Assembly (NCBI RefSeq): GCF_001540865.1
Contig: NC_033622.1
Location: 7,824,584 to 7,888,583, forward strand
Origin: Ananas comosus
Lineage: Eukaryota > Streptophyta > Magnoliopsida > Poales > Bromeliaceae
Reading direction: 5' to 3'
Length of the DNA: 64,000 nucleotides
Positions 1 through 64,000 of the stretch are shown here, piece after piece. A program made the position numbers and the translations under genes. The first letter of the stretch is position 1. Each line of letters opens with the position of its first letter. The notes beneath the pieces are model-generated. The model saw only the letters and a program-made list of their open reading frames with translations, ran no database searches and was not told the DNA's origin.

Positions 1-2627
1 TCTAACCTTGTGCCTTGACATTAGATATGGTCTAGGAACACCTTGGAGAGGGTTTTCAATAAGAGATCGATGGCTAGAAGTGAATCAGTGACTCGGATGG
101 ACGACAGAGATCATTTCCTATTAGAATTGGGGTTTTGGGTTTTAAACCCTTATAGTTCATATTTTTAACTTCAGTGGGAGGTTTCTCAAGGATAAGAGCT
201 TCATGTAGATACCCTAGTTGAGAGGAAAATGTGGAGAGCTCTTAAGAGAGAGTTTCTTATAATCCAATCTACTCCTTATATACTTTTGTGCTGCAAATTA
301 ATCGAAGAACACATTGAGGAGATCTTGCTCGTGAACATAGGCCAACACACCGTTTGTCAAACCATGTAAATTATGTGTTCTTGTGTTCTCTTGTTTGTTT
401 CGTTACTTTGTTATCCTTGTGCTAGTTTTCTACGATCATTCTCGTCTATTTTCATCTATGAAAGATCATGTTTCTGCTACACTCGTGTGTCGTGTGGTTT
501 GAGGTGTGCTTGATAATGCCTCAACCAGTCCCTTCAGAAACAAAACTAAAACCACGGGGCAGCAAAGTGATATATTCCAAACCACAGGTTGGCAAAGTGA
601 TAATGTACTAAACCGCAAGGGGTTAATCCAAGTTTTCATAATAATTTAATACAATTCAAAGTCAACACCATATAGTTTTCTATAGAAGTTGAGCTTGATG
701 TACTCTTGGGCCTAATGATTGAGGTGTATATGAGTCCAATTATACAATTGATCAGGTGGTAGGTATGAATATGTGCCTTTTGAAGAACCTATTGCACTTG
801 AACTATGTAGAGGCTTGCCGCATGGAAGGCATTTAGATGCCTCAGACCTGAAAGTTGTAGACGTTTGACATTTTCAACAAACATCTATTCGGTACACGGT
901 CCAACTACTTGTAAGTAGCTGTTCAATTTTAAACGATGCCTCAGAGAAAGCTCTTGTCGGAGAACTATGAAAAGACGGTGTTGTACAAGATTTATAGCCT
1001 ATATAAGGGCTTGACACAACAAATAGGACAGAACAAAACAAATATGTTGTGATCGAAACAAAATATCAGAATACAATCAATCAGGTATGCTTACAATCAG
1101 AGCCGCAGGGGACAAATGAAGGCCAAATGAATCATTGTAATTTCAAATATTGTCCATCAGAAAATGCATAACAATAAATTTAACTGCTAACTGTATAATT
1201 CTTATATTAGTCAAATATTAAGTACTCCAGAAAGATAGTACTAATCTAGTAATTTAGGTTCAAAAGAAATTAGAAGTATTCAGCTAGTAACATAAGGCTG
1301 GTCAACTAGACTTGCTTTATTGGACGAACTTCAATCACCATGTGATGCATCCTCAATACAAGGAACAGAAGGCAGAAAGTCTTGGAAACTTGACAAACAG
1401 AGAAAATAGAAGGTGAAACAAGAGTCTCTATCAGGAGAGCAAGACAGAAATTGTTAGGGAGAAACCAAGGAGCGCAAGGAGATGTAAATCATGAAAAGAG
1501 AGAGGTTAACTAGATTATCTAGAGATATTCATGGTAAGAATGATTAAGATCCTATAATAGAAGATTTGATCAGCATGGTAAGGCTAAAGATTTAAGTATC
1601 AAACAAGAAGGGTTGCCAAAAATACGACAATTTTTTTTAAAAAAAAAAAGTTTTATTTTTCAAAACATACATTCGCTTTGTAGAATGGATTAGTGCAAGT
1701 AATCCCCAAATTTTTACTTATTACAATCTGGTTGGTGAATTTTTTTTTACTTTAACAATCTAGTCCTTAATCTTGCTTAATTTTTACAAATATCAACCCA
1801 AGGTTCATTCTCTGTCCAAACTACAAGATGGCTGCAGAGACTATGCATCACAAATGGTTGTTGTCATGTTAAGAACATATTTACGTTATTCTTTCTAAAA
1901 CAAATAGCCCAGTAAGCATTGTGTAAATTGTAAAATCATTACTTCAATTACAAATCACATAGAAAGATGGATTAGGAATAGTATTGCAAAAATTAGATGA
2001 TTATATCGGATCATGCCAAAATCTTTGTGGTTTTTCCTGAATAACCAACCTCTCTCCCAAATATCTTGCAATGATGTTTGAATACGTTGGAAGACAATTT
2101 GGTATATCACTGGCAATTCCTCTCTTCCCCCAAAACAACACTAATCCAACATGCATATCGACAAACAGAAGGGTAAATCCCCAACTGATCCTTAAACACT
2201 TAATTAATGAAGTTTCAGTTCTCCCCTTCAAATTTTTGCAATTTTACAAGTGGATTCCTAACCTTCGCATCCTGTAAAATTCTTAACCCACCCACAAATC
2301 ACTACCTTAAAAAATAGGCGTGGGTTTCACTATCAAACAGCCATGTAAGCAACTTTTGGGTAAGCATGAGGTCATTTTGCTTGCATGGTGACTGCACACG
2401 TCTTTCTCTGTTATAAGGCAGGAAGTCAATAGAGAATCTAATAGTAATGTGCTAGTAAAATGTTTTGCTAAGGTGGCGTACATAGCTAGACTTTGGAGCA
2501 CGATTAAATTTTTCTCATCTTTAGTTTCACCAAAAATATGACGTTAGCGCCCTTCACTTATTAAAAGAGAAAAAATATTGGAGTCTTTTAGATTCAACAT
2601 CACCGGCCCATGTGCAGAGGCAATTAC
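1..2627. other. AT-rich intergenic DNA, no gene recognised
   Basis: No convincing coding region was found on either strand; the open frames here are short and carry no motif. The first about 550 bases have a T-rich, leader-like texture that could be a decayed copia LTR end, but no terminal repeat or target duplication supports this. I looked here for exon 2 of the receptor kinase on the minus strand (kinase catalytic loop, DFG-like and APE-like blocks) and did not find it. Confidence 0.5.
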
Positions 2628-2746
2628 TCAACCATCTATTTTTAGGTAGTCAGAGATTTTACTTGCTAAATCCAGTGCAAGCCACCCATAAATGCAAATT
2701 AGGAGGGGAATGCAAAAAAAAAAAAGGGAGTATTCATCATCATTAC

Positions 2747-4163
2747 CATGAATGAGGGAGAAGAGGCTTCCATTGGGCTGGTAGTCATAGACGAGCAGCC
2801 GTTCTTCCTTGGCATGGAAGTAGGCCCGCAGCGGCACGATGTTGGGGTGCCGGAGCCTGCCCACCTCCTCCATGTGCCGCTCGAACCCCTCCTTTCCTGC
2901 CGCCGCCATCCTCACTGCATCCACCCGCTTCACGGTCACGATCAGCCGGTTGTCCAGCACCGCCTTGTACGTCGTCCCCACACTCCCCCTCCCGAGCATC
3001 TCAGCGGACCCCCGCATCAGCTGCTCCAGCGTGTAGCCCGGGGCCTCTCCCGCGCAGAACACCAAGCATCCGCTCTTCCCCAATCTCTTCACCTTCTCCT
3101 CCGACACCATTGCCGCAGCAGCCGCCACGGCAAGCTCATTGCCCGCGCGCTCGACATCGCCGACGTACATTTCCCCACTTGTGGGGGCGCTCTTATCGGG
3201 CGTCAGTATATTCCCCTGAGTCATCATCATCGTCCTCCGCTTCTTCTTATTGACGGCGACGGAAACCCCGACGAATCCGATGACGAGGAACGCGCCCGCG
3301 ACGAAGCCGATCACCACGACGGCGCTCTTGTGCAATTTTCTGGAGGGCGAGGTCGAGCCCGGCAGGAGCAGCCCCTCGCTCTTCCCGCGAGGGGCGAACG
3401 AGGCAGCGATCGGAGACGGAGCGACGGCGGAGGCATTGCGGCCGCCGCCGCAGCAGAAGAAGGCGAAGTGGGAGCCGCACTCGCGGCGGACGACGACGCC
3501 GCAGAGCCCGGGGTTGGCGGCGAAAGCGGAGGCGCCGAAGGCGGAGAGCGGGGCGGTGACGGGCACGGGCCCGGAGAGGTTGTTGCTGGAGACGTTGAAG
3601 ACGCGGAGGGAGGACTGGTTGAGGGGCGGGACGGGGCCTGCGAAGCGGTTGGCGTCGAGGTCGAGGGTGCGGAGGCGGCGGAGGGAGAGCAGAGACGAGG
3701 GGAAGGGCCCCGAGAAGAGGTTGTGGTCGAGGAACAGGGCCTTGAGATTGGTGAGCGTGGAGAGGTTCGGAATGGGGCCGGAGAGGGAGTTGCGTTTGAG
3801 GCTGAGGACGCGGAGCTGGTCGAGGCGGGAGAGGGAGGAGGGAGGGAAGGTGCCGTTGAGGGAGAGGGACTCCAGGACCAGGCGGATGACCTTGCCCTCG
3901 GCGGAGCACCCGACACCGCGCCAGCGGCACGGGGTGGGATCGGCGGGGGAGAACCCGAGAAGGCCGCCGCGCGGGTCGGCGCTGAACTTGAATGCCAGGA
4001 GGGCGTCGCCGTCGCCGTCGCCGTCGTCCGACGGCAGTGACGGCACTCCGGAGGCCGAGATGGCAACTGTGACAATGTGGATGCACATGTGGATGAGGAC
4101 AGCGACAACAGCAGCAGCAGCAGCAGCATTAGTAGTGATAGCTTCAGCATTTCGTAGCGCCAC
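2747..4163 (-). CDS. LRR receptor-like kinase, exon 1 (subfamily III-like, probable pseudokinase type); rest of kinase not in window
   Basis: Plasma-membrane receptor-like kinase, first exon, 473 codons. Visible order: a hydrophobic N-terminus (about residues 12-37, signal peptide or anchor), an LRR N-cap with WRGVGC near 81-86, about five leucine-rich repeats (93-200), NPGLCG at 217-222, a Ser/Pro-rich stalk, a transmembrane helix (279-303) followed by KKKRR, then the kinase N-lobe. The N-lobe has GRGSVG at 391-396, the VTVKRV lysine at 412, and LLVYDYQPNGSLFSLIHG ending at 473. The next bases read G|GTAATG. A donor directly after LIHG is the usual intron position in this subfamily, so the frame running on to 2628 is intron and was excluded. 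The start is the first ATG of the open frame. Exon 2 with the catalytic loop is not within the 2.7 kb left of here, so the gene has a long intron or is truncated. The exon is much more GC-rich than its surroundings. Confidence 0.85.
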
Positions 4164-4270
4164 GGCAGAAGCAGCGAGCTAGACGTTTCGAACTGAAAGC
4201 TTGTTGTAGTCGTTTGATTAGTTCGGATGCTTTCCCTCGCCCCTGCCGTCTCTACTTCTGCGATACCCCG

Positions 4271-4332
4271 CCCCCCCCCCCCAAAAAAAAAAAAAAAAAA
4301 AGAGAGAGCATAGAGCATAGAGTTGTTGATGC

Positions 4333-4364
<32 letters not shown>
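4271..4364. repeat. Homopolymer and GA microsatellite in the kinase 5' leader
   Basis: A C run (4271-4282) is followed by an A run (about 4283-4301), and then by about 15 GA units (4335-4364). It lies 110-200 bp upstream of the kinase start codon. On the gene's strand it reads as a CT-repeat leader, which is common in plant 5' UTRs. Such runs are prone to length errors in assemblies. Confidence 0.85.
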
Positions 4365-4992
4365 CGTTGCACTTGTCACTCAAAAGCAGCAGGAGAAAGA
4401 AACAAACAGGCGCGAGCTGTAATGCGGACGGAGAGAGTCAGCGAAAAGGGGTCACGTCGTCACGTGAAGAGAATAGGAGCCGGATTTAAATTCGGGTAGG
4501 TAATGGGTTCGCTGTAAATTGATTAATATACGTATTTAACCTTTTGGTGCCCTTGTAGAGATCAGCGCGGGTGTTTTGCTTGTGATGTAAGTTTGTGGGC
4601 GGTGCATGTAAAAAGGCAAATCAAGTACCACGGTTAAATTTGTTCAGGAGCGCGTATATGGAACCAGGTGCCTTATCGCTGCGGTGGCACCGGAGCGCGG
4701 TCGGGTCCACAACTGGAGCGCAATGGGGCCTAAACATTTTGAATTTTTTACTGAATTGTATTCCGTAAGGCAAATATATGGATGGTGTCCGTCCCATCCA
4801 ATATTTTGATGATTAATCACAAAGATTCGTCAAAAGCCATTACCGATATCCTCATATAATTAATTATGTGTCATTTGATAATTGATCCATATAATATAAA
4901 TATACGTAAATCAATCGTATATAGAAGGTTACATAGAAAGTATCCAAAGTATTCACCACACAAAGATAAAGATCTTCGATGAAAAAGACTAA
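4365..4992. other. Probable promoter side of the receptor kinase, no gene
   Basis: This stretch has no supported ORF and lies directly upstream of the minus-strand kinase exon and its leader, so it probably holds the promoter. I could not pick out a convincing TATA box. Composition falls from GC-rich near the gene to AT-rich towards 4992. Confidence 0.35.
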
Positions 4993-5425
4993 GCCACCGT
5001 TTAGTTGGGGGTTAAGGGGTGGAATAACCTCTTAACCCCCAATTTATACCCAAACACCACTCTTTTGGGATGGGGTTAGTAAACTCCACCCCAAACCGGG
5101 TTAGTGGGGTTTACTAACCCCACTCCCCCTCCCAACTTTAACTCCGCACGCATTCCGAGCCCTCACCTTTTTCTTCTTTATCAATCATTAACCCCACTCC
5201 CTCTCCCAACTTTAACCCCGCACGCATCCCGAGCTCTCACATTTTTCTTCTTTATCAATCATTATCTTTTTATCCCACCTACTCCAACCAAACACTTTTT
5301 TTCACTATCCTAGACTAACTCCAACCTCCAACCAAACACAAAAAAATTTTAACACTATTTTAACCCTGAACTTAACCCTATCCCTAGAATAGCTATTTTT
5401 TCTTAACCCCGAACCAAACGGGGGC
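4993..5425. mobile_element. MITE, PIF/Harbinger-like, 433 bp with TAA target duplication
   Basis: The ends form an imperfect inverted repeat: the left end begins GCCACCGTTTAGTTGGGGGT and the reverse complement of the right end begins GCCCCCGTTTGGTTCGGGGT. The element is flanked on both sides by TAA (4990-4992 and 5426-5428), the 3-bp duplication typical of PIF/Harbinger MITEs. It has no coding capacity. A unit of about 70 bp (near 5121-5189) is repeated in tandem near 5195-5263, so the element grew by an internal duplication. It sits about 0.8 kb upstream of the kinase exon. Confidence 0.7.
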
Positions 5426-5837
5426 TAAGTGCCTATTTTGGCAAACTGTAAAAAAAAATAATAAAAAGAAAATACTGTTACAGAAGTATTGAATTGTTTG
5501 AAAAAGTTGTGAAAATATTTGATAAATCTGTAGTATAAATATTTTTTTTAATAGAATGTTGTTTGGCTAATATTTTTTTTGTAAAGTGTTGTGAAATATT
5601 TTAAATTGATAAAATTCTATAAAACTTTATTTCTAATCTTTTTAATTAAATTATATTTAAAATATTTAATAGAAAATATATACTTAAAAAATGATCTAAT
5701 CAGAAAAGTTCTACTTATGGGTAAACTTTAAACTTTTGATAAACTTCAAATTCCACCAATATAGTTTAACTCGTTTTCATTTTGTCACCTTGTGATTCAA
5801 AAGAATGCACTTTGCCCTTATATTTATATTTATATAT
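5426..5837. other. AT-rich spacer, nothing recognised
   Basis: Very AT-rich DNA with T and A runs between the MITE and the gag-only LTR element. No ORF, inverted repeat or terminal repeat was recognised. Confidence 0.5.
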
Positions 5838-6581
5838 TGTTGATACCAAAATTGAGCCGACCTAACCCACGTATGAATCAATAAGGACACGTGGTATACC
5901 AGGAGTCGGCAATAAGGCGCCTTAAGGACAAAAAGGCAGGAACGGTTGAAGATTGGGGCGTAACTTCCATGGGGAGTTAGCGTAACTTCCATGAGAAGTT
6001 AGTATAACTTCCACGATCATGGTTACAACCACTCCCCCCAACTTCTTTCAACCAACTAATAATGTGGGCTATAAATAGTAACTTTGAAGCCTGCAATAGG
6101 GGTCTTCGCCCCTGCGCACAAAAGATCACTTTTATTTTCCTGCATTTTTCTTTCTCGCATTTACTGTTTTCCTAGGAGTAGTTCCTGTAACTTAGCATCC
6201 TGGAGTCTGTCTGCCCCTCAGGCATCACTCCGTTGTAGACTAAAAATCCATCTCCCTGTAATTTCCTTGGTTTTATTTAATAGAAAGTCATTTTCGGCTC
6301 TTCAGGCCGACCAGATCTCGAGTTGTCCTGGCCATTCGGCTATTCTCTCTGCCCACTTTCTGGCTTGTTTCGAGGATTCGGCTCATCCCAGCCGAACCGA
6401 TTATACTATAGAGGTTTTCGAACCCGGCTGATCTGATCTCTCATCAGCCGAATCGCTTGATCTGTCGAAGGGCGCAAACTTCGAGGGTCACTATTCGCAT
6501 TCGCAGCCGTTTCGCATCCCGACGCGCTTCCCGAGGAAGATCTTTGACCGGGTTAAGGGTCGGGGAATTTCGGCTCCAACA
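5838..6581 (+). repeat. 5' LTR of the gag-only element
   Basis: 744 bp, matching 8244-8987 along its whole length with scattered substitutions. A TATA box (TATAAATA, 6070-6077) marks the promoter. Downstream lie the leader sequence and the terminal CAACA. Confidence 0.85.
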
Positions 6582-6639
6582 ATTTTTTGGCACGCCCGGT
6601 GAAACACATTTTTAGGTAAATTTATATTTTACATAAATT

Positions 6640-7996
6640 ATGGCTGATGATCTACATAATAGGGTTGTTCCTAAAAATTCTGGGAGTGATCAACTTAGTG
6701 ATTCAGACAATGCTGGCGAATGTCAAGCAGTATTGCCAGTTGAAGGAGAAACTAGTGGACAGTCGGCTCATCAAGAGCCGAGTCTAACTCAGGCACTTGG
6801 CCAGATGAGCCGAGTCCTGTAAACTTTAGATCAAAATATCCATCAAAGTACCGCTCGACTAGACGCGGTGCTGGCCGCTATCACGGCCTATAATGAAAAT
6901 ATTGTTCGAATCAGACAATTATTTACCCGAAACGAGCAACCTTATGGGGGGCAACAAGGGCCCCTAAATGTGCCGGTGCAACAAAATCCACTCACGCCGG
7001 CGGTCTCACAGGTGCAATCGCAAATGTCACCTTTCCAGACTGCTTATAGGACGACGAATATCAACACCGGCCCGCAGTCGGAGATTGCATCAGGTTTACC
7101 TCCTTTACCAGTTTTATCAGCCCCAAAATGTAGGGATTAGGGCTGGGGGGCAAGCCCCTAATGATATACAAGAAGCGAACCCTGCAATACAGAATTCTGG
7201 AGTTTCTCAAGGGCCAAATTCGGCTCAAGCACAAGCTCCGCTGTATACTCAGATTGAGGAAGCCATCCGAAATACTGTTGGAGTAGGCGCAAGGCTGGCA
7301 ATGCGGCCTATATTTAGATCACCTTATCCTACAAATATAGACACAGAGCATCCATACCCGGCAAACCGAAAAATGCCGAAGTTTGATAAATTTTCTGGGG
7401 ATGTGACCAAAAACACGGTCGAATATGTGGCACGGTTCACGGCACAGTGCAGGGAAGCCACGACAGATCCATTTTTAAAATTAAGATTGTTTAACACGTC
7501 GTTAACTAAAATGGTGTTTACTTGGTATACAAGTTTATCAGCCAATTCCGTCCAAGATTGGGACGAATTGGAAAGAAAATTTCATGAGCGATTCTATAGA
7601 TCGGAGCCATAATTATCGGTCGCCGATTTGGCTTTATACCAACAAATGTCAGGTGAAACGGTCGAAGAGTATTTGGACCGTTTCAAAATAGCCAAAACCC
7701 GGTGCTTTATGAGAATGCCGGAATCAGAGTTCGCCCAAATGGCGTTAAATGGTCTGCATTTTAAGATAAAAGACCATTTTGAAGATAAGTATTTTTCTAG
7801 CCTATTTGATCTAGGTGTTCGAGTTGCCCAATACGAGCAATTTCAGAACAAAAGTGAGAACCATCGGCTGCAATTGAGCCGATATAAAAGTCAAAGCAAA
7901 GGCAAGGAGAAATTCTTGCTAGAAGAACAGTCGGTTCCAGAAGAGCCGAGCCAATCGAGTGAAAGTGAAGAATCGGCTGATGAAGTCGATATATAG
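6640..7996 (+). pseudogene. Decayed gag of the gag-only element
   Basis: Structural capsid-like protein of a Ty3/gypsy-type element, now broken. The reading frame runs 6640-7140 with a stop at 6820-6822, shifts frame around 7080-7140, continues 6968-7612 and again 7628-7996 in one frame with a stop at 7610-7612. The conserved retrotransposon gag core is clear around 7370-7800: FDKFSGD, YVARFTAQC, a FTWYTSL block, then ERKFHERFY and EEYLDRFK. The C-terminus is Ser/Glu-rich and ends without a CCHC zinc knuckle. About 200 bp of unrecognised sequence separate it from the 3' LTR. Confidence 0.75.
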
Positions 7997-8243
7997 CCAC
8001 TTTCTTTAAGAAGAATTTCTTGATAGAAAAACATTCGGTTCAAGAAGAGCCGAACTAATCGAATAAAAGTAAAGAATCGGCTGATGAAGCCGAGATATAT
8101 GTGGCTGGGATGATAGAGCGCCGTTTTCCTAAAGCCGACCAAGACTAGCGAAACTAAAGCTTGGGTCTCGGCTGTGCTTTTGAACAGTCGATTTGGCACC
8201 AATAATCATCCGAATGTTCATTCGAAAGACTATTGGGGGGCAT

Positions 8244-8987
8244 TATTGATACCAAAATTGAGCCGACCTAATCCACGTATGAGCCAATAAGGACACGTGG
8301 TACACCAGGAGTCGGCAATAAGGCGCCTGAAGGACAAAAAGGCAGGAACGGTTGAAGATTGGGGCGTAACTTCCATGAGGAGTTAGCGTAACTTCCATGA
8401 GGAGTTAGTATAACTTCCACGATCATGATTACAACCACTCCCCCCAACTTCTTTCAACCAAATAATAATGTGGACTATAAATAGTAACTTTGAAGCCTGC
8501 AATAGGGGTCTTCACCCCTGCGCACAAAAGACCACTTTTATTTTTCTGCATCTTTCTTTCTTGCATTTTCTGTTTTCCTAGGAGTAGTTCCTGTAACTTA
8601 GCGTCCTGGAGTCTGTCTGCCCCTCAGGCATCACTCCGTTGTAGACTAAAAATCCATCTCCCTGTAATTTTCTTGGTTTCATTTAATAGAAAGTTATTTT
8701 CGGCTCTTCAGGCCGGCTAGATCTCGAGTTGTCCTGGCCATTCGGCTCTTCTCTCTGCCCACTTTTTGGCTTGTTTCGAGGATTCATCTCATCCCAGCCG
8801 AACCGATTATACTATAGAGGTTTTCGAACCCGGCTGATCTGATCCCTCATCAGCCGAATCGCTTGATCTGTCGAAGGGCGCAAACTTCGAGGGTCACTAT
8901 TCTCATTCGCAGCCATTTCGCATTCCGACGCGCTTCCCGAGGAAGATCTTTGACCGGGTCAAGGGTCGGGAAATTTCGGCTCCAACA
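8244..8987 (+). repeat. 3' LTR of the gag-only element
   Basis: 744 bp, the partner of 5838-6581. TATA box at 8476-8483. It ends CCAACA directly before an AT dinucleotide tract (about 8988-9010). Confidence 0.85.
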
Positions 8988-9022
8988 TATGTGTATATAT
9001 ATATATATTATACATAATAGAG

Positions 9023-9554
9023 TGAGGCTACTATGCTATCGAAGTACAAGCCTTCCGTGCTTCCAACCTGTTTTTCGATGTTGCGAACTTTCGAATCGTC
9101 ATCGGCTCCATTAAACTGATCTAGAGTATTTGGAGTACTAGAAAATAAATTTTATTATTTTTCGATATCATTTGCCCTAGTGATCGAATGGGCTCAAAAT
9201 CAACAAATTTCAATGGCCGGTAGTGAGAGCCTTTGCAAGTTTAACGGAGTGTAGAACCATATCCATCAGTAAATTTTTGATAGAAAATTTATACTATATA
9301 AAACAAGATCAATATCTTTGATTTAAAATTTTTATATCATATTATTACAATTTGTAAGATTTTTATTTTCAGCGCTTGATTTGAGCCCCTTCGTTCACTA
9401 GGCAAATGATATCGTAAAATCATAAAATTTATTTTCTAGCTACTTCAAATACTCTAGATCAAGTTTAACGGAGCTAATCGACCATTCCGTAAGTCGCAAC
9501 ATCGAAAACGAGCTAGAAGCACGAAGCTCCGTGCTCCGATAGTATAGTACCTCA
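9023..9554. mobile_element. Foldback MITE with long inverted repeats between AT microsatellites
   Basis: The left arm begins TGAGGCTACTATGCTATCG. The reverse complement of the right arm begins TGAGGTACTATACTATCG. The two arms stay alignable for about 180 bp, through blocks such as GATCTAGAGTATTTG and AGAAAATAAATTTTAT. The roughly 530-bp unit has no coding capacity. AT dinucleotide tracts adjoin both ends (about 8988-9010 and 9555-9616), which hides any target duplication. Superfamily not assigned. Confidence 0.7.
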
Positions 9555-9589
<35 letters not shown>

Positions 9590-9616
9590 ATATATTATAT
9601 AATATATAATATATAT
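9555..9616. repeat. AT-dinucleotide microsatellite
   Basis: Nearly pure AT/TA alternation adjoining the right end of the foldback element. The shorter tract at 8988-9010 is its counterpart on the left. Confidence 0.9.
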
Positions 9617-10664
9617 ACTATTATATGTGGTTTATAGGTTATTTTTACTTTGCCAGTCATATCATTTAACAACTTTATAATTTGTCTCTACTGTGCGATC
9701 TTTTAGTATATTTTTCCACTCTTCGACGCTATACCATATATTGTTTAAATTTCTTACTTTGCACCCTATTTGCATAATTTATTTTCGTGAAATAAAAATT
9801 AACCACAAAGAGCAAAGTATAATTTTTTTGAACCAGGAGTCGGCAAAAGTTGATATGAGCTAAACCACATGGTACAAGCTTAAAAGTTTACCCTTAATGT
9901 TTATATTTGACACCTCTTAACTGATTATTTTAATTAAAATCAATTGATCGGATAAGTAAATTAACAATTTATCAAATATATTTATAATTCTAGTTAAATT
10001 AATTATTAACAAATAAAATTAAAATAATTAATAATTAATAGTAAGTACAACTTCTAAATTTAATAAAATAATTTAATTAAATAAAATCACTCAAATAAAA
10101 AACAATAGAGATTAATAAATATATGTCAATAAGAGAAAAATTAACCCCTATTTCGTAATTGCCTACAGTTCAAAGATCTCTATACATTATAACCAAATTG
10201 AAATTTGTAAAAAAGAGATTTTTGGAGAGAGTTCAGGTATCTCACAGTTTTAAAAAAATTTAAAAAAAAATTGTTGAGGGGAAAGGGGGGTGGGAGGGTG
10301 GGGATGGGTGGCCCCTGGTATGAAGTGAAAGAAATAGATTTTTTATGTTGTTTATGATAGATGAGAATTAAATAATTTATATATATGGGCTATTCGGTCA
10401 TTTACAAAAAGCAACAATTACTTCTTTTGGGGTTATAACGTGCTTGGTTCTTTATAAAACCACTTTGAAAAAAATTTTGGTTGAGAAGTAATTTTTCGAT
10501 GTTTGATTGCTTGCAAAAAAAATTTGTTGGAAAACAAAATTTATAGATTTTAAAGAAAATCGAAGTTTTCGTTTTTGCTCTTTAGGCGAAAAACGAAACC
10601 TTAACGCTGAAAACATGCAGTATTGAGGAGCTACATGTGGTCCATGAGGTCCCCTCCACCTCAA
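9617..10664. other. AT-rich spacer with a G-rich tract; possible MITE end near 10387
   Basis: No gene recognised. There is a G-rich tract around 10275-10315. From 10387, GGGCTATTCGGTC loosely matches the reverse complement of the sequence ending near 10998 (GGGGCTGTTTGGT), which hints at an old MITE spanning 10387-10998. No clean target duplication was found. Confidence 0.3.
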
Positions 10665-10813
10665 AGGGCTTGTTGGATAGTAAAAGCTAGGTTGAATACT
10701 ATGTAAGTCATATAAAAATGGATCCAAAGTAAGCAACAATGCTACTGACTTTTATATACCAAGTACGGGAGGCCTGCCTAAAGCCAAATAAGGCCTTGTG
10801 AAGTTGGCGTACT
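10665..10813 (+). repeat. Dispersed direct repeat, copy 1 (copy 2 at 12888-13035)
   Basis: About 149 bp containing AGTAAAAGCTAGG, ATGGATCCAAA and AAGCAACAATGCTACT in order. It recurs in the same orientation at 12888-13035 with roughly 10% differences. The solo LTR at 11015-12812 lies between the copies. No function recognised. Confidence 0.75.
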
Positions 10814-11014
10814 TTACTAGTAGATGAGTGTATCCAGGCAAGCTTGCACATATATTTCTTGTGTCGGATCATCGTTTAGGAAAGCTTTTGTTGCATCTGT
10901 TCGAAAGAGTTGCCAATGTCGAATTATAGTCACTACCAAAAACCATTTTTTCACTGAAAATATTTTTTCACATCTTTATGTGAAACCAAACAGCCCCTTA
11001 GCTTCTATAGTAAC

Positions 11015-12812
11015 TGTTAGAAAATTTTGCATACGGTAAAATCGCACGAAAAAAGAAATCAAACAAATTTGATTTTTAAAAACTCTTGAGCTAGACCTGA
11101 TCTCAAGAATCACGCAATTAGGATACCTCATATTCTTTAAGATTAAAGGAAAAAAGCAAGATCCAATCCTTACCTTTGCGCGAATAGATCTTTACCTCAA
11201 TTTGATGATCGTGAAATTAGGTTCTCTTGAACCCGCCTACGCGTTCGGCTTTTATAGGTATCCACACAAAATTGGTGATTTGATCGATGTCCTCACCGGA
11301 GTGCAAACTCGCTTGCAAAGGACGTCTTCGTACTAGAAGATGGAAGAAGATGGAAGAGAGAAGAGAAGAAAGATGATGGTTAGGGTTTTCTAAAAACTCC
11401 CGTATCTTATATAGAGGAATATAATCCTCTTTTTAATAATATAATAACCATTAAAGATAAGTACAAATCTAGATTTAAATTTATCATTTTCTTAATTGGT
11501 TAGATCGATTAAATCCTAATTTGATTCAACTTGAACTTTATCTTAATTTGATCATATCAAATTAATAATGCAATATTTACACATAAGTCCTCTAATAATT
11601 TACTAACTATTAGTAAGTCCTCTCTTGTAACATTTATACTTTAATAAAACTAATTTGTAATAATTACAAATTAGTCCAATTATCAACATATTGACAATTA
11701 GGTCCTCCGGCAATTTAAAAATCACGATTTAGCTATCCGATCAATCACAACCTCTTATGTATGTGGCCATATAGCTTCTATTTTATCTGGTAGTGAGATG
11801 TATTTTGGTCACTATCAACAATATCACTGAAACTCATTTTAGTGGATCGGAACAATTCCAACTCAGCCCAATGAGAATTATCGTCCATCTAAATAATTCT
11901 CATGAGTCTCACAATCCACCAGTGACATCTAGCAGTATGTGGTGGCATTCTAGTAGAATGGAATACTGAACCTCTTGGTGTAGTTACCGTGTAATACGGT
12001 CCTTCTATCATGAGTCTCGACTAGACGGAGGTCATGGAATAAATCGTCAAACCCCATCATCTGTCATATGTTAAATTTATTCGATTCGAGTTTCTAATAT
12101 TGAAAACTCTTTTCCGGTATTAACTCTGCCTTGACTAAGGTCTTCTAAACTTGGTCTCAGAAATCATATAGGACTAACACCCCTATCTACCAAGGGAGAT
12201 AGATTCCATATAAGTGCACACCCTATTCCTTGAATGAATCTATTGCAGCCAGCATGCACTGCAAGGACCCGAATGGCTAGGGACCAAGTGTAGTATGTAC
12301 AGTCAAACTACAGTAACCTCATTGTGAATGGTCGAGGCACCGTAGGTCAAAGGACCAGTCACACTACTGCAACATTGAGTAAGTCACTAACAAGTAAGTA
12401 GACATCCAAGTGACTTATCGCGTTGTATCACGCTCGGTACCCTTGTTCTCTAACAATCGATCAACTACATATTCGCTTCAGTGTCTCCACACTGTCGACT
12501 CGAGACTCGTCTACCCAATAAGGGAAGCGACCTATGCACCAATCTTACCGGATCAATCACCGTACCCGTGATGATCCATCGATCGGGAGCATTTAGGAAT
12601 TAACCACTAATGACACATGTCTCAAATTCTCAACTCTTGAGAACGTATGCCATCATCTTATTAATTTATTGGACGATTCATGGACACATACATAATATGA
12701 ATGGGAATAAGAACCCAAATTTATTCATAATATTTTAAAGTCAAATACAAATTTATATTCTATAAAGATTACATGTGTCGGCCTGGTTGGCTTCTAGGGC
12801 ATACATTTAACA
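11015..12812 (-). mobile_element. Solo LTR, copia-type, 1798 bp, perfect GTAAC target duplication
   Basis: The block begins TGTTAGAA and ends TTTAACA. It is flanked on both sides by GTAAC (11010-11014 and 12813-12817). There is no internal region, no second LTR and no coding sequence, so this is a solo LTR left by recombination between two LTRs. Read on the minus strand it begins TGTTAAATGTATGCCC, like many plant copia LTRs, which sets the orientation. Confidence 0.8.
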
Positions 12813-12887
12813 GTAACCCCTCAGCCCGTGACTTTGATCTAGTCGCCAATTCATTATAATATATCCAAACAACTCACTGTTAAAAAA

Positions 12888-13035
12888 AGGCCTTTGGGGT
12901 AGTAAAAGCTAGGCTGAATACTCTGTAAGTCATATAAAAATGGATCCAAAATAAGCAACAATGCTACTAAATTTTATATACCAAGCACGCGAGGCTTGCC
13001 TAAGGCCAAACAAGGCATTATGAAGTTGGCATACT
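12888..13035 (+). repeat. Dispersed direct repeat, copy 2
   Basis: Partner of 10665-10813, same orientation. It ends where the TGTTAGGATT sequence of the next block starts. Confidence 0.75.
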
Positions 13036-13500
13036 GTTAGGATTATTCATCTATATTGGGACTTATCTAAAATATTGCTAATCCATATAGGATAAGAAAT
13101 AAAATATTGCTAATCCATATTGGGACTTATCTAAAATTTTGAATTTATACCATACATAAAATCTCTTTCATACCATATTAAAATAATGGCTAATTTGACA
13201 TTAAGCTCAAATCAAACCCAAAAGGTGAATTGGTTAACTTGACTTGGTTGACTGGCTCAAATCTGAAAAATTGTAAAGAAGTCCTCCAAATTATTGTTGT
13301 GGCACTTGCATCCAATTTGGTACAATTTGATCTTGCCCGGGCCAATTTGAACAATTTGATTGAATGGTTATAACCTTTGATCAATTCCGGTTCGGCTTGA
13401 GCCAGTTTAAATTCAACTACAATCTGAAATTGCTAAGTAGCAAATTAAATCCAAAATTTGTTTGTTATCATCAAAATTTATTATTGGATAAAATCTAACA
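13035..13500. mobile_element. Possible solo LTR or TRIM-like unit, about 466 bp
   Basis: Begins TGTTAGGATT and ends AATCTAACA, an inverted TGTTAG/CTAACA pair as in copia LTRs. A short unit (AAAATATTGCTAATCCATAT) is repeated in tandem inside. The flanking 5-mers (CATAC, ATATA) do not match, so a clean insertion is not shown. Confidence 0.3.
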
Positions 13501-13722
13501 ATATAGATATCAAATTTCAATATATCGAATTGAACTAAAAGAGGCTATTTGATGGAAATGAGTTTAGAACGAAAACCTAGCCTCTAGGGTTACTCTATCA
13601 TGTAATCTCGTGCTTCTGTATGTATTAGAGAACCCCAATAGCTTATTTATAGACTTTAGAATCAATTAGAGTATGATTAGAAGCTTAATTAGGAAATATT
13701 ACATTGGGTACCGGTACTCGGA
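13501..13722 (-). mobile_element. Copia LTR fragment, minus strand, with ACCGGT motif
   Basis: Read on the minus strand it matches the promoter part of the LTR at 52334-53391: a GTACCGGTAC motif, then AAAGTCTATAAATAAGCTAT, then a similar leader. It is truncated on both sides, and on the right it is cut by the gypsy LTR that starts at 13723. Confidence 0.6.
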
Positions 13723-14791
13723 TGTCACGCCCCGGGACCCGGCGGAAGCCCACCCAGTGTATGTTCAGACCCGCCATATGCCTACAACATATAAGACGTC
13801 TACAACAAAGCGATAAATAAACATAAGTGAACAAGCATCTAGAGATATCAAAGCATGAATACAACTAGAATTCTAATAACACGTAGGATATAAAGGCTAA
13901 ACATCTATCATAAAACATAACATGATTACATACAACTGAAATCCATAAACAAGGTACTAGATACAAAAGTGGTGGTCTCTACACATAGGGTACAAAATCT
14001 CTCTCTCTCTCTCTAACAAAAACCAAAAAGAGAAATGACCACCTAGAGCAATCACCAACTGTCTAGCTAGAGGCAACTCCTTTGTCACGTCCCTAGCCTC
14101 TCCCGGCGTGGAAGGCTCTGTAACAAAAATAACAACACAGAGGGTGTGATAACTATTAATCAATAGTTCCCAGTAGGTAAGCCGCCGACCTCAGCGAAAT
14201 ATACTACTAGGTTATAGAGGCAAAAGTAGTAAAAGAAAATTGAAATAAACAACATGTATAATTAACAATTATAATTTTGCAAAGCTTCTATGCCTCAAAT
14301 AAGCATGATGTCATCAAGTGGTACTACTATTCTATCATGAATGAGTATATCCAATGAGTATACTATTATGTTCTAAACATGTCCAACAAGTATGCTACAT
14401 GCACTAAGCATGTCTATCAATTATACTAATATGCAACAAGCATGTCAAACAAGTATACTAATATGTCCAACCAATACCTACTATCAAGTAGTAATTGTCA
14501 CTTATTTGCTTAAATGTCATTTTTCATTTCTAATTAAGGACCTACATAAATGTAGTCCGGCTTGTGCCGCCTAATTACCCATGGTAGTCCAACATTCCCA
14601 CTCTAGGAATGAGCCTATCCCACCCGGCCCAGTAGACACCCAAATCTCGCACGAGCGAGCATATGTCGCGTAGGCCAACTCCGGAGTGCCGGCTTGTGGG
14701 AAGAGACCCTCACAAGCATGTGCGAATGAGCACAAATGGCAAGCAAGTATGATCATCATCTCAAGTATACGATCATCATGTCTCAATATGG
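13723..14791 (-). mobile_element. Gypsy (chromovirus-type) LTR fragment, minus strand
   Basis: The left edge TGTCACGCCC is the reversed end of a gypsy LTR of the kind at 20954-23722. Shared landmarks follow in the reversed order: a CTCTACACATAGG block, a GGAAGGCTCTGT block, an AGTTCCCAGTAGGTAAGCC block and a GAGTGCCGGCTTGTGGGA block. It is cut at 14792 by an LTR fragment of another family. Confidence 0.7.
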
Positions 14792-14990
14792 TGTTGGTAG
14801 CTGAATTTCTGGATCCTTGACCCAGTCAAAGATCCTCCTCGGGTAGCGCATCGGGGTGAGGAACGGCTGCGGATAGTGACCCTCGAAGTTTGCGCCCTTC
14901 GACAGATCAAGCGATTCGGCTGATGAGGGATCGAGCCAGCCGGGTTCGAAAACCTTTACAGTAAATTCGGTTCGGCTGGAATGAGTCGAA
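14792..14990 (-). mobile_element. LTR fragment of the gag-only element family, minus strand
   Basis: Reads as the reverse complement of the end of the 744-bp LTRs, including TCGACAGATCAAGCGATTCG and CAGCCGGGTTCGAAAACC. About 200 bp remain before it is cut by a copia LTR at 14991. Confidence 0.7.
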
Positions 14991-16200
14991 TGAAAGATAT
15001 GGATCCCGAGGATCTAAAAAGTAAAGAACACCTAGAGGGGGGTGAATAGGTGTAAAACGACAAAAACACAAACTCTCAATACAAATAAAAAGAGATAGCG
15101 GAAAATAAAACAGCACACCAAGAATTTAACGTGGGAAAAACCCAATCAGCAGTGAAAAACCCACGGGACCGATCACGCGAAGAAAATCCACTAAGAAAAC
15201 TTGAATACAAGTGATTTTAACCAAAATACATGACTCAATTTACCGAATTCCCGTTGTTGATGGTCTTCGCTGGTCCTTGATCGATAGAAATCCACCAATC
15301 GACCTCGCCGCAACTCCTTGCTATGTCAACGCCTCAACTCCTTGAAGCGTCCACCGAATCCTCGGCTTCACGCGAGATCCACGCGCTGAACCTCCTTCCG
15401 GAGCTTGTAGAATCGAAGATTTGTGGTGATTAAGCCTTAGAATCCCATAAGCAATGAGGGTTCACCTTCTAATCAAACATCTACTTGATTCTCGAATAAG
15501 ATCTCGAGTAAAAATCGAAGAATCAAGTCGATCGTTGATTATATGAAACTTGTTATGAGAATAGAATCATAAGAACGGGAAAACAAGTTTCTAGGGTTTT
15601 AGATCAGTAGAAATTCAAAGCCTTAACCCATATGACGACCCCCATGGCTTATTTATATGTTTAGAAGACTTAGAAGTAGACTAGGATTGCAAAAAGTCTA
15701 TTTTAAAAACTTGTGTCGTCCTCAGGGACCGGTCCTCTCTAGGAGACCGGTCTTTGAGAGACCGGTCTCTCGAGTGAGAGACCAGTCCCTCACTGCGTGA
15801 CAGAAAACACAACGTTCGGGAATCGGTCTCTCATGCCAGAGACCGGTCCCTCGCTGCGTGACAGAAAATCCCATGTTCGGGAACCGGTCTCCCTTTCCAG
15901 AGACCGGCTGCCTCAACATCCCACGCAGTGAGGACCTTCGGGGACCGGTCTCTCAACTCGGGGACCGGTCCCAGAACACTGAAAAGTTCAGTTTAAGCAT
16001 CATAATGCAATCTAAGTCTTCTGAACTTATTACAATTAAATATCTTCACAACAAATGATCTATTCTTCATACCTGAGGTGCCGAGCTCTCCAAATGAGTC
16101 TTTGTTTTTCAATTTGAATCTTTTCTTCAAAGTTCCGCGATCAACTCTTCAAGATTCCATTCGACTTTACAAAATCCGCCAACCTAGAAAATCCTTAACA
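14991..16200 (-). repeat. Copia 3' LTR, minus strand, 1210 bp, with ACCGGT array
   Basis: On the minus strand it begins TGTTAAGGATTTTCTAGGTT at 16200 and ends ATATCTTTCA at 14991, like both LTRs of the copia element at 31788-43067. It contains an array of GAGACCGGTCTC-like motifs (about 15725-15975) upstream of a TATA-like element (about 15651-15660). On the minus strand it lies downstream of accessory ORF copy 1, in the 3' LTR position. No matching target duplication was found around 14991-19504. Confidence 0.75.
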
Positions 16201-16680
16201 ATCTCCCCCTTTGGCGATTTCGTGACAAAATATATTACAATGCTCGTACACAACTCAGAAACAATAAAAAGAAGATCATCGCAATCACCAAACGACAATC
16301 TCCTGCATGATCGATCCAATAAAAGAAAAATTACACTTTGCTCACATTCCTAAAACAAACTCTATGAGTTAAACATGGAGTCTTGAAGTCTTGAACATTC
16401 CTGCAAAAACATTCTTAAAACACAATCCAGATTCAACACTACTTATCATATCAAAAGATCAAACATAACGTCAAAGCAATAGTCATAGTTCAAGACACAT
16501 CAACAGTCATAGTTCATCTAAGTTATAGTCAAGCATCTAAGCAAACATTTAATCTAAATTTACATAACTAAGTAAAACACCAAAACATGACATGAGCATC
16601 ATGGGCATCATCATCATCATGAGCACTCCCCCTTTTTGTCAGAAAGCGCCAAAATGAGAAAAGGAGGAACCCCGCACCAC
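16201..16680 (-). other. 3' untranslated spacer and polypurine tract of the copia derivative
   Basis: Read on the minus strand this runs from the stop of accessory ORF copy 1 to a tract of the form GCCAAAGGGGGAGATT next to the LTR start. That is the normal polypurine tract for plus-strand priming. The equivalent spacer is present at 41326-41812 and 51807-52333. Confidence 0.65.
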
Positions 16681-18080
16681 TCAGTCGGAGTCGTCACCCT
16701 GCGGAGGAAGATCTGAGCTACAACAACCCAATTTATCAAAGATTGCTTTCATTAACCGTTTAATCTTGCTCACATCCTTCCTTATCTGAGCCTGATCCGC
16801 AGACAGTTTCTGAAGCTCTTCAGAAAAACGCTGTTGCTCACGATACACAGATAAAACCGAGACATCCTCTTCAGAAATATCCATAGAAGGACGTGAAGAA
16901 GTAGGAGCAGCAGGAGGTGGAGCAGCAGGAGGTGAAGCAACTCGCTGAGATGGAGTTTTAAGCTGCACAGAGGACTTCGCAAACGTCCTTTCATTGATCC
17001 GTCCTAAGCTATGCTCATAGGATGCACAACGAATATCCACCTCATTGAGTCGCAGAATCCTCATGATAATCAACGAAAATGGTAACCTTTCATTCTGCCC
17101 AGAAGTCTTGATGTCCTTTGCCATCCTACGTCAGATCAAAAACGGAATGTTCATGTTGATATTCTTGGTTTTACAATGTCCGGCCTACCCAACAAATACA
17201 TGTAAAGGATGCGATCCCATCTCAAAATCTTCGTGTTTGCAAGAGGCAAAATGTTATAGCAAACCACGAAGTTTAAAAACCTGTATTCCTTCTTGAAATC
17301 CTTAGACAGTACCATATTCCCGTTTGATTCTGTACCCGGCATGCAAATAGAATTCACAATACGATTCCAATCCCGAAGCGAGTCAAAACCGGCCTGCAGA
17401 TACTCAACTCCCTCAGTACGTGCTTCCATCCCCAGCACAGATGCTATCGTATCGGGAGTGATAGTCAACTCAACTCCACGTACGGAAGTGGTGAATAAGT
17501 ACGGGCCGCCGTTAGAGTCACTTAAATGACCTGCCCTCATGTAAAATTCTCTGATCAGCTCCAAACAAAAACCAGTCTGCTCCGGAAAATCGCAAATCTA
17601 ATGTAGATTTCCTTTTTCAAATAGATCTTGAAATCCCGGCACACATTCAATGATACTAGCAACTCCAACATCTCGCTCACCAATACAGTGCTTTGATGAG
17701 TACATTGACCTACGACCAGAAGGAACATCCTGCACACTGAGACGAGGAGGCTCAGAACTTGTCTCTCTGATCTCAAAACCCCTAGACTTCCTCCGACCTG
17801 CATATTCAGTCGCCTTTTCTTTTCCTTTGTCCAGTGCTTTTCCTTTTCCTTTATCAACTGCCTTTCCTTTGCCTTTCCTTTTGTCCTTATCCTTAGTTAG
17901 AACCTCTGGAGTAAATGCCTCCTAATCTGGCTCATCCTCAGATTCTTCGCCTGGAGCATATTCGCTACTTTCATCTTCCGGTTGTTGCTCAACCGGTCGC
18001 TTAGCCGAGGAGCGTTGACGTTTGATACCGCGACCATCCCCGGCCATAAGAACCACAAGAACAAGTAGCCACGAGTACAT
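16681..18080 (-). pseudogene. Copia accessory ORF, copy 1 (degenerate)
   Basis: A protein of about 460 codons between pol and the 3' LTR in SIRE-like copia elements. From the ATG at 18080 the N-terminus is hydrophobic (MYSWLLVLVVLMAG), then basic, then acidic with a Lys/Gly-rich stretch. The central domain follows (FCLELIREFYMRAGHL, a VRGVELTITPDTIASVLGM block, LRWDRILYMYLLG). After it comes a Pro/Ala/Ser-rich linker and a heptad-like C-terminus ending in DKLGCC and an acidic tail. Several stops and frame changes split it into 18152-17922, 17564-17151 and 17124-16681. The VRG...IASVLGM block resembles the Pfam 'putative plant transposon protein' family; this is from memory and unchecked. Function unknown; an envelope-like role, as proposed for SIRE ORFs, is possible. 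Confidence 0.65.
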
Positions 18081-18990
18081 TTTCGAAGAAACCCCTGTTA
18101 AACACAATGATTTATACAGATGAAACCTAGAGGAAGGTTCTACACCTATCAATTTAGCCCCAAAGACTACAAATCAAAAACCCCCAAAAGAAACCCTAAT
18201 TTCACAAACTAGGTTTCATCTCTAAAAATCGCAAAACGTGATTTAAAAAGAAGATCAAAGCTACTAACCTCTTAACAAGCTCTAAACCAAGCTAGGAATG
18301 AGCTAGGGTTGCAGATCTTTCCTCCAAAAAGCTTCAAACACAACTCCAAGGCTTCTCCAATGGTGGGAAATCCAACATGAAGCAAAAGGAGCAAAGAGAG
18401 GAGATCAAACCAACCTAAAACCACAAGAAAAGAGAGAAAATCAAGGGAGAGGAGTTCTCACCTGAGGTCTCCATGGTTTAGGGCTCAAAAGAGCTCTCCA
18501 AGGGCTGTGGGGGTATATATAGAGATGTTACAATCTCAAAAAGACCTCTCAACTACGTGCAGACTGCTTTTGCACTGCGTACCGGTATGCGGGCTGGAGT
18601 GCCAGTACCCCGCAGCCGAGTGTGCCAAAACCGAGCCTCGGTCAAGTGAGGAAATACACTACGTACCGGTACCCTCGCGATGCAGTATCGGTACCAGGTC
18701 CAGTACCGTTACTCGGGCGATGCAGTACCGGTACTCTGCCTCGCAAAGCTCAACCCGAGAGCTCACCTCTCGGTCACGCGGCGCGGTTCTGGTACCCCTT
18801 CTCAGGTACCGGTACCCAGCACCCCAAAACCTACAGTTTGGAGGTTTTGGTGCTAAGTACCAACCCTCGCTCCTCAAGACGCGAGTAATGGGTCGGATCA
18901 CAGCCAACGACCATCAAGAATGCCAGGAATAGTTCAAATTACTATTCTAACACTAGAACCTTGTAATTTGCTAAAGTCCAATGTGTTACA
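18081..18990 (-). mobile_element. Gypsy LTR 5' part, minus strand, upstream of accessory ORF copy 1; includes leader intron
   Basis: On the minus strand it begins TGTAACACATTGGACTTTAG at 18990, matching the start of the LTR at 30490. ACCGGT-type motifs follow (about 18815-18584), then a TATATATA box (18521-18514) in a context like that of the LTR at 43287-45758. A possible splice donor CAG|GTGAG lies at 18462/18461 and a possible acceptor TTTAACAG ends at 18095, just before the ORF's ATG at 18080. The exact border between gypsy LTR and copia leader could not be placed. Confidence 0.5.
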
Positions 18991-19504
18991 TGGGATGTGG
19001 GTACCAGTACACCAGGATGAAACAGAAATTTCCTGTGGTTCAGTACCGGTACGCGACCGATGTAGTATCGGTACTCGGCCGATGTAGTACCGGTACTCGG
19101 TCTTGGTACCGGTACACAATGTAATTCCCAGAATGTTACGCTTCGGGTTTTGAGATACCAAATGTGGGGTACCGGTACTCAATATAAAAACTAGATTTTT
19201 CAATCTGGTTTTGAGGAACTGGAAACTAGTACCGGTACACAAAATAAAATATTGTTATATTCAATTTAAAAGTTCCAAAAATCACTTCTAATCCATATAT
19301 CATTGATTTATATGATTCTAACGTCATAAATAGATATGAATCATCATAAAGGCATTTAAAAACTTACTTGAGTATCGTTATTCATCGAGTGAGATGTTTT
19401 CGAGTTCTTCGGAATCTCGGATTCTTTGATCTTTGACAACACGAACCGAGCCCTTCAAGACTCCGACTCAAATCACGAAAGTTGTCAATACAAAATCCCT
19501 AACA
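18991..19504 (-). repeat. Copia LTR 5' part, minus strand, GTACCGGTAC subfamily
   Basis: Begins TGTTAGGGATTTTG on the minus strand at 19504. It carries several GTACCGGTAC motifs (about 19236-19004) and is interrupted at 18990 by the gypsy LTR start. It differs from the LTR at 14991-16200, so the two probably do not belong to one simple element. Confidence 0.6.
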
Positions 19505-20063
19505 CATCATGTCTAAAACATGGTATGTCACTAGTGACCTAGAGGTCGGATATTGTGTCACAATGTTAAATTCTAGTTATTCCATTAATTCAAGTGCAAC
19601 AAGGTTAAGTTCATACTTTATTACTATCTTTCTATATGTCATATGTAACTTGTCTACAACAAGTATATTATACATCATGCAAGTTGATTCCACTAAATCA
19701 TATAAGGTCTAAAAGACACCTCTTTTCATCATCCCTAGCGTGCTTTCTATTGTGGCATAAAGGGGAAAACACTAATGTATACTATTTAGAATGCAAGTCT
19801 ACATTTCATAACTCTACTACATAGAAGGTACAAACTTTTACATGTAACATATATATTTCATGCATTCAAAAATTTCATTATGCTATATCTAACATGAATA
19901 TGCATAAATTCAAGTTTTTTAAACATTAAGGAAGACATAGAGGGATTTCACCCATTTCGGTGAGGTCAAACTCATCGGATGCCCCTCGAACTCTTTCGTT
20001 TTCTCGAACAAAATTGTCCTCGAGAATCCTAGCACCCTAACAAAAAATCTAAGAGGGTTAGAA
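19505..20063 (-). mobile_element. Gypsy LTR middle fragment, minus strand
   Basis: Resembles 30345-30489 and, reversed, the part of the LTR at 30490 around CCATACCGAAATGGGTGAA. It may continue the LTR interrupted at 14791, but no target duplication proves it. No coding content. Confidence 0.5.
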
Positions 20064-20953
20064 TGTCACGCCCTGGGACCCAGCAGAAGCACGCCCGGTG
20101 TGTGTCCAGACTCGCCATGTGCCTATAACATATAAGGCATCTACAACAATAGTACAAAGGGGCAAAATATATAAAACATCTATTAGGTTATCACAGCATA
20201 CAACAACTAAATTCTGATGACAAGTAGAATATCAAAGAACTAATCCACTAATGTAAAGCATAAAGTAGTACATCAATAGGATCTCAAATACAAGTGCTAA
20301 ATATACCAAAAAAAAATGGTGGTCTCTACACATAGGTACAAAAGCTCTCATCCTCTCCAAATAAAGCAAAAAGAGAGATGAACCACCTAGCAGCAAATCT
20401 CCTCACTAACTAGCTAGTGGCGACACCCTTACCGCGGTCCCTAGCCTCACCCAGTGTGGAAGGCTCTGTAAAAACAACAAAACAGGGGGGCGTGAGAACT
20501 ATTAATCAATAGTTCCTAGTGGGTTAGCTGCCGACCTCAGCGAAATACACCACTAGGTTATGGAGGGATCAGTAGCATGTTCAACTTTTAAATGAAAAGA
20601 ACAATATGTATATTAAACATGATATAAACTTACTAAACTACTATGCCTCTACTTAGCATGAAGATCTATAAGTATATGAGCTATTCTAACATGAATGAGC
20701 ATGTATATAAATAGCATAATGTCCACAAGTACAACTTGTAGAATGTCAACATTTACTAATTAGTCTAATGTCCATATTGCATTTTAGTTCAATATTGTTC
20801 CAATCATATAGAACCTACATAAGGTACTCTGGCTTGCGCCGTGCCTAATGGCCCCGTGGTAGTCAACATTCCTACCCTAGAAATGAGCCTTTCCTACGAC
20901 ATCCTATTTCGGCGCCCAATCCGGCACGGGCGAGCATACGTGATGGCTATTTC
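20064..20953 (-). mobile_element. Gypsy LTR fragment, minus strand, cut by the next gypsy element
   Basis: The left edge TGTCACGCCC is followed by the same landmark series as 13723-14791 (GGAAGGCTCTGT, AGTTCCTAGTGGG, GCCGTGCCTAATGGCCCCG). It stops at 20953, where the plus-strand gypsy LTR begins. Confidence 0.7.
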
Positions 20954-23722
20954 TGTAATACACTGAATTTTTGCAAATTGCGAAATTCGAGTGTGAGGAA
21001 TGATATGTGGAACCCTCCCACATGTTCATAAGGGTTTAAAGATGTTTACACATAAGTTTGAGAGTGATCGGAATGTCGGAAACAAGAAAGTGCATTGAAC
21101 CGGCAAAAATTAGCTTTTTCTGCTTGCTGTACCGGTACAGCCATTAGCTTGTACCGGTACACAATGCAGAAACGTGGCAGCTTGGGTATTTCGGTAATTT
21201 CACATCTTGATACCTATCTACTTGACCCAGCTCGACCCCAGGAGCTCTGTGGATGTTGCTGGAGACCAGAGAAAGCCTCTACCATCTTCTTCTCTCTCTC
21301 TCTCTAAGATTTTTCTCTCTCTACAAAGAAGTCGCCGTTTTGCACCGTTGTCGTCGCCGAGCTCGCCCTTCGCTGTTTGGGAGTGTTGCTGAGCCTTCGT
21401 GGACGTGTGAGAGAGTATTTTGGACGGGTTTCCGCAGCTCTGGACCAGTTGTTCACTGGTTGGAAGCTTAATAGAGGTAATCGACTCATCTATTCCATTA
21501 TCGACGTTCTATTAGTCGAATCGAGTATTGATTTCAAGATTTTGTTCCCTGCTGTTTTAACCTGAGATTTCAGCATGTGAAAATGAGTTAACTAGCTGTG
21601 AATGAACCCCCTTAGATCAGGGATAAGCTATGTTGAAGCTTAGTAGCAATAATTAGTTCATTATGAAGCTAATTTGGAATTAAACGCGAGTTATTGCCGC
21701 TACTTGATGCAGTTTGGGATTACTTCTTCGCAGCAGGTTTCCGATATTATTTGAGCTTATTCGGTGACTTGGGAGGTTGGTTCGGAAGGTGTTCTAACTT
21801 GAGGTACGCTAGAATTTCAGTTCTAAAACTGATTTAGTAGGAATTCGATTATAAAAGCTTGTATGTGAGCATTTTGGTGTCGTTTCGGTATTGTTCGCAG
21901 TGAAGGGGCATTTGACCCTTGGACCGCCTTCGATTGGCTTCGGAAGGCCTTTTGGGAAGCTTAACGTAAGGTATTGAACTGAACCAAACAGGGAATTGAG
22001 CTTCCACTTTGTATTTATCGAGATTTTGGCCGAAAGTAGACTTTAAGTGATCGTTTCAATGCAACTCTTGTGTTTCATTTTCAGCAGGGTTGAGGCCCAA
22101 AGGAGCTGACCTTGGAACTTCTTTTGAACTGATTTGAGCTTAGTACTAGGTGGGTTTGACCTAACCAGAGCAAGTGAAGTTCCCCTATGTTCTATATGTG
22201 ACTATAGAATCGATAGTCGGAATCGATAAAGTGGTGAATACTTGCGATTACTGAGGACGGTGAAATACTTGGAACATGTTATTATAGACATTTGATGTAG
22301 TTGAAATAGAACCTTTATGAAGTAAAGAGCATCTATGCATAAAAATATTCTTGCATCAGAGTATTCTTGTTTAGTTCAGTAGAACAACCAAGAGATAAAT
22401 TTATAATGCTTCTATGCTTCTATAAAGTAGAGAGACTACATACATAACAGTATTTATGATCATGTCTAATGTTGTAGAATGACTGAGAAACAAGTGTAGG
22501 ATGCACTTATAAAGTAGAGAACAATGACATTCTTTTGACTCTAAAGTAGAGAATCATGACATGCTTTGGGACTATGTTGGTAGTGCCATGATAGTGAAAA
22601 GATTCTAATGCCTGTAAATTAGCATTACTCTTGCATGCTTACTAAACTAGTGGATTCTAGTTGTTGTTCATATTTGTTATATTGAAATTCCGATCGAGGA
22701 TCGAGACTGAGAAAATTGCAAATGAAAACATGACAATTGAGACATGTTGGACTGTGGACCTTGCTTGCTTGCCATTGTGCTCATTCGCACACGCTTGTGA
22801 GGGTAGCTCCCTACAAGCCGGCACTCCGGAGTTGGCCTACGCGACAGTTGCTCGCCCGTGCGGGATTGGGTGCCGAAGTGGATTGCCGTGGGGAGTGTAT
22901 ACTACCACGGGGCCATTAGGCGCGGCGCAAGCTGGACTACCTTGAGTAGATCCCTGTGAATGAAAGTAAAACTCTATTGATGTGAAAGTACTAAATGACA
23001 AAGGACAGTAATGAATGCTTACTAGTTACAGTGTACAGTAGTACTTACACATTTATGCTTATGTTTGTGCTTATAGTAGTTGCCATGCTTCTACCATTCA
23101 GTTGATTCATTACTGTTGAGATTATGATTACATGTTGCTTACATGTTCATTAATTGTTAGCATTGAAAATATATCATGCAAATTACTGCTTTTATTTCCA
23201 TTTAGTACATCATGAGCCTAGTGGTGTAATTCGCCGAGGCTGGCGGCTTACCCACTGGGAACTATTGTTAATAGTTCTCACGCCCTTTTGGTGGTTGTTT
23301 TTACAGAGCCTGTTACAGGAGAGGCTAGGGATCGTGGCAAGGGAGTCGCGCCTAGCTAGGGACTACTAGGAGCGTGCTAGTCGATCACCTTGTTACTCGG
23401 GCTACGGCCGAGGGTGATGTCCCTATGTATAGAGAGACCACCGTTGTACCTATTCTTTTTGGATACCCTGTATATGTATATGTGTTATTGGAATCAGAAT
23501 TTATAGTTGTGATACTTTCATCTTTTAGTTGAGTTTTGGATTGTACACTCTTTGCCCTTTTGCTGATAGTATATCGACTTATACTTTGCTCTGATATCAG
23601 GATAGGACTTTCTTTGTTTTACTTCCTATCGACTTGTTGCTTGTAGACGCCTTATATACTGCAGGTGTATGGCGGGTCTGTGCACGTGCCGGATATGCTT
23701 CCGCTGGTACCCGGGCGTGACA
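20954..23722 (+). repeat. 5' LTR of the gypsy element, 2769 bp
   Basis: Starts TGTAATACACTGAA and ends GGGCGTGACA, next to a tRNA-Met primer site. Two GTACCGGTAC-type motifs lie at about 21128-21165, upstream of a CT-rich leader. Reversed copies of its middle and end recur at 13723, 20064 and 28257. Confidence 0.8.
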
Positions 23723-23730
23723 GATTATAG

Positions 23731-23742
23731 TGGTATCAGAGC
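23731..23742 (+). other. Primer-binding site, tRNA-Met type
   Basis: TGGTATCAGAGC, complementary to the 3' end of initiator tRNA-Met, 8 bases after the LTR end. This is the usual minus-strand primer site of plant chromoviruses. Confidence 0.9.
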
Positions 23743-24067
23743 CTAGGGTTGAGTCTTAGTAGACCTAGCAAACCTTAGGCTGGTTGGACTATAAGAATAG
23801 GCTCGTGAGAGACGATGTCTAGTCGAGGTTGTTGTTAGCGAAAGTACTTTGATTGGGTACTTATAAACTCCGAATAGTAGGAGTTTGATCGGGATGTGCA
23901 ATTACTAACTTTGCAGAGGGTCACGTTGGCGGCCGACAACGTGACATCGGAAGTTAGTAGGCGTTACATTTCATTACTTTCGCTTGATTAGCTGGTTTAT
24001 ATCCTCAATGAGGGTTCAGTAGTATAGGGTTTATTGACCTATGTTTGTTTTTGTGTTGCAGTTCAAG

Positions 24068-27000
24068 ATGCCTACGACTCGTTCTGGAACCGCCGGGGCG
24101 GCTGAGGCGGCCGCTGCGGAAGAGGTAGAGACTTCCGTCACGTCGGGGTCCAGTGAGCTCCATGAGTTGCAGGATCAGCTTGCGACGTTGACAGAGTTGG
24201 TTACTCAGCAGGCCGCGGCAGCACGACAGCAGATGGACGCTGCGCGTCGGCAGGAGGACAGGATGAAGAGGTTAGAGGATCTATTACTGCGGCAGACGAC
24301 CGATAGAGAGATTCCAGGTTCTGTACCTCCGGATTCTGTACCTATAGTACCAGAGAGGGGCACCACAGTGAGAGCACAGTCACCGGTACCCGATACACCC
24401 CCAGTAGCTCCGAGGGCAGAGACCCGACAGGAGACAGTAGTACCACCACCAGTACCTGTAGCAGCAGCTGGGACAGTGTTACCCGAGATGGTGGGGGTTG
24501 AGGAGCGAGAGCGGATGATGGAACGACTGAATGAATTCCGTCGCTGCAACCCTCGTGTCTTTGATGGGGAGAAAGCAGATCATTGGGTGGTTGAAAAATG
24601 GTTAATGCATATGGAGAAACTATTCTATGACACTTTTGTTGAGGAGCGGTACCGAGTTTGGTTTGCGACACACCACCTTGATGGCGAGGCTTACAGGTGG
24701 TGGGTGGACATCCGGGAGGATCCCCGTGCTGATTTGTCTGCTATCACGTGGAACAGGTTCAAGGAGTTGTTGTTGACTACCTATTTTCCACAGAGTGTGA
24801 AGAGGCAGATGGAAAGGGATCTGAGGAACTTGAGACAGGGGGACAGGACAGTGGCTGAGTACGAGCGAGAGTTCTCTCGATTACTGCACTGTGTTCCTTT
24901 TGTAGTCCGAGACGATGAGGACAAGGCTCGTATTTTTGAGGTGGGTTTGCGACCTGCGATCTTCAGATTGGTCCAGGCGTCAAACCTCTCCACTTACCGG
25001 GACGTCGTGAACCGGGCTTTGATTGTTGAGAAGGGGGCAGAAATCATGAAGGAAAGAGATGTTGTGGATCGAAGCAAAGGCAAGAGACCAGCAGCTGAGA
25101 GCAGTGGTCAGCAGGCCTTCAGGAGACCGCCAAAGTATCCGAGGGGACAGTCAGGACAGTCGAGGGGTCGAGGATCTTCAGCACCCCGTGGAGCACCCGA
25201 GCGTCGACGACCGCCGCGTTGTGTTATCTGTGGTGGGCCTCACGTACCGCCACAGTGTCCACAGCGTGGGGGCAGGTGCTTTCTTTGCGGCCAGGAGGGC
25301 CACTTTCGTTCAGAGTGCCCGAGAGGTTCTTTGCCTGCACCCTCGTCAGCTTCTGCACCTGCATCTTCAGCTCCGAGCCAGGGCACCCCGACAGCGCCTT
25401 ATCAGTCTAGGCGACCACCAGGACAGCGGCAGTCGGAGAGTTCGCAGCAGGGTTCGAGTGGGCGGATGTATGCCGCCCAGACCGAGGGCGCCGCAGCAGC
25501 ACAGGAGGTCGTAGCAGGTATTATTATGCTTTATGATATTCGTGTTCGTGCATTATTTGATACTGGTGCTTCGCATTCTTTTATTGATCGGCAGTTCGCC
25601 GAGTTGCATAGCATTCCTTTAGCACCTACTTTGCATCCGGGACGAGTAATCGTGCCCGACCATACCCTGGATATCCGTGAGTTTTGCCCTCGCTGCCCAG
25701 TTAGGGTAGGCGACTGGATTATGCCAGTGGATTTATTGGCACTACACAAACTAGGTGAGTTTGATGTAGTATTGGGTATGGATTGGTTGACACAGTATTA
25801 TGCCACCATAGATTGCACGAACAGAACGGTGACCTTTAGGGAGCCGGGTCAACAGGAGTTTGTGTATAAAGGGTGCCAGAGTTCATTGTTCGCAATGACT
25901 ATTAGTTCTTCGAGAGCACGACAGATGATACGGAGAGGATGTGTAGCCTATTTGGCTAGCATTTCTGTGAGTGGTGGTGAAGCCATCAAGATTGATGATA
26001 TTCCGATTGTGCGAGAGTTTAAGGATGTGTTTCCAGCTGAATTGCCGGGTATGCCACCTAATAGGGAGGTTGAATTTGTAATAAGCCTTGTCCCTGGGAC
26101 TACCCTTATTTCTAAAGCGCCTTATAGGATGGCACCCGCTGAATTGAAAGAGCTGAAGGCACAATTACAAGATCTTTTAGATAAAGAATTTATTCGACCA
26201 AGTGTATCGCCCTGGGGAGCACCGGTGTTATTTGTTAAGAAAAAGGATGGATCTCTTCGATTGTGCGTGGATTATCGAGAAATCAACAAAGTCACAATCA
26301 AGAATAAATATCCACTGCCTAGAATTGATGATTTATTCGATCAGTTGCAAGGATCGAAAGTATACTCCAAGATTGATTTGCAGTCTGGATATCATCAGCT
26401 CAAGATTAAGCCTGAAGACGTCTCTAAGACAGCCTTTAGGACACGGTATGGGCATTATGAATTTACAGTCATGCCGTTTGGATTAACAAATGCCCCAGCA
26501 GCCTTTATGGATTTAATGAACCGTGTCTTTAAGTCCTATTTGGACAGATTCGTGGTAGTGTTTATTGATGACATCTTGATATATTCTCGAAGTGACAAGG
26601 AGCATGAAGACCATTTGAGAGTGGTGTTACAAGTACTTCGGGAAAAGAAACTATTTGCGAAGCTAAAGAAGTGCGAATTTTGGCTTCGGAAAGTGGCATT
26701 TCTGGGCCATGTGATTTCTGAAACTGGGATAGCTGTGGATCCCAAGAAGATTGAAGCGATTAAAGATTGGCCTAGGCCGACCAGTGTCACGAAAATTCGG
26801 AGTTTCCTTGGTTTAGCGGGATACTACCGAAGATTTGTGGAAGGGTTTGCGAAGATGTCCACTCCTCTCACTCGACTCACACATAAGGGAGCTAAATTTC
26901 TGTGGAATGAAGCTTGTGAAAGAAGCTTTCAGGAATTGAAAGAACGACTGACTACCGCCCCGATTCTAGCTTTGCCTGTTACTAGAGTGGATTATGTGAT

Positions 27001-28207
27001 TTACAGTGATGCATCACTGAATGAATTAGGGTGTGTTCTAATGCAGAATGGCAAAGTAATTGCTTATGCTTCTCGCCAATTGAAAGATTATGAAAAGAAC
27101 TACCCTACACATGATCTTGAGTTAGCAGCTGTGGTATTTGCTTTAAAGCTTTGGCGCCACTACCTTTATGGCGAGCGTTGCGAAGTTTATACAGATCATA
27201 AAAGCTTAAAGTATCTGTTTACACAGAAGGAATTAAACTTGAGGCAACGTAGATGGTTGGAGTTACTCAAGGATTATGATTTAACGATCCTCTATCATCC
27301 AGGAAAAGCTAATGTTGTAGCAGATGCTCTAAGTCGAAAATCGACGAAAAATTTGGCGATGTCGATAACAATGCAACCACTGTTGGTAAAGGAAATGGAG
27401 CAATTGAATTTGGAAGTTGTAGCTCCTGATACGCCTTGGAGACTTATGTCATTAGTGGTGCAACCTACCCTGATTGATCGAATTAAAGAAAAGCAAGCTC
27501 AAAATGAATTCCTGCAGAAGATTCGAGATAAAATCACTGTTGATCATGATAGTGATTTTCGAGTAGATGATCAGGGATTGTTGAAATTTGGTGATAGGCT
27601 TTGTGTACCGGCAGATTCTGATATTAAAGAAGAGATTCTTGCAGAAGCACATCGGGCCCCGTATACTGTACACCCTGGAAGTACAAAAATGTATAAGGAA
27701 TTGAAGTTAACCTACTGGTGGCCTGGAATGAAAAAGGAAGTTGCAGACTTCGTGGCTAAATGCTTAACCTGTCAGCAGGTTAAAGCTGAACATCGACTTC
27801 CAGCAGGAAAACTTCAGAGCTTACCCATACCAGTGTGGAAGTGGGAGAGGATCACTATGGATTTCATCGTTGGATTACCTCGCTCACAAGCAGGTCACGA
27901 TGCAATTTGGGTAATTGTTGATCGATTGACTAAATCTGCCCACTTTATTCCAATTCATACGGTGTGGACGGGGGAAAGACTCGCACAAGTGTATCTTGAT
28001 GAAATTGTGCGATTACACGGAGTACCTGCTTCGATTGTTTCAGATCGAGACACCCGATTCGTTTCACATTTCTGGAGGAATTTACAGGAGGCCATGGGTA
28101 CTCGATTGGATTTTAGTACTGCTTTCCACCCCCAGAGTGATGGGCAGTCTGAGCGTACCATCCAGACCCTTGAGGATATGTTACGGGCTAAGTGGCCGGT
28201 GAAATAA
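24068..28207 (+). CDS. Gypsy gag-pol polyprotein, open but truncated in the integrase
   Basis: Polyprotein for capsid assembly, reverse transcription and integration, 1379 codons without a stop. The frame opens at 24041, but MPTTRSG at 24068 follows a likely splice acceptor (GTGTTGCAG) and is the better start. In order: the gag core (about 24570-24960), two zinc knuckles (CVICGG...C and [14 protein letters not shown], about 25215-25320), protease [10 protein letters not shown] (about 25553), reverse transcriptase with [10 protein letters not shown] and [10 protein letters not shown] (about 26310-26590), RNase H with YSDAS (about 27002), the integrase zinc site ending CLTCQQVK, and the core with [15 protein letters not shown] and QSERTIQ (27855-28160). 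After LEDMLRA the match ends and a stop follows, so the C-terminal integrase and chromodomain part is lost. No defect is visible upstream, which points to a young copy. Confidence 0.9.
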
Positions 28208-28256
28208 ACGTGCGACTTTTGTTGAGTAAATTACGAAGGAGATCACTGAAAGATAT

Positions 28257-30489
28257 TGTCACCCCCGGGCCCCAACGGGAGCTCGCCCTACGCGTGCACA
28301 GACCCGTTGTATACACCAAGCACTTCCGGCGCACACAAGGTGTCTACAACAACAAAAAAAGAAGTAGAAATAATTCCTAATATGGTTATCAGAGCAAATA
28401 CATAAGTCTACAGAATAAAGGAATTTAGAATAACAATACTATCACAAGATATACCATAAGTATAAACAAAAGGTACATCTCTAGTACAAATAGATCTCTA
28501 AACAAAATAAATTATATATCTTTCAGCTCAACAAAAAAGAAAGATGTCAACGGGTCCGATTATAAATACACCGAGAAGGCTCTAGCTAGTTGAAAATCCC
28601 TTGCCACATTAATCTTTAACCTCTTCCGCTGTGGAAGGCTCTGAAATAAAAATACAAACAACCAATGGGGGTGAGAACTATTAAATAATAGTTTCCAGTG
28701 GGTAAGCCACCGAGAGTGGCGAAATATAACACTAGGTCAACTGAGGCATGCTATTATACAAGATTTAGTAAGCATAAGGATAACAATTAATTGAACAAAC
28801 TCAATTTTTGTGTCATGCCTCTACATGATAATATTAACTAACAGGTATGTGATTTTCTATTGTCACATGCTCAAGTATATGCATATGCAAGTTTACATGC
28901 TTGTTCATTTTTAAGTTATAAACACGAGTTAAAGGGAGAGTATTCTTTCATTATCATCATAATAATGCTATGCGTCTATTGTAATCACCATGAGTGCAGG
29001 TTCATTACCACTAAGGTTGTCAATACCAATAATGACTAATATAAAAATTCAATTACTAAAAATGCATCAAGCAGTGTCATGAGTTAGTAACCCACTGATA
29101 TGTCCATCTACTATATATATGCATCAAATAATTGTGATGTACTATATTAAGTTTAATTACCTTTACCCAATTAACGAGGAACTTACGCAGGGTAACGTTC
29201 CGACTTGTGCCGTGCCTAATGGCCCCGTGGTAGTCAAGATTCCCACTCTAGGAATGAGCTTTCTCCATGGCAATCCACTTTGGCGTCCAATCCCGCATGG
29301 GCGATCAGTCGTCGCAAAGGCTATCTTCGGAGTGCCGGCTTGTAGGGAGCGCCTTCACAAGCTTGTGCGAATGAGCACAATGGTAAGTAAGTATGATCAA
29401 TAGCATCGTGTCCACAGGTCACATAATCATCATGTTTAAACATAGAATTTCAATCATTGACTCGAAGGTCGGGTACTAAATCATTCATGACATGTTTCGT
29501 TCTCATTTAACTTGGTGGTATGTCCCAACCGATGCCTTAAGTATGAATTAGTCACATTTCATTTATCCTATCAAGGACAGTTCATATTTCGTTCATGACC
29601 CAAAAGGAGTTTCATAATTATACTATTTCCACTATAATATGAATAACCTACCAATGTCATGTTCAATGAACTATAAAGGGTGTCAACTAAATCATGGTTC
29701 GAGTTATACACATGTCTTGCTACACAAGCCTCCACTTCATGGAGTATGATGGTCATCATGCAAGCAATTTCATTCAACCAAACAATTATATGCAATTGCC
29801 CCTTTTTATTCGTCTAAAGGCGTAGCTGTAATGACCCAGCCCACTAGCAACAATAACTTGTTGGGCCCAACCACCAGCCAAAAATGCTTAAGCCCAATTA
29901 TTATTACAGTGTCTAAGTCTCTTATATACCCAATCACATCCCCATTCATATCCGATGTGGGATTATTGGGGTATGACAGACTCCCCTCGTTAAGGCCCTG
30001 ACGTCCTCATCACAGCCCAAGATCACCAGGCGATGTGAGACTCGTCTCGCTAGCCTTGTCATCCAGACTCTGGCATAGCCTGTCACCTTGTCATTCAGAC
30101 TCCGGCATAGCCTATCACCTTATCTTTCAGACTCTGGCTCAGCTGAGACTCGCTACACATTTTCGACTGGTGAACTGGCTCTGATACCAAATATAATGAC
30201 CCAGCCCACTAGCAACAATAACTTGTTGGGCCCAACCACCGGCCCAAAATGCTTAAGCCCAATTATTATTACTAGTGTCTAAGTCTCTTATATACCAAAT
30301 CACATCCCCATTCATATCTGATGTGGGATTATTGGGGTGTGACAGTAGCAATCCATTTTATCATGTCTAAAATATAAAATCCAACTAACGATCTAAAGGT
30401 CGTGTACAATGTCATAATGCTCACTTAGTTGTTCAACTCATTAAATGCAACATACTTAACTTTACAATTCATCTCTACCATACAATAGG
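28257..30489 (-). mobile_element. Gypsy LTR, minus strand, interrupted by a TRIM
   Basis: Starts TGTCACCCCCGGG (reversed LTR end) and shows the family landmarks GGAAGGCTCTGAAAT, AGTTTCCAGTGGGTAAGCC and GTGCCGTGCCTAATGGCC in order. It runs to 29826, then 30345-30489 after the TRIM. Its true start (a TGTAATA end) is missing at 30489, where a plus-strand gypsy LTR begins. No internal region is attached. Confidence 0.7.
29827..30344 (-). mobile_element. TRIM (miniature LTR retrotransposon), 518 bp, perfect GTAGC target duplication
   Basis: Two direct repeats of 152 and 153 bp (29827-29978 and 30192-30344) share ATGACCCAGCCCACTAGC and TGATGTGGGATTATTGGGG-like blocks. GTAGC flanks both sides (29822-29826, 30345-30349). 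The reverse complement of the tRNA-Met primer site (CTGATACCA within 30176-30189) abuts the right repeat, so the element reads on the minus strand and the right copy is its 5' LTR. The interior of about 210 bp has short repeated CATAGCCT(G/A)TCACCTT units and no ORF. Confidence 0.9.
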
Positions 30490-31787
30490 TGTAGTACACT
30501 GAACTTTAGCAAATTGCGAAATTCGAGTGTTAGAATAGTAATTGGAACTATTCTAGATCTTGTGAGGGGTTGTCGAGAGGTTTTCGGCATATTACTTGAG
30601 TGATTAAGTGACCGGAATAGTGAAAGTGCATTGAACCTCGAATGCTGAAATTTTTGCATTGAGTACCGGTACCCCAATGCCCGAGTACCGGTACCCAGTG
30701 CAGCAGTTTTGAGTTGGTGAGGGTTTTATGGTAATTTCACTTTGAGGCTTATCCTTTTAAGCCCCAGCACGACCCCTGCAGCTGCTCTAAGGTCCTGAAG
30801 CTTGGAGAAATAGGGTAAGGGTTTCTCTTTTTCGTTTTCTAGGGTTTCCTTCCATTTTGAAGTGGAAACTTGAGATTTGAGTATGGTTTCTTCTCCTCTC
30901 TTGTTGCTAGCTAGTTCGGAGACTTGTGGAGCTACTTTTGAAGTGTGGGAAGAGTGGTTTTGCTGTGTTTCTCAGTTCTAACACAGCAAGTAACTGAGTT
31001 GAAGCTTGGTGAAAGCTTGGTGAGGTGAGCTATTCCACTTCTCTCTAGTTTGATGCTATAATCGTGAAGTTGAGTTGGTGCTTGGTTTCTTTCTTACCAG
31101 CTAGTTTGGGGTAGGTTGTAGCAGCTGTAGAAGAAGGGTTTGCTATGGTTTATCAACCCTAATCCAAGGAAAAGCTGAATTGAAGCTTTGGAAGGTGATT
31201 AGCTAACTTCTCTTTTGAGTTTGATGCTATAGTAGTTGTATTGGTGATAGTAGTAGTGCTATTTTTGGTGAACATCACAGCAGGTTCACAACAGGTTATT
31301 GGACCTTTTGGCTGAGATTTGTGATCTTTGGAAGGTTGGATTTGGTGTGTTCCAACCTGATTCGAAGTGGAGTTCAAGTTTGGAATCTAAACTAGGTATG
31401 ATTCTACCTAGATGAGATGCCTATGTGAGATTTTAGTAAAGGTTGAAGTCAAGCTTCTAACTTGATTAGTATATTTGTTAGAGTACTTGGAAGCCAGCGG
31501 ATACATTCGCTTGCTAGATCAACGAGAGTCGTCGACTAATCGGTGGATTTGACCATACCGAAATGGGTGAATTCCCCCTATGTCTACTTTGATATTATGA
31601 CATTGATATTCTTATTTATTCATGTTGAATATATCTTGAATGGGGTTATGTTTGCATAATACATTCATAGTAAAGGAAGGATTATGAATAGTATGTTTGC
31701 AAAATACATGCATGGTTTGTAAAGTAAAGTTAACCTCTATGTAGTAGAGGCAAAGTCTTGGAACTCGTTTAGTATGCATAGGTCATT
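30490..31787 (+). mobile_element. Gypsy LTR (host of the two large insertions), first segment
   Basis: Begins TGTAGTACACTGAACTTTAG and carries GTACCGGTAC motifs (about 30662-30700). The copia insertion at 31788 cuts it. It resumes for 20 bp at 43068-43087, counting the target duplications, and again at 62028-62088, where another LTR start cuts it. Matching target duplications (TCATT, GCATG) tie the three pieces together. Confidence 0.75.
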
Positions 31788-33040
31788 TGTTAAGGATTTT
31801 CTAGGTTGGCGGATTTCGTGAAGTCGAATGGAGTCTTGAAGAGTTGATCGCGGAGGTTTGAAGAGAAGATTTACTTTGAAGAATCAAAGACCTATTCGGA
31901 AAGCTCGACACCTCAGGTATGAATGTTAGATCATTTGTGATGTGTTTAAACTACCTAAATATAAGTTTAGAATTCTTGGATTGCTATAGAAAACACAAAC
32001 TGAAGTTTTCAATGTGCTGGGACCGGTCCCCTGAGATGAGAGACCAGTTTCTGAGAGTCCTCTCTGCGTGAAAGTCCAAGGCAACCGGTCTCCTGATCTG
32101 AGGGACCGGTCTCCAGGACGTGGCAACCGGTCTTTGGCACAAGAGACCGGTTCCCAAACGTCGGGATTTTTGATTCGCAGCAAGAGATCGGTCACTAGCA
32201 CGAGAGACCGGTTCCCGAACGTTGTGTTTTCTGTCACGCAGCGAGGGACCGGTCTCCCACCCGAGGGACCGGTCTCTAACAGACCGGTCTCCTCGAGAGG
32301 ACCGGTCCCTGGGGACGACATCAGTTTTTAAAATAGACTTTTTGCAATCCTAGTCCACTTCTAAGTCTTCTAAACCTATAAATAAGCCATGGGGGTCATC
32401 ATATGAGTTGAGGTTTAGAATTTCTACTGTTCTAAAACCCTAGAAACTTGTTTTCATGTTCTTATGATTTTAGTCATATAACGAGTTTCGTATAATCAAC
32501 GATCGACTTGATTCTTAAGTTTTAACTCGAGATTTTCTTCGAGAATCAAGTAGATGATTGATTAGAAGGTGAACCCTCATTGCTTATGGTATTTTAAGTC
32601 TTAATCACCACAAATCATCAATTCTACGAGCTTCGGAAGGAGGTTCGGCGCGTGGATCTCGCGTGAAGCCGAGGATTCGGTGGACGCTTCGAGGAGTTGA
32701 GGCGTTAACGCGGCAAGGAATTGCGGCGGAGTCGATTTGAGGATTCCTATCGATCGAGGACCGGCGAAGACAATCGACAATGAGAATTCGGTAAATTGAG
32801 TCATTTATTTTGGTTAAATCACTTGTACTCAAGTTTTCTTAGTGGATTTTCTTCGTGTGATCGGTCCCGTAGGTTTTTCACTCCGAATTGGAGTTTTCCC
32901 ACGTTAAATCTCGGTGTGCTGTTTTTAATTTCCGCTATCCTTTTTATTTGCATCGAGAGGTTTGTTTTTTGTCGTTTACACCTATTCACCCCTCTCTAGG
33001 TGTTATTTACCTTTTAGATCCTTGGGATCCATATCTTTCA
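31788..33040 (+). repeat. 5' LTR of the SIRE-like copia
   Basis: Starts TGTTAAGGATTTTC and ends ATATCTTTCA. About eleven ACCGGT-centred motifs lie at 32018-32315, many as GAGACCGGT or ACCGGTCTC halves. The TATA box (CTATAAATAAGCC, near 32378) follows. Differs from the 3' LTR by a few percent in the first 200 bases by eye. Confidence 0.9.
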
Positions 33041-33042
33041 AG

Positions 33043-33054
33043 TGGTATCAGAGC
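33043..33054 (+). other. Primer-binding site, tRNA-Met type
   Basis: TGGTATCAGAGC, two bases after the LTR end. Same primer class as the gypsy elements in the window. Confidence 0.9.
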
Positions 33055-33072
33055 GGATATAGGTTGTAAATC

Positions 33073-34885
33073 ATGGCCGAGGGCGGTAACATCAATCGAC
33101 CCCCTCTCTTCGATGGCACTAATTACGCTTATTGAAAAGTATGTATGAGGGCGTTTCTTATTGCCATCGACGAGCGGGTATGGCAAGCCATTGAATTCGG
33201 GTGGAAACATCCCACTGAAGTTGTTGAGAATGTTATCGGTCTGAAACCTAGAAATAAATGGACGAAAGAGGAAAACGAACTATCTTTGTTCAACGGAAAG
33301 GGTATCAATGCTTTATTTAATGCTTTAAATCAAACCGAATTTTCTCGTGTCTCGGCGTGTGAAACAGCCAAAGAAATTTGGGATACTTTACAAGTTACAC
33401 ACGAGAGTACAAGCTTGGTAAAGATTCAAAAATTACAAATGCTTACAAGTAGATTTGATTCTATTCGTATGGAAGAACATGAATACTTTACCGAGTATTA
33501 TACTCGTTTGCAAGACATTGTAAACACGTGTGCTAACTTAGGCGAGAAGATTCCGGACTCCAAAATTGTTAGAAAAATTTTGAGAACCCTTCCTGAACGT
33601 TTTCGTCCTAAGATTGCGGCCATAGAAACGGTAAAACATCCGGATGAACTTAAAGTAGAAGAATTAGTTGGTGCTCTTCAAACTTATGAGATGACTTTTC
33701 CTTCTAATTCGTCTTCTTCCAAGTCTTCTTCTAAAGCTTCACGTATGGCCTTAAAATCAACAAAAGGAGATGACATGACTACTTCATCGGACTCGGAATC
33801 GGATCAAACATTGGAGGAGTTTGAAAAACAATTGGCTCTTCTAACGAAGAAGTTCCGTCGGAACTTTAGAAAGAAGTTTCCTCCTTAGTCTACTTCCTCA
33901 AAGTCAAGCAAATTTAAAGGGAGTTCTTCTTCATCTTCCTTTTCTAAGAATAAAAAAATCCGAAAGTTCTTTAAAAGATTTTTCTAAAGAGAAGAAAAGT
34001 AATGAAGGTTAAATCCAATGCTATAAGTGTAGAGGATTTGGTCATATTGCTTCGGATTGTCCTAATAATAAGTCCTTGAAAAAGAAAGCGATGCAAGCCA
34101 TCACTTGGAATGATTCATTTTCGAATGAGTCATCTTCAAGTGATGAGGATGTAAACGCTACGGCGCTTATTGCACATGATTCTAATTTTATGTGTTTGGC
34201 ATCCACTGACTCTATCTCTATGTCTCCCTTGCATGAAAAATCTACGTCGAAGAACTCATCGGATGAAGAATCGGATGAAGATGATATGGTTGCCGCATAT
34301 CATCAATTGGTTGTCGAGTCGAAGAAGGTGGCAAAGCACAATAAAAAATTGTGGCGTAGATTATATGATTTGGATCAAGAGAATACAAGATTAGAGTCGT
34401 TGACAAAAAGTTTTGAGCAAGAAAAAGAGGGTTTGATTAAGGCTTACAATTATTTGCTTGACAAGTGTGCATTGCTAGAAAAGGAAAAGGAATCATATGA
34501 AGAAAATATCAATTTCCTTACCAAGCAATACACGGAAGCTAGAGAATCAAATATGGAATTCACCAAGACTATTATCCAACTCAAATCGGATTTAAATCAA
34601 TTTTCATCTAGCTCTAGCAAACTTGACAAGATGCTCGGACTTGGTCAAACAAATAAATTTGGACTTGGATACGAACGGACGTATGTTGATCAAGCAATGA
34701 AGAAAGATAACGAACATTCGACAAAAGCGGTTTCTAAGTTTTATGGTAAGTTTGCCCCTCCTAAAAACACATTGGTAAACAAAACTTGTCATTTTTGTGG
34801 TGTTTTAGGACATGTGAAAAGGTTTTGCAAACAAAAGGGTAAGAGATCTACAACACCCTTGAATCAAAGAACATCATTAAAGTGA
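33073..34885 (+). pseudogene. Gag and nucleocapsid of the SIRE-like copia, broken
   Basis: Starts MAEGGNINRPPLFDGTNYAY, then TGA (33133-33135) where the family has Trp, then reopens to 33888 with the copia gag core (WDTLQVTHE, YYTRLQDIV, ILRTLPERF). A further stop at 33886-33888 is followed by a frame change in an A run near 33955 and a TAA before the CCHC knuckle CYKCRGFGHIASDC (about 34020-34062). 34076-34885 stays open and is acidic and coiled-coil rich, with a second knuckle, CHFCGVLGHVKRFC (about 34787-34828). A TGA at 34883 closes it in the frame that leads into pol. Most breaks are Trp or Gln codons turned into stops. Confidence 0.85.
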
Positions 34886-37800
34886 ATAAAGAATGATCCT
34901 AAACCAAAAGCGAAGTCAACTTGGACTTCAAAGAAGGATGATCATAAGAAGAAACAAACGTGGACACCAAAGAAGAATACTTCGAAATCAAAGGCAAAAC
35001 AAGCATGGAAGCCAAAGAAGGAGGATCTGAACAAGAAGTTAACTCAAATCGTCGACAAGCCACGATCACCAAAAGCAAGTCAACCGTCGCAACCCAAAAC
35101 ACGTAAGGTCTGGGTGCGCAAAGGTGAACTCTTCCCATGCCTTGTCATTCACACTTCACTTCATGCTTACGATAACACTTCTTGGTATCTGGATAGTGGT
35201 TGTTCCCGTCACATGACTGGTGATAAAAATTGGTTTACTTCTTTAAATAAAATCTCCGGAGGACTTGTTGTTTTTAGAAACGGTCGGTCATCAAAAATTA
35301 TTGGAAAAGAAACAGTTACTATCTCAGATGGCCTTACTTTGAATGTTTTTTTTTATGTTGAGGGGCTTAAATCAAATCTCGTAAGCATAAGCCAATTGTG
35401 TGATGATGGGTATTCTGTGAAATTTTCTGATAAAGAATGCAATGTGACTCGTGATAATTATCTTTTCTTAAAAGGTGTAAGATCTCAGAATAACTGTTAT
35501 GTAGTTCCTAGTGCTTCATCTGAAAAGTGTAACCTAGCGACATTAGAGACTGAAACTTTATGGCATGAACGGCTAGGTCACATAAACTTTAAGGAACTAT
35601 CGAAATTAGCGAAGAAGGAAATTGTTAGAGGTGTACCTAAGATAGATTTCAAAGAGAACACTATGTGTGGGGGTTGTCAATTGGGAAAGCAAACTAGATC
35701 CGCACATAAGAATTTGAACAACTTAGGAACAACTAAACCTTTAGAGTTATTGCACATGGACTTGATGGGACCTTCTAGGATTCAAAGTTTGGGTGGCAAA
35801 CGTTATATATTGCTCATTGTTGATGACTTTACTCGTTTTTCGTGGAGTGCTGTCTTACGTGAAAAAGCCGATACTTTTGACTCTTTTTCTGAGATTTGTC
35901 TTCGTCTTATGAATGAGCGTAACAATAAAATTGTACGTATTCGAAGTGATCAAGGGGGAGAATTCATAAATTCAAATTTTGTTGATTTTTGTGTTTCTAA
36001 TGGGATTAAACATGAATTCTCGGCTCCTTATACACAACAACAAAACGAAATGGTAGAACGCAAAAATCGGGTTGTACAAGAGATGGCACGTGTTATACTT
36101 CATAGTAAGAAAATTGCTTTATATTTTTGGGCCGAAGCGGTTAACACGGCCATCTATGTTATCAATCGGATTTATATGCGTCCGGGTACTTTGAATACTC
36201 CGTATGAACTTTGGCTTGGTAGGAAACCTAATATTAAATACTTTCGTGTCTTCGGGAGTAAGTGTTTTATCCTTCGGGATCGTGAAAATCTTGAAAAATT
36301 TGACTCCCGAAGTGACGAGGGGATCTTTCTTGGTTATTCTACTATAAATCGTGCTTATCGTGCGTACAATTTACGAACTAAGATGGTGATAGAATTTATA
36401 AATATAAAAGTAGATGAAGCTTCTTCTGTAAGTACTTCTGTGAATGGTTCTTCTAATTCTTTCATTAATGATGATGAAAATGATTCTCCATTTGTATTGC
36501 CTGTGAATGATGATGTTTCTGCATTTGATAATCCCATTGCATCTCCTGAAATTGTTGCATCAAATGATTCATCTGAGTCTCAAAGCATCTCATCTGAAAT
36601 GCCTAGTATATCATCTGAGACTACACCCCTGAGAGAGTCAAGAGATCACCCCTTATCGAATGTCATTGGGGATCCTAATGTTAGTGTGCGAACTAGAAGT
36701 CAACTTCAATGTGAATTTGCATGTTATGTATCTCTAATTGAGCCAAAGAATATTGACGAAGCTCTTCTTGATGAATATTGGATAAATGCCATGCAAGAAG
36801 AACTTGGTCAATTTACCCGTAATGATGTATGGGAATTAGTGCCACGCCCTGAGCAACAAAATGTTAGTGGTACTAAATGGATTTTTAAAAATAAGAAAAA
36901 TGAGGATGGTATAGTTGTTCGAAACAAAGCTAGACTTGTTGCTCAAGGTTATTCACAAATTGAGGGGATTGATTTTGATGAAACTTTCGCCCCGGTTGCT
37001 CGTCTTGAATCTATTCGTATGTTGTTCGCGATAGTTTGTCATTTTAAAATTATTCTTTTTCAAATGGATGTTAAAAGTGCATTTTTGAATGATTTTCTAA
37101 AAGAGAAAGTTTATGTGGAATAACCAAAAGGTTTTATAGATTCTAAATTTTCAAATCATGTTTTTCGTCTTAAAAAAACACTTTATGGACTTAAACAAGC
37201 ACCGCGAGTATGGTATAAACGATTAACAAAATATCTTTTAGAAAAGGGATACAATTGAGGGGAAACGGATAGAACTCTTTTTGTAAAACACACTGAAAAT
37301 GACTTTATTGTGGCACAAATTTATGTGGATGACATTGTCTTTGGCGGAACTAAAGATACCGTTGCTACTGAATTTGCAAAGTTGATGACTAGTGAGTTCG
37401 AGATGTCTATGATGGGTGAGCTTTCATATTTTCTTGGTTTTCAAGTTAAACAATCAAAGGAAGGAATTCATTTGTCTCAAACCAAGGATGCAAAGGAATT
37501 GGTTAAGAAATTCGGTTTGGATGGATCAAAGAACTTTGATACACCGATGCGAACAAGTAACAAAGGACTTGGAGTGAATGTTGAAGGACAAAGTGTGGAT
37601 GAGAAACAGTATAGGAGCATGATCGGTAGTTTACTGTATTTGATCGCGAGTAGACCAGACATTGCTTTTAGTGTGAGAATTTGTGCTCGCTATCAAGCTA
37701 ATCCAAAAGAAGTTCATTTGAAAGCGGTTAAGAGGATCATACAATATGTTAAAGGTACAACCGCTTATGGTCTATGGTATCCGATGGGGACGTCTTTGGA

Positions 37801-38256
37801 TTTAATTGGCTACTCGGATGCGGATTGGGCCAGTTCTGCGGATGATCGAAAAAGCACAAGTGGTGCATGCTTTTATATAGGCCACTGTCTAGTTGCGTGG
37901 CATAGTAAAAAATAAAACTGTATTGCACTCTCCACTGCCGAGGCGGAATACATTGCGGTCGGTAGTTGCTATGGGTGAAAAGCTTATTGAGTGATTATCG
38001 GATCTCCTCCACCACTTTTACAATTCTATGTGACAACACGAGTGCCATTAATATTTCAAAAAATCCTGTTTTACATTCACGAACAAAGCATATTGAACTA
38101 AGATATCACTTTTTAAGAGAATTGGTTGAATCAAACGTTCTTCAACTTGAATACATTTCAACTGAAAATCAACTTGCGGATATTTTAACTAAGCCTTTGG
38201 ATCAAAAACGTTTTCTACATTTAAGAAAGGCTATTGGTATGAATCCTTTAATCTAG
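34886..38256 (+). pseudogene. Pol of the SIRE-like copia, broken
   Basis: A Lys-rich linker, then protease [13 protein letters not shown] (about 35182-35220), the pre-integrase [11 protein letters not shown] and CGGCQLGKQ, integrase core with [17 protein letters not shown] and [12 protein letters not shown] (35740-36070), reverse transcriptase [14 protein letters not shown] to [19 protein letters not shown] (about 37322) and RNase H to 38256. Stops lie at 37121 (Gln to TAA), about 37257 (TGA), 37913 (TAA) and in the RNase H part near 37977 and 37990. The longest open part is 35114-37123 (669 codons). Confidence 0.88.
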
Positions 38257-39336
38257 ATGCATTCTATTGGGTCATAGATCATGTGCATATTGCATTTTGT
38301 TTCTGTGCATGTTTTTTCGATTTTCCCTGATTATTTTTGAGAGATGATTGAGTTTCATAAATGGTGTCACTATTAATGTTATGTTTTTTAGAAATAAATT
38401 GGTTTCTGTGAGCTCTATCATATGGCTTTAATTGTTTCATAATATGTTTTGATTGATCACTATCAATGTTATTCTCTGTTGTCATAATTTTTGAACGATT
38501 AAATCATTGAAATTCTGTTTTAGTTACTGAGTTAAATTCAACACCTCATGCTTCGAACTTTGAACGTTGCAATTGTTTTGTTTGATTATTAGTTATGAGA
38601 TGAATAACTATTTCTCTGTTTTTGAAATTTGATAATATTTTTGACTTGAGGGTTGCACTAATTTAGGGGGAGTCTTTCCAATTTTAGCTATGAAAATTTC
38701 TGAAATTCAAGATGTGGAAAGAGTTACATCCCTGCTGGGAGTGTGAAAACTACCACCACATGGAGGAAAGAGCTACCACCCCGGTCGTCCGTTCAGTGTG
38801 TGCAGCTACCACATGATGATCAAAGTATCTCTATGAGACAAAAGAAAATAAAGAATAAATAAATATGAGATGTTGTGGAGATGGTAAAAGTTCTAATAAT
38901 ATATTCAATACATCTCTTAGGCAATATAAGGTGGTTTGTTAAAAGATGCTCAAAGAGCCACTCCTATCTCGAATAATGTGCATAATTCAATTTGAGGGTA
39001 TTATCTTAATTTCAAGATTATGAGATTTATTTATTCATTTTTTTAACAAATATGACGATAAAATAATACAATTAATTTTTAGATCTTGCATGATGTGTGG
39101 AATTTTATTTGATACTTATCTAGAATTTTATTTGATTTTCGGGTCAACAATTTTTGACAAATTGAATATCCTTGAAATTGATTTTTCAAAATTTATTTAT
39201 GAAATTTTTATTCGAGGTCATTGGGGAATGAAAATTGATTATTTTTGTTTTGAGGGATCTTAACATATCATATAAAATTTTTGGAAAATTTTGAACTTAA
39301 AATAAAATTTTTGTTTTTGGCTCTGGGACAAGTCCC
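38257..39336 (+). other. Pol-to-accessory-ORF spacer of the copia element
   Basis: AT-rich, no ORF. It contains a short segment with repeated GCTACCAC(C/A) units (about 38720-38815) and long T/A stretches. A similar but shorter AT-rich spacer precedes the accessory ORF at 49688-49870. Confidence 0.5.
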
Positions 39337-39905
39337 AGCCTTGGAGAGACCGGTCCCTCCACCCGAACTCGATTTAAGGGTTTCAGTTCGATCAATCTGT
39401 ACACTTTCTCAAATATTATCGAACTTCTCTCACAAGCTTCCAACTTCCCCTGGGTGATTTTGCTTCCTTTCTCCATCAATTTACACTTGTTTTCGGTAAG
39501 ATCTTCGGATTTTGTTACGTGCTTGCTATATATTCCGAAAATGTGCTTTATTTTCATATTTTTGAGGTTTGATCTCGTAATATTGTTGAATCTCTCCATA
39601 TTTGCTTTGTTCTTAACTCTAAATATGTTATTCAGGATTTTCATGCATTATTCCATATTTTGATACGATTATTTGGTCGATTTTGCTAAGTTTTCACCAT
39701 CAAAACCTTAATTTTTCAAATTTTTCGAAAATATGTGATTTTACTGATTTTTGTTGCATGATTTGTTCATGATTTTTATGATTATATGGCCCTCGGATCA
39801 TCTAGCATATTGCATATCAACTTGCTAAAGTTTTTAAAATCAAAAATCAATTGTTCTTATGTTCAATATGTATACATTATTGTGTTTAACAGGTGCCTTT
39901 TAAAC
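39337..39905 (+). promoter_or_regulatory. Putative internal promoter and leader intron of accessory ORF copy 2
   Basis: One GAGACCGGTCCCTC motif (about 39346-39359) is followed by a weak TATA-like TTTAAGGG and a CT-rich leader. A donor-like TTTTCG|GTAAG lies at 39495/39496 and an acceptor TGTTTAACAG ends at 39892, a 397-bp intron. The ATG comes 13 bases later at 39906. The same order is seen at 49873-50429. Whether the transcript starts here or in the 5' LTR cannot be told from sequence. Confidence 0.45.
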
Positions 39906-41325
39906 ATGTATTCCTGGCTACTCGCGATTGTTTTTCTTATGGCCGGTAGTGGTCGTAGAAGCAAACAACAACGTTCATCGGCTAAACAACCAGTTGAGCA
40001 ACAACCGGACGATGAGGGTAGTGAGTATGTGCCGGGCGAAGAGGGTGAAGAATCTGAAGCTGAGGAACCCGATTGGGAAGCACTTACACCAGAAGTGCTT
40101 TAGCGCCCGCAGCTGCAGAAAAGGATAAAGAGAAAGGAAAAGGAAAGGGCAAAGAAAAAGCTGTTGACAAAGGAAAAGGTAAGGCAACAGACAAAGGGAT
40201 AGATACTGGAGGTCGACAGAAGTCAGGTGGTTTTGAGATTAGAGAGCCCGTCTTTGAGCCTCCTCGATATTCTATTCAGGACGTCTCTTCACGCAGCCGC
40301 TCTATGTACTCTTTTAAACAATGCATTGGCGAACGTGATATGGGAGTTGCAAATCTAATAGAGCGTGTTCCGGCATTTCAAGATCTATTTGAACATGGAA
40401 ATCTACATGAGATTTGCAATTTTTCGGAGCAAACAGGTTTCTGCTTGGAGCTTATTAGATTTTATATGCGAGCGAGACATCTAGTTGACTCTGATGGCGG
40501 CTCGTACATGTTCACCACTTCGGTACGTGGTGTAGAGTTGACTATCACGCTCGATACGATAGCATCTGTACTAGGGATGGCAGCTCGTACTGATGGAGTT
40601 GAGTACTTGCAGGCCGGTTTTGACTCGTTTCGGGATTGGGCGCGTGTTGTGAATGCGATTTGCATGCCGGGAACAGAATCAAATGGACTTATGGTATTAT
40701 CTAAAGATTTTAAGATGGAGTATCGGTTTTTGAACTTCGTGGTTTGTTATAACATTTTGCCCTTGGCAAACACGAAGATTTTGCGTTGGGATCGTATTCT
40801 TTACATGTATTTGTTGGGCAACCCGGAGATTGTTAGGGCAACGAACATCAATATGAACATCCCCTTTCTGATTTGGCGGAGAATGGCGAAGGTATTAAGA
40901 CCTCAGGTCAGAATGAGCGGTTGCCCTTAGCATTGACCATCATGAGGATTTTGCAACTTTATTATATGGATACACATTGTACATCCTATGAGCATAGTCT
41001 GGGACGGATTAGTGAGACGATGTTTGTGAAGTCATTACTGCAGCTTCGTACTCCGTCTCAGCAACCTTCTTCACCTACTACTGCTCCACCTCCTGCTGCT
41101 CCTACTTCTTCACGTCCTTCTGTGGAGATTTCTGAGGAGGATGTCTCGGTGTCATCAGTTTATCGTGAGCAACAGCGATTATCTGAAGAGCTTCAGAAAC
41201 TATCAGCGGATCAGGCTCAGATAAGAAAGGATGTGAGCAAGATTAAGCATTTAATGAAGGTGATCTTTGATAAATTGGGTTGTTGTAGCTCAGATCTTCC
41301 TCCGCAGGGTGATGACTCAGATTGA
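39906..41325 (+). pseudogene. Copia accessory ORF, copy 2 (two frameshifts)
   Basis: About 470 codons in three frames: 39906-40103, then 40073-40930, then 40873-41325. The second break is a one-base loss near 40892 relative to copy 1. Visible parts: hydrophobic MYSWLLAIVFLMAG, a basic patch, an acidic stretch, a Lys/Gly-rich repeat (KGKGKGKEK), then the central domain from about 40300 (FCLELIRFYM, VRGVELTITLDTIASVLGM, LSKDFKMEYRFLNF, LRWDRILYMYLLG, NMNIPFLIWRRM). A Ser/Pro/Ala-rich linker follows, then a heptad-like helix (SSVYREQQRLSEELQKLSA, KHLMKVIFDKLGCC). It lies between pol and the 3' LTR. Function unknown. The SIRE position suggests an envelope-like ORF, but only the N-terminus looks membrane-active and there is no clear second transmembrane helix. 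Confidence 0.75.
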
Positions 41326-41812
41326 GTGGTGCGGGGTTCCTCTTTTTATCGTTTTGGCGTTTTCTTCACAAAAAGGGGAAGATGATGATGATGCATGATG
41401 ATGCATACATGTTGCTGATATTTTGATGCTTTTTAGATGATGATGCTTTTTAGATGATGTATTTAGATGATGATGATGGTTTTGATGCTTATTTAGGTGT
41501 TGATGGTTTTCTAACATTTTTTTTTAACAACTCTTGACTATATGACTGTTTATGTTTGATCTTTAATGAAAACTCTTGGATCTTGACTGTGTTTTGAGAA
41601 TGTGTTTTGCAGGAACTTTCAAGACTTCAAGGCTCCATATCTAAGTCATAGAGTTTGTATTAGGATTGTGAGAAAAATGTAATTTTTCTTTTATTGGATC
41701 GATCATGCAGGAGATTGTCGTTTAGTGATTGCGATGATCTTCCTTTTATTGTTTCTGAGTTGTGTTCGAGCGTTGTATTATGTTTTGTCACGAAATCGCC
41801 AAAGGGGGAGAT
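41326..41812 (+). other. 3' untranslated spacer and polypurine tract of the copia element
   Basis: A GATGATGATG-rich stretch follows the ORF, then a segment shared with the other copies. It ends in TTTTGTCACGAAATCGCC and the polypurine tract AAAGGGGGAG (41801-41810), two bases before the LTR. Confidence 0.75.
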
Positions 41813-43067
41813 TGTTAAGGATTTTCTAGGTTGGCGGATTTCGTGAAGTCGAATGGAGTCTTGAAGAGTTGATCACGGAGGTTTGAAGAGAAGATTTACT
41901 TTGAAGAATCAAAGACCAATTCGGAAAGCTCGACACCTCATGTATGAATGTTAGATCATTTGTGGTGTGTTTAAACTACCTAAATATAAGTTTAGAAGAC
42001 TTGGATTGCTATAGAAAACACAAACTGAAGTTTTCAATGTGCTGGGACCGGTCTCCTGAGATGAGAGACCGGTTCTCGAGAGTCCTCTTTGCGTGAAAGT
42101 CCAAGGCAACCGGTCTCTTGATCTGAGGGACCGGTCTCTAGGACGTGGCAACCAGTCTCTGGCACAAGAGACCGGTTCCCGAACGTTGGAATTTTTGACT
42201 CGCAGCGAGAGACCGGTCTCTGGCACGAGAGACCGGTTCCCGAACGTTGTGTTTTCTGTCACGCAGCGAGGGACCGGTCTCTCACCCGAGGGACCGGTCT
42301 GTAACAGACCGGTCTCCTCGACAGGACCGATCCCCGAGGACGACACCAGTTTTTAAAATAGACTTTTTGCAATCCTAGTCCATTTCTAAGTCTTCTAAAC
42401 CTATAAATAAGCCATGGGGGTCATCATATGAGTTGAGGCTTAGAATTTCTACTGTTCTAAAACCCTAGAAACTTGTTTTCATGTTCTTATGATTTTATTC
42501 ATATAACGAGTTTCGTATAATCAACGATCGACTTGATTATTAAGTTTTAACTCAAGATTTTCTTCGAGAATCAAGTAGATGATTGATTAGAAGGTGAACC
42601 CTCATTGCTTATGGTATTTTATGTCTTAATCACCACAAATCATCAATTCTACGAGCTTCGGAAGGAGGTTCGGCGCGTGGATCTCGCGTGAAGCCGAGGA
42701 TTCGGTGGACGCTTCGAGGAGTTGAGGTGTTGGCGCAGTAAGGAATTGCGGCGGAGTCGATTGGAGGATTCCTATCGATAGAGGACCGGCGAAGACAATC
42801 GACAACGTGAATTCAGTAAATTGAGTCATGTATTTTGGTTAAATCATTTGTACTCAAGTTTTCTTAGTGGATTTTCTTTGTGTGATCGGTCCCGTGGGTT
42901 TTTCACTCCGGATTGGAGTTTTCCCACGTTAAATCTCGGTGTGCTGTTTTTAATTTCCGCTATCTTTTTTATTTGCATCTAGAGGTTTGGTTTTTTGCCG
43001 TTTACACCTATTCACCCTTCCTCGAGGTGTTATTTACCTTTTAGATCCTTAGGATCCATATCTTTTA
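41813..43067 (+). repeat. 3' LTR of the SIRE-like copia
   Basis: 1255 bp, partner of 31788-33040. The last two bases are TA instead of CA, and TCATT follows directly. ACCGGT array at about 42045-42335. Confidence 0.9.
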
Positions 43068-43087
43068 TCATTTGCTCGTGTAGCATG

Positions 43088-46000
43088 TGTAAGGTAATGG
43101 ATCCTCGACATGCGAAACCGAACATCGATCAAAGTTGACCAAAATGCGAATTTGATCGCTTCGGAACACTTTGAAAAAGTCTGTTGTGCATTCCGAAGCC
43201 TTGGAAATGCTCAAAGGGTGTTAAGGGGCCTTGGAGAGCATTGGGATGAAGCCCCAGCATTTTTCGCAGAAATGATGCTCTCGGGGTGTAATATATTGAA
43301 ACCTCGGTAGAGATTGTCGAACTTTAACCAAATTGACTAAAGTATGCGAAAGAGATAGTTGGACAAGTTCCAATTAGTGATCCAACAAGGTTGGAAGAGT
43401 TTGAAGTGAGTTTAAAGGGGTTAGGAAGGTTTTAGCATTGTTAATTGCGAAGTAGAATCGAAACGACGCAGAAATCTGAAGTCTGGAACTTGTGCCGGTA
43501 CAACATCAGAGTTGTATCGGTACATTGTGGCAAACCGAGGGGAAGAGCTCTCGGGTTTGAGAGAAAACTGATTTTGTGCCGGTACAAATGGGTGTACCGG
43601 TACAAATGTTGCGTGCTCGAGAGAAGCTGCTCTCGGGTTTGCCTTTGCGCGATCGTGTTACCGGTGACAGAAAGGCCTGTACCGGTACACTTTGGTCTGG
43701 CAGCAATATTGAGGTCTGTTACAAATACAAGTGTTTGGGGGGCCTAGTTGCAATTGTTACACGCTATATATGACCCCAACACCCCCTCCAACCTGTTTTA
43801 CACAGCAACTCCACTCTCCCTCTCATTTCCCTCTTTCTCTCTCTAGAAATCACACCCTAGAGCAAGGAGGTGAAGGGGAAGAAGGCTTTGGAGGTGATTT
43901 TGGTAGGTTTGAAGGTCAAGAAGCTCTCCTACAAGGTGGACATTGGAGAGCTAGTGGTCAGGTGAGTTCTTATGTAAGAATAGTTCTAGGGTTTGGATTT
44001 ATACTCTAGATCTTTGGGTTTTGGACTTCTTGCAAAGCTAGAAACATTCTTGAGGCATGAACTCCATGAAAATCTATGGAAGCTCCATGTGCTCTCATGG
44101 TGAACTTCTAGGGTTCATGTTGGATGCCCTAGGGATGAATAGAATGGTTTAGAAGATGGTATTAGAGAAGTTCTAGAGGCTTAACAAGCTTACATTTGCT
44201 TGTTCTAGAGATCAAACCAAGAGATTGCTATGGTGACATTTTAGGGCACCAAATTTGGGACTTTTGCCCTAGGTTGTTTTCGAGATAAATTGACCTTATG
44301 AAAACCTAATTAGGGGTATTTTCGACGCGTTGGTGCACTCGGTTTGGCGAAACGAAAAGTCTATGTAAAGATATTAGGTAAAAAGCCTAATTTGGCTTAT
44401 TTTGGTACAGATCGCCGTAGCACGCGGGATAGGCTTCTAAAAATCATGAGAATCGAACCCCAACTCCTTTGCTACTATTCGAGGTGGGGGATGCATTCCG
44501 GAATCGTTGGATTCCCCTTTATGTCTATTTCACCTTTTATTGAGCATATGCGTCTATAGTCATTCATGCATAGTACGGTAATTTACATGTGAATATTGGT
44601 TGGGCTTCAATTATATGCTTCTAACGTAGATGAATATAGTGATTGATATGAACCATAGAGGATATGTTTGTTGGAACCCTATACATATGTGAATGTGAGA
44701 CTTGGACTATAATAATAGTAAACAAAGGTGACATTGACAATAGAGACAAGATTGGCATTGAGAAATGAATTGTTAAACAAAGTTTAACCATTAGTGGCAT
44801 TATGGTAAGTGTAGCCTAGAGTGTGGCATATATGACAAGGTAGAAACCTGTTATAGTATTGTGGCATTGTGACATTGTGGCTATACGTCCTCAAGTTGAG
44901 GATTGGATCGATACTTACGATAAGTCTTGGCTTGAGGGAGGTAGCTCCCCCTCAAGCGGTGCGCTCCGGTGTAGGTCACCATGGGGATAGTCGCCCCGAA
45001 GACGGTCCCTCGAGTGGAAGTGCTTGGAGCATCCTCGATCAATAGGGATTTCGGGTTGTGAGTTTTTGGGGTTAACAAGGTTAACTGATACAATTGGGTA
45101 AAAGCCAAGGTAAATTATGGAAAGAGCATGCATGCATATTCATCGTTACATGATTATATATCTATTTATTGACAGTTTTTTTTGCAGGCATACTATTAGC
45201 ATTAGTATGGTTACTATTCCATTTTCTTGAAATACTTATGCCTGAATAGACCTAGTGGGTAAGTCGGCGAGATCGGTGGCCGAACCCACTGGGAACTTCG
45301 TTGTAGTTCTCACACCACTAACCCTACAGATCCGAGTGCGAGCGGGGCGGCGGAGGATCGAAGCAAAGGTCTTGCGCCATAGCTAGTGGCCACCGGAGTA
45401 CATACATAGTCATTCCCTTTTGTTCATGTATCAACTTCTATTTTGTTCAAGTGATGTAAAAGTTGTAAACAATCATGTATTTTGGGTTGGATGATTATGA
45501 TGTAATAGTTTTAGTTTACATGTATTTGGTTAAAATGTAATCAAATATTATGTATGTGGTTGCTTGTAGTAGATTAGAGCTTTCATGCTTGTTGTTGCTT
45601 GCCCTCGTGCAAGTCTTATATAATTGCAAAATCTCATTGATTGATTTCTTAATTATACTTGTTGCTAGAGCCTTGGGCAAGCAGGGGAGGTCCTATCCGT
45701 TCGGTGTCTGTTGACGTGGCCCGAATCCGACCAAATAAGCGGAGCTCGGGGCGTGACATAGAGTCCAGACCCTATGCAGGTTTCGGACCCCGTAGCCGAA
45801 AACCGCCCAGTTCGGGTAGTGCGTAAAGTGGCTTGTGTGAGGGGTTTTGTGCAATTGTATTTGAGTGGGGGTATTTGTGAGGGGTTGTTAGCTTATTTCC
45901 CCTCATTTCCTCACACTTGCACACCAAAAGAGAACTCTCTCTCTCTCTAAGCTCTCTCTCTCTCCTAGGGTTGGTGCCAAGAGGAGGAGAATAGTGGTGG

Positions 46001-47781
46001 AGGGTACTTGGAAGTGGAGCTTCTTCCTCTTCTTCTTCCTTAGCTCAAGAAGGAAGCTTGTTTGAGGTAAGCTCCTTGTGCTCTAACAGTGAATGGTTAG
46101 AGCTAGGTCTAGATCCTTTAGAAATGAGTTGAATGGAAACCCTAGGTGATGTTATGCTAGACTATTGCATAAATCTATGGTTGTTATGTGTATTTTTGCA
46201 ATAGTGGATTCTAGGGTTTTGAAAGAGGGCTTTTGATCATGGATGGGTTTGATCTATATTGAGCCTATGTAACTCTAATTGAAGGTAAAACCGACATTGT
46301 AGGCAACTCAAATTGAAGTTCCTACAGACGCGCGGCGAGCTATCGAAGAAAAGTACGATTTTTGGTTTGTTTGCATGAAGTCGGGCCGAAACGTCATCCA
46401 TAAATTGCAAGACTAGGATTCTATCATCGCGGCATCACCAGAAGGTAGGGGGTGCTATCCGAAGCAATCAGACTTCTTCCTATGTCTATGTTGTATTGTT
46501 GACCATATATTTCACATGTTATTATGCATTATAGGATGAGTTGGATAGTTGTATTTCAATTCCTTGCATACTTCCATGGTAGAAATAGAAATTGTGAGTT
46601 GAACACATAATCTAGTGGATGCATGAGGATTGGGTCTTGACATGGAATTCTATAGTGACAAGAACAAGTGGTGAACTTGAACAATATGATGATGTAAATG
46701 AGTGGCATATGAACTAGTGTAGTAGAGACACTTACAACATGATGACATGAACGAGTGGCATTTGAAACTAGTGTAGTAGAAACACTTGTGACATGAATAT
46801 TGGGATTGGTGGATTTCCTGAGTTTGCTATTAACCCTAGTAGATAGGGTATCCTAATGTTGAGAGAGGATTGGATCATACTCACTTAGTATGTTCTCGCT
46901 TGGTGGTGGTCGCTCCACCCAAGCAGTGAGCTCCGGAGTTGTCACACTATGGGTTAATGTAATTACCCAGTAGACGGTCTCGGGTGTGCGTAGGGCAAAT
47001 TCTCCTCACCGATGGGATTGCGAAGTGAGTCGGGGCGTCGCGTAACCTTCGAGTTAGCCAAGATGATTGGGTGACAAGCATATAAATGGCATATATCATG
47101 AGACATAGTAGTATGATAGTTGATTTCATTGCTATGTAGATACTTCATTCATACCATGATGATTGAGACATAGTAGTATGATAGTTGAATTTATGGCTAT
47201 GTAGATATTTCATTCATTTCATGTTAATTAAGGCATAGTAGCATGATAGTAGATTTCATTACTATGTTAGCAGATTTCATTATCCTGTTTATATTCCTAC
47301 TTATGCCTGCTTAGACCTAGTGGGAAGATCGGCGGAGTCGGCGACCAAACCCACTGGGAACTATTCTTAGTTCTCATCCCACTTTGTTGCACGGCCTAGC
47401 ACGAGCGGACCGGCAGATGATCGCAGTAAGGGCATAGCGCCCTAATTAGTAGCCTCCTTTTTGCATTAGAGTATCATGTACCTTTGAGAGATATGATGTA
47501 TATTGGGTGAGGTTGCTTTTGGAGAGTTGCATATGTATCATGAGATGAACATGTAAACCTAATGATGTAAATGGATGAATATGAATGTAATAGCTAGTTT
47601 TCTCTCTTGCTCTCGCTTGTATCATTACTCGCATTGTTCATGTATGTTGTTATGTTTATCTGGGCAACTAAACGTACATGATTGATGTTGTTGAGCTTTG
47701 GGCGGACAGGGGAGGTTCTGTTCGTTCCGCGTCTGTTGGACGTATCCAAATCGACCAAATTGGCGGTTGCGAGGCGTGGCA
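43088..47781 (+). repeat. 5' LTR of the nested gypsy element (43088-43286 and 45759-47781)
   Basis: The first 199 bp match 59841 onward up to GATGCTCTCGGGG. The LTR then breaks for a solo LTR and resumes at 45759 with GTCCAGACCCTATGC, matching 60028 onward. It ends GAGGCGTGGCA at 47781. Two splits of CT-rich leader with GGTAAGCTCC and GAAGGTAGGGGG could be splice donors. Confidence 0.85.
43287..45758 (+). mobile_element. Solo gypsy LTR, plus strand, 2472 bp, inside the 5' LTR
   Basis: Begins TGTAATATATTGAAACCTCG and ends GGGGCGTGACA. It is the same family as the reversed LTR at 55095-57597. ACCGGT-type motifs lie at 43493-43693 and a TATATAT box at 43765-43771, followed by a CT-rich leader with a donor-like CAGGTGAG (about 43959). 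Flanking 5-mers (CGGGG, TAGAG) match poorly, so the target duplication has decayed. Confidence 0.75.
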
Positions 47782-47788
47782 GATAAAG

Positions 47789-47800
47789 TGGTATCAGAGC
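47789..47800 (+). other. Primer-binding site, tRNA-Met type
   Basis: TGGTATCAGAGC, seven bases after the 5' LTR end of the nested gypsy element. Confidence 0.9.
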
Positions 47801-48141
47801 AAGTTAAGAGAGAAGTCTAGGATGGACCTAGGAGACCCTAGGACGGTAACCTTACGGCTATAGGTGCGTGAATGAGACGTTGACCTATGCCGGGCGGCGG
47901 AAGTTAATTCAATCGGGTGTAATTATTATTATGTCTCTAATGGTTGATAGAGACGAATTCAAGTGATATTAGTTCTCGACTTTAGGAGGTTATGTTGGCG
48001 GCCGACAACATGACACTGAGAGTTGATAATGAGTACGCTTGTGTGCTTCCACCTAATTGCGATGTTGAGTCGTTTCGTTCTTGAATTGCGAGAAGTTCGC
48101 GGGTTAAGATGATTAACTAAGTTGTTACGTTTCAGGAGCTA

Positions 48142-49088
48142 ATGGCACCAAAGAAACGCCCCGTGACGAGATCTGCTCCGGCACCACCTCCCGAGGTGCC
48201 CGAGCAGTCAGGATCTGAAGAAATGCGGGAGTTACGAGTGCAAATTGCTACAATGGTTGGTGTGGTGCAGCGCCAAGAGGATCGGATTGCAAGGCTGCAG
48301 GAATTGGTGGTGCAGCAGGCGTTGGCTTAGGCAGATATTGGGCGACCTACGCCCCCTGCTTTGTATCTGGTGCGACGGAGGGAGTGGCCACGACGGCTGT
48401 ACCGGTTGCAGTGCGACCCGCACTGGTGGTGGTGGCTACTGGTTCAGGGACTTCAAATCCCGAGGGTGCGGCATTGGAGGCGGAAAGGGAGCGCGCACTT
48501 GCGGCCCTTGTGATGTTCCGAAAGTTTAGTCCACCGGTGTTTGACAGGGAGAAAGTCGAGCCTTGGATGGTCGAGTCATGGATTGACTGGATGGAGACCC
48601 TCTTTGAGGATCTCTACACTTTGGAGAAAGACAAAGTACACCTTGCCACACATTGGTTGGAGTGGTCGGCGAAGGTGTGGTGGAAGAGGGTCAAGCGAGA
48701 TCGGTCTTCCGACCTTCCGTCGTTGACGTGGGAGGAGTTTCAGGAATTAATTTTCACTAATTATTTCCCCGATAGTGAGAAGAAGAAGCTTCAAGACCAA
48801 TTCCGAAAATTGAGGCAAAGAAATCGCTCGGTGGGAGAATATGAGAGGGAGTTTTCTCACATCATTGACTGCGTCCCCGATGTGGTGCGGGACGGCAAGG
48901 ATCGGGCCGATTGATTCGAGTGAGGACTTCGGCCGGATATCTACAAGGCGGTTCATATCCTCAAGCTTACTACCTTTGCAGAGGTGTTAGATCCGGCGTT
49001 GTGGGCGGAGCATGGTAACGCCTATGCTCGTACTAAGCGTGAGGCATCCGAGAAGGACGGAGGAAAGAAGCGAGCTCCGGGTGGTTCG
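48142..49088 (+). pseudogene. Gag (5' part) of the nested gypsy element, broken
   Basis: MAPKKRPVTRSAPAPPPEV starts after an acceptor-like GTTTCAG. A TAG at 48328 and a frame change follow before the gag core in 48384-48914 (PPVFDREKVEPWMVESWI, WWKRVKRD, FTNYFPDSEKKKL, EYEREFSHIIDCVP). Two TGA codons at about 48912 and 48918 replace likely Trp. The frame continues to a Lys-rich end and is cut at 49088 by the copia derivative; it resumes at 53392. Confidence 0.8.
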
Positions 49089-49687
49089 TGTTAGGTCCTA
49101 TGTGTTGGCAAGTTTCGTGGGTCTAGTCGGAGTCTTGAAGAAGTCCGGAGCGCAGTATTGAAGATCGAAGAATTCAAGACTTAGAAGAATCGGAAAGGAC
49201 GCAAAACACGCAAAACTTGAATCACGATGCTCAGGTAAAGTTTTAATTTATGTTATGGTGGTTCATACTTAGTTATAGGCATTAGAATCATTTAATCAAA
49301 GTTTAGTTGGTTAGAAAGTGCTTCGGAAGGTTACGGAACTCGAAACAATGCAAAATCTCAAAAATTGCATTGTGTACCGGTACAGCAATTGAGCCCGTAC
49401 CGGTACAGCCATTGACTTGGCTTCGTATTTCTGTTCCATCCTTGTGTAACCGGTGACAGCCTTTCGTGTACCGGTACACTGTGTAAAACCGTGAAAACTT
49501 TCTAATTCGACTCCGATTGATTCTAAAGTCTATAAATAAGCTGTTTTAAATGTATTTTGATTCTCAATTTGTATTTGGACTACACGCGAGGAGTTAATGT
49601 TTTGTGATGACATTGAACTTCGTTTTCTTTTACAATGTTAATTGTTGAGTTTGTTTTTTTGTCACGAAATTGCCAAAGGGGGAGATT
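49089..49687 (+). repeat. Truncated 5' LTR joined to a copy of the 3' spacer
   Basis: 49089-49544 matches the start of 52334-53391 up to CTATAAATAAGCT, including GTACCGGTAC motifs (about 49374-49480). From 49545 it matches the sequence just before the 3' LTR, including GTCACGAAATTGCCAAAGGG. After AGATT, where the LTR should start, unrelated DNA follows at 49688. Confidence 0.8.
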
Positions 49688-49872
49688 CATCAACTCACAT
49701 CTTGATAATTTTGAAACTTGAAATCAGTTTTGATTATGAAATTTTGATGTTTGGATGTATTTTGAAATTTTATAATATATTATTTTCATCATAATGATTT
49801 TTAGAGTAAAAACCTTAATTTATATGAAATTAATTTAATTTGATGGATTTTTAAAGGAAAATTTTCGAAATC

Positions 49873-50429
49873 AGGGATCGTGTACCGGTACAGGATCGTG
49901 TACCGGTACGGGTACTGTAGCCGCGGATATATATCCGGTTACAGAGTTATTGTTCTCTCTCAAATCTGAACCAAACTTCATTTTCTCTCTCTCTAAAAAT
50001 CCCTGGTGCCTTCCTCTTGCTGATCTACACGTTTTCCCTCAGATATTTGTGAGTATTTAGCTTGGATTTAATCGTTTCATCGCGTTCATGTTTATTTTTC
50101 GAAAATATTTCGAGTTGAAGCTAGATCTCTGTTTTTTATCGTTTTTGATGCAATTTTTTGCTGTAGATCAGTGCTTAATGACATTATCTTGCTTCTAGAA
50201 CACTTGAATCACATCAAAACACATTATTTTTCGCTGATCTAAGATTTATGCTCTAATATGCATGTAATTTCGGAATTTTTCAAAAAGTTCAATTTTTGCT
50301 GAAATTTCTTGCATGATTTGGTTAGAAATAGCATTTGTATGCATTCTAATGTATTTAGAAACTTTTTTGCTGTTTTTACAGATTTTTTTCAAAAATTTTG
50401 TTCATGTATGTAATTTTTGATATAGGAAA
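49873..50429 (+). promoter_or_regulatory. Putative internal promoter and leader intron of accessory ORF copy 3
   Basis: Two GTACCGGTAC motifs (about 49881-49910) precede GGATATATATCC, a TATA-like box at about 49925-49936. A CT-rich leader follows. A donor-like ATTT|GTGAGT lies at 50048/50049 and an acceptor TTTTTGATATAG ends at 50425. The ATG is four bases further. The intron of 377 bp matches the 367- and 397-bp candidates of the other copies in position and size. Confidence 0.5.
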
Positions 50430-51806
50430 ATGGCGTTTTTGCTCGTACTGGTGCTTTTGGTGCTAATGGCTGGGAGATGGAGCCGTGGTGGTGGTAGAGG
50501 TCGTCAAGGGGCTTCTAAAAGGACTCGTACAACTGGAGAAGCGTCCGGATCTGATCCGGATTATTAGGAAAGCTCCTCTGAAGAGGCAGAAGAACCTATT
50601 GCTGCTCTTGATAAGGGCAAAGGAATAGCTGGCGAATACTCACGTGGCGGTGGTTCTCGTGCAAGAAAAACTCGGTCAAAGCATGCTGCAGATGTTCCTC
50701 CTGAGCGACGGAGGATGTACATGAGCAAGTCTTGCATTGCGGAGCGTTATGTCAACTTCAACGATCTTATTCATGACGTTCCTGACTTTCGCAGGTTGCT
50801 TCAGCGGGTTCCCATTGAGCCGGTTGGCAGAGTCCCTGCTCGCGCTCCTTTTTGTGTGGAACTCATTCGTGAGTTCTATATGAACGGAAAGGTACTTGCA
50901 GAAGATGAGGAGACCGGGACATTCCTCTTTGAGACATTCGTGCGTCAACAGAAGATTGCCGTTACCCCATATACTATTGGAGAGTTTTTGGGGATGAACG
51001 TAGACACTACGGGTTTTCTTTATACATCAGGTGGATTTCAGTCCTTATCTCATTGGGATACTGTTGTTGGAGCTATCTGCAAGGCGGGAGTGCACACTAA
51101 TCGTGCCTATGTAGAATCCAAGGATTTGCGACCAGAGTATCATTTACTTTCCTTGGTCTTGAGCTATAATGTGCAACCTACAATTGGGACAAAAAGAATC
51201 CGTTGGGATCGTTTGCTTCTACTGTTTTTGCTTGGCCACCCGGAGCAAGCTTATGGATTGAACATCAACATTCCCTTTTTAATGTGGCAGCGGATGGTCC
51301 ATGTCATTCAAGCTTCTGCCAGGCGGGATCTACTTCCATTTCCTCTTTTGATCACGAGGATTTTACAGGAGAATGGAATAGATGTTTCTTGCGAGAAGTA
51401 CGATTTCGGCCTTGGTCCTATCGATGCTGTTACTTGGGCCAAGTCAGTTAGTACACTAAAAACTTTTCAGCAGACAAACGGATCGTCGCGACCAGCTTCA
51501 AGCCAGGCACCTCCACCTCGAGCTGAGCGTGAGGGATCTTCCAGTTCAGAGGGAGAATCTCTTCGTCATGAAGTACGGTCTTTAAAGAAGAAGGTGGCTG
51601 ATCTTGCCAGGAAAGTGGAGGTAGGCATGAAGAGAATGATGGACAAGTTGGGATGCAGGCATGACGATATTTTTCCTACACAGCCTGTCTATACGAGGTC
51701 TACTTCCCGACATCCTCTTATTCCTCCGTCTACTGGAGCTTCAGGTGCGGGAGGTTCTGGAGCTGCTGGAGATGATGATGATGATGATGACGAGGACACG
51801 GAGTGA
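50430..51806 (+). pseudogene. Copia accessory ORF, copy 3 (one in-frame TAG)
   Basis: 458 codons in a single frame, interrupted only by TAG at 50565-50567 (codon 46). Residues 1-15 (MAFLLVLVLLVLMAG) are strongly hydrophobic, followed by an Arg/Gly-rich patch and an acidic Ser/Glu stretch. The central domain runs about residues 95-330: RAPFCVELIREFYM, ITVTPYTIG-like (IAVTPYTIGEFLGM), VESKDLRPEYHLLSL, IRWDRLLLLFLLG, NINIPFLMWQRM. A Ser/Pro-rich linker, a probable coiled coil (about 376-410, HEVRSLKKKVADLARKV) and an Asp run near the C-terminus follow. It aligns in order with copies 1 and 2 but with many substitutions, so it is a separate subfamily. The ORF from 50715 (363 codons) is open by itself. 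Function unknown. Confidence 0.75.
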
Positions 51807-52333
51807 TCTCTGTCTCGCATTCAGACTTGCTGCTTCCCTATGTTTTTCTTTAGGACGATGTTTTCGCTTTGTTTGCTTATCTTTTCTTTGCTTGTTTTAT
51901 TTTTGTTTAGGCCTGTAACTATGACTAGGCTACTATTATGCTTTCTAGTATGTTTTTTTCTCTCTATTTGCTTTATTTTGGCAATTTTTGACAAAAAGGG
52001 GGAGAGCGTAGATGAAGGGGGAGAGCGTAGATGAAGAGGGCAAGCATAGATGAACAGGCATTGAACTAAAGCAGAGGATGATGAGAGTTCAAAAACAAAG
52101 ATCGAGATGTGAACAAAAGGGAGAAGGAAATCAAGACTTCAAGACTCCTAGTTGCGTCTAAGTCATAGAGTCTGTTTTAGGAGTTTTAAATGTAATTTTG
52201 ATTCTCAATTTGTATTTGGACTACACGCGAGGAGTTTAATGTTTTAGTGATGACAATTGAACTTCGTTTTCTTTTTACAATGTAATTGTTGAGTTTGTGT
52301 GTGTTTTGTCACGAAATTGCCAAAGGGGGAGAT
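51807..52333 (+). other. 3' spacer and polypurine tract of the copia derivative
   Basis: Contains ACAAAAAGGGGGAGAGCGTA twice-like units near 51990-52035 and ends GCCAAAGGGGGAGATT before the LTR. It matches the spacer copy at 49545-49687. Confidence 0.65.
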
Positions 52334-53391
52334 TGTTAGGTCCTATGTGTTGGCAAGTTTCGTGGGTCTAGTTGGAGTCTTGAAGAAGTCCGGAGCGGAG
52401 TATTGAAGATCGAAGAATTCAAGACTTCGAAGAATCGGAAAGGACGCAAAACACGCAAAACTTGAATCACGATGCTCAGGTAAAGTTTTAATTCATGTTA
52501 TAGTGGTTCATACTTAGTTATAGGCATTAGAATCATTTAATCAAAGTTTAGTTGGTTAGAAAGTGCTTCGGAAGGTTACGGAACCCGAAACAATGCAAAA
52601 TCCCAAAAATTGCATTGTGTACCGGTACAGCAATTGAGCCCGTACTGGTACAGCCATTGACTTGGCTTCGTATTTTTGTTCCGTCCTTGTGTAACCGGTG
52701 ACAGCCTTTCTTGTACCGGTACACTGTGTAAAACCGTGAAAACTTTCTAATTCGACTCCGATTGATTCTAAAGTCTATAAATAAGCTATTGGGGTTCTCT
52801 AACAGATCAAGCATCACGCAAATACATGTTTGAGAAACCCTAAAGGCTCGGATTTCATTCTAAACCTATTTTCTACAAATTAGCCTCTTTAGATCAAATC
52901 GAGATATTATTTCGCATTCTCTATATGTCGATTTGATCTCCGCTTCGCTTGGAGTTCTATTCCCTGATTTTCTACGATACTCCTAAGCGAAGGATCACCA
53001 TAATCATGATACTCTTCATGAGTGGCGTCGTGGATTCGGCGTGATTGAAGCTTCGTGGATTCGAAGTGGAGGCGTTTGTGGACTCGAACGTGAGGGCGTG
53101 GACAACCCGGAGGGTAGCGCGAAGATTCATAGGAGGTTAAGAGAGGTTGAGTCCGTGGAGTCGGTAATCACCTTGTAATCTTTTCTCTTAGTGAATTATT
53201 TTTTCGCGTGTTGGTCCCGTGGGTTTTTCTCCAAGTTGGAGTTTTCCCACGTAAATCTCGGTGTGCTTTTTATTTTCCGCATTTATTTTTATTGCATCGA
53301 GATTTGTGGTTTTTGGCGGTTCACCTATTCACCCCCACCTCTAGGTGATAGATACAATCTAGATAGATCCTTGGGCTCCTCAAAACTTTCA
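52334..53391 (+). repeat. 3' LTR of the copia derivative, 1058 bp
   Basis: Begins TGTTAGGTCCTATGTGTTGG and ends AAACTTTCA, followed by GTTCG. GTACCGGTAC motifs lie at about 52617-52727 and a TATA box (CTATAAATAAGC) near 52782. Confidence 0.85.
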
Positions 53392-55094
53392 GTTCGGGAG
53401 GTCAGTCGAAATCGAAGAAGCCTCCGAAGTACCCGCGAACACAGTCCAAGGATCGTGGGGCTCAGCAGTGTGTCATTTGTGGTGGAAATCATGAGCCGAA
53501 GCCGTGCGGGCAGCGTGAGGGGAGATGCTTCACATGTGGTCAGGCTGGACACTTTAGCCGTCATTGTCCGGGAATGGCCTCGCCTGCCCTGTCGGTTGTA
53601 TCGGCTTCGACCACTCCGGGACATTATGGAGGAGTTCCACCTGCCGCCGCATCTGCCGGACGTGCGATGGCGCCGCTTCAACCTGAAATGGCCCGGCCGG
53701 CTCCGAGTGGTCAGGTGTTTGCCGCTCAAGCGGAGGAACCTGCAGAGGTCGAGGAGCGCAACGTCGTGGCAGGTATGGTGGTAGTAAATGGAGTTCGAAC
53801 TAGAGCTATGTTTGACACAGAGGCAACTCATCATTCATTAGTCGACCATTTGCTGAGATGCATGGTATAGAAGTTCGATTGAGCGAGAGCACTTGGCGGG
53901 TTGAAGCCCCCAAGCGCGTATTTGTTATTAGAAAGGAGTGCTTGGCTTGTCTAGTACAGGTGGGCGACTGGATTATGCCGACACGTTTACTAGTGCTCAA
54001 GAGGTTGAAGGATTTTGATATAATATTGGATATGGACTGGCTCTCGAAATACTATGCGTCTATTGACTGCAAAAGTAAGGTGATAACTTTTCATGAGCCG
54101 GGACAAGAGGGGTTCACCTTTCGAGCATGCAAGAGCTCGCTCTTCGCCATGACAGTGTCGGCATCAAGGGCGAGGAAGATGGTTAGTGGCAATTGCACGG
54201 CTTATTTGGCAACTGTGGTGGAGGTCGGTAGGGAGACTTCGGTNGCATGCAAGAGTTCGCTCTTCACCATGACGGTGTCGGCATCGAGGGCGAGGAAGAT
54301 GGTTAGTGGCGGCTGTGCGGCTTATTTGGCAACCGTGGTGGAGGTCTGCAGGGAGACTCCGGCACTTGAGGATATTTTTGTGGTTTGGATGTGTTTCCTG
54401 TGGAGTTACCAGGGATACCGCAGGACCGAGAGATCGAGTTCGTGATAGACTTGGTTTCCGGGACCGCACCGATCTCGAAGGCTCCGTACCGTATGGCATC
54501 GACCGAGTTGAAAGAGTTGAGGGCTCAATTGCAAGATCTCCTCGACAAGGAATTTATTATGCCGAGTGTGTCACCTTGGGGAGCCCCGGTACTGTTTGTG
54601 AAGAAGAAGGACGGGTCGTTTCGTCTTTGTGTGGACTATCGTGAACTAAATAAGGTCACGATTAAGAACAAATACCCGTTGCCCCGTATCGATGATTTGT
54701 TTGACCAGTTGCGAGGGTCTCGGGTGTATTCGAAGATAGATCTTCAGTCTAGCTATCATCAGCTAAAGATAAAGCCGGAAGATGTGTAGAAGACCGCGTT
54801 TCACACGCGATATGGACACTATGAGTTCACGGTCATGCCGTTTGGGCTCACAAACACCCCGGCAGCGTTCATGAATTTGATGAACCGTGTCTTCAAAGAT
54901 TTCTTAGATCAATTTGTCGTAGTATTCATAGACGACATATTGGTCTATTCTCGTAGTGACGAGGAGCACGTGGAACATTTGAGGATTGTGCTACAAGTCC
55001 TTCGTGAGGAGAAGCTTTATGCAAAGTTGAAGAAGTGCGACTTTTGGCTCCGTGAAGTTGCCTTTTTGGGACATGTCATTTCCGAGGGTGGAGT
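53392..55094 (+). pseudogene. Gag end, protease and reverse transcriptase start of the nested gypsy element, broken
   Basis: Resumes gag after the copia insertion with two zinc knuckles (CVICGGNHEPKPC, CFTCGQAGHFSRHC, about 53470-53570). The protease reads MFDTEATHHS (53814 onward); Glu replaces the Gly of the Asp-Thr-Gly active site. Frame changes occur near 53850 and 54380. A 119-bp segment is doubled around an N (54125-54363). Reverse transcriptase runs from DVFPVELPG to SEGG, with [10 protein letters not shown] near 54925 and a TAG at 54787. It is cut at 55094 by a solo LTR and resumes at 57598. Confidence 0.85.
54125..54363 (+). repeat. 119-bp tandem duplication around an ambiguous base (N at 54244)
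   Basis: 54125-54243 and 54245-54363 are the same segment of pol, starting GCATGCAAGAG, with about a dozen differences. A single N separates them. The homologous stretch in the intact gypsy gag-pol (about 25870-25960) is single-copy. Confidence 0.85.
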
Positions 55095-57597
55095 TGTCAC
55101 GCCCCAATCCCCGCCAATTTGGTCAGGTTCGGGTCACGTCAACAGACGCCGAACGGACAGCATCTCCCCTGTCCGCCCAAGGCTCTAACACAAGTATAAT
55201 TAAGCAATCGATAAAGAGATTTGCAATTATACAAGACTTGCACGAGGGCAAGCAACAACGGAAACGAAAGCTCTAAGCTAATACATACAACCATACATGG
55301 TATTTGATTAAATTTAAACCAAATACAAGTGAACTAAAACTATTACATTTTTTTTCCATTCAACCATAATTCTTATACAACTTAATTATTCCACCAAAAC
55401 AAATGATTGTTTACAACTTTACATTTCTCTAAATCAACAAAGAAAAGTTGATACATGTACAAAAGGAATGACTAAAAATGGATAAGTCTCGGTGGCCACT
55501 ACCTATGGCGCAATACCCTTGCCTCGATCCTCCGCCGCTCCGCTCGCGCTCGGACCTATAGGGTTAGTGGTGTGAGAATTACAACGAAGTTTTCAGTGGG
55601 TTCAGCAACTGACCTCGCCAATTTACCCACTAGGTCTATTCAGGCATAAGTATTTCAAAGAAATAGAAACTGTAACCAATGGTAATGCTAATACTATGCC
55701 TGCAAGAAAGATGTCAGTGGATATATAATCTAATAATGAATGCTCATGCATGCATGCTTGTTTCATAACTTTACTTTGGCTTTTACCCAATCTTGCCGGT
55801 TAACCTTGTTAACCTAATAACTCACAACCCGAAATCCCTTAATAACGGGAGACTCGAACCACCCTAGGGACCGTCCTCTGGGGGGACTTTACCACGCCAA
55901 GTGGTGACCAACTCTGGAGCGCACCGCTCGAGGGAGAGTTACCTCTCTCAAGCCAAGACTTATCGTGAGTATCGATCCAATCCTCAACTTGAGGATACAT
56001 AGCCACTAGTCACAATGCCATTGTCATAAGAGGTTTCTACCTATTTGTTCATGCTACTTTCCAAGTCATACTTGTCACGATGTCACTATGGTTAAATTAT
56101 GTTTAACAACCAATTTCTCAATGCCAATCATGTCTTTATTGTCAATGTCACCTTTGTTTACTATTGTCCAAGTCCAAGTCTCACATTCATACAACTTTAG
56201 GGTTCTACCATACATGTCCATTATGGTTCTTGTTCAATCACTATGTTCATCTACGTTAGAAGCATAATATTGAAATTCTAACCACTAATCACATATCAAA
56301 ACACCCTATCATGCATGAATGGTACTATACATAATTATGCTCAACAAAAGTGAAATAGACATAAAGGGGAATCCGATGATTCCGGCGTACACCCCCCACC
56401 TTAAATATTGTAGATGGGTTGTAGTTCGACTCTCGTGATTTTAGGACGCCTCTCCCGCGACCTAAATCCAAAATAAAACCAAATTAGGCCCTATATACTA
56501 GATCTCTTACTTAACCTTTTCGTAACATTAAACGGAGTTGTCCCACGCGTCGGGAATACCCCCAATTAGGTTTCCAAGAGGTTAATTTGCATTGGAAACG
56601 ACCGGAGGCAAAAGCCCCAATTTCTAAGCCCTAACAATGCCATAACGGAATTTCTCATAGATTGATCTCATCTCTAAGCAAAAGCTAGCTTAGAATCACC
56701 TAGGAAGCTCTCTAATTTTGTTTCCAAGCTATTTAGACCATTCCTAGGGCATCTATAGTGAACCCTAGTAATCCACTATGGGAGCACCTCAAGAAAACCA
56801 TGGTTTTCATGGTGTTCTAAGCTCTAGAAGGTTTCTAAGCTTATTAGAGGATCAAAACTCCAAAACTTAAGGTTTAAAACCAAACCCTAGAGTTCTACTT
56901 GTAAGAGAACTCACCTTTGCCCAAGCTACACCAAGCTCCTTTTTGTTGGAGAGCCCCAAGAACCACCAAAGCCTCCAAAACCCACTTTTCCAAACTTCTT
57001 CTTCTTCTTCTTCTTCTTCTTCTCCTTCTAGAGAGAGAGAGAGAACTTAGAGTGTTTGTGTGTGTGTGAGGAAATGAGAGAAAGAGCCCTCTTTCCCTCA
57101 TACATAACCCCACCAAGCCATAATTGCATTTAAGCCCCTCAACTTGTTGCCTCTCACACTGCCCAGACTGGGCACTTTTCGCGCGGAGGGATCGGTCCCT
57201 CTTCGGGAGGACTGGTCCCTGAGAGAAATTCTCCGCAGCATGCGTACAGGAACCGGTCCTCCCGCCTGGGGACCGGTTGCATCGGGCGCCTGCGCAACCA
57301 TCAGCTACGTGGACCGGTCCTTGCTCGAGAGACCGGTCCCCGAGAGCAATTCAGCACAGAATGGGCCCTTGCCCATTTTTCACACGTTCGGGGACCGGTC
57401 CTTCAACTCAAGGACCGGTCCCCGAGAGCACAAAGGCTGCAGTCTTGCAGACTTGCTCCAGCTTGCTCTCGAAGACCTCCAGTAATGCACTTTTGCTCTT
57501 TTTGACGCCTTCGGCCTTTCCGAAGCGTACCAACCTCGCACTTTGGTCATTTTGACTAAAGTTCGATATTCATTTACTGAGGTTTCGGTATATTACA
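55095..57597 (-). mobile_element. Solo gypsy LTR, minus strand, 2503 bp, inside pol; TSD GGAGT
   Basis: The left edge is TGTCACGCCCC, the right edge TATATTACA, with GGAGT at 55090-55094 and 57598-57602. It splits the reverse-transcriptase frame exactly between SEGG and VSIDPRK. It is the same family as 43287-45758 in reverse. On the minus strand an ACCGGT array (57424-57186) lies upstream of a CT-rich leader. A CTT microsatellite (about 56996-57020) is inside. Confidence 0.9.
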
Positions 57598-59777
57598 GGA
57601 GTATCTATCGACCCGAGGAAAGTTGAGGCGATCAAGGATTGGCCTCGCCCGACAAATGTGACGGAGGTCCGCAGCTTTGTTGGCTTAGCGGGCTATTATA
57701 GACGGTTTGTGGAGGGATTCTCAAAGATTATTATTCCACTTACTCGCCTTACACAGAAGGGCACTAAGTTCATATGGAGTGACGAGTGCGACCGGAGTTT
57801 CAAGAAGGTGAAAGAAAGATTGACCTCGACTCCGGTGCTCGCTCTACCGGTTCAAGGTGAAGACTTCATGGTGTATAGCGACGCATCCTACCAGGGTTTT
57901 GGTTGTGTTCTGATGCAATGCGGGAAGGTGATTGCTTATGCATCCTGCTAGTTGAAAAGCTATGAAAAGAACTACCCCATTCAAGACTTGGAGTTAGTTG
58001 AGTGATTTTCGCTCTCAAATTGTGGAGACACTACTTATATGGTACACATTGCGAGATATACACGGATCACAAAAGTCTAAAATACTTGTTTACTCAGAAG
58101 GAGTTAAATATGAGGCAACGTGGGTAGTTAGAGTTGTTGAAGGATTATGACGTTACTATACTCTACCATCCGGGAAAAGCCAATATTGTAGCCAATGCGC
58201 TTAGCAGGAAATCAGTAGAAAATCTTGCAATGTTGGTCACGCATCAAAAGCCGTTGTGGAGAGAAATGTGGCGGCTTGATCTTGAGATTGTAGCTTCGGA
58301 GGTTCCGGCTATGCTTGCGGCTCTCGTTGTCCAACCGACCTTGTTGGAGAGGATTAAGAGTTTGCAATCCGCGGACCCGAGTCTCCAAAAGGTGCGGCGC
58401 GACATCGAGAGTGGGCGTGGTGGTGATTTCGGTGTAGGCACCAATGGCGCACTCCGGTATCGGAATTGATGGTGTGTACCGAATGATGAAGAAATTCGGA
58501 AGTTGATTTTGCAAGAAGCGCATCGATCTCCCTATAGTGTTCATCTGGGCGGCACCAAAATGTACAGAGATTTGAAAATGCACTATTAGTGGCCGGGAAT
58601 GAAGAAGGACATTGGGTACTATGTGGCGTAATGCCTTGTATGTCAACAAGTTAAGGCAGAGAGTCGATTTCCAGCGGGAAAGCTTCAAAGTCTACCTATT
58701 CCCATCTGGAAATGGGAGGATATAGCGATGGATTTCATGGTTGGTTTGCCCCGTTCGTTGGGTGGCCACGATGCCATTTGGGTGGTGGTGGATCGCTTGT
58801 CGAAGTCGGCACATTTTCTACCTATCCATACTACTTGGTCCAGTGATAAGTTAGCGCAGGTTTACCTCGACGAAGTGGTGAGGCTGCATGGGGTTCCAAA
58901 GTCGATCATGTGGCATCGGGATCCTCGGTTTACATCACACTTTTGGAAAAGCCTACAAGAAGCGCTTGGCACACGTTTCGATTTTAGCACCGCATTCCAT
59001 CCTCAAAGCGACGGTCAATCGGAGAGAACCATTCAAGTTTTGGAGGATATGCTACAAGCGTGTGTAATCGATTATAAGGGTGGTTGGCATGAGCACTTAC
59101 CGATGGCCGAGTTCACCTACAACAATAGCTACCAAGCGAGTATAGAGATGGCGCCGTTTGAGGTTCTCTATGGAAGGAAGTGCCGATCTCCTATATATTG
59201 GAGCGATGTTGGCGAACGGGCGGTGTTTGGTCCCGATGTTTTGTGGGAAGCGGAGGAGAAAGTCTGCCTTGCTCGCCAAAGATTGTTAACGGCTCAATCG
59301 AGACAGAAGAGTTATGCGAATAAGCGCCGACGAGATCTTGAATTCGCGATGGGCGATCGCGTCTTCTTGAAGGTATCACCCATGAGGGGTGTGAAGTGGT
59401 TTGGAGTTCGGGGAAAGTTGAGTCCCCGATATATCGGACCGTATAAAGTGTTAGAGCAGATTGGTGCGGTAGCATACCGGCTTACTTTACCGCCGAAGCT
59501 TGCGGGAGTTCACAATGTGTTTCACATATCCAATCTCGGCAAGTATATTCACGATCCTGAGCATGCTCTCTTGTATGAACCACCGGAACTCCAAGAGGAT
59601 ATGATTTATGAGGAGTTTTCGGTATCTATTATTGCTCGAGAAGTGCGGAAGTTGAGGAACCGCGAGATTCCATACGTCAAAGTTCAGTGGAGCAATCATG
59701 ATGATCGCGAAGCCATTTGGGAACTTGAGGACGTGATGAAGGAGCACCACCCTCATCTCTTTGAGGACTTGAGTTGA
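57598..59777 (+). pseudogene. Reverse transcriptase end, RNase H and integrase of the nested gypsy element, broken
   Basis: Continues with [20 protein letters not shown], RNase H ([26 protein letters not shown]), integrase zinc site (CLVCQQVKAES) and core. Stops lie near 57949, 58000, 58126, 58467, 58588 and 58629. 58728-59777 is open for 349 codons: MDFMVGLPRS, then WHRDPRF at 58911 where the family has SDRD (a catalytic Asp is His here), QSERTIQ, the GKLSPRYIGPYKVLE block and a chromodomain-like end (VKVQWSNHDDREAIWELE). The element retains a full C-terminus that the copy at 24068 lacks. Confidence 0.88.
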
Positions 59778-59827
59778 GGTATGAATTTAAGTTAATTTGA
59801 ATTAGTTTCGAGGACGAAACTCCTTTT

Positions 59828-59840
59828 TAGGAGGGGAGGA
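59828..59840 (+). other. Polypurine tract of the nested gypsy element
   Basis: AGGAGGGGAGGA directly before the 3' LTR, preceded by the CGAGGACGAAACT-type sequence usual at this place in chromoviruses. Confidence 0.8.
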
Positions 59841-62022
59841 TATAAGGTAATGGATCCTCGACATGCTCCGAACTTCGGTCGAAGTTGACCAAAGTGTGGA
59901 GTTGATCACTTCAGAAAAGTTCATTGTGCATTCCAAAGGCTTGGAAATGCTCAAAGGGTTTTGATGGGCCTTGGAGAGCATTGGGGTGAAGCCCCAGCAT
60001 TTTTCGCAGAAATGATGCTCTCGGGGTCTGGACCCTATGCAAGGTCCGGACCCCGTAGCCGAAAACCGCCCAGTTTGGGCAGTGTGTAAAGTGGGTTGTG
60101 TGAGGGGTTTTGTGCAATTGTGTTTGAGTGGGGGTATTTGTGAGGAGTTGTGAGCTTATTTCCCCTCATTTCCTCACACTTGCACACCACAAGAGAACTC
60201 TCTCTCTCTCTCCTAGGGTTGGTGCCAAGAGGAGGAGAATAGTAGTGGAGGGTGCTTAGAGGTGGAGCTTCTTCCTCTTCTTCTTCCTTAGCTCAAGAAG
60301 GAAGCTTGTTTGAGGTAAGCTCCTTGTGCTCTAATGGTGAATGGTTAGAGCTAGGTCTAGATCCTTTAGAAATGAGTTGAATGGAAACCCTAGGTGATGT
60401 TATGCTAGACTATTGCATAAATCCATGGCTGTTATGTGTATTTTTGCAATAGTGGATTCTAGGGTTTTGAAAGAGGGCTTTTGATCATGGATGGGTTTGA
60501 TCTAAATTGAGCCTATGTAACTCTAATTGAAGGTAAAACCGACATTGTGGGCAACTCAAATTGAAGTTCCTACGGACGTGCGGCGAGCTATCGAAGAAAA
60601 GTACGGTTTTCGGTTCGTTTGCGTGAAGTTTGGCCGAAACGTCGTCCATAAATTGCGAGACTAGGATTCTAGCATCGCGGCATCACCAGAAGGTAGGGGG
60701 TGCTATCCGAAGCAATCGGACTTCTTCCTATGTCTATGTTGTATTGTTGACCATATATTTCACATGATATTATGCATTATAGGATGAGTTGGATAGTTGT
60801 ATTTTAATTCTTTGCATGCTTCCATGGTAGAAATAGAAATTGTGTGTTGAACACATAATCTAGTGGATGCATGAGGATTGGGTCTTGACATGCAATCCTA
60901 TAGTGACAAGAACAAGTAGTGAACTTGAACAATATGATGATGTAAACGAGTGGCATGTGAACTAGTGTAGTAGAGACACTTACAACATGATGACATGAAC
61001 GAGTGGCATTTGAAACTAGTGTAGTAGAAACACTTGTGACATGAATATTGGGATTGGTGGATTTCCCGCGTTTGCTATTAACCCTGGTAGATAGGGTATC
61101 CTAAAGTTGAGAGGATTGGATCATACTCACTTAGTATGTTCTCGCTTGGTGGTGGTCGCTCCACCCAAGCAGTGAGCTCCGGAGTTGTCACACTATGGGT
61201 TAACGTAATTACCAAGCAGACGGTCTAGGGTGTGCGTAGCGCAGATTCTCCTCACCTATGGGATTGAGAAGTGAGTCGGGGCGTAACCTTCGGGTTAGCT
61301 AAGATGATTGGGTGACAAGTATATGAATGGCATATATCATGAGACATAGTAGTATGATAGTTGATTTCATTGCTATGTAGATACTTCATTCATCCCATGA
61401 TGATTGAGACATAGTAGTATGATAGTTGAATTCATGGCTATGTAGATACTTCATTCATTTTGTGTTAATTAAGGCATAGTAGCATGATAGTAGATTTCAT
61501 TACTATGTTAGCAGATTTCATTATCCTGTTTATATTACTACTTATGCCTGCTTAGACCTAATGGAAAAATCGGCGGAGTCGGCGGCCGAACCCACTGGGA
61601 ACTATTATTAGTTCTCATCCTATTTTGTTGCAGGGCCTAGCGCGAGCGGACCAGCAGATGATCGCGGTAAGGGCATAGCGCCCTAGTTAGTAGCCTCTCT
61701 TTTCCATTAGAGTATCATGTACCATTGAGAGATATGATGTATATTGGGTGAGGTTGCTTTTGGAGAGTTATATATGTATCATGAGATGAACATGTAAACC
61801 TAATGATGTAAATGGTTGAATGTGAATGTAATAGCTAGTTTTCTCTTTTGTTCTCGCTTGTATCATTACTCGCATTGTTCATGTATGTTGTTATGTTTAC
61901 CTGGGCAACTAAACGTACATGATTGATGTTGTTGAGCCTTGGGCGGACAGGGGAGGTTCTGTTCGTTCAACGTCTGTTGGACATACCCAAACCGACTAAA
62001 TTGGCGGTTGCGGGGTGTGGCA
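59841..62022 (+). repeat. 3' LTR of the nested gypsy element, 2182 bp
   Basis: Uninterrupted partner of the split 5' LTR. It starts TATAAGG (TG changed to TA) and ends GGGTGTGGCA, then GCATG. It lacks the ACCGGT array but carries GGTCCGGACC, a palindrome of the same half-sites in the other order, near 60045-60055. Confidence 0.85.
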
Positions 62023-62027
62023 GCATG

Positions 62028-62150
62028 TATTCATGATATTAACAAACTTGTGCAGGCAAGTTTAGTATGATGATATTCAATAGTGAACTGTAATATATAC
62101 CGAAACCTCGATAGTGTATACCGGAATTTAGTCAAATTAACCAAAGTATC
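62028..62150 (+). mobile_element. Last piece of the host gypsy LTR and the start of another LTR
   Basis: 62028-62088 continues the LTR begun at 30490 after the GCATG duplication. At 62089, TGTAATATATACCGAAACCT begins a short fragment (about 60 bp) of the family seen at 43287 and, reversed, at 55095-57597. After about 62150 the match is lost. Confidence 0.55.
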
Positions 62151-62737
62151 GTTTTGCCACATTCAAATTCATGCAAAATAATACATAAAATGTAGGGCTT
62201 ATCGCAAAATTACCCTTTTGCCATTAAAAACTCCTCCTCGATCAATGCGCGATATCAGGAGATCCACCCGTCAGATTTGCGAACAGATCACACCAGTGCA
62301 ATCAGCACGACAGGGACAACAAATCCATTATTTTGTTTCACCTGGTTTGGTCGCAGATTCACGACGAACCCATCCTCTCTCCACAAGGCAAAACCCGCAC
62401 ACAAATACATATAATATATGTATCCCCAGTTTTCCTGAAATTGGTGCATCAAACCTGAAATCCGTCAGTGCCAATAGTTCTAGAATAGTCGGACCATTAA
62501 AAACGAGCTATTGAATCACTATGAACGGAGTCCGATATGCGCCGGAAGCCATCTCTACACCTTGGCCTCTCCGGAAACCCGGGTTACTATTCACTTTAAG
62601 TGAAAGTAAAGATCGCGTAAAATCTCCATTCTAACTTGTTTTTTCCCGAAACTTGACGAGTGCTTTTGTAATTAAATTACACACAAAAACATTGTTAACA
62701 GAGAGTTCAGCTACACTGCCAAATCTCAGTCCTTACA
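62151..62737. other. Unassigned DNA
   Basis: No family recognised. A short ORF at 62218-62514 (98 codons) has no motif and is probably chance. A short TTCACTTTAAGTGAA palindrome lies near 62589-62603. Confidence 0.4.
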
Positions 62738-63058
62738 TTATAACATGTCTCAAATATCTTTCGTTGTCTCGCACGCAGAAACACATGTGAATTTAGTCTG
62801 AGAAAGTGCATTGAATAATGCATTAATACCATTTCCATTGTAAGAAGATGCTTCGATCTCCTCCTTCAACCATTTATTCCGTGGCTTAGGTACGGTTGCA
62901 TCACCGTTCAATTCAGTTGGATGTTTCTAGCCGAATTCAACCGATTGCCATACTCGCTCGTTAATTACGATAAGAAAGGCTCTCATTCGGACTTTTCAGT
63001 AGGCATAATTAGTCCCGTCAAAAAGAGTAGGCCTATTAATATTCTTACCTTCACCCAT
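62738..63058 (-). pseudogene. SIRE-like copia gag, N-terminal fragment, minus strand
   Basis: Read on the minus strand from the ATG at 63058: INRPTLFDGTNYAY, then TGA, then KVRMRAFLI, ERVWQSVEFG, KHPTELNG, NKWLKEEIEA, GINALFNALSQTKF and VSACETTKDI. It matches the start of gag at 33073. A TAG also replaces a Trp (FG-stop-KHPT). The match fades near 62738, so the rest of the element is missing. Confidence 0.8.
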
Positions 63059-63080
63059 GATGATAGAAAAATTCTAGATC

Positions 63081-63094
63081 CTGCTCTAATACCA
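63081..63094 (-). other. Primer-binding site, tRNA-Met type, one mismatch, minus strand
   Basis: On the minus strand TGGTATTAGAGCAG, between the gag start and the LTR of the same fragment. The T in place of C fits transition decay. Confidence 0.75.
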
Positions 63095-63096
63095 TA

Positions 63097-64000
63097 TATA
63101 AAAATTGATGACCTAGAGATCTATTTAGGATCAATCAAATACCTAAAAAGGGATGAATAGGCATGAAGGCCAACACATAAATCTCAATGCGATAAAAAGT
63201 AAATACAAAATATAAAATCAACACACCGAGATTTATATGAAAAAAATTCAACCAGGAGGAAAAAATCTACGGGGCCAACATGTGATAACAATTCACTAAG
63301 AAATAAAAGATTACAATGTGATTACTGACTCCAAGAACTCAAATCTTTCTTTTATCTTCTTTGGATCATGTGCACAGCAAGGCTAGTCCACGCCAACACT
63401 CGAATCCACGAACAACACGTCTTAAATTTACGAACCGCTTACACTTCAAACCCACAAAGCCTCCAACACGTCAAATCCACGACGTCTACTCGAATCCACA
63501 AGCGCAACTCTGTTTGAAGTAAGAAGCATAAGATTGGTTATGATTTATTGCTTAGAAGAATCTTAAAGATCTGTGGGAATAGTCTCTAAGTACTTCTCAA
63601 ATTAATTCTAAAAAAATATTAAAGATTTATTAGGGCGCTAAGAATCAATTTAAGAAAAGCTTATTATAGAAGATGAGAAAGACGACTAGCTACAAATTTT
63701 TAGGATTTCTAAAAAATAAAATATTATATTTCATACTTTATAGTTACACCGACAGTCCCTAGAGCAAGTGGCAAAGGGCTTAGTGGTTGGTACCCGAGGT
63801 GCCAAGTTCGAATCCTAGTTGATTCACATTTCCAGCTAAGTTTATTTCTAAATGAAGTAAATGAAGCGAGTAGCATGCTACCTATCTCTCTCTCGAAAAA
63901 AAAAAAAAACTTTAGAGTTACGCGTACATCTTATTTATTGCAAGCAATTATAATCAAATTAGATTTGAAAAACTGATTTTAAAAAACTCGCGACGGGTTC
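63097..64000 (-). repeat. Copia LTR, minus strand, running off the window end
   Basis: The reversed LTR end (GGATGAATAGGCATGAAGG, ACACACCGAGATTTATATG, GGGGCCAACATGTGA) matches the end of the LTRs at 33040 and 53391. It runs on past a SINE insertion to the end of the window; its start is outside. Confidence 0.7.
63750..63909 (+). mobile_element. tRNA-derived SINE with A tail and target duplication
   Basis: Has an A-box-like AGTGGCAAAGGGCT and a B-box-like AAGTTCGAATCCTAG, a CTCTCTCTCG end and an A tail (63896-63909). The flanks ACTTTATAGTTACAC (63735-63749) and ACTTTAGAGTTACGC (63909-63923) form a 15-bp target duplication with two mismatches. It would be transcribed by RNA polymerase III and moved by LINE enzymes. 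It interrupts the copia LTR. Confidence 0.85.

Follow-up and report, generated by a model that had tools for sequence, protein, structure and literature searches.

The ORF found three times in the window (the whole 64,000-nucleotide stretch analysed) is probably the third, 'ENV-like' gene of pineapple Sireviruses: kept by selection, internally promoted and intron-bearing, with a product that may partner Gag or nucleic acid. What such an additional 3′ gene does in Sirevirus and Athila elements, and how it is expressed, is a long-standing question. With a conserved TATA, a leader exon and an intron located exactly, and with selection quantified, its expression and function become testable. We call the gene T32 after PF20167 (Transposase_32), a name used here as a Pfam label only. 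The three copies are:

16681–18080, minus strand: T32 ORF copy 1, broken, with the acceptor TTTAACAG kept immediately upstream of the ATG
39906–41325, plus strand: T32 ORF copy 2, broken, with open pieces 39906–40103, 40064–40930 and 40837–41325
50430–51806, plus strand: T32 ORF copy 3, with one stop (codon 46) and an open piece at 50568–51803 (412 aa)

The three frames reported in an earlier note are present at these coordinates, and their suggested likeness to Transposase_32 was borne out by a profile check. Pieces of copies 1, 2 and 3 scored 68.9 bits (E 6.6e-19), 54.4 bits (E 1.9e-14) and 78.1 bits (E 9.8e-22), all above the PF20167 gathering cut-off of 45 bits. As described, copy 3 is interrupted before its final stop by the single stop at codon 46; frameshifts break copies 1 and 2, and copy 1 also has stops. 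The architecture proposed for the ORF is seen again when genomic copies are aligned: a hydrophobic start and a basic patch, then an acidic stretch, the core, a Ser/Pro linker and the DKLGC-bearing coiled coil.

The element surrounding copy 2 is delimited by the following features:

31787–43065, plus strand: copy 2 element, Sirevirus-type Ty1/copia, with LTRs at 31787–33038 and 41812–43065
33043: PBS, next to the 5′ LTR
34886–37912, plus strand: copia pol (Pol_BBD, integrase, RVT_2; Pfam), in pieces 34886–37120 and 37259–37912
38665: further PPT-like run
41801–41811, plus strand: terminal polypurine tract AAAGGGGGAGA

Its LTRs are 95.2% identical and each carries ten RM boxes (ACCGGT). Copy 2 combines a copia pol with RVT_2, a CCHC gag and a PBS adjoining the 5′ LTR. 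Multiple near-identical PPTs precede the 3′ LTR (38665 and 41801 in copy 2; 51993, 52014 and 52322 in copy 3), and palindromic RM boxes occur in the LTR, where a TATA lies downstream of them, and upstream of the ENV-like gene. Because copy 2 bears these Sirevirus hallmarks, the ORF is what the literature names the Sirevirus ENV-like gene. The earlier note had likened it to the Pfam family rather than to a viral envelope; the match stands, but the two labels cover overlapping sets of 3′ ORFs, and here position and hallmarks are those of an ENV-like gene. It had also placed all three ORFs between pol and the 3′ LTR. This holds for copy 2, which has RVT_2 pieces between its LTRs, but not for the others: copy 1 is a 3′ remnant (ORF and one LTR) beside a foreign LTR, and copy 3 is carried by an element of 4,303 bp devoid of gag and pol.

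14991–16201, minus strand: family A-type LTR belonging to copy 1, with GACCGGTC boxes between 15726 and 15972
18124–19505, minus strand: LTR-like sequence from a different Sirevirus family, directly adjoining copy 1; its outer end is approximate
49089–53391, plus strand: copy 3 element, 4,303 bp, with a 5′ LTR fragment at 49089–49545 and a 3′ LTR from 52334
49084–49088 and 53392–53396: candidate target duplication GTTCG of copy 3

Homology of copy 1 to copy 2 stops at 18129, and the sequence beyond is LTR-like and of a different Sirevirus family. The copy 3 element is nested inside a Ty3 chromovirus.

A first genome-wide look gave 618 T32 candidates. Of these, 150 were scored; all 150 exceeded the PF20167 cut-off and 128 had no stop in the matched domain. 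Two families, A (copies 1 and 2) and B (copy 3), have cores that are ~43% identical. The dN/dS check suggested in the earlier note gave values well below 1 in both families, which strongly favours function. The ratio was 0.022/0.297 = 0.07 for family A (14 full-length natural ORFs) and 0.051/0.333 = 0.15 for family B (12 ORFs), and stayed below 0.27 in each sub-region of the same 26 ORFs. For the core, including disrupted copies and counting only pairs that offered at least 40 synonymous sites there, it was 0.043 in A (28 rows, 352 pairs) and 0.103 in B (31 rows, 465 pairs; copy 3 counted twice, as window and L039). Because the 60 loci analysed are best-scoring matches, dN may be biased downwards. 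Within families dS reaches 0.4–0.8. The substitution pattern shows that the T32 ORF encodes a protein and that purifying selection on it is strong in both families, and at least 150 element copies carry this extra predicted protein gene, clearly preserved by selection. Absence of the ORF from intact elements, named earlier as evidence against function, is not what we found: T32 lies on the same strand, at most 9 kb downstream, of at least 20 of 60 copia pol matches, compared with 1 of 60 in the upstream control. The distance is 3,183–3,323 bp in 16 of the 20 pairs; the other 40 pol matches have no partner among the T32 matches listed, and 58 of 150 RVT_2 matches entered this pairing.

Upstream of the ORF, both families display family-specific RM palindromes followed by a TATA and a leader depleted of ATGs; a GT donor comes next, and an AG acceptor stands directly before the ATG. 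This predicted promoter and leader intron are located as follows:

39348–39355, plus strand: RM palindrome GACCGGTC of the copy 2 internal promoter
39371–39379, plus strand: internal TATA position of copy 2, GATTTAAGG here and GATATAAGG in most family A copies
39401–39495, plus strand: predicted 5′UTR exon 1 of copy 2, ATG-free (start assumed at TATA+30)
39496–39892, plus strand: predicted leader intron of copy 2, GTAAGA ... TTTAACAG
49881–49909, plus strand: internal promoter of copy 3, two RM palindromes GTACCGGTAC
49374, 49397 and 49468 (5′ LTR piece), 52619 and 52713 (3′ LTR): GTACCGGTAC motif elsewhere in copy 3
49926–49936, plus strand: internal TATA box GATATATATCC of copy 3
49956–50048, plus strand: predicted 5′UTR exon 1 of copy 3 (start assumed at TATA+30)
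50049–50425, plus strand: predicted leader intron of copy 3, GTGAGT ... GATATAG

These features were counted in 23 A and 27 B copies, a set from which duplicate sequences had been removed, as had two A loci and copy 1. The TATA consensus is present in 17/23 A and 26/27 B copies, the six A copies missing it including copy 2, and the donor GT in 22/23 and 26/27. An AG lies at most 25 nt upstream of the ATG in every copy (23/23 and 27/27). An alternative family A TATA, TATAAAA at 39266, was dropped for CGATATAAGG behind the RM boxes. The RM-to-TATA spacing is 14 bp in 16/16 scorable A rows; in B it is 17–19 bp in 17 of 22 scorable rows and 35–37 bp in five (copy 3 counted twice, as window and L039). 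Exon 1 contains no ATG in family A, compared with 16.1 ± 3.7 in shuffles, and three in family B, compared with 13.7 ± 3.5; these deviations are not independent tests because the copies are related, A and B nevertheless being separate lineages. ATGs are not depleted in the intron (250 vs 220 in A, 263 vs 197 in B). Exon 1 was no more conserved than the intron in the upstream alignments, from which L011 (N-rich), L013 (too short) and nine loci without a located ATG were dropped. The intron measures ~380–410 nt in both families, its acceptor abutting the ATG, and an intron-length stretch is present in 50/50 copies examined. This anatomy supports the long-suspected internal promoter. An internal Pol II promoter belonging to the gene itself would drive T32 transcription, the transcript presumably ending in the 3′ LTR, and splicing of the leader intron would remove about ten upstream ATGs. 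Since the intron is kept in all 50 copies, the RNA undergoing reverse transcription would be unspliced at the leader intron.

A pattern search found no pol end within ~600 nt upstream of the promoter in 31 B loci, which led to the finding that the copy 3 family is devoid of pol. A translated search with copy 2 gag and pol detected neither in the copy 3 element, and in the flanks of the 31 B-type T32 loci (of which L048 and L049 have one identical stretch in common) translated search gave no copia pol and one gag match. Adjoining these loci are the eight upstream stretches fetched and searched: six contain gag without integrase or RT (L069–L073, L076), L074 gave no match and L075 a CCHC remnant only. 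Of 15 gag–T32 pairs, 11 are separated by 2,117–2,321 bp; the other 52 of 67 gag matches have no partner among the T32 matches listed. For gag, dN/dS was 0.14–0.28 (six pairs of four B copies, the pieces of L073 and L076 being left out as too short). These data indicate that the copy 3 family lost pol and retained gag and T32, both under purifying selection, copy 3 itself having lost gag too.

This lineage separates T32 function from pol function. The T32 product may act outside reverse transcription and integration, and since the pol-less lineage retains Gag and T32, it may work with Gag or with the nucleic acid of the element (packaging, trafficking, regulation of its own LTR). A partner of Gag and the particle or of movement, env-like roles included, is one real possibility and a function of another kind is equally so; a family-specific regulator of LTR and internal promoter is only slightly less likely.

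Regulation was considered in the light of the RM types, tallied for 30 A loci and 32 B rows (copy 3 twice). In family A, GACCGGTC occurs 97 times and TACCGGTA never 3′ of the ORF, and upstream the counts are 42 and 9. These nine TACCGGTA boxes were rejected as family A boxes, all of them being in the foreign LTR beside copy 1. In family B, TACCGGTA occurs 59 times downstream and 54 times upstream of the ORF, and GACCGGTC in neither place. To judge from these counts, each family has its own RM palindrome, common to LTR and internal promoter. The boldest reading is a regulator like VANC or Tas: foamy-virus Tas acts on both LTR and internal promoter. The T32 protein of each family would bind the RM palindromes of its own LTR and internal promoter, activating or de-silencing the element, which we regard as unlikely though worth stating. 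The more precise version, a sequence-specific dimeric activator or anti-silencer of its own CCGG-centred palindromes, is likewise held with considerable doubt. Besides the match of RM type within families, palindromic sites fit a coiled-coil dimer, and the N-terminus is basic and RG-rich. T32 has also diverged between families much faster than gag (median dN 0.67 for 86 scorable of 168 A–B pairs vs 0.12–0.14), yet is constrained within each. Retention of T32 in the pol-less lineage would be explained by a selected cis advantage. VANC, the anti-silencing proteins of Arabidopsis VANDAL transposons, and their short non-coding motifs are likewise differentiated between families (PMC10398659), an analogy across another transposon class and another protein, in which T32–RM binding is putative. 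Against this, the co-change of RM type may stem from a host factor or recombination and concerns only two families, a hydrophobic N-terminus under constraint sits oddly with a nuclear protein, and neither a DNA-binding domain nor a fold match was recognised. The structure prediction asked for earlier proved uninformative (in AlphaFold the open piece reached a mean pLDDT of 43.6 and the core 58.3): when these low-confidence models were searched with Foldseek, nothing in PDB or BFVD passed E ≤ 0.001 (lowest E-values 0.82 and 0.23), and a profile search of PDB sequences gave only two matches, dismissed as chance (E 0.35 and 0.79). Homologue searches returned Ananas proteins, 'lgn' assemblies and a single 85-aa entry recorded for the fungus Macrophomina. 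If such a regulator exists, retrotransposons would have a counterpart of VANC and Tas, expressed from a self-contained intron-bearing internal gene and selfish enough to persist in a lineage without pol, and the same domain reported in Athila (gypsy) would be explained by T32 being a portable regulator, not an envelope.

Similarly improbable, in our estimate, is a retrovirus-like env, in which the ORF is expressed from a spliced sub-genomic LTR transcript with no internal promoter and encodes a protein for envelope or movement. In A and B alike, the acceptor sits right against the ATG; Bagy-2 is reported to make a spliced env-like RNA, and acceptors are predicted for Bagy-2 and Athila (PMC7264820, PMC2829016). 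The hydrophobic N-terminus is constrained (dN/dS 0.07 in A, 0.23 in B), and a C-terminal coiled coil is present. However, the donor is local, 380–410 nt upstream, after an ATG-depleted leader and a TATA at fixed RM distance. The hydrophobic run of ~13 residues may be short for a signal peptide or membrane span, of which some 19 residues or more are expected; in three examples the best 19-residue mean hydropathies are 1.24 (A example), 1.37 (B example) and 1.82 (copy 3), and the sole Pfam match of the core is PF20167 (9/9 members of core alignment A2 at the E-value used). That the elements captured a plant gene and carry it without function is scarcely credible: a TATA and a leader intron are as expected of such a gene, but dN/dS of 0.04–0.15 with dS up to 0.4–0.8 within families rejects this passenger, and a chance ORF with it, and T32 was retained while pol was lost.

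The internally promoted ENV-like gene preferred here shares with that of SIRE1 and relatives the position between pol and 3′ LTR, the PBS and multiple PPTs (Bousios et al. 2010, PMC2829016), and also RM palindromes, which occur both ahead of the gene and in the LTR, the latter with a TATA behind them (PMC2829016). In the same source, SIRE1 ENV-like expression is by stop-codon suppression, and an internal promoter is hypothesised, not conclusively identified, whereas here TATA, ATG-depleted leader, donor and acceptor are conserved in two families. The sunflower Athila 14 ORF(+) is similarly a sense 3′ additional ORF, of 487 aa, with Transposase_32 at residues 133–312 and predicted nuclear localisation; Athila 14 is Ty3/gypsy, whereas copy 2 is Ty1/copia (PMC11728184). 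PF03078 (Athila ORF-1) gave 0 matches in the pineapple genome, as did its controls, which makes this result uninformative. Pol-less Athila families of Arabidopsis likewise have LTRs and, as their sole ORFs, Gag and Env, each reported to be under purifying selection (omega 0.19–0.38), but are gypsy; the word 'intron' is absent from that report, and the parts of it cited here describe no internal promoter (PMC2410132). TR-GAG elements, a name also used in a pineapple paper (PMC6022998), are likewise pol-less LTR elements with an intact gag, movable though most proteins are missing (PMC8704663). They have gag as the sole ORF between their LTRs, whereas the copy 3 family retains a second gene, T32, besides gag.

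The earlier note placed three related frames in the window, at 16681-18080 (minus strand, copy 1), 39906-41325 (copy 2) and 50430-51806 (copy 3), and considered their conserved domain akin to a Pfam plant transposon family. All three were recovered at these positions, and each carries PF20167 Transposase_32 (T32) with a score above the gathering score of 45 bits in a Pfam profile search. The ORF is the ENV-like third gene of Sireviruses. Copies 1 and 2 are of one type (family A) and copy 3 of another (family B), with ~43% of residues common to both families in the N-flank and core. All 11 database relatives found in a single-sequence search with copy 3 were Ananas comosus proteins, which points to a pineapple genome.

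Copy 2 is hosted by a copia element with LTRs at 31787-33038 and 41812-43065, gag, zinc knuckle, integrase and RVT_2 pieces (Pfam), and ACCGGT boxes, ten in each LTR and one 5′ of the ORF. These features, together with the PBS and the PPT-like runs, are Sirevirus hallmarks given in PMC2829016.

Features accompanying the three ORFs in the window
2628-4178, minus strand: LRR receptor-kinase-like ORF with LRR and Pkinase Pfam matches
18124-19505, minus strand: LTR-like stretch of another Sirevirus family adjoining copy 1, with a GTACCGGTAC cluster and TATATATA
24038-28207: Ty3-type gag-protease-RT-RNaseH-integrase frame, 1,389 open codons
33043: PBS of the copy 2 element
38665 and 41801: PPT-like runs of the copy 2 element
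45768-62023: Ty3 chromovirus hosting the copy 3 element, with ~2-kb LTRs 94% identical
62741-63413, minus strand: additional Sirevirus piece comprising an LTR end and the beginning of gag, with similarity to copy 2

Copy 1 consists of the ORF and one LTR. Its homology to copy 2 ends at 18129, beyond which lie the LTR start and GTACCGGTAC boxes of a different family; this stretch has at least 39 other genomic matches, most of them ending no more than a few bases from this boundary. Read by eye, one ATG in this stretch would share the reading frame of the copy 1 ORF, provided that a neighbouring GT acted as donor. The copy 3 element, 4.3 kb long with a candidate target duplication GTTCG, is nested inside the Ty3 chromovirus, and neither gag nor pol was found in it. 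Assuming 1.3e-8 changes per site per year, the LTR pairs date to ~1.9 My for copy 2 and ~1.0 My for copy 3, where the comparison spans just 457 bp. At 49543-49687 in copy 3, a segment resembling the one that precedes the terminal PPT runs into the first PPT, and it follows directly on an LTR fragment that ends just past its TATA box; in the other B loci compared, the match with copy 3 begins only at ~49686. The arrangement resembles the outcome of a PPT-to-PPT template switch or deletion.

Selection on the ORF was estimated from 26 natural ORFs of full length (14 from A and 12 from B), no two identical, drawn from 60 best-match loci. Family A gave a pooled dN/dS of 0.022/0.297, family B one of 0.051/0.333. 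By region, the ratios in A and B respectively were 0.039 and 0.136 for the core, 0.141 and 0.266 for the low-complexity part, 0.081 and 0.123 for the coiled coil and tail, and 0.070 and 0.231 for the hydrophobic start (few sites), which is short but coding and constrained. Adding broken copies gave core values of 0.043 in A (28 rows) and 0.103 in B (31 rows, copy 3 twice). Nearest-neighbour ratios were 0.071 for intact versus 0.126 for disrupted copies in A, and 0.191 versus 0.214 in B. Taking best-scoring matches biases dN downwards, an effect that we judge too small to account for the low ratios. The earlier note had held that a dN/dS near 1 would speak against function; the values obtained are far from it.

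The relation of T32 to pol was followed through the 382-Mb genome. When the best 60 of 4,044 candidates for the pol of copy 2 were compared with 150 listed T32 matches, 20 were followed within 9 kb by a same-strand T32 domain (at 3,183-3,323 bp in 16 of them), against 1 of 60 in the upstream control; the other 40 had no partner among the 150 T32 matches listed.

Family B is organised otherwise, with no copia pol match at any of 31 B loci. Eight upstream stretches were examined. Six gag-bearing ones (L069, L070, L071, L072, L073 and L076) adjoin T32 loci; their gag shares 78-81% identity with the copy 2 gag (five loci; L073 in part only). Beyond gag, similarity to the protease-integrase-RT piece of copy 2 is confined at most to residues within its first ~95, and the six stretches contain neither integrase nor RT. 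L075 has only a zinc-knuckle remnant. Pairing the best 67 gag matches with 101 listed T32 matches (one strand, up to 12 kb) gave at least 15 pairs, 11 of 15 with a gap of 2,117-2,321 bp, into which a whole pol would not fit; 52 of the 67 had no T32 partner among the matches listed. The B gag has a dN/dS of 0.14-0.28 (six pairs, four copies). Two genes, Gag and T32, are thus retained in the absence of pol. At the remaining locus, L074 (G000:C10:8485800-8489900), the T32 ORF is 74% identical to copy 3 and the upstream stretch gave no related match, with no copy-2-related gag or pol within 4 kb 5′ of the ORF; it may represent a further family, organised differently.

The region 5′ of the ATG is arranged alike in the two families: CCGG-centred repeated-motif (RM) palindromes, TATA box, pyrimidine-rich leader, GT donor, AT-rich stretch and an acceptor ~4-14 nt from the ATG. 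An internal Pol II promoter followed by a spliced leader intron would be expected to show this arrangement. In a set of 23 A and 27 B copies (copy 1, two A loci and identical sequences left out), the TATA consensus was found in 17/23 A and 26/27 B, the donor GT in 22/23 and 26/27, and an AG within 25 nt upstream of the ATG in all. Judged against 200 dinucleotide shuffles, leaders are poor in ATGs. Those of A contain 0 (23 copies, mean length 97 nt), against 16.1 ± 3.7 expected and a shuffled minimum of 6; those of B contain 3 (27 copies, mean length 93 nt), against 13.7 ± 3.5 and a minimum of 4. Intron ATGs exceed the shuffled means (250 versus 220 in A, 263 versus 197 in B). The last RM lies 14 bp upstream of the TATA box in 16/16 scorable A copies, and 17-19 bp upstream of it in 17/22 B rows (35-37 bp in the remaining 5). 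The intron is kept in 50/50 copies, so the reverse-transcribed RNA is unspliced there. Against an internal promoter, exon 1 is no more conserved than the intron, and the TATA box of copy 2 is altered. On sequence grounds, a T32 transcription unit with its own promoter and leader intron seems probable. According to PMC2829016, Peterson-Burch and Voytas proposed such a promoter for the ENV gene of Sireviruses, but its identity was not conclusively established; the open-access literature searched, covered in part, yielded no report in which a TATA box, exon and intron had been mapped for this gene.

RM motifs differ between families (30 A loci; 32 B rows, copy 3 twice; the downstream part includes the available LTR portion). 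Downstream of the ORF, A has 97 GACCGGTC and 0 TACCGGTA, and B 59 TACCGGTA and 0 GACCGGTC. Upstream, A has 42 GACCGGTC and nine TACCGGTA, all nine inside copy 1's foreign LTR, and B 54 TACCGGTA and 0 GACCGGTC. The motif type thus changes jointly in the LTR and the internal promoter. Between families, T32 dN is 0.67 (median, 86 of 168 pairs scorable; dS saturated), versus 0.12-0.14 for gag.

From sequence, the T32 product could about equally be a Gag/particle or movement partner or a family-specific regulator. The gene is of a known kind, the Sirevirus ENV-like gene; what is new is that selection, a probable transcription unit and independence of pol are documented together in one plant genome. 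The co-divergence of T32 and RM, across two families only and with RM binding by T32 putative, parallels that of VANC proteins and their motifs, as described in PMC10398659. In a different superfamily, Arabidopsis Athila elements are reported to retain Gag and a second gene without pol, both selected, as in B (PMC2410132), and a 3′ ORF of a sunflower Athila also matches Transposase_32 (PMC11728184).
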